41,138 nt of DNA. Origin: a virus. The notes under the pieces were generated by a model. That model had not been told where the DNA came from. It saw nothing but the letters and a program-made list of their open reading frames with translations, and ran no database searches. The stretch covers positions 1 to 41,138 of IMG/VR virus record IMGVR_UViG_3300044624_002199; one strand, given 5' to 3'. Every line of letters starts with the position of its first letter. Position 1 is the stretch's first letter. Made by a program: the position numbers and the translations under genes. Shown here piece after piece: positions 1-41,138 of this stretch.

Positions 1-1
1 A

Positions 2-82
2 ACAGCCAACGCATCAGGCGGTTTGAACATTGGTATTCCAACAGCAAACGTATCAAACATTGCATCTTTCCAAACTATCTAA
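2..82 (+). CDS. C-terminal fragment of a probable virion structural protein
   Basis: An open frame enters from the left edge and stops at TAA 80-82, leaving 26 codons. The visible tail contains GGLNIGIPTANVSNIA, which is rich in Gly, Asn, Ala and Thr and lacks charge, like the C-terminus of a phage fibre, whisker or baseplate protein. A strong hairpin terminator follows 25 bases later, so this is the last gene of its transcript. Too little remains to name a family. The structural assignment is inference from composition and phage context. Confidence 0.5.
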   Translation, partial: TANASGGLNIGIPTANVSNIASFQTI

Positions 83-107
83 TTAGTTTAGAAATTGTAA
101 TACAACT

Positions 108-137
108 AACCCTGGATTTATTCCAGGGTTTTTTATT
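108..137 (+). terminator. Intrinsic (Rho-independent) terminator
   Basis: A perfect 9-bp stem, AACCCTGGA (108-116) with TCCAGGGTT (122-130), encloses a 5-nt loop and runs into a T-rich tract. It sits between the structural gene ending at 82 and the next gene at 149. This is the clearest terminator in the window. Confidence 0.9.
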
Positions 138-148
138 GGCGGTTAAAT

Positions 149-397
149 ATGCACATAATGAAATATGTGTACGAAAGTCCCGATTCTGGTCGAACAGTTT
201 ACAAACGAGAGCCAGGATCACCAGATCGAGTTGTGGTCAAAGACGAAACTGAACAAGAACGCGATGCCACTAACCGCTGGACCGCCTGGCGAGATATTTT
301 GCGGGCAGCCAAGTATAATCCAGCACTAAGCGAGGCGCTGGATCGTGCTCAAATAATCTATGAACTAAGCAGGCAGGATCAAATTGATAAAGGTTAA
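149..397 (+). CDS. Conserved phage hypothetical protein (YESPD type)
   Basis: An 82-residue soluble, highly charged protein. The N-terminal KYVYESPDSGRTVYKRE resembles a short hypothetical protein that I recall from marine T4-like phages; no function is known to me. Two starts are possible. ATG 149 has a GGCGG purine run 6 bases upstream. ATG 158 begins MKYVYES and fits the remembered family start better. A TAAATA element (144-149) overlaps the first ATG, so a transcript starting about 6 bases later would carry only the second. The gene overlaps the next by 14 bases. Confidence 0.75.
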   Translation: MHIMKYVYESPDSGRTVYKREPGSPDRVVVKDETEQERDATNRWTAWRDILRAAKYNPALSEALDRAQIIYELSRQDQIDKG

Positions 398-809
398 GGT
401 CCGCACTTACTTTGACATCACCGCCACTGGAGTAACTGGTCATTATCGTCCTGCACGTGGACCATTTCGTGATCGTGCTGGACAAGAAATAAACAATTCT
501 GATTCGTGGAATCGTGCTAGAAATCAACAGCGCAATTGGGAAACACTCACACAACTGATCAGTTTACGAACACAGATTGATAATGTTGTAGAGCCGTTGC
601 AGAATCAAGAGGAGTGGCATTTTGAATTCACTACAGAAACTGAGGTATTCAATGATGGAACCGATCCTGTAGGTGTATTAAAAGCTGATTCCGATGGAGT
701 ACCCATGTTGATCTCGTTAGATAACCGCGCAGATATTGATTACGTGCTGATCACATCCGGCACCCGACAGAATATCTGGTTTGCATCTGAAACCATAAAT
801 ATAGAATAG
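384..809 (+). CDS. Conserved phage hypothetical protein
   Basis: A 141-residue protein with a TTG start inside the end of the previous gene, so translation is probably coupled. It opens KVRTYFDITATGVTGHYRP and contains RARNQQRNWETLTQLISLRTQ. From memory this resembles a protein common in marine myoviruses that sits near virion genes. It has no membrane segment or signal peptide and no recognisable catalytic motif. Strand, length and composition support a real gene, but the function is unknown to me. Confidence 0.75.
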   Translation: MIKVKVRTYFDITATGVTGHYRPARGPFRDRAGQEINNSDSWNRARNQQRNWETLTQLISLRTQIDNVVEPLQNQEEWHFEFTTETEVFNDGTDPVGVLKADSDGVPMLISLDNRADIDYVLITSGTRQNIWFASETINIE

Positions 810-818
810 GAAAATAAT

Positions 819-1082
819 ATGGTTGAAGCCACTGATATTGAAAAAAAGAGCCTGGAAGCACATGTAGAATTATGTGCCGAAAGATATTCAGCGTTAGAAA
901 CACGGCTGGATGACATTGACGAAAGAATTGCTGGTCTAAGCCGAGTGGTCAATGAAGTGCGTGACATGGTGATAAAAATGTCAGAAAAACGCAGTGAACA
1001 GCTAATCGGCTGGGGTCTGGCCGTAATTGGTGCATTGACCGCAACCACTGGATATCTACTGGTACACTACGTCCTTAAATGA
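819..1082 (+). CDS. Small coiled-coil membrane protein, XhlA-like layout
   Basis: An 87-residue protein with a charged heptad-like N-terminal region (about residues 5-58, including ETRLDDIDERIAGLSRVV) followed by one hydrophobic segment near the C-terminus (about 63-84, LIGWGLAVIGALTATTGYLL). This order matches XhlA-type holin accessory proteins, but the resemblance is one of architecture only. A role at the host inner membrane, perhaps in lysis, is inference. AATAGGAAA precedes the ATG, and CATAAATA (794-801), a T4-late-like motif, lies just upstream. The stop overlaps the next start as ATGA. Confidence 0.7.
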   Translation: MVEATDIEKKSLEAHVELCAERYSALETRLDDIDERIAGLSRVVNEVRDMVIKMSEKRSEQLIGWGLAVIGALTATTGYLLVHYVLK

Positions 1083-1576
1083 ACATAGACAAAGAATTTG
1101 AACAAGCTCTAAGAACCGAGCTTAAAGATATCCTGCCCAATACTATTTGGCGCAATGATGATGGAGTATACTCAGTGTTTGGACATTATCGTATTGAACC
1201 AACCCGTCCTGGCTATCGAGTATATTGTTCCGCCACCGAAGTGGGTGTATTTAACAGTACTAAAACAGCATTAAGTTGGTGTATAGCCGACAAGTATCAA
1301 GCATATAATCTAGCCCGAGAATTACTGGAATTAGATACCAAACTAGGTTCATTGACAGCAGACATAGCAGTTAGAACCGCAATAGGAGAACGTAGCTCCA
1401 AATGGGAATTTCGAGATAGTATTGGCACCAAGTTAGAAACCAAGATTATCCGTAAAAAGCAAGTGGAAAATGAACTGGCCAAATGTGTAAACTGGGCTAA
1501 ATATTGTCAACAACGAGGATTTAATAATGAAACTGCAAGAACTGGCCGTAATCAGCCCAACAAAGCAAGCCGCTAA
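1079..1576 (+). CDS. Conserved phage hypothetical protein
   Basis: A 165-residue protein whose ATG overlaps the preceding TGA (ATGA), so it is probably coupled. The middle holds GVFNSTKTALSWCIADKYQ and then a helical, charged region with YNLARELLELDTKL. I recall similar proteins in marine T4-like phages next to a scaffold-like gene. The last 17 codons overlap the next gene in another frame. No catalytic motif, signal peptide or membrane segment is visible. The function is unknown. Confidence 0.75.
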   Translation: MNIDKEFEQALRTELKDILPNTIWRNDDGVYSVFGHYRIEPTRPGYRVYCSATEVGVFNSTKTALSWCIADKYQAYNLARELLELDTKLGSLTADIAVRTAIGERSSKWEFRDSIGTKLETKIIRKKQVENELAKCVNWAKYCQQRGFNNETARTGRNQPNKASR

Positions 1577-2393
1577 GGTTTTCGAAAGTTATTTTGGTAA
1601 TTCTGTTCCTTTTGAACAACTAACCAAACGTCAAGCTCAACACATGTTGACCCGTGTGCGTGGATTGATTAAAGAGCATCGCGGCCAGCCAGCATTCCAT
1701 CGTAGTGAACAAAATCCTGCCTATTTAAAATTGGTTGTTATGGAACAAGGTTTAGCCAGTAAAGTAAATGAAGATATGCCAGTAGCATCAGGCGGAGTTG
1801 CAGCTCCTGCTGTTAATCCCGCGCAAGTGGCAATGAATATGGCCGCAAATAAAAAACAAGCAATGGAGCAGGCTGCTGAACTCGACAAACAAATTAAAGC
1901 ACTAACACAACAAAAGGCCCAGTTGTTACAAAAAGCAAACAATCCAATGGCAGAAAGCCGCCGTCGTATTGCAGAATCAGAAGTACAACAAGCTCAAGTT
2001 GTCTTGGCCTCGCAAGACATGGTTGATCAGGTACAGAAAATGATTGAACAAGTTACTGCTATGCAGTTTAAAGACTTACCGGCACTGGTTGATCAAGTTA
2101 AGAACCAAATTGGTGCTGACCAAGCTATGCAGTTCAACCAAGATGTAACTGGCGCACTTGGCGGCCTAACACAAAATTTACAAGGTAGCAAGACACAACT
2201 CGAAGGCGCACTTGGCGTAGTCACTGGCCAAGCCCCTACAGTTCCGGGTGAAGACATGGGTGCTCCTCCCGCCGACATAGGTGCAGAAGAATTACCAGCC
2301 GAATTACCGGCACCGGGCGAAGAAGAGATTGATGTTGATATCGAAGAACCTGTTGCTGGCGGCGCCGCCGATCTAGGCCGCGCTCGTAGATAA
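1527..2393 (+). CDS. Probable head or scaffold-type virion protein
   Basis: A 288-residue protein starting at ATG 1527, with GAGGA 7 bases upstream inside the previous gene. The N-terminal 80 residues carry a conserved-looking block (RQAQHMLTRVRGLIKEHRG, then NPAYLKLVVMEQGL). Residues about 105-230 are Gln/Ala-rich and strongly helical, like a coiled-coil rod. The tail is acidic and Pro/Glu-rich (PAPGEEEIDVDIEEP) and ends in a basic GRARR. A helical core with an acidic tail is typical of prohead scaffold or internal head proteins. That role is inference; no named family is recognised. Confidence 0.75.
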   Translation: MKLQELAVISPTKQAAKVFESYFGNSVPFEQLTKRQAQHMLTRVRGLIKEHRGQPAFHRSEQNPAYLKLVVMEQGLASKVNEDMPVASGGVAAPAVNPAQVAMNMAANKKQAMEQAAELDKQIKALTQQKAQLLQKANNPMAESRRRIAESEVQQAQVVLASQDMVDQVQKMIEQVTAMQFKDLPALVDQVKNQIGADQAMQFNQDVTGALGGLTQNLQGSKTQLEGALGVVTGQAPTVPGEDMGAPPADIGAEELPAELPAPGEEEIDVDIEEPVAGGAADLGRARR

Positions 2394-2728
2394 TGAGACT
2401 TGTTGAGTTTGCCACGCCAGACTCACAGAAACTTTTAGCATTGACAAAGTTTCTATCTGGTCGTGCTGACGATACCACTGCCAAAAAAGAAATTAGTCAA
2501 GCCGCATTTATTGATCTGGCTCAGAGTCTTGGGGTGAGTATCAATCCTGATGGGTTGGTTGAGTTAATCAGTCAAGAACCACTTAGTAATGTACTAGAAC
2601 CACTTGAACCAAATTCAAGTGTGGTCCGTTTCAAAGGTAATACCGAAGCCACTACTGGTATGAGCGTGGACCAAGCCCGTGCAGTAGTAGATACAAATGC
2701 CAAAGCGGCAATGAAACGCCGACAATAA
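2393..2728 (+). CDS. Conserved phage hypothetical protein
   Basis: A 111-residue protein whose ATG overlaps the preceding stop (TAATG), so it is tightly coupled to the scaffold-like gene. It contains FLSGRADDTTAKKEIS, a predicted helical region, and QEPLSNVLEPLEPNSSVVRF near the middle, and ends in a basic KRRQ. I remember close relatives in marine myoviruses with the same neighbour, which suggests a shared virion assembly role. That is inference; the function is unknown. Confidence 0.75.
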   Translation: MRLVEFATPDSQKLLALTKFLSGRADDTTAKKEISQAAFIDLAQSLGVSINPDGLVELISQEPLSNVLEPLEPNSSVVRFKGNTEATTGMSVDQARAVVDTNAKAAMKRRQ

Positions 2729-2740
2729 AAGGAGCATATT

Positions 2741-2860
2741 ATGTTAGAAACTTTATTTTGGATAGTAGTAGGCGCATTAATAGGGTGGAATTTTCCACAG
2801 CCAGACTTTGCTAAAACAATTCAGGCCAAATTGGTTGACCTTTTTAAGAAAAAACAGTAA
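2741..2860 (+). CDS. 39-residue single-pass membrane protein
   Basis: ATG 2741 follows an excellent AAAGGAGC ribosome site (2727-2734). The peptide begins MLETLFWIVVGALIGWNFPQ, one hydrophobic segment, and ends in a basic KKKQ tail, so the C-terminus is probably cytoplasmic. Tiny proteins of this design are common in marine myoviruses. The role is unknown; a lysis-regulating or membrane-associated function is possible. The 3' end contains TTGGTTGACC, the same 10-mer found in the two early-type promoters further on. Confidence 0.7.
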   Translation: MLETLFWIVVGALIGWNFPQPDFAKTIQAKLVDLFKKKQ

Positions 2861-2868
2861 ACTATAAC
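2835..2868 (+). promoter_or_regulatory. Possible sigma70-like promoter for the exported YYNN protein
   Basis: TTGACC (2835-2840) sits in the same TTGGTTGACC context as the promoters at 17806 and 18130. At 17 bases it faces TAAACT (2858-2863), a 4/6 match to the -10 consensus. TATAAC at 2863-2868 matches better, but the 22-base spacing is too long. The site is weaker than the two clear copies. Confidence 0.35.
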
Positions 2869-2898
2869 AGTCGTAATTTACTGATTGGAGAAACAATC

Positions 2899-3285
2899 AT
2901 GAAGAAGTTAATTGTAGCATTGTGCCTAATTGGTGCCGCCGTATCTTCGCCGGTGTTGGCGTGGAATCACGGATATCGAGGCCCAGCATATTATAATAAT
3001 GGATATTATAATAATGGGTATTACAATAATAAGTATTACAATAATAGGTATAATAATAATTATTGGGTAGCTCCTGCTATTGCCGGTGTGGCAGTCGGAG
3101 TGTTGGCCGCCAATGCTTATTATACACCACCGCCAGTGGTATATGTTCAGCCACCAACTTATTATATTCAACAACCAGCCCCGGCCACGCAAGGCCCACT
3201 GAATCCGCCACCTTTTGGCTATCACTGGCAACAGATTTTAGATGGTGGGTGTAATTGTTACCGTTGGGCAATACTACAGGACTAA
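2899..3285 (+). CDS. Exported YYNN-repeat protein
   Basis: A 128-residue protein with a clean signal peptide (MKKLIVALCLIGAAVSSPVLA, cleavage about residue 21). Next come a Tyr/Asn repeat region (about 31-54), a short hydrophobic Gly/Ala stretch (VAPAIAGVAVGVLAANAYY) and a Pro-rich region. The C-terminal domain (about 95-128) contains GYHWQQILDGGCNCYRW. The layout resembles small bacterial periplasmic or surface proteins more than phage core genes, suggesting acquisition from a host. GGAG at 2887-2890 supports the start. The function is unknown; a periplasmic or outer-surface location is inferred. Confidence 0.75.
   Translation: MKKLIVALCLIGAAVSSPVLAWNHGYRGPAYYNNGYYNNGYYNNKYYNNRYNNNYWVAPAIAGVAVGVLAANAYYTPPPVVYVQPPTYYIQQPAPATQGPLNPPPFGYHWQQILDGGCNCYRWAILQD
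2989..3060 (+). repeat. 15-bp in-frame tandem repeat encoding Tyr-Tyr-Asn-Asn-x
   Basis: Four 15-bp units start at 2989, 3004, 3019 and 3034 (TATTATAATAATGGA and variants), followed by a partial fifth to 3060. Each encodes YYNN plus one residue. Such repeats expand and contract by slippage, so length may vary between relatives. Confidence 0.9.
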
Positions 3286-3287
3286 TA

Positions 3288-3389
3288 ATGAAATTTAATT
3301 TTAATATTGTGATTATGGTGCTACTTGTAGTCATGGTATGGGCCGCTGTGTATTTTAATTTTGTGTCCACAACACACATAAGGATGTAA
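3288..3389 (+). CDS. 33-residue membrane peptide
   Basis: ATG 3288 is 2 bases after the previous stop. The peptide MKFNFNIVIMVLLVVMVWAA and a short tail form one transmembrane segment. The stop (TAA 3387-3389) lies directly before the iscU start, and the AGGA inside its last codons (3381-3384) serves as the iscU ribosome site. No strong ribosome site of its own is seen, so coupling to the upstream gene is likely. The function is unknown. Confidence 0.5.
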   Translation: MKFNFNIVIMVLLVVMVWAAVYFNFVSTTHIRM

Positions 3390-3390
3390 T

Positions 3391-3777
3391 ATGGCATATT
3401 CAGAACAAGTTTTAGATCACTATGAAAATCCAAGAAATGTTGGCAGGATGGATCCGCTAGATCCTACAATAGGTACGGGACTTACCGGGGCCCCGGCTTG
3501 CGGTGACGTGATGAAACTACAAATTAAAGTTGTAGATGGGATTATTACAGATGCAAAGTTTAAAACATATGGCTGTGGGAGTGCGATTGCTTCATCGTCA
3601 CTTGTAACAGAGTGGGTCAAGGGCAAGACTTTAGACCAAGCAGGACAAATTAAAAATTCAGCCATTGCCGAAGAGCTTTCGTTGCCCCCAGTCAAAATTC
3701 ATTGCAGCATTTTGGCCGAAGATGCAATTAAAGCCGCCATAGCAGATTATAGAAATAAACAAAAGAAACTGCCATGA
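3391..3777 (+). CDS. iscU: IscU, Fe-S cluster assembly scaffold
   Basis: A 128-residue protein, the full length of bacterial IscU. It receives sulfur from IscS and builds [2Fe-2S] clusters in the cytoplasm. All ligands are present: Cys37 with Asp39 in GAPACGD, Cys62 in YGCGSAIASSS, and His104-Cys105 in the LPPVKIHCSILAEDAIKAAI block, which also holds the chaperone-recognition LPPVK motif. AGGA ends 6 bases before the ATG. The stop overlaps the iscA start as ATGA. The cysteine desulfurase partner lies 7 kb away between nrdA and nrdB. No hscA, hscB or fdx is seen, so host chaperones would be needed. Confidence 0.95.
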   Translation: MAYSEQVLDHYENPRNVGRMDPLDPTIGTGLTGAPACGDVMKLQIKVVDGIITDAKFKTYGCGSAIASSSLVTEWVKGKTLDQAGQIKNSAIAEELSLPPVKIHCSILAEDAIKAAIADYRNKQKKLP

Positions 3778-4094
3778 TCTCAGTAACACCCATTGCCGCC
3801 AGCAAAATTAAAAATAATCTAGACCGTAGAGGTAGCGGTATAGGCATACGTCTGGGCACAAGAACTACCGGCTGTAGTGGACTTGCTTATGTGTTAGAGT
3901 ACGTGGACACCACAGACAAACACGATGTCGTAATTGACTCTGACGGTTTTAAAATTGTAGTAGATCCCAAAAGTCTGACTATCCTAGATGACCTACTGAT
4001 AGACTATGTGCGCCAAGGACTCAACGAAGGGTTTGAGTTTACCAACCCTGCCGAAAAAGACCGTTGCGGTTGTGGGGAAAGTTTTAGGATTTGA
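3774..4094 (+). CDS. iscA: IscA-type Fe-S carrier (A-type carrier protein)
   Basis: A 106-residue HesB/IscA family protein. The three invariant cysteines are visible: Cys34 in TGCSGLAYVLEYVD, and Cys98 and Cys100 in DRCGCGESF at the C-terminus. A-type carriers take clusters from IscU and pass them to apo-proteins. The ATG overlaps the iscU stop (ATGA), so the pair is translationally coupled, and the iscA stop overlaps the next start. IscA, SufA and ErpA are hard to tell apart by sequence; the symbol follows its coupling to iscU. Confidence 0.92.
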   Translation: MISVTPIAASKIKNNLDRRGSGIGIRLGTRTTGCSGLAYVLEYVDTTDKHDVVIDSDGFKIVVDPKSLTILDDLLIDYVRQGLNEGFEFTNPAEKDRCGCGESFRI

Positions 4095-5014
4095 AGATCA
4101 TTAAAAGTGACAATGGCTTTCCTTATGCTTGGAAAGCTGGCCGTGTTGAACAATTAATAAGAGATATACTAGAACGCAAAGCACAAGACCAACTAGCAGT
4201 TGATTCTGTAATGCTTGTTAATCCCACATGGTTATTGGATCGAGACCTTGCCAAAGAAATACATGACGCTGCTCCAGAATTTATAATCTGTCATGACTTA
4301 GTAGATCCCGCAATACCCCGAGTAAAAAAAATCATTCAAGACAGCGGTGTACCACACTTGTGCATTGGCAACTCCAATCAATGCAGATTGGATTTTTGGG
4401 CTATAGTGTGTGACTTAAACTTTCAGGCATACACTAATGATGAACTAACATTAAATCCAGTGGCAAAAAAATTTATGTGTCTTAATCGTAAGCCACATGC
4501 ACACAGGCAAATACTAATTCATTACCTTAAACAAGTTAAGGAACAGGGATATTTTACAACAGGTGCTGAACATACATTAGTTGACGCCGATATTGGCGAT
4601 CATCCTATACCCAATGATCTTTACACCTTGGGAGATATTGCCACATGGCAGAACTCTTATCTTAACGTTGTCACCGAAACAACATTTAACAATGATGACT
4701 TTTTTATCAGTGAAAAAACTTGGAAACCGGTTATAGGACTACGTCCGTTCTTTGTGTATGGGCAACCAAAATTACGCCAGTATCTTAAAGACCAAGGGTT
4801 TGATACATTTGAAGACATAATTGATTACGCAAGTCTAGCAGGCGAAACTGAGCACGAGTATGCAGAATTAGCAGTAAAAACTATCAATAGTTTAATTGTA
4901 AATTTCAGCCCACGGTTTCAACAAAGATTAATTAACAATCAACACCGATTTCGTAGTTACGTTTATGAGCAATGGAATCGACTATTAAATTTAAATTTGG
5001 CCAACTATGTCTAA
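4091..5014 (+). CDS. Glycosyltransferase-like protein, paralogue 1
   Basis: A 307-residue protein from a TTG start overlapping the iscA stop. The C-terminal half has FFISEKTWKPVIGLRPF and then GFDTF, the pattern of a nucleotide-sugar binding half in GT10/exostosin-like enzymes (E-K-T...KP...G.PF). The same pattern occurs in the genes at 5007 and 34758, so the window has three paralogues. This is the shortest and lacks the DES/YD motif after the GF.TF block that the other two keep. The substrate is unknown. A role in glycosylating host surface or virion is inference, and the enzyme class is only moderately supported. Confidence 0.6.
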   Translation: MKIIKSDNGFPYAWKAGRVEQLIRDILERKAQDQLAVDSVMLVNPTWLLDRDLAKEIHDAAPEFIICHDLVDPAIPRVKKIIQDSGVPHLCIGNSNQCRLDFWAIVCDLNFQAYTNDELTLNPVAKKFMCLNRKPHAHRQILIHYLKQVKEQGYFTTGAEHTLVDADIGDHPIPNDLYTLGDIATWQNSYLNVVTETTFNNDDFFISEKTWKPVIGLRPFFVYGQPKLRQYLKDQGFDTFEDIIDYASLAGETEHEYAELAVKTINSLIVNFSPRFQQRLINNQHRFRSYVYEQWNRLLNLNLANYV

Positions 5015-5972
5015 GCAAGCCGTCGTCATTACTGATACCGATATTATTATTGCGGCTGAATACTTTGCAATCAAAGATAATACCTGTGCCAATAAAGAGT
5101 GGCTGTTGGATATTTTTTCTACCCACTACACCAACCAACATATTACAGTAAATGCTGATGATGGCGAAAATTTAACCGCTAGTGGGTTATTAGAATTTTT
5201 AGAAACACTTTGTGAAACATTTGATATTGACAAAAAGTCTGTAGTAATAAACACGCACAATACTCAATTATGCGAACCATTTACATTTAGCACTAAAACA
5301 CTTGGCGTGTTTGTTAGTGCTAACACACATATTCCTAACTTTGAAAAAGATATTTCACAAGCACAATTTGTAGGCAGTATTATTGGTCGGTTTACCCCAA
5401 CACGCATGCGATTAGCGTACGAATTAGATCAAGCATTCCCGGGAGATGCCTACCTAGTTTTTCAATCACGGTGTTGGTGGCATCACGAGTCTTTCTCAGA
5501 AATATATCAAAAGGAACAAGTATGGTTTGCTGATCGAGCATTTGATACCGACTTAGTTAGTACTGCACGTTCAGGAAGAATACCGCCAGGCGATGCATTT
5601 CAAAGTTATCCTAACTGTTGGAATCATTATCAAATTGAAGTTGTTTGCGAAACAGACCCGTTTGGAGATTTTTGGTTTACTGAAAAAACAGCCAAACCTC
5701 TAGCAACAGGCAAGCCTTTTTTATTAGTTTCTGGCCCAGGCAGTTTAGATCGCATTAAAGAAATGGGCGTTGAAACATTCAGTTCAATTATTGATGAAAG
5801 TTATGATCGAGAATCAACTCCAACAAAAAGAATTCAAGCCATTGTAAATAGTTTACAAATGCTGTATAATAGTACAAACAGATCTGAAAAGATTTTTGAA
5901 ATGTACCGGATTGCCGAACGCAACCAGGAACATTATAAAAAGTACGCAAAAAGTCAAGGGCACAATGTATAA
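5007..5972 (+). CDS. Glycosyltransferase-like protein, paralogue 2
   Basis: A 321-residue protein overlapping paralogue 1 by 8 bases. The diagnostic block is FWFTEKTAKPLATGKPF followed by a Gly-rich turn, then GVETFSSIIDESYDRES and a helical tail, as in GT10-like glycosyltransferases. The N-terminal half has diverged and contains SRCWWHHESFSEIYQKE. The tandem arrangement with paralogue 1 suggests duplication within the phage lineage. The stop overlaps the exonuclease start by 8 bases. Donor and acceptor cannot be read from the sequence. Confidence 0.6.
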   Translation: MSKQAVVITDTDIIIAAEYFAIKDNTCANKEWLLDIFSTHYTNQHITVNADDGENLTASGLLEFLETLCETFDIDKKSVVINTHNTQLCEPFTFSTKTLGVFVSANTHIPNFEKDISQAQFVGSIIGRFTPTRMRLAYELDQAFPGDAYLVFQSRCWWHHESFSEIYQKEQVWFADRAFDTDLVSTARSGRIPPGDAFQSYPNCWNHYQIEVVCETDPFGDFWFTEKTAKPLATGKPFLLVSGPGSLDRIKEMGVETFSSIIDESYDRESTPTKRIQAIVNSLQMLYNSTNRSEKIFEMYRIAERNQEHYKKYAKSQGHNV

Positions 5973-6681
5973 TCCAAAATTCCAATACACTAAACTATCT
6001 CGTAAAGAAGTCAACGGCCGCCGCCTATATGCTACCCCGGATGGCAACAACGTTCCTAGTGTGACTACTATCCTTGATCAAACTAAATCAGAGGAAAAGA
6101 AACAAATATTAGAAAATTGGCGCCGTCGTGTAGGCCATGCTCAGGCGCAAGCAATTACTACAGAAGCTGCCAATCGTGGCACAAGAATGCATACCTACCT
6201 AGAAGGATATGTTAAAGAAGGTGAGCTCAAAGATCGCGGATCAAACCCATTTAGCTGGCCAAGTCACGCCATGGCTCAGGTGGTTATTGATCAGGGATTA
6301 TCTAATGTCAATGAATTTTGGGGAGTAGAAGTTCCATTATATTTTCCTGAAGTTTATGCAGGAACCACTGATTGCGTGGGTTTACATCAGGGCAAAGAAA
6401 GTATTATTGACTTTAAACAAACTAACAAGCCCAAGCGCCGAGACTGGATTGAGGATTACTTTTTACAGCTGGCTGCCTACGCCGAAGCACATGATAAAAT
6501 TCACGGAACTACCATTAATAAAGGTGTTATTTTAATGGCAGTTAAACCCGAACTTGACAGTCAACATGAGATTGTTAAGTCCCCAGAATACCAAGAATTT
6601 GTGGTTGAGGGTGATGAATTTACGCACTGGAAACAAGAATGGTGGAAAAGAGTAGAGGCGTACTATCTGCTAAATAGTTGA
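5965..6681 (+). CDS. PD-(D/E)XK exonuclease, MGME1/phage type
   Basis: A 238-residue protein from ATG 5965; an upstream in-frame ATG at 5896 would overlap the previous gene by 77 bases and is less likely. Motifs in order: RGTRMHTYLEGY (His76), EFWGVEVPLYF (Glu122), YAGTTDCVG (Asp136), SIIDFKQTNKPKRR (Asp149, Lys151) and FLQLAAYAEA. This is the active site of the PD-(D/E)XK exonucleases related to mitochondrial MGME1 and common in marine T4-like phages. The likely role is trimming DNA ends in replication, recombination or host DNA breakdown. Confidence 0.85.
   Translation: MYNPKFQYTKLSRKEVNGRRLYATPDGNNVPSVTTILDQTKSEEKKQILENWRRRVGHAQAQAITTEAANRGTRMHTYLEGYVKEGELKDRGSNPFSWPSHAMAQVVIDQGLSNVNEFWGVEVPLYFPEVYAGTTDCVGLHQGKESIIDFKQTNKPKRRDWIEDYFLQLAAYAEAHDKIHGTTINKGVILMAVKPELDSQHEIVKSPEYQEFVVEGDEFTHWKQEWWKRVEAYYLLNS
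6671..6676 (+). promoter_or_regulatory. TAAATA late-promoter-like element before tail fibre
   Basis: GCTAAATAGT at the end of the exonuclease gene lies 27 bases before the TTG start of the fibre gene. It matches the six-base core of the T4 late promoter TATAAATA and the copies at 27264 and, on the minus strand, 34735. AAGGA at 6690-6694 is the ribosome site. Confidence 0.4.
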
Positions 6682-6702
6682 TATTATCCAAGGACAACTA
6701 AA

Positions 6703-8316
6703 TTGGCAATCGTTCAAATTTCCCAGATTACTAACCGCAAAGGGTTGGAAGAAAATTTACCACAATTAGCCGGCGCAGAGCTGGGCTGGTCAATTGATAC
6801 ACGTCAATTATACATTGGTAACGGCACCCTAGAAGAAGGTGCACCAGTGATTGGAAACACTGAAATTCTCACAGAATTTAGTGATATTTTAAATCTTAAC
6901 ACTAGCTATACCTATAAAGGCCAGGCAGCTGGATACACCGTACAAACTGGAGCCACAGCCGGCGATCCAGTAACACAGAGTTTACAGTCATGGCTAGATC
7001 AATTTGCTTCAGTGACCGATTTTGGTGCAGTAGGCGACGGAACAACCGACGACACCGAAGCGATTAATCGAGCACTATATCAACTATTTTGCCGTGAAGT
7101 AAATCCACAAATTCGACGTAGTTTATTTTTTCCGGCCGGTGTTTACCGTGTTACCAATTCAATTTTAATTCCGCCGTATGCTACATTATGGGGCGAAGGT
7201 CTAGATAATAGTATTATCCAATTAGATAACAGTGTTGACGATTCAACATTAAATGCTTATGTTGCTCGTACCGCAGACAGTTTACAACAATATGGAGTTA
7301 ATATTGGTAACAACGGAGCCACGCCACCTACGTATATTACTGTAACTAATTTAGGATTTAGAAACCAGGATACTAATACCGATGTATTTTTAGTTCAAGA
7401 TGCTGTTAATTGTTCATTTAAAAACGTAGGATTTTACGGTCCATTAACTACTGCCAATCTTACCACAGAGGGAGATTTCACCAAAGGAGTAGCATTTGCT
7501 AGCACTACTAGTTTAGTTTGCGAACAAATTGTATTTGATGGTTGTGAATTTTCTGGCACAGTATACGGAGTCGATACTGATCAACAAATCAAAGGCGTAA
7601 CTTTTACTAATGGTAAATTTAATACTCTTTATCGTGGGGTACAATTAGGTACCAACACAGTGGTCAATGGCGGTGCAACAGGTGTTAGGATTACCGGTAA
7701 TTTATTTGATAATATATATGCCGACGGTGTAGTATTTGGTGATGTTAGCTTAAATGCCACTGGTCATAATATATTTTATGATGTAGGTAATCATTTTGGC
7801 GGAACAACTACACCATACACAGCCGTTATTGACATACAGAGCAACAACAATGTTAGTATTAGTGATATGTTTGAGAGAGGCGATGCTTATGCCGGTAGTG
7901 AAACTCCAGGCACTGCTTATCCTCGCATAACACTCAATAACACACAAAGTATAGCCACAACCAACGGCGTGACCACACAACAAGGTACCTATACTAGACA
8001 GTCGGGAATTAGTACCACGCTGACTAACAATAGTTCCGGAGTCGTCACCACAATAGACTCAGCAGAAATATCAGCATTTAGCGTAAACTATACCCTGGTT
8101 CGCGGCACAGGATGTCGCACAGGCACCATACTAGTGGCCAGTCCTACCGCAGACAGCACCGGCGACATTGATTATTCAGATGATTTTGTTGAAAATTCCA
8201 CCACTGGGGTAACTTTAACATTTACCGAATCAGCCGATATAATCAGTTTTAGATTTACAACCACCAACACCGGCACCAATGCTGTACTCAGCTACTCTAT
8301 CACGTATCTAGCTTAA
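6703..8316 (+). CDS. Tail fibre/tailspike with pectate-lyase-like beta-helix
   Basis: A 537-residue protein from a TTG start with AAGGA (6690-6694) upstream. Residues about 1-50 form a phage fibre N-terminal module (ISQITNRKGLEENLPQLAGAE...DTRQLYIGNGT) like that of major tropism determinant-type fibres. From about residue 105, VTDFGAVGDGTTDDTEAINRA marks a pectate-lyase superfamily right-handed beta-helix, followed by long Asn/Thr/Gly-rich strands. The Ser/Thr-rich C-terminus may trimerise. It probably binds, and may degrade, a surface polysaccharide. No catalytic residues can be assigned with confidence. Confidence 0.88.
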   Translation: MAIVQISQITNRKGLEENLPQLAGAELGWSIDTRQLYIGNGTLEEGAPVIGNTEILTEFSDILNLNTSYTYKGQAAGYTVQTGATAGDPVTQSLQSWLDQFASVTDFGAVGDGTTDDTEAINRALYQLFCREVNPQIRRSLFFPAGVYRVTNSILIPPYATLWGEGLDNSIIQLDNSVDDSTLNAYVARTADSLQQYGVNIGNNGATPPTYITVTNLGFRNQDTNTDVFLVQDAVNCSFKNVGFYGPLTTANLTTEGDFTKGVAFASTTSLVCEQIVFDGCEFSGTVYGVDTDQQIKGVTFTNGKFNTLYRGVQLGTNTVVNGGATGVRITGNLFDNIYADGVVFGDVSLNATGHNIFYDVGNHFGGTTTPYTAVIDIQSNNNVSISDMFERGDAYAGSETPGTAYPRITLNNTQSIATTNGVTTQQGTYTRQSGISTTLTNNSSGVVTTIDSAEISAFSVNYTLVRGTGCRTGTILVASPTADSTGDIDYSDDFVENSTTGVTLTFTESADIISFRFTTTNTGTNAVLSYSITYLA

Positions 8317-8729
8317 TGTGGCACACTGATTTTGCCACCAGGTTGGAATCCTGGGCCACACTGCGTACCTCTGCCCAATCTCAAGATTTAGAAGCAGCAC
8401 TTACCGCCATTAACGCCTGGTGGAGCAACTCTCCCTGGCAACCATACTATCTACACTGGGATGATCATACACAATGGCCTGATCCTTGGCAACTTTTGAG
8501 TGATAACGTGTATTGTGATGTTGCAAAAGCCCTGGGAATCCTGTATACTATAAGTTTACTAGATCGTGAAGATATGGCGGATGCAACCTTGGTTTTGACT
8601 GATGATGGCCGTAATTTAGTCCTGGTCAGCAAAACAAAATATATACTTAATTGGAGCTCGGCTAGTGTCGTAAATACCAATCAAGAAGTAAAAATTCATC
8701 AGCAGTTTGAGCAACATCAAATAAAATAG
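8316..8729 (+). CDS. Conserved phage hypothetical protein, Trp-rich
   Basis: A 137-residue protein whose ATG overlaps the fibre stop (TAATG), so it is co-translated with the fibre. The core contains WWSNSPWQPYYLHWDDHTQW and then LLSDNVYCDVAKALGILYTI. I recall relatives in marine myoviruses beside fibre genes. A fibre assembly or chaperone role would fit the coupling, but it is inference. It has no signal peptide or membrane segment. Confidence 0.75.
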   Translation: MWHTDFATRLESWATLRTSAQSQDLEAALTAINAWWSNSPWQPYYLHWDDHTQWPDPWQLLSDNVYCDVAKALGILYTISLLDREDMADATLVLTDDGRNLVLVSKTKYILNWSSASVVNTNQEVKIHQQFEQHQIK

Positions 8730-8734
8730 TAGTA

Positions 8735-8740
8735 TATAAT
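8735..8740 (+). promoter_or_regulatory. Isolated TATAAT -10 element before nrdA
   Basis: A perfect TATAAT lies 23 bases before the nrdA start in the only gap of this region. No convincing -35 box is seen at 16-18 bases (CAACAT at 17), so activity would need an activator or another polymerase form. Confidence 0.35.
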
Positions 8741-8762
8741 TTAAAAAGAACGAAAGTCAAGA

Positions 8763-11081
8763 ATGCAGATTACAGTTGTAAAAAGAAGCGGTCAGCGAGA
8801 ACCACTGCATATTGAGAAGTGGCAGGCACAAGTTGCTAAAGTCTGCCAGGGAATTGCCGATGTCAGTCAATCAATGGTAGAGATCAAGGCACAATTACAT
8901 TTTTATGATGGTATTACCACCGAAGAAATTGACGGAATTACCCTCCGAGCTATTGTTGACTTAATTGACATTGAGTCAAACCCAGATGTAGGTCATACCA
9001 ACTACCAATACGTAGCAGGCAAGCAACGCTTGAGCATGTTACGTAAAAATGTTTATGGCACATACGAAGTTCCCCACCTGTACGAAATCGTAAAGAAGAA
9101 TGTGGCCACAGGTCTTTATACCGGTGAACTTCTTGAATGGTACACAGAAGATGACTGGAATCGAATGAATGACATGCTGGATCATGCCAAGGATGAAGAA
9201 TATTCATATGCGGCCATTGAGCAGTTAATTGAAAAATACCTGGTACGCAACCGTGCCACAAAGGAAATTTATGAAACTCCACAAATTAGATACATGGTTG
9301 CGGCAGCGACTGTGTTCCATAAGGAAGAACCTAACACGGCTCGTATGCGTCTTATCAAAGAATACTATAATTGTGCGAGCGATGGTCTGTTCACTCTTGC
9401 TACTCCTGTTCTGGCTGGACTTGGTACTCCTACAAAACAGTTTAGTAGTTGTGTGCTTATTCGTAGTGATGATAACTTGGATTCTATATTTGCTTCGGGA
9501 GAGATGATGGCCAAGTATGCCAGCAAGCGTGCCGGCATTGGTTTAGAAATTGGTCGTCTTCGCCCATTGGGGGCACCCATCCGTGGCGGAGAGATCATGC
9601 ACACAGGAATGATTCCATTCTTAAAGAAATGGTTTGGTGATCTGCGATCCTGTTCACAAGGAGGTATCCGCAATGCAAGTGCTACTGTATTCTATCCTAT
9701 TTGGCATCTTCAGTTTGACGATCTTATTGTTCTTAAAAACAATCAAGGAACAGAAGAAACCCGAGTCCGTTTTATGGATTATGGGGTTGTGCTTTCCGCA
9801 TTCTTCTGGAGACGATTTAAAAACAAAGAACAAATAACATTCTTTGACCCTAACGAAGTGCCTGACCTGTATGAGGCCTTTTACAAGAACACCGCTTTGT
9901 TTGAACAACTGTATGTTAAATACGAAAAGAGAAAAGACCTAAGAACTAAGACCATGGCCGCCGAAGATGTATTCAAAGGTGGTATCTTGAAAGAGCGAAC
10001 CGACACAGGGCGCATCTACTTGGTGTTTATCGACAATGTTCAAGAACAAGGCCCATTTGATCCCGAGTACCATACAATTTATCAAAGTAACTTGTGCTGT
10101 GAAATCCTATTACCAACCAAGAGTTTTAAACGCTTAGATGACGATGAAGGCCGTATTGCTCTATGCACATTGGGCAGTATCAACTGGGGAGCATTTCGCA
10201 ATCCTGAAGATATGCGCCGTGCTTGCCGTATTCTACAACGTAGTCTGTGTAATATTCTTGATTATCAAGACTTTTTAAGTATTCAAAGCCAGTTAAGTAA
10301 CCAAGAAATCCAACCTCTAGGTATTGGCATCACTAATCTTGCCTATTGGCATGCTAAACGTGGCTTACTTTATGGTGAAAAAGATGCACTCCAAGAAGTT
10401 AAAACCTGGATGGAACATCAAGCATTCTATTTGACAGAGGCCACTGTAGAGTTAGCCAAAGAACGTGGCCCTTGCACTCACTCGGGCCTGACACGCTATG
10501 GGAAAGGTGAGTTTCCTTGGGAGCGCCGAGCTAACGCAGTGAATGAATTAGCCAACTTTAAGCCTGAACTTGATTGGGAAACACTTCGAGAGAAAATGAA
10601 AACATCTGGTGTGCGTAATGCAACCTTGATGGCGGTAGCGCCTGTTGAAAGTTCCAGTGTTGTAATTAATTCAACCAACGGAATTGAAATGCCAATGAGC
10701 TTGATCACTGTTAAAGAATCTAAAGCAGGGTCGTTGATTCAAGTTGCTCCAGAATACAACAAGTTAAAGACCAAGTATCAACTCATGTGGGAACAAAAAG
10801 ATTGCGATGGTTACCTAAAGACCGCAGCTGTTATTGCAGCCTATGTGGATCAAAGTATTTCAACCAACACATTTTATAATCCCGCCCACTTTGCCGACCG
10901 CAAAGTTCCGACTACCCTGATTGCCAAGAATTTAATGTTGGCACATCGCTGGGGACTCAAGACATTTTATTACAGTTTGATTAACAAACAAGGTAGTAAA
11001 GGTCAAGACGAACCAGTAGAAGAAAAATTAGAAGTAATAGACTTTGACGATCAAGAAGATTGCGAAGCTTGCAAATTATAA
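8763..11081 (+). CDS. nrdA: Class I ribonucleotide reductase, large (alpha) subunit
   Basis: A 772-residue protein; the E. coli enzyme has 761. It reduces ribonucleotides to deoxyribonucleotides for phage DNA synthesis. An N-terminal ATP-cone begins [18 protein letters not shown]. Active-site cysteines: Cys230 in KQFSSCVLI, the radical Cys445 with Glu447 in [11 protein letters not shown], and Cys468 in IALCTLGS. The radical-transfer pair Tyr736-Tyr737 lies in KTFYYSL. The C-terminal redox pair Cys767/Cys770 (DCEACKL) is reduced by thioredoxin or glutaredoxin; a glutaredoxin gene lies downstream. iscS separates it from nrdB, which is unusual. Confidence 0.97.
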
Positions 11082-11088
11082 TATAATA

Positions 11089-12309
11089 ATGATAGATTAC
11101 GCAAAATTTCCAGTATATTTAGATTACAGTTCAACTACACCTATGGATCCACTAGTAGTAGATGCTATGATTCCATTCATGCGTGAGCAGTTTGGAAATC
11201 CTGCATCACGCAGTCATGCCTATGGCTGGAGTGCCGAAGAGGCTGTTGAAAATGCCAGAAACGAAGTGGCTAAATTGGTCGGTGCTGATCCAAGAGAAAT
11301 TGTTTGGACAAGTGGCGCCACCGAAAGCAATAACTTGGCCATTAAAGGTGCTGCTCATTTCTATAAGGAAAAAGGCAAGCACATCATCACAGTAAAAACC
11401 GAGCACAAGGCGGTGTTGGATGCTTGCCGTGAGCTCGAGCGTGAAGGGTTTGAAGTAACTTACCTGGATGTATTGTCTGATGGGCTAATTGATTTTGAAG
11501 TATTTCAATCGACTGTGCGCCCGGATACTATTTTAGTTTCGGTGATGTTTGTAAATAATGAGATTGGTGTTATTCAAGACATTCCTCGCATTGGTGAATT
11601 CTGTCGTAAACGTGGTGTGATTCTTCATGTAGATGCCGCACAAGCAACCGGTAAGGTAGAGATTGACCTACAAACACTTAAGGTAGATTTAATGAGCTTT
11701 TGTGCTCATAAGACTTATGGTCCAAAAGGCATTGGCGCATTATTTGTGCGGCGTAAGCCCCGTATTCGGATTGAGGCTCAGATTCATGGTGGTGGTCATG
11801 AGCGCGGTATGCGCTCTGGAACACTAGCCGTCCATCAAATTGTTGGCATGGGCGAATCATTTAGGCTGGCCAAAGTACACATGCAAATAGAAACTGCACG
11901 TATAGGTATGTTGCGTGACAGATTGTTGTCAGGTCTGCAAGAAATTGAGCAGGTGTACGTCAATGGTGACATGGATCAACGTGTTCCTCACAACCTCAAC
12001 ATCAGTTTTAACTATGTCGAAGGCGAAAGCATGATCATGGCCTTAAAACAACTGGCAGTGAGTTCAGGATCTGCTTGTACATCCGCCAGCCTTGAACCCA
12101 GTTATGTGCTGCGAGCTCTGGGTCGCAATGACGAACTAGCACACAGCAGTATACGCTTTACTCTGGGACGATACACCACTGAATTGGAAATAGACTTTGC
12201 CATTGAATTGATTCAACGCAAGATTGCTGGCCTAAGAGAACTAAGTCCACTTTGGGAAATGTACAAAGACGGCATTGACCTGGACACTATACAGTGGGCC
12301 AGCCATTGA
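11089..12309 (+). CDS. iscS: IscS, cysteine desulfurase
   Basis: A 406-residue protein from ATG 11089, near the 404 of E. coli IscS; its start ([15 protein letters not shown]) aligns well. It is a PLP enzyme that takes sulfur from cysteine and hands it to IscU or other acceptors. Visible residues: His106 in KTEHKAV, the PLP lysine Lys208 in [14 protein letters not shown], and the persulfide Cys330 in [21 protein letters not shown] on a long mobile loop of the IscS type. It is full length with no missing catalytic residue. It lies 7 bases after nrdA and before nrdB, with no clear ribosome site of its own. Confidence 0.96.
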
Positions 12310-12327
12310 CATAAAGGCACTAATAAT

Positions 12328-12375
12328 ATGAAATTATGGAATGATGTAAAACTAAAAAAAGAAGAACAATTATGA
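12328..12375 (+). CDS. Possible 15-codon leader ORF coupled to nrdB
   Basis: ATG 12328 opens a 15-codon frame (MKLWNDVKLKKEEQL) whose TGA overlaps the nrdB start as ATGA. The nrdB start has only a weak GAAGAA purine run of its own, so re-initiation could set nrdB translation. It may be coincidental. Confidence 0.25.
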   Translation: MKLWNDVKLKKEEQL

Positions 12376-13472
12376 GTCAAGCACAATACAACCTAGGTAC
12401 AAAAACAGATTACTTACATCGCAAGATGTTCTTGGATCCAGCAGGGCCAGTTACTATTCAACGCTTCGAAGAAGCAAAGTATAACAAGCTGACAAAGTTT
12501 GAAGCAGAAGCTAGAGGATTCTTTTGGGTTCCAGAAGAGATTAGTCTGACCAAGGATGCCAACGACTTTAAGGAAGCCACAGACACAGTTCGCCATATCT
12601 TTACCAGTAACTTGCTACGTCAAACAGCCCTAGACAGTTTACAAGGACGCGGCCCCACACAAGTGTTTACGCCTGTGTGTAGTATTCCTGAACTTGAAGC
12701 CTTGATGTATAACTGGGGTTTCTTTGAAACAAATATTCACTCGCGTAGTTACAGTCATATCATTCGTAACATCTACAACGTGCCTAAGGACGAGTTTAAC
12801 AAGATTCACGATATCCAAGAGATTGTAGGAATGGCATCAAGTATTGGCCTTTACTATGATCGTCTGCATATGATCAACTGTCGTAAAGAGTTGCTTGAGG
12901 ATTTTGATGAAAAGCATCACATCAATGCCATCTGGTTAGCACTCAACGCCAGCTACGGTCTGGAAGCATTCCGTTTTATGGTATCGTTTGCCACAAGTCT
13001 AGCTATGGTTGAGAATCGTATCTTCATTGGCAACGGTAATATTATTCAATTGATCTTGCAAGATGAAATCCTGCACAAGGACTGGACAGCATGGTTGATC
13101 AATCAAGTGGTCAAAGAAGATCCACGCTTTGCTCGTGCCAAGGTAGAGTGTGAAGCAGAAGTATATCAAATGTACCTGGACGTTATACGTGAAGAAAAAC
13201 AATGGGCAGACTATTTGTTTAATAAAGGTCCTGTGATTGGTCTCAACGCAAACATTCTCAAAGATTTTGTTGACTACACCGCTGTTGGCGCACTTAAAGA
13301 GATTGGGATCAAGTATCAAACTCCAGCACCAAGGACAACCCCAATTCCTTGGTTTAACAAACATGTCAACACCAGCAATAAACAAACAGCCCTACAAGAA
13401 TCAGAATCAACCAACTATGTAATTGGAGTCATGGGCGACACCCTGGACTACGACGCATTACCAAACTTATAA
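12372..13472 (+). CDS. nrdB: Class I ribonucleotide reductase, small (beta) subunit
   Basis: A 366-residue protein that generates the radical used by NrdA. Expected residues are Asp88 in LDSLQGR, the radical Tyr127 in HSRSYSHIIRN, Glu198 in GLEAFRF, and Glu232 and His235 in QDEILHK. One oddity: the metal-ligand pair reads Glu119-Thr-Asn-Ile-His123, one residue longer than the E-x-x-H of the E. coli enzyme (Glu115/His118). The surrounding alignment is otherwise gap-free, so this looks like a one-residue insertion in the ligand helix. The Tyr suggests the usual diiron-tyrosyl type. Confidence 0.95.
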   Translation: MSQAQYNLGTKTDYLHRKMFLDPAGPVTIQRFEEAKYNKLTKFEAEARGFFWVPEEISLTKDANDFKEATDTVRHIFTSNLLRQTALDSLQGRGPTQVFTPVCSIPELEALMYNWGFFETNIHSRSYSHIIRNIYNVPKDEFNKIHDIQEIVGMASSIGLYYDRLHMINCRKELLEDFDEKHHINAIWLALNASYGLEAFRFMVSFATSLAMVENRIFIGNGNIIQLILQDEILHKDWTAWLINQVVKEDPRFARAKVECEAEVYQMYLDVIREEKQWADYLFNKGPVIGLNANILKDFVDYTAVGALKEIGIKYQTPAPRTTPIPWFNKHVNTSNKQTALQESESTNYVIGVMGDTLDYDALPNL

Positions 13473-13484
13473 GAAGAAAATATT

Positions 13485-13652
13485 ATGAATCAAAAATGCA
13501 ATAGTTGTCCATTTGAAAATACACAATGTGGTCAGTTTTGCTCACTGTTAGCAACATATCATCAATCAAATCGTGAATGTGAATATCAGTTTGAATGCAC
13601 ACAGATTAGAGATTTGTTAGTACAAGAAAATAAAATAGCAGTAATACTATAA
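13485..13652 (+). CDS. 55-residue cysteine-rich protein
   Basis: ATG 13485 lies 12 bases after nrdB, with AAGAAGAAAA upstream. The peptide has six cysteines: Cys5, 8, 15 and 19 in CNSCPFENTQCGQFC, then Cys32 and Cys38. The CX2CX6CX3C spacing could bind zinc or an Fe-S cluster. Its place between nrdB and glutaredoxin, in a phage that carries Fe-S assembly genes, makes it a plausible metal or redox partner. No family is recognised. Confidence 0.6.
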   Translation: MNQKCNSCPFENTQCGQFCSLLATYHQSNRECEYQFECTQIRDLLVQENKIAVIL

Positions 13653-13664
13653 AAGAAGAATACA

Positions 13665-13886
13665 ATGAAAGCCATCGTATGGAGTAAAAATTCTTGTCCG
13701 TTTTGTGTGCAGGCCAAGAACTTATTAAAATTAAAAGGCATTGAGTTTGAAGAACGTAATGTTAGTACCGATTGGACCAAAGATCAACTATTAGCGGCAG
13801 TGCCCGACGCAAGAACTTTACCGCAGATCTTTCTAGACGATAATTATATAGGCGGATTCACTGAACTCCGACAACACTTATCTTAG
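13665..13886 (+). CDS. grx: Glutaredoxin
   Basis: A 73-residue protein, the size of small phage glutaredoxins such as T4 NrdC. It has the active site CPFC (residues 11-14, in SKNSCPFCVQAK), the cis-proline block TLPQIFL and the GGFTEL glutathione-binding turn. It probably reduces the C-terminal cysteine pair of NrdA and may also bind or move Fe-S clusters, since dithiol glutaredoxins can do both. It follows nrdB and the Cys-rich peptide in the same direction. Confidence 0.93.
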   Translation: MKAIVWSKNSCPFCVQAKNLLKLKGIEFEERNVSTDWTKDQLLAAVPDARTLPQIFLDDNYIGGFTELRQHLS

Positions 13887-13892
13887 GAACGC

Positions 13893-14495
13893 ATGGAACA
13901 TATTTGGACAGTAGATTGGTTTACACACAACACCACAAATTTTGCAGACATTAAAAAAAGACTTGGCCGTGTTGAATCTATTTTAGAAATTGGATCGTTT
14001 GAAGGTCGGGCCACTTGTTGGATGCTGGAAAATATGTTAAAAAATACAGGTACCATTACCTGCATTGATCCATTCACTGGCATAGATGATGTACGCAACG
14101 ATCCAGACAATCTTAAAGACTCCGAATTAGAAGCTAGATTTAATCGCAATGTTAATCTTTCAAAAAAACCCACGCAAACAGTTAATGTAGTACCGCATAC
14201 TTCTTATCAAGCATTGGCCATGTTAATTGGCACTGGCGCACAATATGATTTTATCTATGTAGACGGTAATCATACCGGAGAAGCTGCCATGACCGATGCC
14301 TGCATGTGTTGGGGTCTACTTAAACCGGGCGGAATTATGTTGTTTGATGATTATTTTTGGGACCACGCACCTGATCATTTAGATCGACCCAAAGCCGCCA
14401 TTGATGCCTTTATGAATACCTTTATTCGGAGATTTACAGTAACCGGAGTAGGTTACCAAATGGCCATACAAAAACACTCACTGGAGACCGCATGA
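13893..14495 (+). CDS. SAM-dependent methyltransferase (Methyltransf_24 type)
   Basis: A 200-residue class I methyltransferase. Motif I is ILEIGSFEGRATCWML (about residues 30-45), the acidic residue follows in ITCIDPFTG, and motif IV is YDFIYVDGNHTGEAAM followed by LLKPGGIMLFDDY. This is the layout of small class I enzymes, often encoded near sugar genes, that act on small molecules or sugars. The acceptor cannot be inferred. It starts 6 bases after glutaredoxin, and its stop overlaps the next start (ATGA). Confidence 0.85.
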   Translation: MEHIWTVDWFTHNTTNFADIKKRLGRVESILEIGSFEGRATCWMLENMLKNTGTITCIDPFTGIDDVRNDPDNLKDSELEARFNRNVNLSKKPTQTVNVVPHTSYQALAMLIGTGAQYDFIYVDGNHTGEAAMTDACMCWGLLKPGGIMLFDDYFWDHAPDHLDRPKAAIDAFMNTFIRRFTVTGVGYQMAIQKHSLETA

Positions 14496-14794
14496 AAATA
14501 GAATTAAACAAAGTTTATACCTTTAAATTAACCAACGCCGACGAACTGGTGGCCAAAACAGTTGAAGATAACCCGGATCATTATGTGGTTACACAGCCAT
14601 TGAGTGCTATTCCTAGCGATAAAGGCATTCAATTGATTTTTACCATGTTTACCGGAAATCCCAAGGAAAATATCACTATAAATAAAACAGCAGTAGCAAT
14701 GATTTGTCAGACTCGAGAAGAAGTTGCTGATCACTACTTAGAAGCAACCACTGGCATCAAACCAGTACGCAATAGTAAAATCTTAATGGGATAA
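14492..14794 (+). CDS. Conserved phage hypothetical protein, possibly Sm-like fold
   Basis: A 100-residue protein coupled to the methyltransferase by ATGA. The N-terminal part (KVYTFKLTNADELVAKTVED, then YVVTQPLSAI) has the strand pattern of LSm/Hfq-like small barrels, and it ends EEVADHYLEATTGI. I recall very similar proteins in marine T4-like phages. An RNA-binding role is only a fold-level guess. A perfect TATAAATA (14677-14684) lies inside the gene and might drive the PAAR genes downstream. Confidence 0.75.
   Translation: MKIELNKVYTFKLTNADELVAKTVEDNPDHYVVTQPLSAIPSDKGIQLIFTMFTGNPKENITINKTAVAMICQTREEVADHYLEATTGIKPVRNSKILMG
14677..14684 (+). promoter_or_regulatory. TATAAATA, exact T4 late promoter core
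   Basis: An eight-base exact match to the T4 late promoter core within the preceding gene, 114 bases before the PAAR gene. Structural genes follow in the same direction, which fits late expression. In AT-rich DNA, chance occurrence is possible. Confidence 0.35.
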
Positions 14795-14797
14795 ACA

Positions 14798-15097
14798 ATG
14801 CCACAGGGTGTAGTTAGATTAGGTGATGCTAATACTGGCGGCGGTCTAGTCACTATAGCTGGATGCGACCCTACGGTACTAGTCAATAATCGTCCTATTG
14901 CTATAGTAGGAGCACCGGTAACACCCCATCCGCCCTGCGGCGGCCCTGGTCAATATGTTCATTGTGTAGCTCATCTTCAATTTAAACCTGGTACTGTGCT
15001 AGTCAACGGAGTGCCAATTGCTACCTGGCCTAGTGTGGATACCTGTGGACATCCTAGAGTAACTGGTAGCCTTGACGTTATCCTAGGAGGAGCATAA
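14798..15097 (+). CDS. PAAR-like spike tip protein
   Basis: A 99-residue protein with PAAR-type composition: VRLGDANTGGGLVTIAGCDP, VNNRPIAIVGAPVTPHPPC, then TVLVNGVPIATWPSVDTCGHP. His and Cys residues in the Pro/Gly-rich turns could hold the apical metal ion. PAAR proteins cap the VgrG/gp5 spike and pierce the outer membrane. It starts 4 bases after the previous stop and is followed directly by two large structural proteins, so these three probably form a baseplate/spike module. Confidence 0.88.
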   Translation: MPQGVVRLGDANTGGGLVTIAGCDPTVLVNNRPIAIVGAPVTPHPPCGGPGQYVHCVAHLQFKPGTVLVNGVPIATWPSVDTCGHPRVTGSLDVILGGA

Positions 15098-15098
15098 C

Positions 15099-16121
15099 GT
15101 GGCTTCGATTTACGATAACTATCCTAGTACCCTAAGCCCCTTACAACTAACCACTACCAACTATGTGTTACAAAATCAAGGTCTTAGAGTCAGTCCGGTC
15201 TTGACCAATTCAGTCAGTAGTTATACCAGTCAAAGTCTAATTAGCACATGGATCACCATGCAGACCCAGGCCGTTGCTGGCACTGGTGGTATTACTACGG
15301 CCAATGCCAATGCTCTAGCTAATATTGCCAGTAATACTTGTTCTGCACTCGGCGACAGTATTCCGCAAGTCTATTTGAATTTAGGAACATTCAGCAACGT
15401 AACCTATCCACCTGGACTTACAGGTATAATTAATACCAAGGCCAATCTGTATCTAGGTAGCCCAACTGGTTTATCAACCAATTGGGATTTCAGTCGGTTT
15501 GCACAAATTTTGGCTGCTTGTGTAGCTTACGAGCAGTTGGCCAATCAATTTATTATTAGTGCCTGTAATTCGGACACTTATTTGTGTGATACATTCTCGA
15601 CCACGGATAACATGACCACCGGTGATATTACCACGGTAAATTTAGCTACCGAAGCATTTGGCCAGGATTTGAGTAATTTGGGACAGTTATGGAATTTAGA
15701 TGACCTTGGAAACCTTGGCAGTCCTCTGGCGCTAATGAAACAAATTGTCAATATAGTCGGAACCGTTCCGGTAGTGTCATTAACATTCGTTGGTGCAGGA
15801 GTACCATCGGATGTTGTTATTAGTTTAGATGATCCACAAGCCACGGTTAGCGATTCTGTACAAAAAACCATGTACCTGGCCATGACGCAAATTACCGGTG
15901 ACGCACTTACACAGATTTTACAACTGATGGGAGTAACAACCACAGGATTAACTACCATGGCTGATTTGTTAAATCCTGTTAAATTATTCCCCAATAGTTT
16001 TCAAACCTTGACAGTGAATACCAAAAATGGATCTCGGGCGATCTACACCAATACTCAAGGGTCAGTCAACACCAATCTGGTGCAAAGTTTACCGCCCTAT
16101 GTATTGAGTTCGACTGTATGA
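15099..16121 (+). CDS. Virion structural protein, probably baseplate-associated
   Basis: A 340-residue protein from a GTG start after AGGAGG (15086-15091), 1 base beyond the PAAR stop. It is rich in Ser, Thr, Asn, Ala and Leu with few charges (ANALANIASNTCSALGDSIPQ, YEQLANQFIISACNSDTYLC), typical of virion proteins. It shares style and probable distant similarity with the next protein, which has comparable Ala/Thr/Gln-rich helical blocks. I cannot name a T4 counterpart. A baseplate or spike role is inferred from its PAAR neighbour. Confidence 0.7.
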   Translation: MASIYDNYPSTLSPLQLTTTNYVLQNQGLRVSPVLTNSVSSYTSQSLISTWITMQTQAVAGTGGITTANANALANIASNTCSALGDSIPQVYLNLGTFSNVTYPPGLTGIINTKANLYLGSPTGLSTNWDFSRFAQILAACVAYEQLANQFIISACNSDTYLCDTFSTTDNMTTGDITTVNLATEAFGQDLSNLGQLWNLDDLGNLGSPLALMKQIVNIVGTVPVVSLTFVGAGVPSDVVISLDDPQATVSDSVQKTMYLAMTQITGDALTQILQLMGVTTTGLTTMADLLNPVKLFPNSFQTLTVNTKNGSRAIYTNTQGSVNTNLVQSLPPYVLSSTV

Positions 16122-17326
16122 TAGCCTACGATAGACTAAGTCAAATCATACCCAGCGATTTGGCCTTGGCCAACAAGGCCTTGTACGTGTCTTTGCAACA
16201 AATCACAGGTGTACCAAACATGTCGTTGCAGACTCTGGCCGCTACAATTATAGCACAGAACACCAACAAAGGTCTGCCAGCAATTAATCAACAAACAAGG
16301 GCAGTTACTCCTGCCACAAAAACTTATTTGTTAAGTCAACTAGGACTAGGTACTGGTCCGTGCGGCAGTATCACAACCATGGACTGTTTAGGAACTGCCG
16401 CTGGATGGGTTACAGCCGGAAACATTGCCGCAGCCGCTACACAGTTGGCCACAATGAATACTACAACATTGCAAGGTGGTTATCAAAACGTAATTAATGT
16501 TATGAGTGGTGCATACGATTATCATATTCCAAATCCGGCTTATCCACCAACTCTACCTGAATATCTGGGGTGGGCCTGTATTGTTCCTAGCGGACTAGGA
16601 GCCGGTGACTACAGAATATATGCTACGGCAGCCGATGCTCGTAATGCAGCTATTGCTGGAATTATTACAGCATTGCGGGCCGAATGCAGTACATTGGTTG
16701 CCGCATACCCCACACAAACAACCAAAATGAACAGTAATTTTGCCAATATCTGTCAGCAGATGGGTAATGAACAAGATTTACAGTATCGAGCCGGACTTCG
16801 ATTTGGTGATTATTTTGCAAATTTGACGGCCAATAGTCAAACGGCTGTCTTTAGTTTTACAATGAGTTTACCCAGTTATGGGCAAGACATTCAACAAGGT
16901 GGAACCTGTCAATATCTTGAAGCCGTGGCTGATTATAATCCATTTACTGGAACTATAGTGTTGGGCAATAAGACCATAAGTTCGGTCAGCACATTTACCG
17001 GAGTGACCACGGTCGGTAACACGGTGAGTGGGCCCGGAATACCAGTGGGATCCACAGCCACAGCCATCAGCTCTGGAAGCGGAACCATAACTATAAGTCT
17101 GACACCCACCATTAGTACCGCCAGTGCCAATGTAGTGTACGGTAGTGTGGGCGGCCAAAGTATTATTGCAGTCATGCGTCAAGGTCAAAATAATGCCACA
17201 CTGAATGAAGCTGGAATTTTGACCCAAAGCGACATACCATTAATACCAAATCCTGCTCCAACCGAAGCCAATTTAATTTCTAGTGTTTACACTGTGGCTC
17301 AAGCATTACCTCAAATTAAAATTTAA
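16118..17326 (+). CDS. Virion structural protein with inserted beta-rich module
   Basis: A 402-residue protein coupled to the previous one by ATGA. Most is Ala/Gln/Asn-rich and probably helical. Residues about 272-345 differ: they contain GNTVSGPGIPVGSTATAISS followed by SGTITISLTP, a beta-strand pattern common as a decorative module in phage and surface proteins. On either side the protein returns to its own style (DYNPFTG before; QSIIAVMRQGQNNATLNEAG after), so the module looks inserted. It is probably part of the PAAR-linked baseplate complex; its exact role is unknown. Confidence 0.7.
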   Translation: MIAYDRLSQIIPSDLALANKALYVSLQQITGVPNMSLQTLAATIIAQNTNKGLPAINQQTRAVTPATKTYLLSQLGLGTGPCGSITTMDCLGTAAGWVTAGNIAAAATQLATMNTTTLQGGYQNVINVMSGAYDYHIPNPAYPPTLPEYLGWACIVPSGLGAGDYRIYATAADARNAAIAGIITALRAECSTLVAAYPTQTTKMNSNFANICQQMGNEQDLQYRAGLRFGDYFANLTANSQTAVFSFTMSLPSYGQDIQQGGTCQYLEAVADYNPFTGTIVLGNKTISSVSTFTGVTTVGNTVSGPGIPVGSTATAISSGSGTITISLTPTISTASANVVYGSVGGQSIIAVMRQGQNNATLNEAGILTQSDIPLIPNPAPTEANLISSVYTVAQALPQIKI

Positions 17327-17374
17327 TTTTACCAGACCTGTCAACTTAATCTAACTCCTAAGCGTTAATATAGT

Positions 17375-17770
17375 ATGCTAAGGAGATTTCAATGTTCACA
17401 CTTAATACTGTTACTAATGGCCGCGATAACAAGCCAGCCAAGTTTGGCTCAGCCGGACTACGAGGAGACGCCTCCCTCCGAGTATGTTGCCCGAATTGTG
17501 ACACCCGTAGATCGGGTCCGTGTAACCATCATAAAACCCCGAGCACGAATACACCTCGCTAAAACTCATCAACCCATAGCCCGGTTATTCTTAAACGAAG
17601 ATGATACCGATTACTATGATGAAGCACCAGACCTACAGATTGGTTACCGGCGACCAGAACTGGTCAATCAAACTGGTCAGGTACACGATGACTTATCCGA
17701 CGAAGTAAAACTTAGATTGTTGTTAGCTCGCAAACGGGCGTTAGAAGCATACTACAGAACTTGGGGCTAA
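17375..17770 (+). CDS. Exported protein of unknown function
   Basis: A 131-residue protein. The N-terminus has a basic start, a hydrophobic core (LILLLMAAITSQ) and a likely cleavage after SLA near residue 26, so it should enter the periplasm. The mature part is acidic and Tyr-rich (PDYEETPPSEY, EDDTDYYDEAPD) and ends in a helical LRLLLARKRALEAYYRTW. The start is uncertain. ATG 17375 has no ribosome site, whereas a strong AAGGAG (17380-17385) points to an ATG at 17392 in another frame that gives a 56-codon Cys-rich frame. The signal peptide favours the longer protein. Confidence 0.6.
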   Translation: MLRRFQCSHLILLLMAAITSQPSLAQPDYEETPPSEYVARIVTPVDRVRVTIIKPRARIHLAKTHQPIARLFLNEDDTDYYDEAPDLQIGYRRPELVNQTGQVHDDLSDEVKLRLLLARKRALEAYYRTWG

Positions 17771-17780
17771 TGCCCTTTTT
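17764..17780 (+). terminator. Possible short terminator
   Basis: GGGC-TAAT-GCCC followed by TTTTT overlaps the stop codon of the exported protein. The stem has only 4 bp but is all G-C. It separates this gene from the early-type promoter at 17810. Confidence 0.4.
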
Positions 17781-17805
17781 CTGTGGCAAAAATACAACAC
17801 CTCTT

Positions 17806-17838
17806 TTGGTTGACCAGAAATGCCCGATTTGCTATAAT
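17806..17838 (+). promoter_or_regulatory. Sigma70-like promoter with extended -10, copy 1
   Basis: TTGACC (17810-17815), a 17-base spacer, then TGC-TATAAT with the -10 at 17833-17838. The start point should be near 17845, just before AAGGAG and the gene at 17868. The 33 bases from TTGGTTGACC onward match copy 2 at 18130-18162 at 28 positions. Host RNA polymerase should recognise it, so the block downstream is probably early. Confidence 0.88.
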
Positions 17839-17867
17839 GTTTGTATAGTGAATAATAAGGAGCAGAT

Positions 17868-18128
17868 ATGTTTAATACTTTAGTAGATCAGTTGGTTAAG
17901 ATAACTCTTACAAACGAGCCTGTAACAACAGAGTTTTACAATGGTACCTTGTTTGTGAGAACTATTACCGAAGCACAAGCTCGCACAGTATTCCATACAT
18001 TATCTAAACAGTTTGGCCTGGGTAGTGTGCAAGTAAGCCCAATTGGTGACACCGGTGAATATGCCTTTGATTTTGTTGCCAATAAACAACAGGAAGAACT
18101 AAGTCCGTTTGCCACGGTTAATAGTTGA
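17868..18128 (+). CDS. Small hypothetical protein under an early-type promoter
   Basis: An 86-residue soluble protein with a strong ribosome site (AAGGAG, 8 bases before the ATG) and its own consensus promoter. It alternates strands and helices (VTTEFYNGTLFVRTITEAQARTVF, in two parts) and has no Cys, membrane segment or catalytic motif. Monocistronic placement between two matching promoters suggests an early host-takeover type gene. The function is unknown. Confidence 0.75.
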   Translation: MFNTLVDQLVKITLTNEPVTTEFYNGTLFVRTITEAQARTVFHTLSKQFGLGSVQVSPIGDTGEYAFDFVANKQQEELSPFATVNS

Positions 18129-18129
18129 G

Positions 18130-18162
18130 TTGGTTGACCAGAAATGGTCCAACTGCTATAAT
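18130..18162 (+). promoter_or_regulatory. Sigma70-like promoter with extended -10, copy 2
   Basis: TTGACC (18134-18139), a 17-base spacer and TGC-TATAAT (-10 at 18157-18162). It nearly repeats copy 1, including TTGGTTGACCAGAAATG. It drives the genes from 18194 on, probably through DNA ligase and beyond. Confidence 0.88.
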
Positions 18163-18193
18163 AGTACTATAAACTAAACAAGTAGGAGCTGAA

Positions 18194-18526
18194 ATGAAAT
18201 TACATATTGTTACCCAAGTAGAAGAAAACTACGGCGCCCACGATTGGGATGGTAAAGGTTCATGCCCTCAGTATTGGAAAATGAAGGGTGGCAACGATTA
18301 TATGTTTGATCTAGGACCTGCTGGTCGTAGTGAAGAAGTGCTTGACGAATTAGCCGAAATGTTTCGCAAGCAGATCGAAGAAAGCAATGACGGATATCGC
18401 GAATACATTATCGGTTACGGTCAAGTAGCAGACGATTTTCTTACAGACTTTGAACGCAGTCAACTCGAGTATGATGGTTCAATTGCGTACCCTGCTCGTC
18501 AACTCACTCTTGAAGAGGTGTCATAA
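18194..18526 (+). CDS. Conserved phage hypothetical protein
   Basis: A 110-residue protein after AGGAG (18183-18187). It opens KLHIVTQVEENYGAHDWDGK and has CPQYWKMKGG, a sequence style I recall from hypothetical proteins in various phages. It is acidic and soluble. It is the first gene after promoter copy 2, and its stop overlaps the next start (TAATG). The function is unknown. Confidence 0.78.
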   Translation: MKLHIVTQVEENYGAHDWDGKGSCPQYWKMKGGNDYMFDLGPAGRSEEVLDELAEMFRKQIEESNDGYREYIIGYGQVADDFLTDFERSQLEYDGSIAYPARQLTLEEVS

Positions 18527-18840
18527 TGAACGCCGAAGACTTTGACGCATTCATGCGTAAGTGTATGAATGAAGCTCCTACACCGGATGATGGTCGTCAC
18601 ATTAATCCAACGGCGCCTAAAGTTGTTTGGTATGACGCTTTAAAGAACGAAGTTGAAAAAGCTCAGCTAGAAAAGCAATATAAAATTACTTACAAGATGA
18701 AAAAAGAAGATATTATGACCTTTGTATCTGGATTATACAATATCCAAATGGACATGATTGAAACTATAGTTCTCTCAAAAGAGAAACAAGGCTTTCCAGA
18801 AGCAACAGCCGTTATTAATCATATTATGGATTTAAAATAA
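18526..18840 (+). CDS. Hypothetical protein between early gene and ligase
   Basis: A 104-residue mostly helical, charged protein (NEVEKAQLEKQYKITYKMKK). TAATG overlaps join it to both neighbours, so the unit 18194-20243 is translationally coupled. It has no recognisable domain. Coupling to DNA ligase hints at a DNA-metabolism partner, but nothing in the sequence shows this. Confidence 0.72.
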   Translation: MNAEDFDAFMRKCMNEAPTPDDGRHINPTAPKVVWYDALKNEVEKAQLEKQYKITYKMKKEDIMTFVSGLYNIQMDMIETIVLSKEKQGFPEATAVINHIMDLK

Positions 18841-20243
18841 TGGGGATGGTAAGAGTAAATACTCATACAATAGATTATACCGCTCCACAATTTGAAGGAA
18901 TCAAACTGGCCGCAGACTGGATACGAGATTTAGAAAGTAGCGACAGCCGTTTACACAAAGAATCAGTAATTGAAAAAGCTCTAATGGCTGCTAAATTAGG
19001 AAGCTCAAATGCTCAATGTTTTTTGTTCAACTGCTACCAGGCCTACAACCCCTATTATGTGTTTGGTGTAAAGAAAGTTCCCGAAACCGAAGGATTAGAA
19101 GACAAAGAAAATCCTTGGCCAAAGTTCTGGGCCATGCTAGAAGCACTACGCACTCGTAGCCTTACAGGCCATAATGCCAAGACAGCTATTGAGTTTATGT
19201 CGGAGCAGTTTGATACCGTAGAGTGGAACAATCTATGCCGTAGAGTCATTATCAAAGATCTACGCTGTGGCATTACCGAACGTACCCTGAACAAGGTACT
19301 GGATAATACAGAATGGAAGATCCCAGTATTTGAATGTCAACTGGCCACCGACTCAAACAAACATGTGGCCAAGATGACCGGGGTTAAACGACTGGAGCAA
19401 AAGTTAGATGGTGTACGTGTCTTGGCGGTAGTGACTAGAACCAGCACTAATTTATACAGTCGTAACGGCAAACCATTTGAGAACTTTCCGCATATTGTAG
19501 AATCAATTGACAGTATTAGAAATAAGTTTGCCAAATTCTTTACCACTAATCCTAACGGTTTTGTCCTGGATGGTGAAATCATTGGTGAATCATTCCAAGC
19601 CCTAATGAAGCAGGCACAACGCAAAAGTGATGTCAAAACCGAAGGTATGGTGTATAGTGTTTTTGATATTGTGCCACTAACGGACTTTGAGCGTGGATAT
19701 TGGAATGCTCAACAACACAAGCGCCTGGCCACACTCGAACAGTATCGTGCGGTATTTGAAGAACTCACTGATTATGTTCGCATCATGGACGGCATTGAAG
19801 TTGACCTAAGCACAGCCGAAGGGCATGACGTATTGCGCCGCTATGCCCATGATGCAGTGGCTGCAGGATTTGAAGGCATTATGATTAAGGATATTGATGC
19901 CCCATACGAGTGTCGCCGTAGTACATTTTGGATGAAATGGAAACCCACTATTACAGTAGACTTAAATATTGTGGGATTTGAAGAAGGAACCGGTCGCAAT
20001 CTTGGCCGGTTGGGTGCTATAATATGTGAAGGAGTAGATGATGAACGAAATATTTGTGTCAATGTTGGTAGTGGTCTGTCTGATAGCGATCGTAACGAGT
20101 ATTGGGCTGCCAGGACTGATTTACTTGGTCGAGTGGTTGAAGTCCAAGCTGATGCTGTAACTCAAAATCAGGATGGAACTTATAGTTTACGATTTCCAAG
20201 ATTTGTAAGATTCCGAGGATTTGAACCAGGAGAAAAATTATGA
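18840..20243 (+). CDS. ATP-dependent DNA ligase (T4 gp30 type)
   Basis: A 467-residue protein; T4 ligase has 487. The adenylated lysine is Lys188 in EQKLDGVRV (KxDG motif). Further motifs are LYSRNGKPFENFPH, VLDGEI, GFEGIMIKD and FWMKWKP (motif V), followed by an OB-fold region. The N-terminal 170 residues are the helical DNA-binding part seen in T4-like ligases (RRVIIKDLRCGI). It seals nicks during replication and repair. A short hydrophobic frame with its own ribosome site lies out of phase inside its 3' part. Confidence 0.95.
   Translation: MGMVRVNTHTIDYTAPQFEGIKLAADWIRDLESSDSRLHKESVIEKALMAAKLGSSNAQCFLFNCYQAYNPYYVFGVKKVPETEGLEDKENPWPKFWAMLEALRTRSLTGHNAKTAIEFMSEQFDTVEWNNLCRRVIIKDLRCGITERTLNKVLDNTEWKIPVFECQLATDSNKHVAKMTGVKRLEQKLDGVRVLAVVTRTSTNLYSRNGKPFENFPHIVESIDSIRNKFAKFFTTNPNGFVLDGEIIGESFQALMKQAQRKSDVKTEGMVYSVFDIVPLTDFERGYWNAQQHKRLATLEQYRAVFEELTDYVRIMDGIEVDLSTAEGHDVLRRYAHDAVAAGFEGIMIKDIDAPYECRRSTFWMKWKPTITVDLNIVGFEEGTGRNLGRLGAIICEGVDDERNICVNVGSGLSDSDRNEYWAARTDLLGRVVEVQADAVTQNQDGTYSLRFPRFVRFRGFEPGEKL
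20015..20160 (+). CDS. Possible nested membrane-peptide gene inside DNA ligase (CDS 20041-20160)
   Basis: In a different frame from ligase, ATG 20041 opens 39 codons: MNEIFVSMLVVVCLIAIV and more, one long hydrophobic segment, ending EWLKSKLML. AAGGAG (20029-20034) stands 6 bases before the ATG, and an extended -10 TGC-TATAAT (20015-20023) just upstream, though no -35 is seen. The complete signal set is striking, but hydrophobic shadow frames arise by chance, so confidence is low. Confidence 0.3.
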
Positions 20244-20344
20244 TGTGGCTAGTTGAAGGAACATTGGTAATTATTATTTCACTGTTAGTAGTGTTGATCA
20301 TTTGTAAATGTAAAGATTGTGCAGATAAACTCGAGGACAAATAA
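20240..20344 (+). CDS. 34-residue single-pass membrane peptide
   Basis: ATG 20240 overlaps the ligase stop (ATGA), with AGGAG at 20228-20232. The peptide starts MMWLVEGTLVIIISLLVVLI, one transmembrane segment, followed by a Cys-containing basic tail (CKCKDCADKLEDK). The stop overlaps the next start (TAATG). The CxCxxC tail could bind metal or form disulfides. The function is unknown. Confidence 0.65.
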   Translation: MMWLVEGTLVIIISLLVVLIICKCKDCADKLEDK

Positions 20345-20553
20345 TGGCAAGGAAACCAATCAATAAAATCAGTGACAAGCTCACTACAGTAAATGACCAT
20401 TTTAGTATCACCATGTATGACAATGGATTTTTAATTGACATCGGCGGTAAAAACGGCGAAGATGACTGGCGTAATGCTAAAATTATGGTTCCAAGTATTG
20501 AACAGTTACTTGAGTTAGTTAAAGAAGCAGCTAACATGCCCCGGGACGAGTAG
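20344..20553 (+). CDS. Conserved phage hypothetical protein
   Basis: A 69-residue protein joined by TAATG to the membrane peptide. It reads like one small domain: NKISDKLTTVNDHFSITMYDNG, an ISGK-like strand pair, then the helix PSIEQLLELVKEAANM. I recall close relatives in marine T4-like phages. The function is unknown. Confidence 0.75.
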   Translation: MARKPINKISDKLTTVNDHFSITMYDNGFLIDIGGKNGEDDWRNAKIMVPSIEQLLELVKEAANMPRDE

Positions 20554-20555
20554 AC

Positions 20556-20825
20556 ATGGAAGCATTTTTATGGTTTTGGGCGATTTTAATTGTATGGGGA
20601 TGTATTTGGATATTATTTAGGCCCATTTATTGGTCTATCCTTGGTGGAGCGGTTGGATATTTTATTGGAAAAAATAATATACCTACTCGAGTAATGCAAG
20701 AAATTAAAACAATTCCACAGCATGTACAAACGCATGATGATGCCACTTACTATAAAAGATTGGCACAAGAGATGTTGGAACAAAATATTAATCTTAGGAA
20801 ACAAATTAATGATGCCAAACTCTAA
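20556..20825 (+). CDS. Small membrane protein
   Basis: An 89-residue protein starting 2 bases after the previous stop. Residues about 3-45 are hydrophobic in two stretches (FLWFWAILIVWGCIWILF and IYWSILGGAVGYFIG), probably a hairpin of two membrane helices. A cytoplasmic helical tail follows (YYKRLAQEMLEQNINLRKQI). Its end overlaps the start of the next gene. It is one of several small membrane proteins in this block. The role is unknown. Confidence 0.7.
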   Translation: MEAFLWFWAILIVWGCIWILFRPIYWSILGGAVGYFIGKNNIPTRVMQEIKTIPQHVQTHDDATYYKRLAQEMLEQNINLRKQINDAKL

Positions 20826-21030
20826 AGTTGCCGGCCTGTGCGGATGTGGTCGTAGCCCCACTGGCAAATGTCTTGGCTGGCATGCTCTTAGTGAAGACCT
20901 GTATCAGCATCAAAAAATGTTGTGGCTTGAAGAAGAAGAACGCAAAGATAATGACCTGGCTGAATATCAAAAACAGGCACAAGATCTTTGGTTTGCAGAT
21001 GGTTCGTGCACCGGCGGCAAACCGGAATAA
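20809..21030 (+). CDS. Small CDGSH-like Cys3His protein
   Basis: A 73-residue protein from ATG 20809 (or 20812), with AGGA at 20795-20798. Residues about 11-25 read CGCGRSPTGKCLGWH, close to the CDGSH iron-sulfur motif (CxCxxS...C-x-G-x-H) but one residue shorter between Ser and the third Cys. The rest is a charged helix (WLEEEERKDNDLAEYQKQ). If the motif is functional, it would hold a redox-active, transferable [2Fe-2S] cluster, a natural client for the phage IscU/IscA/IscS. A zinc site is the alternative. Confidence 0.7.
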   Translation: MMPNSKVAGLCGCGRSPTGKCLGWHALSEDLYQHQKMLWLEEEERKDNDLAEYQKQAQDLWFADGSCTGGKPE

Positions 21031-21046
21031 TTTAAGGAGAAATAAA

Positions 21047-21715
21047 ATGGAAGCAGTTTATCGAGGCGCCACAGAAGTAAATAGTGCCATGTTACGGGTG
21101 TATAATAACATGTCCTTGGCTGTGATTACTAGCATGGTAGTAAGTTATTTGGTATCGACCAGTCCTGCACTCATGCAGTTCTTTTTTACAGGTGTCATGA
21201 AATGGATTGTGATATTTGCTCCGCTGGCCATGATTTTTGCCATGTCTTGGGCCATGACCAAAGCAACTAAACTCCAGGCCCAGACCATGTTGCAATTGTT
21301 TGCCGCCCTAATGGGACTGAGTATGAGTTCAATCTTTGTAGTGTACACTGGCACCAGTATCATTGGTGCATTTTTTGGCGCAGCTATTCTGTTTATTACC
21401 ATGAGTGTCTACGGATATTTTACCAAGACCAGTCTGGATAGCATGGGTAAGTTTATGATTGTGGGGCTTATTGCTATTATCCTTGCCAGTATTGTTAATA
21501 TCTTTATTGGTAGTACTGTGATGCAGATGGTTATCTCGGCATTGGCCATTATAATTTTTTTAGGATTAACAGCCTACGACACCCAAAAAATCCGTGAAAT
21601 GGTTAGTCAGGACAGTACCGGAGTAGCCGAGGTATCGGGGGCATTAAACCTGTACATGGATTTTATCAATTTGTTTATCAATCTATTACAATTATTTGGC
21701 GGGCGTAAAGAATAG
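21047..21715 (+). CDS. Bax inhibitor-1 family membrane protein (YccA/YbhL-like)
   Basis: A 222-residue protein from ATG 21047 after AAGGAG (21034-21039); a longer in-frame opening from 20828 only shadows the previous gene. It has about seven hydrophobic segments, and the family signature GLTAYDTQKIREMV lies near residue 185. Bacterial members (YccA, YbhL) sit in the inner membrane. YccA restrains FtsH, and other members act as pH-sensitive calcium leaks. In a phage it could shield its proteins from FtsH or delay membrane-damage responses; this is inference. Confidence 0.88.
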   Translation: MEAVYRGATEVNSAMLRVYNNMSLAVITSMVVSYLVSTSPALMQFFFTGVMKWIVIFAPLAMIFAMSWAMTKATKLQAQTMLQLFAALMGLSMSSIFVVYTGTSIIGAFFGAAILFITMSVYGYFTKTSLDSMGKFMIVGLIAIILASIVNIFIGSTVMQMVISALAIIIFLGLTAYDTQKIREMVSQDSTGVAEVSGALNLYMDFINLFINLLQLFGGRKE

Positions 21716-21716
21716 T

Positions 21717-21941
21717 ATGACTTCTGTTAATTTATTAACCCAGGGTATTGACAGTTTGTGGTACTGGACCTATAGCATTATTGTCGGCTGGGGCGCCAGC
21801 TTTACCATCATTGTTGCCATTACAATATTCTTGGCCATACGAGTATTACACTGTGAAAAACGTATCCGCCAACTAGAATGCCGCATTGTCACCGCTGAAA
21901 GAGAAATTAACCTTGCATTAACTCGATTTGAATCCAAATAA
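21717..21941 (+). CDS. Small single-pass membrane protein
   Basis: A 74-residue protein from ATG 21717, 1 base after the previous stop; a TTG at 21696 in the same frame is less likely. One transmembrane segment (about residues 15-40, YSIIVGWGASFTIIVAITIF) is followed by a charged coiled-coil tail (CEKRIRQLECRIVTAEREIN). AATAAATA (21937-21944), a late-promoter-like motif, overlaps its end. The function is unknown. Confidence 0.7.
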   Translation: MTSVNLLTQGIDSLWYWTYSIIVGWGASFTIIVAITIFLAIRVLHCEKRIRQLECRIVTAEREINLALTRFESK

Positions 21942-21951
21942 ATATTAGTCT

Positions 21952-23511
21952 ATGCTTTTTGGATATATGACCCTTGTTACCGCACTGATACTTAGTTTAT
22001 CGGCTGCAGTTTATTCTATACTAGGCTTAACTGCTATATTTGCCGCGGCCTTTTGGCCTATTGTAGTTCTCGGTGGAAGTTTGGAAATTGGTAAAATTGT
22101 CACAGTATTATGGTTACACAAGTACTGGAAACAGGCCGAGATACAATACAAATTATATCTATCTTCGGCGGTGATGGTATTAATGGTCCTGACTTCCATG
22201 GGGGTATTTGGATTCCTCAGCAAGGCGCATTTAGATCAGGCAATACCATCTGGAGATGTACAGGCGCAGGTACAAATATTTGATGATAAAATTCGAACCC
22301 AAAAAGATAACATTGAAGCTGCAAGAAAAGCCCTGTCTCAGATGGATGCCGCAGTGGATCAAACTATGTCACGCAGTTCAAGCGAACAAGGCGCAGATAA
22401 AGCTGCGAACCTCCGACGTAGTCAAGGTCGAGAGCGGACTGCCTTGCAAAATGATATCTCTAAAGCACAAAAAGAAATTACCGGACTACAGGAACAGAGA
22501 GCTCCTGTTGCTAGTGCCGCCCGCAAGGTAGACGCAGAAGTAGGACCAATTAAATATATTGCGGCGTTAATATATGGCGACGACCCCGATACAAATGTAT
22601 TAGAACGAGCAGTACGCTGGGTTATTATCCTTATTGTTATTGTGTTTGATCCGCTAGCCTTGACATTATTATTGGCAGCCACTAAGGCCTTTGAATGGGA
22701 ACATAGTATTGATTTATTCAATTCTAAGAAGAAAAAAGAAGATGAATCAGAGTATGAAGCTGGTGATGGGCAGTTAACAGATGACCAAATAGATCAGATT
22801 AATAAGTCTATGCAAGAGGCCAAAAAAGATCAGCATACACATATACCCGTAGAAGACTATTATCATGCAGATGAGATATTACGTCAAGATGTTACTGGAA
22901 CTAATCCTAATGCATCTGCTCCGCTTAACGAGCTTGCCAAAGATCCAATGATTCAGCCTGAGAAAGTTGATGTTGACCCGAGCCCACCAGGCTGGATGTT
23001 TAATAAGTCTTTGCCCGATGCCTCCACCAACAATGAATCGGAGGTGCTAGATCAAGAAAGTAAACTAAATCGTACAGCTAAACGAGCATGGAAATTTGCT
23101 CATCCAGGCGATACAATGAAACGGTATGAAAAATTATATCACGCCGGGGCCATTGATCAACTACCATGGGAACGCCCAGAGTATCAAGATCAGTTAGTAC
23201 TTGAAGCAGATAATGTGCCCACGGGACCAACCGGTGAGGTTCAAGGATTTGGGTCTAAATTTCCAACAAATGTAAAAAAAGGTGATATGTTCTTGCGGGT
23301 TGATCAACTACCCAGTGCTCTGTATAAATTTAATGGAGTAAACTGGATTCAAGTTGATAAAGATCTCAGCGACAATTATGCATACAACGATGCCTACATC
23401 GATCATCTAATTAACAAAATTGATTCTGGTGAATACGATCCAGAGTTATTAAGCAATGCCGAACGCGACCATATAGCACTTCGTTTACAACAATATCCCA
23501 AGTTAGGATAA
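21952..23511 (+). CDS. Large conserved membrane protein with coiled coil
   Basis: A 519-residue protein. Residues about 1-95 hold three hydrophobic segments (LSAAVYSILGLTAIFAAAFW, SAVMVLMVLTSMGVFGFL). A coiled-coil stretch follows (about 105-190), then another membrane segment (VRWVIILIVIVFDPLALTLL) and a long acidic cytoplasmic tail. Near residue 445 is a small module, GDMFLRVDQLPSALYKFNG, also seen in phage structural proteins. Such proteins are widespread in marine myoviruses, from memory. It may anchor replication or assembly complexes at the membrane; the function is unproven. Confidence 0.78.
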   Translation: MLFGYMTLVTALILSLSAAVYSILGLTAIFAAAFWPIVVLGGSLEIGKIVTVLWLHKYWKQAEIQYKLYLSSAVMVLMVLTSMGVFGFLSKAHLDQAIPSGDVQAQVQIFDDKIRTQKDNIEAARKALSQMDAAVDQTMSRSSSEQGADKAANLRRSQGRERTALQNDISKAQKEITGLQEQRAPVASAARKVDAEVGPIKYIAALIYGDDPDTNVLERAVRWVIILIVIVFDPLALTLLLAATKAFEWEHSIDLFNSKKKKEDESEYEAGDGQLTDDQIDQINKSMQEAKKDQHTHIPVEDYYHADEILRQDVTGTNPNASAPLNELAKDPMIQPEKVDVDPSPPGWMFNKSLPDASTNNESEVLDQESKLNRTAKRAWKFAHPGDTMKRYEKLYHAGAIDQLPWERPEYQDQLVLEADNVPTGPTGEVQGFGSKFPTNVKKGDMFLRVDQLPSALYKFNGVNWIQVDKDLSDNYAYNDAYIDHLINKIDSGEYDPELLSNAERDHIALRLQQYPKLG

Positions 23512-23512
23512 C

Positions 23513-24718
23513 ATGACAGACACCTTAAGTCACTGTAGTTTTTGTAATAAACACAAAGATACAGTTGGTAAAATAATTGTCAGTCACACCGTGGCCATTT
23601 GTAATGAGTGTGTGGATCTTTGCAATAATCTGCTTAAAGATACTAAAAAATCTGGCAAGAAAGACCCAACAAAAAAATCAATCCCAGATCCTAGGGACAT
23701 TCGTGATTACTTAAATCAATATGTTGTAGGGCAGGACACAGCTAAAATTGTATTGGCCGTGGCCATAACCAATCATTACAAACGAATCAATAACTTAGAT
23801 ACTGCCACAGAAATATCCAAAGGCAATATCCTGATGATCGGGCCAACCGGTACCGGTAAAACACTTATGGCCCGCTCAGTTGCTCGCTATCTTGATGTGC
23901 CATTTGTTGTTGCTGATGCCACTACCTTGACCGAAGCGGGCTATGTGGGTGACGATGTTGAAAGTCTTATTGCTCGTTTGTATACTGCAGCCAATAATGA
24001 TGTAGACCGCTGTCAACGTGGCATTATTTTTCTAGATGAAATTGATAAAATCAGTCGTAAGAGCGAAAGTGCCACTGTGAGCAAAGATGTAAGTGGCGAG
24101 GGAGTACAACAGGCCCTGCTAAAGTTAGTAGAAGGAACCAAGTGCAAAATTATACCGCAAGGAAGTCGAAAACAGGCCACCAGCGACGGCATTGAAATTG
24201 ATACTACTAATATTTTATTCATTGCCGGCGGCGCATTTGTTGGTTTAGAAAATATTGTAAAAACTCGGCTTCAGGGCACCAGCATGGGGTTTAATGCCAA
24301 GTTGACCGATCCAGTAGAGGTTGATTTAGCAGAAGTTAGTCCTGATGATTTGGTTCGATACGGGTTAATACCAGAGTTTGTTGGCCGGTTTAGTAGTTAT
24401 GTTAGTTTACATAATTTAACAAAACCGCAGTTGATTAGTATTTTAACCGAAGTTCAACACAACTTTGTTGGTCAATACAAGTGGTTATTTGATCAAGATG
24501 GAGTTGAATTGTTATTTGATGCAGAAAGCCTGGACATTATAGCAGAACGTACCCTTAATACTCGAACCGGTGCCAGAGGGTTACATAGTGAACTAGAGCG
24601 GGTATTGCTATGTCATATGTTTGACTTACCACGTTACCGAAAAGCTGACATTTTACAAGTGACAATCAATAAAACCCAGGTAAATACGCCTATGACACTA
24701 TTGCAAGAAAATTTATGA
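23513..24718 (+). CDS. clpX: ClpX, AAA+ unfoldase
   Basis: A 401-residue full-length ClpX (E. coli 424). It has an N-terminal zinc-binding domain with Cys8, 11, 30 and 33. Walker A is GPTGTGKT (110-117), pore loop GYVG (143-146) and Walker B IIFLDEID (Asp175, Glu176). The ClpP-docking IGF loop appears as MGF (258-260) and the sensor-2 region as TGARGLHSE. Retaining the IGF-type loop suggests that it can dock on host ClpP and redirect degradation. It is coupled to bS21 downstream by ATGA. It probably degrades or remodels host proteins. Confidence 0.95.
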
Positions 24719-24939
24719 AGCAATTCTACGGAAATTCGGTACTAATCACTGACGGCAATGTAGAAAAAGCTCTTAGAAAATTCAAGAAAAAAGTGCAAGA
24801 ATCCGGCCTGTTAGAAGATTTACGAGCTAGAGAAACATACGAAAAACCAACAACAGAACGTAAACGCAAAAAAGGTGCCGCAAAAGCACGTTGGCGTAAA
24901 CAGTTACGCAGTCAGCAACTTCCTAAAAAACAGTATTGA
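24715..24939 (+). CDS. rpsU: Ribosomal protein bS21 homologue
   Basis: A 74-residue protein with the full S21 pattern: [20 protein letters not shown], the [17 protein letters not shown] block, and a basic C-terminus. bS21 lies on the 30S platform near the anti-Shine-Dalgarno region. Phage copies are known from aquatic phages and may replace the host protein to favour phage messages. It is coupled to clpX (ATGA), a pairing of two host-takeover functions. Confidence 0.93.
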
Positions 24940-24940
24940 T

Positions 24941-25183
24941 GTGTATATCAGATTTGATGTTCGTTACAACAACGAACTGGAAGATATCAAAAGAGAAGTA
25001 AAGAGTTGGGCAGAAAGGTATGGCGTCCGCTATACTTACAAAACAATAAAATATCACCATAGAGTTGGATTTGACCAAGCCGAGCATTTTAGTTTGTTTG
25101 TTATGACTTGGAATCCGGCTGATCTAGAATTGCGCCCTTGGTTACAATATCAAGTTATTGATGTAGCCAACGAACGATACTAA
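24941..25183 (+). CDS. Small hypothetical protein
   Basis: An 80-residue protein. The start is uncertain. GTG 24941, 1 base after the bS21 stop, gives MYIRFDVRYNNELEDIKREV. An in-frame ATG at 24875 lies inside the bS21 gene and seems less likely. No clear ribosome site is seen, so coupling to bS21 is probable. The fold appears alpha/beta with an aromatic, basic middle (YGVRYTYKTIKYHHRVGF). The function is unknown. Confidence 0.6.
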   Translation: MYIRFDVRYNNELEDIKREVKSWAERYGVRYTYKTIKYHHRVGFDQAEHFSLFVMTWNPADLELRPWLQYQVIDVANERY

Positions 25184-25220
25184 ATAATACTGTGGATGCC
25201 GATGGTCGGGTCCACAGTAT
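25181..25220 (+). promoter_or_regulatory. TAAATA element with 5'-UTR hairpin before hsp20
   Basis: TAAATA (25181-25186, in ACTAAATA) is followed directly by a perfect 10-bp inverted repeat (25187-25196 with 25211-25220) enclosing a small inner CCGA/TCGG stem. There is no T-run, so it is not a terminator. A transcript starting after TAAATA would carry part or all of it in its leader. AAGGAG then leads to the hsp20 start. Confidence 0.5.
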
Positions 25221-25247
25221 GTCACTTGCTTAACAAAGGAGAAAACA

Positions 25248-25691
25248 ATGACAAAAATCACAACTCTGGACCTTAGTCCATTCTATCGCAATTCCATTGG
25301 TATTGACCGTTTATTTGATCGCATCACAAATCAAATTGACACGGCTAACAGCAATACCAACTATCCACCATACAACATCTTAAAAACAGGCGAGAACACC
25401 TACGAAATCCAAGTAGCGGTTGCCGGCTTTACTCAAGGTGAAGTAGAAGTGAATGTCAATGAGGGTCAACTAATTATCACTGGCGAAAAGCCTGTAACAG
25501 AATTACCCGAGGGTCATACTTACGAACACCACGGCATCAGTGCCCGTCGTTTTGTTCGTTCTTTTACTCTTGACAATTATGTTGAAGTTATTAGTGCATT
25601 ATCTCAAGATGGCATTTTAACTATCAAGTTAGAACGTCGACTTCCTGACGCAATGAAACCAAAGACTATTGCGATTACTTACGCAAACTAG
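25248..25691 (+). CDS. Hsp20 small heat-shock chaperone
   Basis: A 147-residue alpha-crystallin family protein. The N-terminal arm contains the SIGIDRLFDRI motif. The crystallin domain runs from YPPYNILKTGENTYEIQVAV to about residue 133, with QDGILTIKLER near its end. The C-terminal KTIAI serves as the I-x-I-type anchor. It holds unfolding proteins in the cytoplasm, and phage copies are thought to aid capsid folding or scaffolding. The start is supported by AAAGGAG 8 bases upstream. It is flanked on both sides by intergenic hairpins. Confidence 0.93.
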   Translation: MTKITTLDLSPFYRNSIGIDRLFDRITNQIDTANSNTNYPPYNILKTGENTYEIQVAVAGFTQGEVEVNVNEGQLIITGEKPVTELPEGHTYEHHGISARRFVRSFTLDNYVEVISALSQDGILTIKLERRLPDAMKPKTIAITYAN

Positions 25692-25733
25692 TATAATATA
25701 GTAAATACAGTGGAGGGCAGGGTGCCCTCCACT
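25669..25733 (+). promoter_or_regulatory. Promoter elements and hairpin before clpS
   Basis: TTGCGA (25669-25674), 17 bases, TATAAT (25692-25697) could be a sigma70-like promoter. TAAATA (25702-25707) overlaps its expected start. A perfect 10-bp hairpin follows (25709-25718 with 25724-25733, GC-rich, 5-nt loop). No T-run follows, so I read it as a leader hairpin, though it could weakly terminate hsp20 transcripts. Confidence 0.5.
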
Positions 25734-25750
25734 ATTTCAAAGGACCATAA

Positions 25751-26059
25751 ATGTCACAATCTGATGCTATCGCAAAAATAAAAACTGTTGAAGGTATCAA
25801 AGAGCCTCCTATGTTTAAAATCATTTATTTGAATGACAGTCAAACCAGCATGGAGTTTGTGATTGAAACTTTAATTGATTTTTTTAATTATACCACGCAA
25901 ACAGCAGTAAAAATTATGGAAGATATTCATTCTCAAGGGGCTGCGGTAGTGGCTGTACTGCCTTACGAGATTGCTGAGCAAAAAGGAATTGAAGTTACCT
26001 TATGTGCTCGCAGTAATAATTTCCCATTGCAAATTAAACTAGAGCCTGAAACGGCCTAA
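25751..26059 (+). CDS. clpS: ClpS, N-degron adaptor protein
   Basis: A 102-residue protein with the ClpS core: PPMFKIIYLNDSQTSMEFVIETL, then MEDIHSQGAAVVAV and ending PLQIKLEPE. The N-degron pocket residues are largely kept (Asn28, Asp29, Met34, His60), with Ser30 where E. coli has Asp36. ClpS normally delivers N-degron substrates to ClpA. No ClpA is present here, but a phage ClpX lies 1 kb upstream. It may retune the host ClpAP or block it. Its 3' end overlaps the minus-strand phosphoesterase by 4 bases. Confidence 0.9.
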   Translation: MSQSDAIAKIKTVEGIKEPPMFKIIYLNDSQTSMEFVIETLIDFFNYTTQTAVKIMEDIHSQGAAVVAVLPYEIAEQKGIEVTLCARSNNFPLQIKLEPETA

Positions 26060-26844
26060 ATCTCAAATTCAATTCGTTTTGGAAAGTATGGATTTTGTTG
26101 CCAAGTGGTATCTCCTCGACCTCGAGGATTACTAACGTATCGCACACCACCAAAGTCTCGGTCGACACTTTTATGATAATGACCAAAACACCAGGCCTTT
26201 ACTTTATTTTCTGTATCTTCGTCCAGTGCTTGTTGTAAGTGTAAATTTCCCATGGTATTAAATCGTACATTATCTGCTAAATCAATATCGTGTTTAATAA
26301 TCCAGGGTGCCGGTACAGTATGACTAACAATAACAATTGAACTAACGTCTCGTTGCCGTTGCAATTTACTTACACTATTAATAATATATGCAGCATCGTG
26401 ATGGGCCACACCAGTTATAGCATTAGCACTTGAATTTGATATTTGTGCATAGTCTTGAAACCATTCTTGACTTTCTTCAATACTAAATTCAGTAGCAAAA
26501 TCATAAGTCCACCATCCGTTGGTAGCCAAAATAGCAACGCCATTGACAATGACCACATTATCTTGCATAAACACTACATTTTTAACACCTTTAATTGCCT
26601 CTCTTAAAACTTGATAGCTGCCGTTCAAATCTTCAAGATAATATCTATGTTCATCGTTGCCGTCAATATAGAACACCCCGGCGTATTGTTGTCCTAGGTG
26701 TTCTAAGGTTTCCATTACAAGTTCGGGATCTCGACTAACATCGCCGGCTACTACACAATACGGAGCGGTAGGTTGTCCGACCCAGTTAAATTTATCCCAG
26801 GTCTCGACGTGTAGGTCAGAAATTAAATCAAAGGCGAAATGCAT
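26056..26844 (-). CDS. Calcineurin-like metallophosphoesterase
   Basis: A 262-residue protein on the minus strand. Metal-site motifs in order: SDLHVE, VVAGDVSRD, GNDEHRYY (Asp where most have His), VSHTVP and FGHYHKS. The set defines the two-metal phosphoesterase fold. Related proteins occur in many T4-like phages and may act on nucleotides, RNA or phosphoproteins; the substrate is not readable here. It is the only minus-strand gene in the first 33 kb, inserted between plus-strand genes with 24 bases to the next start. Confidence 0.9.
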   Translation of the reverse strand: MHFAFDLISDLHVETWDKFNWVGQPTAPYCVVAGDVSRDPELVMETLEHLGQQYAGVFYIDGNDEHRYYLEDLNGSYQVLREAIKGVKNVVFMQDNVVIVNGVAILATNGWWTYDFATEFSIEESQEWFQDYAQISNSSANAITGVAHHDAAYIINSVSKLQRQRDVSSIVIVSHTVPAPWIIKHDIDLADNVRFNTMGNLHLQQALDEDTENKVKAWCFGHYHKSVDRDFGGVRYVSNPRGRGDTTWQQNPYFPKRIEFEI

Positions 26845-26868
26845 GATAACTATTTACAGGAGAAACAA

Positions 26869-27240
26869 ATGTACATAATATTTGGAGATGAACAAGCACA
26901 CGAAATAGGAAAAAAATATACGGTGTTAGAATTAGACACAGTGCATTTTATACCTAGCGGAACTACGGCTACTGCATACGCAGTGGTTGAAAATATTCCA
27001 ATTCCAGATTTACCTAAATTAAGTTTTCAAAAAGATTTACATTGTAATCTTATAGAAAATTATCGTAAGAGAGATTGGAATTTTTGCTCTCAGGCTATTG
27101 AAAATCTAGTAGGGAATTTTGGCGGAGAATTAGATACATTTTATGCAGAAATTCAAAATCGTATCAACAACTACAAAGACAATGATCCAGGTGAAAATTG
27201 GGATTACATGTTAGAAAAAGCAGACCCGCTCCAGAGCTAA
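26869..27240 (+). CDS. Conserved phage hypothetical protein
   Basis: A 123-residue protein from ATG 26869 with AGGAG (26858-26862) ideally placed; an in-frame ATG at 26839 would overlap the divergent gene and lacks a site. It starts MYIIFGDEQAHEIGKKYTVL and contains NYRKRDWNFCSQAIENLVGN, with a helical acidic C-terminus. It is a last small gene before the curli-type locus. The function is unknown. Confidence 0.75.
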   Translation: MYIIFGDEQAHEIGKKYTVLELDTVHFIPSGTTATAYAVVENIPIPDLPKLSFQKDLHCNLIENYRKRDWNFCSQAIENLVGNFGGELDTFYAEIQNRINNYKDNDPGENWDYMLEKADPLQS

Positions 27241-27254
27241 CCCAACTGTAATAC

Positions 27255-27289
27255 TACTCTCGCTAAATACTATTTCAAGAGCGAGAGTA
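27255..27289 (+). promoter_or_regulatory. Hairpin covering csgF start, with TAAATA in its loop
   Basis: A perfect 9-bp stem, TACTCTCGC (27255-27263) with GCGAGAGTA (27281-27289). The right arm holds the purine-rich ribosome site and the A of the csgF start codon. The 17-nt loop begins with TAAATA (27264-27269). Read-through RNA would hide the start. RNA begun about 6 bases after TAAATA would lack the left arm and be free. T4 uses this design at genes e and soc. Confidence 0.65.
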
Positions 27290-27750
27290 TGAAAATAATA
27301 ACATTAACTTTGCTAGGGTTATTTGCAATGTCGGTTTTTGCAACACCATTGCCAGATTATACATTTAAGAGTCCAGCGTTTAACGGATTGGGCTACAGTA
27401 GTCACGTGTTGACCATTGAGAATCAAGAAACTACTCGTAAAGCACAATTACAAAAAGATATTCAAGCAGGACTGGACAAGCTCAAAGCTGACCAGTCAAA
27501 CACAAATATTGCCAAGTTTATGAACAACTTAGAATCACGCATCTACGCACAGATCAGTCAAAACTTAGCCACAGCCATGTTTGCCAATGGTGGAACTAAT
27601 AACTACGGCACACTCGACTTTGAAGGCAACACAATCTTCTGGAGTAAGGATGGCCAAATGGTCAACCTACAAGTAACTGACAGTGTAGGTAATCAAACCT
27701 CCGTCAGTATTCCGTTAGGACAATTTCAATTTCCCACAGGAACACCATAA
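27289..27750 (+). CDS. csgF: CsgF-like curli secretion accessory protein
   Basis: A 153-residue protein with a signal peptide (about residues 1-18, ending SVFA). The mature start has YTFKSPAFNG, matching the CsgF N-terminal segment that plugs into the CsgG channel (F.NP.FGG in E. coli). Later blocks, FMNNLESRIYAQISQNL and then NTIFWSKDGQMVNLQVTD, fit the CsgF helix and C-terminal beta sheet. In bacteria CsgF forms the second constriction of the secretion pore and nucleates amyloid. Its stop overlaps the csgG start (TAATG). Confidence 0.88.
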   Translation: MKIITLTLLGLFAMSVFATPLPDYTFKSPAFNGLGYSSHVLTIENQETTRKAQLQKDIQAGLDKLKADQSNTNIAKFMNNLESRIYAQISQNLATAMFANGGTNNYGTLDFEGNTIFWSKDGQMVNLQVTDSVGNQTSVSIPLGQFQFPTGTP

Positions 27751-28700
27751 TGGAATGGCTAATCGCAATAGCAGTGCTTGTTTGGTATTTTAATGGCGCA
27801 GTTCCTACCAAGGTTCGTGAGCAAATGGGCGCCGAACAAAAGTATAAACCACAGGTAGCAGACAATGTTTTACAACGAGAGTTCGATACTATACCTCCAC
27901 CAGCAGGTAATAAAATTAGTGTTGCGGTATACCAGTTTACAGACAAAACAGGTCAAAAACGTCAACAACCCAATGTGGCCAATTTCAGTACAGCAGTTAC
28001 CCAGGGTGCCGAGGTATTCTTAATTAAAGCTCTACAAGATGTTGGACATGGACAGTGGTTTGATGTAGTAGAACGCACTAACATTGATGCACTCACAAAA
28101 GAACGCTTGATCATCCGCCAAATGCGCGAAGCCTATGAAGGCAAAAATGCTAAACCTTTAATGCCCATGCAGTTTGCCGGCATCATCATGGAAGGTGGTA
28201 TCATTGGGTATGATTCAGGAACAGAATCAGGCGGTGCCGCATATCGTTGGTTGGGCATTGGTCCCAGTACAATGTATTCAAAAGATACTGTAACTATCAG
28301 CTTGCGAGCAGTTAGTGTCAATACAGGCAAAGTGTTAGCAGCTGTTACTGTAACTAAAATTGTCTATAGCACCGCAGACAGCGTAGCTGTGTTAAAATTT
28401 CTGAACAACAACACACAGGCATTTGAAGCAGAAACTGGCCTGACAATTAATGAGCCTGGCACACTTGCTGTTAAAGCCACAATAGAAGCTGCGGTGGTCG
28501 AATTGATCAAAGAAGGCGAGCGCAAGGGTGTATGGGACTATCGTACACCAATGGTTCAGATTCCATCTGATGCTCGTCCAGTGGCACCGGCGGCATTGCC
28601 GGTGATCAAAAATGACCCTGTTCCTACTCCGGTAGTGCCTAGCACTCCAGAAGTGGCCGAACAAATAGGCTACGAAGCCGCACCGGCAGGCCAAAGATAA
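27750..28700 (+). CDS. csgG: CsgG-like curli secretion channel, without lipobox
   Basis: A 316-residue protein. From residue about 50 it follows E. coli CsgG closely: ISVAVYQFTDKTGQ, NFSTAVTQGAEVFLIKAL, FDVVERTNIDALTKERLIIR, IMEGGIIGYDSGTESGGA and KGVWDY near the end. CsgG forms a nonameric channel in the outer membrane and is normally a lipoprotein. Here the N-terminus (MEWLIAIAVLVWYFNGAVPT) has a membrane segment but no cysteine; Ala stands where the lipobox Cys would be. An inner-membrane anchor or altered targeting is possible. A Pro-rich C-terminal tail is extra. Confidence 0.92.
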   Translation: MEWLIAIAVLVWYFNGAVPTKVREQMGAEQKYKPQVADNVLQREFDTIPPPAGNKISVAVYQFTDKTGQKRQQPNVANFSTAVTQGAEVFLIKALQDVGHGQWFDVVERTNIDALTKERLIIRQMREAYEGKNAKPLMPMQFAGIIMEGGIIGYDSGTESGGAAYRWLGIGPSTMYSKDTVTISLRAVSVNTGKVLAAVTVTKIVYSTADSVAVLKFLNNNTQAFEAETGLTINEPGTLAVKATIEAAVVELIKEGERKGVWDYRTPMVQIPSDARPVAPAALPVIKNDPVPTPVVPSTPEVAEQIGYEAAPAGQR

Positions 28701-28731
28701 AGCACTTACTTTACGACCGGCTTTTTTCCTG

Positions 28732-28758
28732 TAAATATATAGTGGACAAAGATCCACT
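28732..28758 (+). promoter_or_regulatory. TAAATA element and hairpin before curlin-like gene 1
   Basis: TAAATA (28732-28737) is followed 3 bases later by a perfect 6-bp hairpin AGTGGA/TCCACT (28741-28746, 28753-28758, loop 6). The expected start lies within the hairpin's left arm. GGAG-rich sequence then leads to the ATG at 28796. The curlins may thus be transcribed separately from csgFG. Confidence 0.5.
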
Positions 28759-28795
28759 TTAATAATAAGGCCAAAGAGCCAAAGGAGCAGGAGCT

Positions 28796-29611
28796 ATGAA
28801 AAAAATAGCAAAAGCCATTGCCGCGATTACTCTCGCATTCAGCATGGCATTCGCAGGGGCAGCAGACAATAGTATCTACATTGATCAGGCTGGCGACAAT
28901 ACACAGGTATCGATCACTCAAGACGGTGCAGGAAATACCGTTCGTGGTATTCAAGGTGCAGGCACAAGCAACACTACCCCAGCTAAGATCTACGGAGACG
29001 GCAACCAAGTTACTGTAAATCAAATCGGTACAGGTAACACATTAAACTTTGGTATTGTTACCACAGTGGCCGCAGGTGTTAACAATGGCAATGTCTATAG
29101 TTATACTGTAACTGGTAATAATAGTACAGCAACAATTAACAGTAACAGTAACGGTCAAGGAATAAGTGCTAGTAACCGGGTAGCAGTTAATCAAACCGGA
29201 AACAATTCTAATACTGATATTAGTATGTTAGGTTCTGCTAATCAAATTACTGCAACTACATCCGGCGGCACTTACAATAGTTTTGTTAGTAAGATCAACG
29301 GTGATAATAATACTCAAACAGTTACCATGTCTGGAGGTGGCAGTAATACAGCCACCCTTACACAAGGTGATGATGCTGCTAGTACAACCAACAACAAAGG
29401 CACAATTGGTATACTCAGCGTTGGTGCAAGCAACACATTTAATGTTTCACAAACTGGCGGTGGTACTAATGGACACAGTGCCGCATTAGATTTTAACGGG
29501 TCTGGCAACACAGTTGGAATTACGCAACAAGGCACCAGTGCAGACAGCATTGTAAACCTTAAAAGTGTAGGGAACACAAACACATTTACTATCAACAGTA
29601 ATACGCACTGA
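28796..29611 (+). CDS. Curlin-like (CsgA-type) amyloid repeat protein 1
   Basis: A 271-residue protein with a signal peptide (about residues 1-22, ending FAGA). The mature part is rich in Asn, Gln, Gly, Thr and Ser with curlin-style repeats: QVSITQDGAGNTV, QVTVNQIGTGNTL, RVAVNQTGNNSN, TFNVSQTGGGTN and TVGITQQGTS. The Q.G..N spacing is the hallmark of CsgA/CsgB repeats that stack as amyloid. It lies 95 bases after csgG and is the likely secretion substrate. It begins NSIYIDQAGDNTQ, nearly the same as the second curlin at 30753. Confidence 0.85.
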   Translation: MKKIAKAIAAITLAFSMAFAGAADNSIYIDQAGDNTQVSITQDGAGNTVRGIQGAGTSNTTPAKIYGDGNQVTVNQIGTGNTLNFGIVTTVAAGVNNGNVYSYTVTGNNSTATINSNSNGQGISASNRVAVNQTGNNSNTDISMLGSANQITATTSGGTYNSFVSKINGDNNTQTVTMSGGGSNTATLTQGDDAASTTNNKGTIGILSVGASNTFNVSQTGGGTNGHSAALDFNGSGNTVGITQQGTSADSIVNLKSVGNTNTFTINSNTH

Positions 29612-29631
29612 GTATTTGTATAGGGGGATTG

Positions 29632-30753
29632 ATGAAAATATGCAAGCTAATCATATTCGCACTCTTGCTGAGTATATCTCCGATAAGCAAAGCCGCTATC
29701 GGGACAATTACCGAGCAACAAGCAGCAGTTCCTTCGATACAACGATCGAAGACTACTCTACAGGGGACCAAGGGGACCGGAGTGGAGATGCAGGACGAGA
29801 TCAAAACAGCAGCGGGCAAAGTTGGGATTAGATTTGCCGACGATACTCAGGTAAAAGTAAATGAAAATTCAAGATTGGTCATTGACGACTTTGTCTACGA
29901 CCCTAAAAATAAAGACGCAGGTAAGCTGGCTCTCAACATGGCTTCGGGCACAGCTCGGTATGCCAGCGGCGCGATTGCTAAAAATAATCCTAGCAAAGTA
30001 GCCATTAATACTCCTACTGCTACGATTGCTGTTCGTGGCACAGACTTTAGTGCTACTGTGGATGAACTGGGACAAAGCACAATTATTCTATTACCTAGTT
30101 GTCCTGAGGGATACAAGAATGTTGAACGTGACTGTAAAGTTGGAGTAATTGATGTGTATAACGATGCTGGGTCGGTTACCTTAGATCAAGCGTTTCAAGC
30201 CACTCGAGTTACTAGTCGTAGTACAGCACCCGTTAAGCCGGTTACAGTTGATTTAACAGAAGATTCTATCAGTAATATTTTGATTTTAAGTCCTCCAGTA
30301 CAATTGATACGAGGGGATGATCAATCAAAAACTCGATCCGGTGGATTCAATGCTCTTGATGCGGATTTCCTTAAAGAAAATCAGTTGGTTAACCAGCTAG
30401 ACAAAGAGCAAAAGGAAATGTATCAAGACAAGTTAAGTCGTAATCCACTTGAAGCCAACTTATTACCCAACTTGTTAGACATCATTAATGAACAAATAGG
30501 TGCTGCAAATAGAAACTTGTTGGTAGTATCACAGGCCACCTCGCTACTTCCTGACTATAAGGCCAGTACCGGCGTTGTTGCCGAAGTCGATACACTTGCT
30601 GTGGAACTATCTAGAGATGATGGCAGTAACAAACAAAGTGTGCGAGTAGATCGTACTCGTAGCCTGACCATTTATCAAATACAAGGCAGTGTTGAAGTTA
30701 AAAATCGTGTTAACAATACCGGCACTACTACTATTACCTTGAAACAGAACTAA
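29632..30753 (+). CDS. Periplasmic FecR-domain protein
   Basis: A 373-residue protein from ATG 29632 after AGGGGG. A signal peptide covers about residues 1-21 (LIIFALLLSISPISKA). Residues about 40-170 form a FecR domain: GVEMQDEIKTAAGKVGIRFAD, TQVKVNENSRLVIDDFVYDP, INTPTATIAVRGTDFSATVD. The rest is helical and polar. FecR domains are periplasmic sensors or ligand-binding modules, and in several bacteria they are encoded next to CHASE2-cyclase genes, as here. It could monitor curlin export and signal to the cyclase; that is inference. Its stop overlaps the next start (TAATG). Confidence 0.82.
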   Translation: MKICKLIIFALLLSISPISKAAIGTITEQQAAVPSIQRSKTTLQGTKGTGVEMQDEIKTAAGKVGIRFADDTQVKVNENSRLVIDDFVYDPKNKDAGKLALNMASGTARYASGAIAKNNPSKVAINTPTATIAVRGTDFSATVDELGQSTIILLPSCPEGYKNVERDCKVGVIDVYNDAGSVTLDQAFQATRVTSRSTAPVKPVTVDLTEDSISNILILSPPVQLIRGDDQSKTRSGGFNALDADFLKENQLVNQLDKEQKEMYQDKLSRNPLEANLLPNLLDIINEQIGAANRNLLVVSQATSLLPDYKASTGVVAEVDTLAVELSRDDGSNKQSVRVDRTRSLTIYQIQGSVEVKNRVNNTGTTTITLKQN

Positions 30754-31313
30754 TGAAAATCCTTGCCATTCTTTTTCTTGTTGCCTGTTCCTGTGTTTCT
30801 GCACAAAACAATTACATCTACATTGACCAGGTGGGCAATAACAATCAAATCACTGTCACTCAGGATGGCACAGGTCACTTGGCCGCCGTGGCCATTGGTG
30901 CTACCTTGCCTACCAACACCAATGATCTAAAGACTGGGTATGGTATTGGTACAACTCCGTATACTGGAGTGGGCACAAGCGAATACAACAGTGTAACAAT
31001 TAATCAGCAAGGGGTTGCAAGCCACACAACCACTATTGAATTACCTCGAGCCAGTAGTAATCTAATCACTGTTGATCAAAGTGGTGCTAGTAATCATACC
31101 TTCAGCATTAGCTCTACAGCTAATACTAACAATGTCAATAACACCATATCGGCCACACAGTCAGGTACAGGAGAAAAATCTTTTGCCTTGACCTTGGATG
31201 GAACCAACGGAGCCTTGGTTACAGTTCAACAGACCAATCCTACACAGGCCAACACCGGGGCCATGACCATTCAATGCACCACCTGTGGCAGTTACAGTTA
31301 TATACGCAATTAA
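30753..31313 (+). CDS. Curlin-like (CsgA/CsgB-type) repeat protein 2
   Basis: A 186-residue protein with a signal peptide (about 1-17, ending CVSA). The mature start NNYIYIDQVGNNNQITVTQD repeats the motif of curlin 1. Further Q.G repeats follow (SVTINQQGVASHT, LITVDQSGASNHT, TISATQSGTGEKS), and the C-terminus has CTTCGSYSY. It may nucleate or cap fibres made by curlin 1, as CsgB does for CsgA. That comparison rests on its smaller size and its pairing with curlin 1. It is coupled to the FecR gene. Confidence 0.82.
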   Translation: MKILAILFLVACSCVSAQNNYIYIDQVGNNNQITVTQDGTGHLAAVAIGATLPTNTNDLKTGYGIGTTPYTGVGTSEYNSVTINQQGVASHTTTIELPRASSNLITVDQSGASNHTFSISSTANTNNVNNTISATQSGTGEKSFALTLDGTNGALVTVQQTNPTQANTGAMTIQCTTCGSYSYIRN

Positions 31314-31325
31314 CTTTTTTCAATC

Positions 31326-31348
31326 TGCCTGTAAATAAAATGCAGGCA
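31326..31348 (+). promoter_or_regulatory. Hairpin with TAAATA loop after curlin-like gene 2
   Basis: A 6-bp stem TGCCTG (31326-31331) with CAGGCA (31343-31348) encloses an 11-nt loop that starts with TAAATA, as at csgF. No ribosome site is covered here. It may be a late promoter for the cyclase or an RNA processing site. Confidence 0.4.
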
Positions 31349-31388
31349 TAATAATAACAACAAGCCAGCTACGCAATATTTTTAACTG

Positions 31389-31413
31389 CCCACTTAATTG
31401 TGGGTATTTTTTT
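31389..31413 (+). terminator. Intrinsic terminator between curlin locus and cyclase
   Basis: CCCAC (31389-31393), 6-nt loop, GTGGG (31400-31404), then TATTTTTTT to 31413. It separates the curlin genes from the cyclase 13 bases downstream and so implies separate expression or partial read-through. Confidence 0.75.
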
Positions 31414-31416
31414 CCT

Positions 31417-31422
31417 TAAATA
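31417..31422 (+). promoter_or_regulatory. TAAATA element immediately before cyclase start
   Basis: TAAATA lies just after the terminator and 4 bases before the cyclase ATG (31427). With T4-like spacing, transcription would start at about the ATG, giving a leaderless message. No ribosome site is visible, which agrees with this reading. Confidence 0.35.
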
Positions 31423-31426
31423 TACT

Positions 31427-33475
31427 ATGTTCAAAAAAATATTAACTAGTCCCTGGACAGCACTAATTACTTTAGCACTCATTGTCGGCCTGCGTATGGC
31501 AGACCCTATGTTTGTAGAGAGTATTCGTCTAAGATACTTTGATACACTGGTTACAAGTAAAGCACCAGAAGTCATAGGCGTTCATGTTGTAAACATTGAT
31601 GAGAAAGCATTAGAAAAATATGGCCAATATCCTTTTCCCCGTAATATCTACAGTACCATTATTGCTGACTTATATCGGCGTAATGCTGGCCTTGTTGTTT
31701 TTAATATCCTTACTCCTGATCCTGATCGTATGGGTCGCGATATGGACTATGCACAAGCACTCCGCCGATACCCCGTTATCCTTCCATCTGTTGGAGCTCA
31801 ACAAACCCGAAACCAACCCCGCCAGCCAGGCTCGGTGGTCATTGGACCACACGCTAACCAAATTGTAGAATACCCTGGTATCATTGCCAATGTGCCCGCG
31901 GTAGAGAATGCCGCGGCAGGTGTAGGTATTATAAACACATTTCCTGAAGTTGACGGGGTAGTTCGTCGTATGCCGTTGTTGGTTGCCAGCGGCAGCAAAC
32001 TATATCCAAGTCTTGCTATGGAAACACTGCGTGTGGCCGCTGGCGACACCACATTTCAAGTTAAACTAAACGAGAATGGCGTTGAGAAAATGCGTATTCC
32101 TAAGTTTGGACCGGTTGCCACAGACAGCCTAAGTCGTATATGGATTGATTGGTCAATGACACCAGAGGTTCACGGCCTGACTGATTTACCCAAAGACTTT
32201 GATGGCGAGATAGTGATTGTTGGCGTAAGTGCCCAAGGACTCGCAAACCCTGTAGCTACAAGCCAGGGCGAGATGTTGCCACAAGAATTACAAGCGGCTG
32301 TGTTAGGCACAGTGATTGCCAATAGAGATCGTCCTGTAATCACTCGTCCAGATTGGGCCGACGGTGCAGAGGTTATTGCCATTGTTGTAATTGGATTTGT
32401 ATTATTATTTTTAACAAGGTGGACTTATGTCGGGATTATTAGTAGTATTGTTGTTGTCGGTAGTATTATTCCTCTTTGCGGAATTGCTTATAGCCGCTAT
32501 TCTTGGCTCGTGGATGCAAGTTTGCCTGTTGCTGGTCTTGTTCTGGTCCTGCTTCACGCTTATGGCGTTAAGTTTGTAAGTGAATTCTTACAGAAACAAG
32601 CTATCAAGAAACAATTTTCTGGCTATGCGTCACCAACTGTGGTTGAAATGCTTCAGAAGAATCCAGATCTAATCAAAAAAGGCACCAAACGTGAAGTGTC
32701 AATCTGCTTCTCCGATTTACGCGGATTTACCCCACTAGGCGAAAGTTTTGGTGACGACGTGGGTGGACTTACTCAAGTTATGAATGGATACATGGATGCC
32801 ATTACACAGCCTATCTTAGAAGCCAACGGTATGGTTATCAAATACATCGGTGATGCGTCGATGCACATACACAATGCTCCTATAGATGATCCAGACCACG
32901 CCAAGACAGCGGTGGCAGTAGGACTTCAAATGGTTCGTGCTGTTAAAGAGTTTAGTAAGAAACTTGAAGCCGAAGGTCGTCCTGGAGTTAAAATGGGTGC
33001 TGGTATCAACACAGGACTTGGCTATATTGGTGAAATGGGCAGCACACAGCGCCACAGTTATGATGTATTAGGCGATGCTGTAAGTACCACAGCTCGTATT
33101 GAAAGCAAATGTAAAGAATACGGTTGCGTATTGTTAGTTGGCGAAGAAACTGTTCGACGTTGCGGTGATGCATTCTTCTTCTTAAAGATTGATGACCTAG
33201 CTGTTAAAGGTAAAAGTGTAGGTGTTGGCATCTATACGGTGCTAGACGATGTTACGCCCGAATATGTAATGGCTGGAAAAACACATGATAAAATGCACCA
33301 GTTATACAGACTTCAAAAGTTTGATGCAACTATTATATTGTGCGATGAACTTAAATTAGAGTTTGATGGCAAGATGACCGGCTACTACGACATGTGGATT
33401 GATCGTTGCAAATTCCAAAAAACTCAAGACTTGCCTGAAGATTGGAACGGTGTGTTTATTGCTACCAGTAAGTAA
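31427..33475 (+). CDS. CHASE2-domain class III adenylate/guanylate cyclase
   Basis: A 682-residue membrane signalling protein. A first membrane segment (about 9-25) is followed by a periplasmic CHASE2 domain (about 26-300; NIDEKALEKYGQYPFPR, VFNILTPDPDRMGRD, GVINTFPEVDG-like strands). A three-helix membrane block comes next (about 308-385). The class III cyclase domain (about 420-600) has metal Asp in CFSDLRGFT, a second in IKYIGDASM, and DVLGDAVSTTAR. The transition-state Asn is replaced by Ser; the Arg remains. The Asp in YDVLGD favours ATP. The true start is ATG 31427. Confidence 0.92.
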   Translation: MFKKILTSPWTALITLALIVGLRMADPMFVESIRLRYFDTLVTSKAPEVIGVHVVNIDEKALEKYGQYPFPRNIYSTIIADLYRRNAGLVVFNILTPDPDRMGRDMDYAQALRRYPVILPSVGAQQTRNQPRQPGSVVIGPHANQIVEYPGIIANVPAVENAAAGVGIINTFPEVDGVVRRMPLLVASGSKLYPSLAMETLRVAAGDTTFQVKLNENGVEKMRIPKFGPVATDSLSRIWIDWSMTPEVHGLTDLPKDFDGEIVIVGVSAQGLANPVATSQGEMLPQELQAAVLGTVIANRDRPVITRPDWADGAEVIAIVVIGFVLLFLTRWTYVGIISSIVVVGSIIPLCGIAYSRYSWLVDASLPVAGLVLVLLHAYGVKFVSEFLQKQAIKKQFSGYASPTVVEMLQKNPDLIKKGTKREVSICFSDLRGFTPLGESFGDDVGGLTQVMNGYMDAITQPILEANGMVIKYIGDASMHIHNAPIDDPDHAKTAVAVGLQMVRAVKEFSKKLEAEGRPGVKMGAGINTGLGYIGEMGSTQRHSYDVLGDAVSTTARIESKCKEYGCVLLVGEETVRRCGDAFFFLKIDDLAVKGKSVGVGIYTVLDDVTPEYVMAGKTHDKMHQLYRLQKFDATIILCDELKLEFDGKMTGYYDMWIDRCKFQKTQDLPEDWNGVFIATSK

Positions 33476-33889
33476 TTACTCGATCGGTAGTTTGATACTA
33501 AAAGCAACAACGTTACTGCCATCTTTACTGACTTTAGGCAAAGCCCCAACACAAAGATAATTCCAGCATACGTCGGGTACAACCATTGGCATAACTAGCA
33601 TGGATTTGTATCCAGTTACCGCACCGCCTATTAGACCTATGTTCCAGTCATCATCTTTATAGAATGTATATCTTGCACCGGCGTACCATGAATAATTATA
33701 TTCGCTGTTACGATATGCGCCGCCAGTCCAAGACCAGTTTTTGTTGTGTTCAAACTCAAATCCTACACCTGCATTAATGGGGTTGTTTCCGGGGGTGTCG
33801 TGCCAACTAAGTCCGGTAAAACGCACATAGTTTTCAGCCAAACAAGTAAGTGAAAATGTAGTAAGTAGAATTAAAGCAAGAACTCGCAT
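33476..33889 (-). CDS. Probable small outer-membrane beta-barrel protein
   Basis: A 137-residue minus-strand protein with a signal peptide (about 1-18, ending TCLA). The mature part alternates aromatic and Gly residues in strand pattern (NAGVGFEFEHNKNWSWTGG, SWYAGARYTFYKDDDWNIG, LIGGAVTGYKSM) and ends in a strand, AFSIKLPIE, like small outer-membrane barrels. Similar phage-encoded proteins exist, from memory. It may change phage adsorption or outer-membrane lipids; not shown. It meets the cyclase gene end to end with no gap. Confidence 0.7.
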   Translation of the reverse strand: MRVLALILLTTFSLTCLAENYVRFTGLSWHDTPGNNPINAGVGFEFEHNKNWSWTGGAYRNSEYNYSWYAGARYTFYKDDDWNIGLIGGAVTGYKSMLVMPMVVPDVCWNYLCVGALPKVSKDGSNVVAFSIKLPIE

Positions 33890-33900
33890 TCCTTTACTTA

Positions 33901-34230
33901 TTAAGGATTTTCTGAGCTGGCTTCTTTATCTTCGGTGGTTTTTTTAGTTATTTGCTTGTTGATTTCTGCCTCGGCTTCGACACGCTCGTATTCAATGGTT
34001 TTACCACGCAGGTGTAGCACAGTATTGACCTTTTGATTCAAGCGGATGAGATCATTATCCAACATGCGGATACGATCAATAAGAGCAATAAGAACAGTAT
34101 TGGCGTCATTGATAACTGGTTTAACTTCTGTAGTTGCCCAAAACCACACCATTTTGATGATGTAGCCCATGCCCACTGCCATAACGATTGGAAATCCATA
34201 TTTGTTTATTAAGTTAACTACTTCACCCAT
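33901..34230 (-). CDS. Small membrane protein, paralogue of the 34414-34695 protein
   Basis: A 109-residue protein: MGEVVNLINKYGFPIVMAVG, one membrane segment (about residues 12-33), then a helical LIALIDRIRMLDNDLIRLNQ stretch and a charged tail (EAEINKQITKKTTED). The same plan, including MGE...GFPI and the DNRV/DRIR helix, is seen in the protein two genes upstream, so these are tandem paralogues. Relatives are common in marine T4-like phages. A holin-like or membrane-scaffold role is inference. Confidence 0.72.
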   Translation of the reverse strand: MGEVVNLINKYGFPIVMAVGMGYIIKMVWFWATTEVKPVINDANTVLIALIDRIRMLDNDLIRLNQKVNTVLHLRGKTIEYERVEAEAEINKQITKKTTEDKEASSENP

Positions 34231-34414
34231 GTTTTGTTGCCCCGTCCGATAAAAACTTTTCTAAAGGATCCATTTTAACTAGAATCATATGACCGTTGCG
34301 ATAGGTTAGTTTAAAGTAGTCACCTTCGTGCCATCCTAGCTTAACAGGGTCAAGTTCGGCATCCATCATGATCCTGCTCTCAGACAAATTCCACTCATAT
34401 CCGTAGTAGTTCAT
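34223..34414 (-). CDS. 63-residue conserved phage hypothetical protein
   Basis: A small soluble protein between the two membrane paralogues, overlapping the following one by 8 bases and its upstream neighbour by 1. It contains ELDPVKLGWHEGDYFKLTYR and then GHMILVKMDPLEKFL, a compact beta-rich domain. I recall relatives in many marine myoviruses in the same neighbourhood. The function is unknown; the overlap implies coupled translation with both membrane proteins. Confidence 0.75.
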   Translation of the reverse strand: MNYYGYEWNLSESRIMMDAELDPVKLGWHEGDYFKLTYRNGHMILVKMDPLEKFLSDGATKHG

Positions 34415-34695
34415 TAGTCTCTCCTGGCATCAGATTTGCCGTCTGCACGACTAATACGCTCTACATCTGGACGAAGGCCTAGGGCGTTGCTCACAACTGT
34501 GTCAATGCGAATCACGTCGTGATTCATTGTTTTAACACGATTGTCCAGGGCTGTGATAATTCCTGCCATACCTTTAATAGACGATAGAACGCCAGCCAAA
34601 AGTAATTTGATTGTTAGATATACGAAGTATCCGCCGGCCAACGCTGCAGCAATTGGAAAGCCAAGATCTCCGATGAGTTTGAATATTTCACCCAT
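34414..34695 (-). CDS. Small membrane protein, first gene of minus-strand operon
   Basis: A 93-residue protein starting MGEIFKLIGDLGFPIAAALA, with a membrane segment (about 12-36), an amphipathic ITALDNRVKTMNHDVIRIDT helix and a basic/acidic tail. AAGGAGCAC precedes the ATG on the minus strand, and a TAAATA/hairpin element lies 30-40 bases upstream. It is a paralogue of the protein at 33901-34230. One membrane helix plus an amphipathic helix would suit a class III-type holin or a membrane tether; not established. Confidence 0.75.
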   Translation of the reverse strand: MGEIFKLIGDLGFPIAAALAGGYFVYLTIKLLLAGVLSSIKGMAGIITALDNRVKTMNHDVIRIDTVVSNALGLRPDVERISRADGKSDARRD

Positions 34696-34725
34696 CTGTG
34701 CTCCTTGTTATTATTATTATTATAA

Positions 34726-34743
34726 AGCTAAAAGTATTTAGCT
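34726..34743 (-). promoter_or_regulatory. TAAATA element in a small palindrome, minus strand
   Basis: Read on the minus strand, AGCTAAA-TACT-TTTAGCT forms a 7-bp stem with TAAATA (plus coordinates 34735-34740) running from stem into loop. It precedes the minus-strand operon 34695-33476 in the only gap there. The context GCTAAATACT is the same as at 27262. Confidence 0.5.
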
Positions 34744-34757
34744 ACAGGAGAGGGTGT

Positions 34758-36065
34758 TTAGTTGTTGGATAAACTGCTTATATAATATTGTCTTGCTTTT
34801 GAAACGGCTGCAACAATTTCGTTTTGTTTAACGGAATAATTTTTAACTAGTCCAGGAGTTTTACCCGTTAACATATTTTTTAATTCTGGAATCTTCGCTA
34901 ATTCTTTCCTATCGTTTATCCATAAATTACTAGTATTTGTTATTTCTAACTCACGTAATGCTTGCGTTAAATTATCTACCAACTCGGCGTTGATTATTTG
35001 TTGAAAAATTTTACTAAAAAAATATTGTTTGTTATAGTCAGCAATAGCCTGAGCCTTTATTAACATTTGTTCTTTTTCGTCTGGGTGCATCAAGGCGATG
35101 TTTTTCATAACTTCTATAATTTTATTCATGCGTTCTAAAGAGTCGGACATCAGATCGTATGATTCATCCCAACAATCACTAAATGTTTTAAACCCATACT
35201 CACGCAGATATTTTAAACTACCATAAGTGCCGGCAAGCATAAATGGTTGACCCATGGCAATAGGTCGCAAAGTTTTTTCAGTTAAGTGTAATCGAGAATC
35301 GTCAAACAGGGTTTCTAACACTACTTCAATGTTGGTAGACTCGTAATCTTCTTGGTCAAAGTCGGCACTATAATGGCTTTCGGCCTCACACAACGGAAAA
35401 TATTCTTCAATCACGTTTTTTGGCCGCCACTCTTCATGATCAAACGTATGCAGATCATAGTGTTTATCTATAGTAGAATCTACAGGACTAATACGCATTA
35501 TACAATCATCAACTAATTCATTACAAATCAGCCGATCGGCAAATCCAAGACGGTATTCTCTAGTACCGGACCATGCACGATTATAAATTAAAAATAGCTT
35601 TTCAACAGATTTTTTTTGTGTAACATATTCAGCATATCTAAACCAATCTTGAGCAATTATAGCGTGACTCCAATAGTACACAGGAATAAATTGTGAGGCG
35701 GAATATTTAACTATGTTATCACTGCGTTTTTCGCTATGCAGTAATAAATTTCTATCATAGATACCGTGTAGTCTAGAAAAATTAAATGATAATAGTGGTA
35801 ATCCGTGTGAGTCAATTAATTTTGCAATAGAACGCAAGCTTCGTTTGTTTTTTTCATAATATTCATAATCTAACGGTTCTTGATCATTACAATAGAGATG
35901 CGGAGAAACGGTAAATTCACTCCAGTCGTATATCCTCAGATAATCTAAGTGATCAACATTTTTTGAGCCGTGTGGTAAAAAACGATAAATTATTACACAG
36001 TCGCCGCGAATCTCTTGGGCAACACTTTCAATGTAATAATATAATCGATCTAAAGGAACACTCAT
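34758..36065 (-). CDS. Glycosyltransferase-like protein, paralogue 3
   Basis: A 435-residue minus-strand protein, the largest of the three paralogues. Its C-terminal half has LHLTEKTLRPIAMGQPF, then GSLKYLREYGFKTFSDCWDE and SYD, the same order as the genes at 4091 and 5007. The N-terminal half contains SPHLYCNDQEPLDYEYYEKN and FLIYNRAWSGTREYR. A further 120-residue helical tail is absent from the others. It lies next to a sugar-nucleotide dehydrogenase, which suggests glycan modification. Its start is only 3 bases from that divergent gene. Confidence 0.65.
   Translation of the reverse strand: MSVPLDRLYYYIESVAQEIRGDCVIIYRFLPHGSKNVDHLDYLRIYDWSEFTVSPHLYCNDQEPLDYEYYEKNKRSLRSIAKLIDSHGLPLLSFNFSRLHGIYDRNLLLHSEKRSDNIVKYSASQFIPVYYWSHAIIAQDWFRYAEYVTQKKSVEKLFLIYNRAWSGTREYRLGFADRLICNELVDDCIMRISPVDSTIDKHYDLHTFDHEEWRPKNVIEEYFPLCEAESHYSADFDQEDYESTNIEVVLETLFDDSRLHLTEKTLRPIAMGQPFMLAGTYGSLKYLREYGFKTFSDCWDESYDLMSDSLERMNKIIEVMKNIALMHPDEKEQMLIKAQAIADYNKQYFFSKIFQQIINAELVDNLTQALRELEITNTSNLWINDRKELAKIPELKNMLTGKTPGLVKNYSVKQNEIVAAVSKARQYYISSLSNN
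36015..36045 (+). promoter_or_regulatory. Possible promoter for ugd-like gene inside the divergent gene
   Basis: TATAAT (36040-36045) with TTGGGC 19 bases upstream (36015-36020) lies within the first codons of the minus-strand glycosyltransferase. The -35 is poor. AAGGA (36053-36057) could serve the start at 36069. With only 3 bases between divergent starts, any promoter must lie inside a gene. Confidence 0.35.
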
Positions 36066-36068
36066 AGT

Positions 36069-37316
36069 ATGTTAAAAATAGGTTTTATTGGACTAGGCAA
36101 ACTAGGACTAGACTGTGCTGAAGTATTTGCCGAACACTACGAAGTACGCGGCTCAGATATTTACCCAAGAACTAGTGACCTAGTAAAAGTTTGCGACTTT
36201 CAAGAATGTATACAAAAAAGCGACTGGATCTTCATTGCAGTACCAACCCCACATGCCGATGGATATGATGGAGCAACACCTAGTAGTCATTTAGAGCCCA
36301 AGGACTTTGGACGTGATGCTGTAATTGATGCAATTACCAAAGTTAACCACTACGCCATAACTAGTAAAAAGGTAGTACTAATTAGCACAGTATTGCCTGG
36401 CACAACACGTCACTACTTTGAGCCAGCACTTAATGATATGCACCAGTTTCTTTACAATCCTTATCTAATTGCTATGGGTAGTGTAAAGTGGGACATGGTT
36501 CATCCTGAAATGATTATGATTGGTACTGAGGATGGAAATCCAACGGCTTTGGCGCAAGAGTTAATTGATATCTACCGGCCAATAATGTTGAATAATCCAC
36601 GTTATGAAATTGGCACCTGGGACGAATGCGAAGCAATCAAAATTTTCTACAACACATTTATTTCGGCCAAAGTTGGTCTAGTAAACATGATCCAAGATTT
36701 TGCAATGAAGATCGGTAATATCAATGTAGATGTTGTTACAGATGCACTTGCTCGTAGCACACAGCGTATTATGGGTCCTAAGTATATGACAGCAGGCATG
36801 GGCGATGCAGGTGCTTGTCATCCTAGAGATAACATTGCTCTGCGTTGGTTAGCCGAAGAATATGAAGTAGGCTATGACATGTTTAATACTATTATGCAGG
36901 CCCGTGAAGTGCAAGCTCGTAACCTGGCAGACTTCTTGTGTATTCAAGCGCAAAAACACAACTTGCCTATTGTTATTCATGGTAAAGCCTACAAACCGGA
37001 CGTACCTTATTGTATCGGTAGCTACAGTACATTAATTGGTCACTATGTTGAAGCATACGGACATCATATATTGTATGTTGATCCACTAGCCGACAATATT
37101 GAGAATGTAATTTCTACTGTGGACACGCCGGCTGTGGTGCTAATGGCCCACAATAGACATGTGACATATGGTTACACCGGAGAAGAACGTAAAGATTCAT
37201 TTTATTATGACATCAAACCAGGCAGCGTAATTGTCGATCCGTGGCGTACAATTCCATTGGACACAAAAGACATGAAGGTAATACATTATGGCAACACACG
37301 CAATCGTCAAGTATAA
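36069..37316 (+). CDS. UDP-glucose/GDP-mannose dehydrogenase family protein
   Basis: A 415-residue NAD-dependent nucleotide-sugar dehydrogenase. The Rossmann motif GFIGLGKLGLDCAEVF starts at residue 5, then FIAVPTPH, the STVLPGTT loop, EAIKIFYNTFISAKVGLVNM (catalytic Lys/Asn helix) and the catalytic Cys in MGDAGACHPRDNIAL. The C-terminal domain has HGKAYKPDVPY. It would oxidise a UDP- or GDP-sugar to its uronic acid. The GAC-HP variant and a short N-terminal region separate it from typical Ugd, so the sugar is uncertain. Glycosyltransferase and 2OG oxygenase genes flank it. Confidence 0.88.
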   Translation: MLKIGFIGLGKLGLDCAEVFAEHYEVRGSDIYPRTSDLVKVCDFQECIQKSDWIFIAVPTPHADGYDGATPSSHLEPKDFGRDAVIDAITKVNHYAITSKKVVLISTVLPGTTRHYFEPALNDMHQFLYNPYLIAMGSVKWDMVHPEMIMIGTEDGNPTALAQELIDIYRPIMLNNPRYEIGTWDECEAIKIFYNTFISAKVGLVNMIQDFAMKIGNINVDVVTDALARSTQRIMGPKYMTAGMGDAGACHPRDNIALRWLAEEYEVGYDMFNTIMQAREVQARNLADFLCIQAQKHNLPIVIHGKAYKPDVPYCIGSYSTLIGHYVEAYGHHILYVDPLADNIENVISTVDTPAVVLMAHNRHVTYGYTGEERKDSFYYDIKPGSVIVDPWRTIPLDTKDMKVIHYGNTRNRQV

Positions 37317-37806
37317 TCTAGAAGTATTTTGGGACAACGAATTTAAAAGTCTTGATTACATTCAAGAGCCTTTTAATGATCCAAAAAGTGTAAATCAATG
37401 GATCACGCAAGGATATCAAAGTAAAATTGTTGGAGCCATGTGCGACATGCGCCAACCGCAACCTAGCTGGAACAATAAGTTTATTGAACATTTTAAGCAA
37501 TTAGGGTGGAAGGATATTGGAACCAGTTATTATCGCATGCCTACAGGAACAGTAATGCCAGTTCATAGTGACTTATATAAAAAATATATTGAACGTTTTC
37601 AATTACAAGGGCAAGAAGAAACTATGTGTAGAGCCTTGGTTATGCTAGAAGACTGGAAATCGGGTCATTATCTCGAAGTCATGGATGTAGCATATACAGG
37701 ATGGCAGGCTGGACAGGTGGTAGAATGGACTTATGACACTCCACACATGGCCGCCAACATCGGCCTAGAAGATAGATATACACTACAAATTACTGGACAC
37801 AGATGA
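37288..37806 (+). CDS. 2OG-Fe(II) oxygenase, aspartyl-hydroxylase-like
   Basis: A 172-residue cupin-fold enzyme. The metal triad is His93-x-Asp95 (MPVHSDLYKKY) and His153 (DTPHMAANIG), and Arg163 in DRYTLQITG should bind 2-oxoglutarate. GHYLEVMD and GWQAGQVVEW are typical strands between them. It hydroxylates a protein, nucleotide or small molecule; the substrate is unknown. Its start lies 29 bases inside the dehydrogenase, and its stop overlaps the amidinotransferase start, so the three are co-translated. Confidence 0.85.
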   Translation: MATHAIVKYNLEVFWDNEFKSLDYIQEPFNDPKSVNQWITQGYQSKIVGAMCDMRQPQPSWNNKFIEHFKQLGWKDIGTSYYRMPTGTVMPVHSDLYKKYIERFQLQGQEETMCRALVMLEDWKSGHYLEVMDVAYTGWQAGQVVEWTYDTPHMAANIGLEDRYTLQITGHR

Positions 37807-38726
37807 TCAATAGTTGTAACGAGTGGGACCCACTAGAAGCAATCATAGTAGGCGAAGCCAGTAATGCTAACTGGCCAATGACCGATGCTGTGTTTTCTCG
37901 AGAAATGAAGGGAAGTTCCTGGAAAGAAACACCTCCTCCTTCTGGACCAGTACTACAAGAAATTATTGATCAAACTAATCGTGAATTGGATACTCTTTGT
38001 GAAGCATTGTTGCGTTACGGAGCTACGGTATATAGACCTCGTCCCATGGATTTTGTTGAGCGCAACGGATTATATAACTATTGCCCTAGAGATCGATTAC
38101 TGGTTGCAGGAGATACGATTGTTGATTGTAATATGATGTACCCTTGTCGAAACCAAGAAATTGAAAACTATTATAGATTACTTGCTGATACTCGTAATAT
38201 ACTTACAATGCCCAGAGATCAAGACATGGTCCTGGATGCCGCAAATATTTGTCGCTTAGGCGATACTTGGTTGTTTTTAGAATCAGCAAGTGGTAACATG
38301 AAAGCACATGAGTGGCTACAACAAAAGTTTCGCAACATTAAAATTGAATTATGTAACTTTTATAGTGGTGTGCATATTGATTCTACAATTGCACCTCTGC
38401 GTGAAGGCCTAGTAATGCTAAATGCTAGTCGTGTTAATCCAAAAAATTGCCCTAGGGCATTTGATCATTGGGAAAAGATTTGGGTCACAGATGAAATGAT
38501 TATGCCACAAGGGTTCGAAGGATTTCCATATGCATCAAAATGGATTGCCATGAATATGCTGGTTCTAGATCCAGAAACAGTTATTATAGATGCCGCTCAA
38601 ACCCAGCTAATTACAATACTAAAGAGCAAAGGTATTGATAGTATTCCACTTACTTTGAGTCATAGTAGGACACTAGGTGGTGGATTTCATTGCGTTACTT
38701 TAGATACACGGAGGCGGCATGCTTGA
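37803..38726 (+). CDS. Glycine amidinotransferase-like enzyme
   Basis: A 307-residue member of the amidinotransferase/arginine-modifying superfamily. The triad is visible: Asp in LDAANICRLG, His in SGVHIDSTIAPLREG, and the nucleophile Cys in LGGGFHCVTLDTRR near the C-terminus. NEWDPLEAIIVGEA at the N-terminus is the family opening. It would move an amidino group from arginine to an amine. Such genes are known in marine phages. It might make a guanidino compound or decorate a sugar, given its neighbours; the product is unknown. Confidence 0.88.
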   Translation: MINSCNEWDPLEAIIVGEASNANWPMTDAVFSREMKGSSWKETPPPSGPVLQEIIDQTNRELDTLCEALLRYGATVYRPRPMDFVERNGLYNYCPRDRLLVAGDTIVDCNMMYPCRNQEIENYYRLLADTRNILTMPRDQDMVLDAANICRLGDTWLFLESASGNMKAHEWLQQKFRNIKIELCNFYSGVHIDSTIAPLREGLVMLNASRVNPKNCPRAFDHWEKIWVTDEMIMPQGFEGFPYASKWIAMNMLVLDPETVIIDAAQTQLITILKSKGIDSIPLTLSHSRTLGGGFHCVTLDTRRRHA

Positions 38727-39996
38727 CCCTAAAGTACTTGAACAACTAGTACAAGATCAAATATCTACCCTGGTAACAGATCAGGTTTTGGAAGTGTTTG
38801 CCAGTGATTCGTGGCTACTACCATTAGAGAAAAAAATTGTACAGCATGCCCAAGATCATTTTTTAAGAAAATTTAGTAACGCATCTGCGGTACCAGAGAT
38901 TGTAGAGGCAGTGAAACAGGGTATTACTGAATTGTTTACGTCTGGCCAAATTCCAGAGTTAGCACAATATGTCAGTCCGGATGCTATTAGCCATGCTGTT
39001 AATCTAGCAGTAGCCAAGACAATTCAAGCCAACATAGAAGAATTGGCCCAGGATTCAGCTTGGATGGAACGAGTGGAACAATTAATAAATCAAGCGGTAG
39101 TGAGACAAACATTAACCACTATAGGTAATATAGATATTAATACTGTTATTCGAGACCGAGTCGACGAAAATATAGCCCGCTTTCAAGAAAAATTTCGAGA
39201 AGATTTTACCAGTACTGGCATCAGTGATCAGGCCACTAAAAATCAAATGACCATAATGGATGATCATACTGTATTTGAAAATAATTTAACCGCGCAAGAT
39301 TTAACCATTGCCAATTCGGCACAAATTCAAAATTTGGTAGTGACAGGATCAATCAATACAGACAATCATGCATGGACTGGACTGAGTGCCGATATTGCTG
39401 AAAAAGCATTTGCACGAGTTACTGACGCCTGGCAAAGTGATTTAGTTCGACAAGTGGCCGAGCACATAAAAATTGATGGTATAGATTTTGATCAAGTTAC
39501 TGTTGGTGGAAATCGACTAGTAGATGGCAATCGATTAGCAGAGACTATTAAAGAAACTAGCATACAAACCACAGGGGTATTGCGCACCTTGCAAGTAGCC
39601 GGTGAAGCGCACTTAAATGAAACATTTAGTGTTGTTCGTAAACGTGTAGGCGTTAATACTGAAGAACCTGAAATGGCACTAAGCGTGTGGGATGAAGAGG
39701 TCTCGGTCAATATAGGTAAGAATAAATTAAATCAGGCCTATATTGGAACAGGTCGAGCGCAGGGTATTGCCATTGGAACTAATCGTGTAGCACACGTTGA
39801 AATTACTGCCGACGGTCTGACACAGATTAAAAAACTTCAAGTTGGGGTACACAAAATTAGCCATGCTACAGAAGTTCCGGGTTGGTCGGGCACTAAAGGA
39901 GACATGGTATTCAATGCCAACCCTGGATCCAATCGTGTATTTGCCTGGGTGTGTTTGGGTGCGTTTAAATGGCAAGTGCTAAAGAGCGCAGAATGA
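38719..39996 (+). CDS. Fibre-like virion structural protein
   Basis: A 425-residue protein overlapping the previous gene by 8 bases. Residues about 1-185 are long, charged helices (coiled-coil style). The middle has short repeated beta motifs (DLTIANSAQIQNLVVTGSIN). The end contains VGVNTEEPEMALSVWDEEVSV and GWSGTKGDMVFNANPG, as in the tips of phage fibres. The order rod, beta section, C-terminal knob points to a tail or neck fibre. The host receptor is unknown. Confidence 0.78.
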   Translation: MLDPKVLEQLVQDQISTLVTDQVLEVFASDSWLLPLEKKIVQHAQDHFLRKFSNASAVPEIVEAVKQGITELFTSGQIPELAQYVSPDAISHAVNLAVAKTIQANIEELAQDSAWMERVEQLINQAVVRQTLTTIGNIDINTVIRDRVDENIARFQEKFREDFTSTGISDQATKNQMTIMDDHTVFENNLTAQDLTIANSAQIQNLVVTGSINTDNHAWTGLSADIAEKAFARVTDAWQSDLVRQVAEHIKIDGIDFDQVTVGGNRLVDGNRLAETIKETSIQTTGVLRTLQVAGEAHLNETFSVVRKRVGVNTEEPEMALSVWDEEVSVNIGKNKLNQAYIGTGRAQGIAIGTNRVAHVEITADGLTQIKKLQVGVHKISHATEVPGWSGTKGDMVFNANPGSNRVFAWVCLGAFKWQVLKSAE

Positions 39997-40547
39997 ATAT
40001 AAGTTGGGTATTGGCCGATTCAGTTATCATGGATCCTTTAGCAGATGTACCAAAAATGAAAGAAATTGGTAGCATGTGGGGATCATGGAAAACCTGGCGT
40101 GGCTGCGGCACTGACAATGTTATTTGTCACGACATGGGCAAGGCACAGGAATTAATAAAACGAAGTTTTCAATCTACCTGCAATTTTTATATTCCAAACG
40201 AGGCATGGGTAACACTAGATCGTCCAGACGGTGTACAATTGTATGAAGGGAAATTCTTAGATGAATTCCAACCAGAGGAAATTGTGGCTATGCATCTTGC
40301 CGCTAGTCAAAGCGACATTATTCTACTATTAGGATTTGATCTAACTGAAAAAATTAAAAACCCAGATCGACTATTGGAGCATCGAGCTCACGTTTATCGA
40401 ACATTGGTTAAACACTGCATTGAAAATAATACTGAAGTTCAGTGGGTATTGGTTGATCATCCCGGTGACGTTATGAAATCTATGTCCAAAATACCAAATT
40501 TAGTAAAAGACTCAATGGAAACCGCACTATCTCTCCTGGATAGTTGA
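39993..40547 (+). CDS. Conserved phage hypothetical protein
   Basis: A 184-residue protein. ATG 39993 overlaps the fibre stop (ATGA) and is preferred to an in-frame ATG at 39969. It begins MNISWVLADSVIMDPLADVP and has MKEIGSMWGSWKTWRGCGTD, NVICHDMGKAQELIKRSF and SDIILLLGFDL. I recall relatives in marine myoviruses beside fibre genes. It looks like an alpha/beta enzyme-like domain but shows no catalytic motif that I know. The function is unknown. Confidence 0.75.
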   Translation: MNISWVLADSVIMDPLADVPKMKEIGSMWGSWKTWRGCGTDNVICHDMGKAQELIKRSFQSTCNFYIPNEAWVTLDRPDGVQLYEGKFLDEFQPEEIVAMHLAASQSDIILLLGFDLTEKIKNPDRLLEHRAHVYRTLVKHCIENNTEVQWVLVDHPGDVMKSMSKIPNLVKDSMETALSLLDS

Positions 40548-40572
40548 CACAAAACTTAATTAGTTATATAAT
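40544..40572 (+). promoter_or_regulatory. Consensus sigma70 promoter before uvdE
   Basis: TTGACA (40544-40549), a 17-base spacer and TATAAT (40567-40572) match both consensus hexamers exactly. The expected start point is about 40579, the A of the uvdE ATG, so the message may be leaderless. The -35 overlaps the stop of the upstream gene. Confidence 0.9.
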
Positions 40573-40578
40573 ACTTGT

Positions 40579-41138
40579 ATGACTACACTCAAGCGTATTG
40601 GTTTCTGTTGCAAATGGCTAAATGATCCGAGCGAATGTGGCGGCATGAAAGTCAATGCAGTAGATCGGAACCTTAACGGGCGTTCGACTACCATGCGTTG
40701 GTTGCGTGAGCATCCGGCTGAAGCTGAACAGCGCCAGTGGGACATCATGAACCATAATACAGTAGCCGCTGTTAAAATGATTGAACGTGTGGCTACCTTG
40801 CCGCCAGAACGCAGAATGGTTCGTCTGGGTAGCGAAATGCTACAGGGCTATACCGAACCTAGTTGGAAAGCGTGGTGGCAACGCCAAGAGATACAGGACC
40901 ACTTGGAGAAGATTTTTGCTCCCATAGGCGAAACTGCTCGTCGATTGGATGTGCGTCTCTCTTTCCATCCTGGCCAGTTTTGTGTACTGGCCAGCGAGAA
41001 TCCAGGCATTGTTGAACGAAGCATAGAGGAGTTTGAGTATCATGCAGATATGGCACGTTGGATGGGTTACGGAAGAAAATTCCAAGATTATAAGATTAAC
41101 GTACATATCTCGGGCCGTCAAGGGCCAGAAGGTATTAG
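40579..41138 (+). CDS. uvdE: UV damage endonuclease UvdE, N-terminal part
   Basis: The first 186 codons; the gene runs off the right edge. It opens LKRIGFCCKWLNDPSECGG, as UvdE proteins do, and has SFHPGQFCVLASENPGIVER, the conserved His-containing motif of the TIM-barrel UVDE fold, and then NVHISGRQGPEG. UvdE nicks DNA beside UV photoproducts to start repair, useful to a phage in sunlit water. No ribosome site precedes the ATG, while a perfect promoter ends 6 bases upstream. Downstream in-frame ATGs would remove conserved residues. Confidence 0.9.
   Translation, partial: MTTLKRIGFCCKWLNDPSECGGMKVNAVDRNLNGRSTTMRWLREHPAEAEQRQWDIMNHNTVAAVKMIERVATLPPERRMVRLGSEMLQGYTEPSWKAWWQRQEIQDHLEKIFAPIGETARRLDVRLSFHPGQFCVLASENPGIVERSIEEFEYHADMARWMGYGRKFQDYKINVHISGRQGPEGI

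Follow-up and report, generated by a model that had tools for sequence, protein, structure and literature searches.

Introduction

Why do marine phages carry curli genes that are absent from their hosts? A stretch of viral DNA of 41,138 nucleotides (IMG/VR record IMGVR_UViG_3300044624_002199; the window) bears on this question; an initial annotation had pointed to a curli-type locus in it, overlooking that the full set, with substrates, sensor and cyclase, had been published from phages. The six-gene set is not new: a viral type VIII secretion (T8SS) module with substrates, FecR and cyclase was described in ocean phages by Wittmers et al. 2022 (PMC9599517). New here are two small proteins, SmA and SmB, as module partners, the presence of the module in T4-like phages of 245-383 kb, the curlin-like end of FecR and, in the window phage, a domain-swapped cyclase and a CsgG without lipobox cysteine. 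With two overlooked obligate partners, a fibre-like FecR and giant T4-like phages, the question becomes one of a defined set of parts whose roles can be tested, and the published labels "histidine kinase" and "iron regulator" are called into question. Should the fibre form, this would be a case of a lytic virus making an organelle on its host.

Results and Discussion

The locus and its phage origin

Six ORFs, all confirmed in place, occupied positions 27289-33475 on a single strand in the order CsgF, CsgG, curlin, FecR, curlin and CHASE2-cyclase. Pfam and profile matches supported the gene identities given in the initial annotation, whose inventory held for these six but missed two more module genes on the minus strand (33901-34230 and 34414-34695). 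Phage genes were found in both flanks of the locus, and a second contig was 99.994% identical to the window contig across 15.4 kb; mis-assembled or host DNA, the source that the annotation itself had named as fatal to its proposal, was thus ruled out. All module reading frames were intact, with overlaps of 1 nt between CsgF and CsgG and between FecR and curlin 2. A terminator-like hairpin with a T7 run (31387..31406, + strand) in the interval between curlin 2 and the cyclase was a consensus match only, the count of such matches being equal to the chance expectation; Rfam gave no match. A PagP-like gene (33476-33889) was left out of the module because it had no relative in other curli loci.

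The six-gene order, for which a search of other genomes had been suggested, was kept across viral contigs and in Methylophilales phage Melnitz and Pelagibacter phage HTVC008M, and the module was also found in the T4-like phage contigs. CsgF, CsgG, curlin-repeat proteins and FecR stood in the conserved order of the viral T8SS, with the cyclase downstream and with CsgE, CsgC and CsgD absent according to Pfam scans that took in the neighbouring genes as well as the six. No "histidine kinase" was present upstream of CsgF; instead, the small pair lay downstream on the opposite strand. Judged by its sequence, this is a type VIII (curli) secretion module encoded by a phage and comprising eight genes or more.

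Two small proteins belong to the module

SmA (33901..34230, - strand; 109 aa; phrog_18771, 9e-28) is a small membrane/coiled-coil protein and SmB (34414..34695, - strand; 93 aa; phrog_18771, 3.7e-31) is its paralogue, with a conserved C-terminal DAR[RK]D motif. One copy of each occurred in 62/62 loci, and the long loci retrieved through SmA/SmB alone (n = 90) contained the cyclase in 90 cases, FecR in 80 and CsgG in 73. Among 50,697 phage records, the pair was confined to those with curli genes. These patterns of sequence occurrence identify SmA and SmB as module members and as obligate partners of each other and of the module. The "histidine kinases" of the literature are probably these two proteins, but no kinase domain was found in them or their neighbours. 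A PDB sequence search with the pair returned nothing convincing, and no SmB was found in 289 alphaproteobacterial genomes in a search run without a positive control.

Subunits and pore

Both curlin-like subunits carry a signal peptide. Subunit 1 (28796..29611, + strand; 271 aa) scored 19.4 bits against Pfam, just below the cut-off of 20.7, and its family profile matched solved curlins (8c50, 4.9e-11; CsgA 8enq, 5.4e-5). Structure prediction of the curlins, another check proposed in the initial annotation, gave for subunit 1 a confident, beta-rich model (pLDDT 80, pTM 0.79), with which Foldseek found no significant match. Subunit 2 (30753..31313, + strand; 186 aa) exceeded the Pfam Curlin_rpt cut-off (2.3e-8). 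Signal peptides, profiles and model together point to secreted proteins with curlin repeats, as in CsgA/CsgB.

CsgF (27289..27750, + strand; 153 aa, with signal peptide; Pfam CsgF, 3.6e-14) and CsgG (27750..28700, + strand; 316 aa; Pfam, 7.5e-47; PDB CsgG, 3e-61) retained the conserved residues in alignments with the E. coli proteins, including the N-terminal pore-binding segment of CsgF (YTFKSPAF vs. FQFRNPNF in E. coli) and the F56-type constriction residue of CsgG (ANFSTAV). The window CsgG has an additional Pro-rich tail. Its CsgG domain is present and the outer-membrane lipoprotein feature is absent: the lipobox Cys is replaced by Ala17 (codon 27798-27800; N-terminus MEWLIAIAVLVWYFNGAVPTKV), a loss common to two assemblies. 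The Cys was found in 136/137 CsgG, the window protein being the sole exception.

One explanation sees the module as a device for lysis (Buchholz et al. 2022): as infection ends, CsgG-CsgF would act as a gated pore or pinholin and depolarise the cell, SmA/SmB would be paired like holin and antiholin, and without its lipobox the window CsgG would stay in the inner membrane. Such a role, already proposed for Melnitz, fits with the predicted lack of lipidation of the window CsgG, with the weak match of the SmA N-terminus to holin family phrog_4898 (9e-5) and with a membrane-bound pair always adjoining the module. However, it leaves unexplained two conserved curlins and a curlin-tailed FecR kept in dozens of modules, the outer-membrane lipobox is kept in the other 136 CsgG, and SmA/SmB are missing from all other phages of the collection, though those need holins too; we regard it as unlikely. 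The lipobox loss, which sets one protein apart from 136 others in two concurring assemblies, might also mean that the module is decaying in the window phage and the pore non-functional, but the intact frames and the retained CsgG and CsgF residues make this quite doubtful.

FecR carries a fibre-like end

FecR (29632..30753, + strand; Pfam, 3.9e-11), whose start was corrected to what is probably the true one, ATG 29632, consists of a signal peptide, the FecR fold (about residues 24-205), a low-confidence linker and a curlin-like C-terminal end with Q351 and Q372. Q372 was invariant in 29 sequences and is separated from Q351 by 21 residues. A C-terminal IxIxQ end was present in 49/49 curli-linked FecR, as compared with 9/80 other FecR and 196/3813 background ORFs; in a second curli-linked set, a curlin-like end was found in 58/73 proteins by the strict definition and in 71/73 when a short tail was allowed. 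The window tail was modelled at low confidence (pLDDT <50) and scored just 2.7 bits against the curlin-repeat profile, and the two Caulobacteraceae FecR tails were without the 21-23 spacing. The fold search matched PupR/FecR-type domains, and the fold superposed on the "cell surface anchoring domain" 5ix9 (TMt 0.72, 1.1 Å, 62 columns); a PDB sequence search with FecR gave nothing convincing.

CsgF, CsgG and FecR co-varied (rho 0.83-0.88 in 27 modules and 0.54-0.65 in 78 modules), so FecR belongs with the pore. A ligand pair of FecR and CHASE2 was unsupported, with a rho of just 0.17-0.21.

The match to PupR and the Pfam FecR domain agree with a published proposal (Wittmers et al. 2022) in which FecR is a genuine iron-responsive regulator and the module serves regulated uptake or biofilm formation. 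As to the anti-sigma regulators, the periplasmic fold is present, but the protein has only an N-terminal signal peptide-like segment, with no inner-membrane anchor or anti-sigma segment, and the same Pfam scans revealed no sigma factor and no TonB receptor among the neighbouring genes. Together with the curlin-like tail, this leaves the "sensor" of the initial annotation unsupported; since FecR moreover co-varies with CsgF/CsgG and not with the cyclase, an iron regulator appears improbable. From sequence, an end that resembles a fibre subunit suggests that FecR serves as an anchor and not as a sensor of iron.

A mosaic cyclase

The CHASE2-class III cyclase (31427..33475, + strand; 682 aa from ATG; Pfam CHASE2, 6.4e-37; Guanylate_cyc, 1.8e-17) was taken to start at ATG 31427 because GTG 31400 falls within the hairpin. 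The metal Asps, the Lys/Asp specificity pair and the Arg are present (D, K, D, D, R), and the transition-state Asn is Ser in the cyclase type of the window phage, a change that may lower activity. Mosaic identities indicated different ancestries for the sensor and catalytic halves, with a break near residue 375-390; on these alignments, the cyclase is a sensor/catalytic domain swap. A change of cyclic nucleotide in the infected cell through this enzyme, as initially suggested, is plausible.

A proposed mechanism

The earlier idea of phage-directed amyloid export is supported, and a phage-made surface-amyloid system with FecR as anchor is the best reading, held with about even confidence. Counting against it are the lack of clumping in cultures infected with Melnitz (PMC9004378), the lost lipobox Cys of the window CsgG, the low-confidence model and low profile score of the FecR tail, the deviating Caulobacteraceae tails, the curlin model without Foldseek match and the Asn-to-Ser change in the cyclase. 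Curlins would leave the infected cell through CsgG-CsgF and polymerise at the surface. The folded domain of FecR would stay periplasmic, with the disordered linker and the curlin-like tail extending to or through the pore to anchor, nucleate or plug the fibre; FecR may thereby stand in for the CsgE gate and the CsgB anchor, both of which are missing, in a way that resembles retention-domain adhesins. SmA/SmB and the cyclase might form a second, separately exchanged inner-membrane block that signals the state of the envelope through cAMP. The phage would probably benefit from an amyloid coat limiting superinfection, or keeping host cells and progeny together; superinfection block, aggregation and a lysis pore, the three roles named in the initial annotation, have all been proposed earlier (PMC9599517, PMC7029224, PMC9004378). 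A pore through which large nutrients are taken up (Zaragoza-Solas et al. 2020), and which might be open because the module has no CsgE, leaves curlins, CsgF and FecR unexplained and is very improbable.

The surface-amyloid reading can be extended, tentatively, to an eight-gene viral organelle in which FecR is a self-anchoring plug and nucleator threading CsgG, SmA/SmB and the CHASE2 cyclase are a new inner-membrane sensor coupling fibre assembly to cAMP, and the module passes as two cassettes among phages of ordinary and giant size and is shared by some bacteria; this extension is possible but doubtful.

Comparison with known systems

CsgG, CsgF and curlins are common to the window and E. coli curli (csgBAC-csgDEFG), whereas the window lacks CsgE, CsgC, CsgD and the CsgG lipobox and has in addition FecR, the cyclase and SmA/SmB. 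Retention-domain adhesins (LapA type; M. primoryensis adhesin) would work alike, with a small periplasmic beta domain, a disordered stretch and a surface part; FecR is not a member of this group, the likeness consisting of the 62-column fold match and what we infer from it.

In two Caulobacteraceae MAGs (L087, L089), a CsgF-CsgG-curlin-curlin-FecR-cyclase cluster on contigs with bacterial flanks likewise combines curli, FecR and cyclase, but has no SmA/SmB and its two curlins are in tandem. The Caulobacteraceae FecR grouped with one viral subclade (support 100/100), an AU test of transfer direction for a bacterial donor of the whole module gave p 0.122, compatible with transfer either way, and neither FecR nor cyclase was found in the ordinary alphaproteobacterial curli loci examined (0/16).

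Methylophilales phage Melnitz shares the gene order, and its cyclase is 49% identical to that of the window; its CsgG has the lipobox that the window CsgG lacks. Only csgF and csgG were reported for this phage, with a lysis role proposed and no clumping in infected cultures (PMC9004378); two curlin repeat proteins and FecR are nevertheless annotated in its deposited record. The T8SS of HTVC008M and pelagiphages (PMC9599517, PMC7029224) has the six genes of the window locus in unchanged order, CsgE, CsgC and CsgD being absent in both. Differently from it, CsgG and FecR of the window belong to a separate viral clade, the catalytic half of the cyclase is of another type than in HTVC008M, CsgG is without lipobox Cys and predicted not to be lipidated, and SmA/SmB lie downstream on the opposite strand.

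Gene Content and Viral Setting of the Locus

The initial annotation had named six genes of a phage, on the plus strand at 27289-33475, as CsgF, CsgG, a first curlin, FecR, a second curlin and a CHASE2-class III cyclase. All six ORFs were found to exist and to be rightly named, as judged by the ORF check and Pfam: CsgF, CsgG, FecR, the second curlin and both CHASE2 and cyclase domains passed the cut-offs, and the first curlin fell slightly below, its family profile matching solved curlins and its predicted structure being confident and beta-rich. Phage origin of the DNA was upheld by the IMG/VR contig, by a second contig matching the window record (99.994% over 15.4 kb) and by the phage genes on the flanks, which include those for ribonucleotide reductase and ligase as well as genes of virion type. 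Because the GTG at 31400 lies inside a terminator-like hairpin, the cyclase start should be placed at the ATG at 31427.

Additional Membrane Proteins of the Module

Immediately outside these coordinates lie two paralogous minus-strand genes, SmA (33901-34230, 109 aa) and SmB (34414-34695, 93 aa), whose products each have a single hydrophobic segment in the N-terminal part, together with a predicted coiled coil. The pair occurred in 60 of 87 curli loci, at most 900 nt upstream of CsgF in 45 of them, and exactly one SmA-type and one SmB-type protein were present in all loci scored (62/62). Among 50,697 phage records they were confined to the six that have the curli module. When SmA and SmB served as sole queries against viral contigs, the 90 loci counted (at least 19 kb long; neighbours scored within about 10 kb) held the cyclase in 90, FecR in 80 and CsgG in 73 cases, and none lacked all three. 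The 'histidine kinase' label of the published viral T8SS module (Wittmers et al. 2022, PMC9599517) probably denotes this pair, since no kinase domain was found in SmA or SmB and position, number and size fit. Both proteins are annotated as hypothetical in the Methylophilales phage Melnitz and Pelagibacter phage HTVC008M. Contigs as long as 245-383 kb, which have a major capsid gene of T4 type, also carried the module, and the number of Sm genes was exactly two in every one of them; giant phages with curli were not reported among the top literature matches, which is weak evidence of absence.

The FecR Protein

A short C-terminal strand, IxIxQ, ended 49 of 49 curli-linked FecR proteins in the first set, 9 of 80 non-curli FecR and 196 of 3813 background ORFs. 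In a later, separately collected set the strict pattern was found in 58 of 73, and by inspection the remainder, two excepted, had the same strand plus a few extra residues. Q372 is invariant and the preceding conserved Q usually stands 20-23 residues earlier, a spacing like that of the curlin repeat. The curlin-repeat profile scored at least 5 bits in 34 of 68 curli-linked FecR tails vs. 1 of 80 other FecR; the window's own tail reached only 2.7 bits. Residues 217-373 were modelled without confidence, as expected of a disordered linker. Fold matches of the structured part were PupR-type FecR domains and also the 'cell surface anchoring domain' 5ix9 (62 columns, 1.1 A), a domain of the M. primoryensis adhesin. 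Co-variation ties FecR to CsgF and CsgG rather than to the cyclase, and the protein may act as fibre anchor, plug or nucleator. A domain of the 'cell surface anchoring' kind is described in PMC13090378.

Variation in the Cyclase and CsgG

In the window cyclase, identity of the sensor half to that of locus L217 was 77% and of the catalytic half to that of locus L335 89%, against 60 and 61% in the reverse comparisons; the enzyme is a domain swap with its break at about residue 375-390. From module to module, the CHASE2 and catalytic domains barely co-varied (rho 0.10-0.11). The window's catalytic domain keeps D, K, D, D and R, with Ser for the transition-state Asn; the viral CHASE2-cyclase slot holds either of two catalytic types (in the later set, Ser in 41 modules and Asn in 66).

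Without lipidation, CsgG is not known to insert into the membrane. Among 137 distinct CsgG N-termini with complete sequence, 136 keep the lipobox Cys and the window alone has Ala in its place; the second assembly has the same Ala. The pore of this phage is either altered or decaying. In the literature, CsgG is an outer-membrane lipoprotein channel.

Bacterial Relatives

Two Caulobacteraceae MAGs carried CsgF-CsgG-curlin-curlin-FecR-cyclase within differing bacterial flanks; FecR and cyclase were absent from 16 other alphaproteobacterial curli loci, most also from Caulobacteraceae. The MAG CsgG grouped with the viral set with full support, and the MAG FecR was sister to that of viral loci L258, L263 and L275 (support 100/100). 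A single viral clade was not rejected by the AU test (p 0.122), which therefore does not fix the direction of transfer.

The curli modules of contig G003 (loci L085 and L086; four CsgF copies) and of L084 and L088 fall within viral clades. Their MAG assignments are to Rhodobacteraceae, Flavobacteriaceae and Pirellulales, and they are probably phage contigs binned with bacterial genomes. The CsgG match in the tiny 'Salmonella phage' record OR851715.1 (1,499 bases) appears to be host csgG.

Other Genes of the Window

Adjoining the module, a minus-strand gene at 33476-33889 encodes a small outer-membrane-barrel-like protein (phage PagP-like phrog_3600, 2.3e-18), with no relatives found in other curli loci. 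Closely spaced ClpX, HSP20 and ClpS genes (23513-26059, plus) form a phage-borne protease-adaptor and chaperone block, with relatives at 65-68% in loci L013 and L015. Genes for Fe-S assembly (NifU/IscU-like, IscA-like and a probable cysteine desulfurase; 3391-4094 and 11044-12309), a Bax1-I (TMBIM) family membrane protein (20828-21715, plus; Pfam 2.8e-52) and a UDP-glucose dehydrogenase family gene (36069-37316, plus) were also present.

Comparison with Known Modules

The full six-gene set is not new: the order CsgF-CsgG-curlin-FecR-curlin-cyclase is annotated in Melnitz, is present in HTVC008M and was published by Wittmers et al. (2022) as a viral type VIII secretion module. Zaragoza-Solas et al. 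(PMC7029224) proposed sibling capture and found the operon absent from their freshwater SAR11 myophages; Buchholz et al. (PMC9004378) proposed a role in lysis and observed no clumping. To this known module, the present analysis adds new parts and a reinterpretation of FecR.
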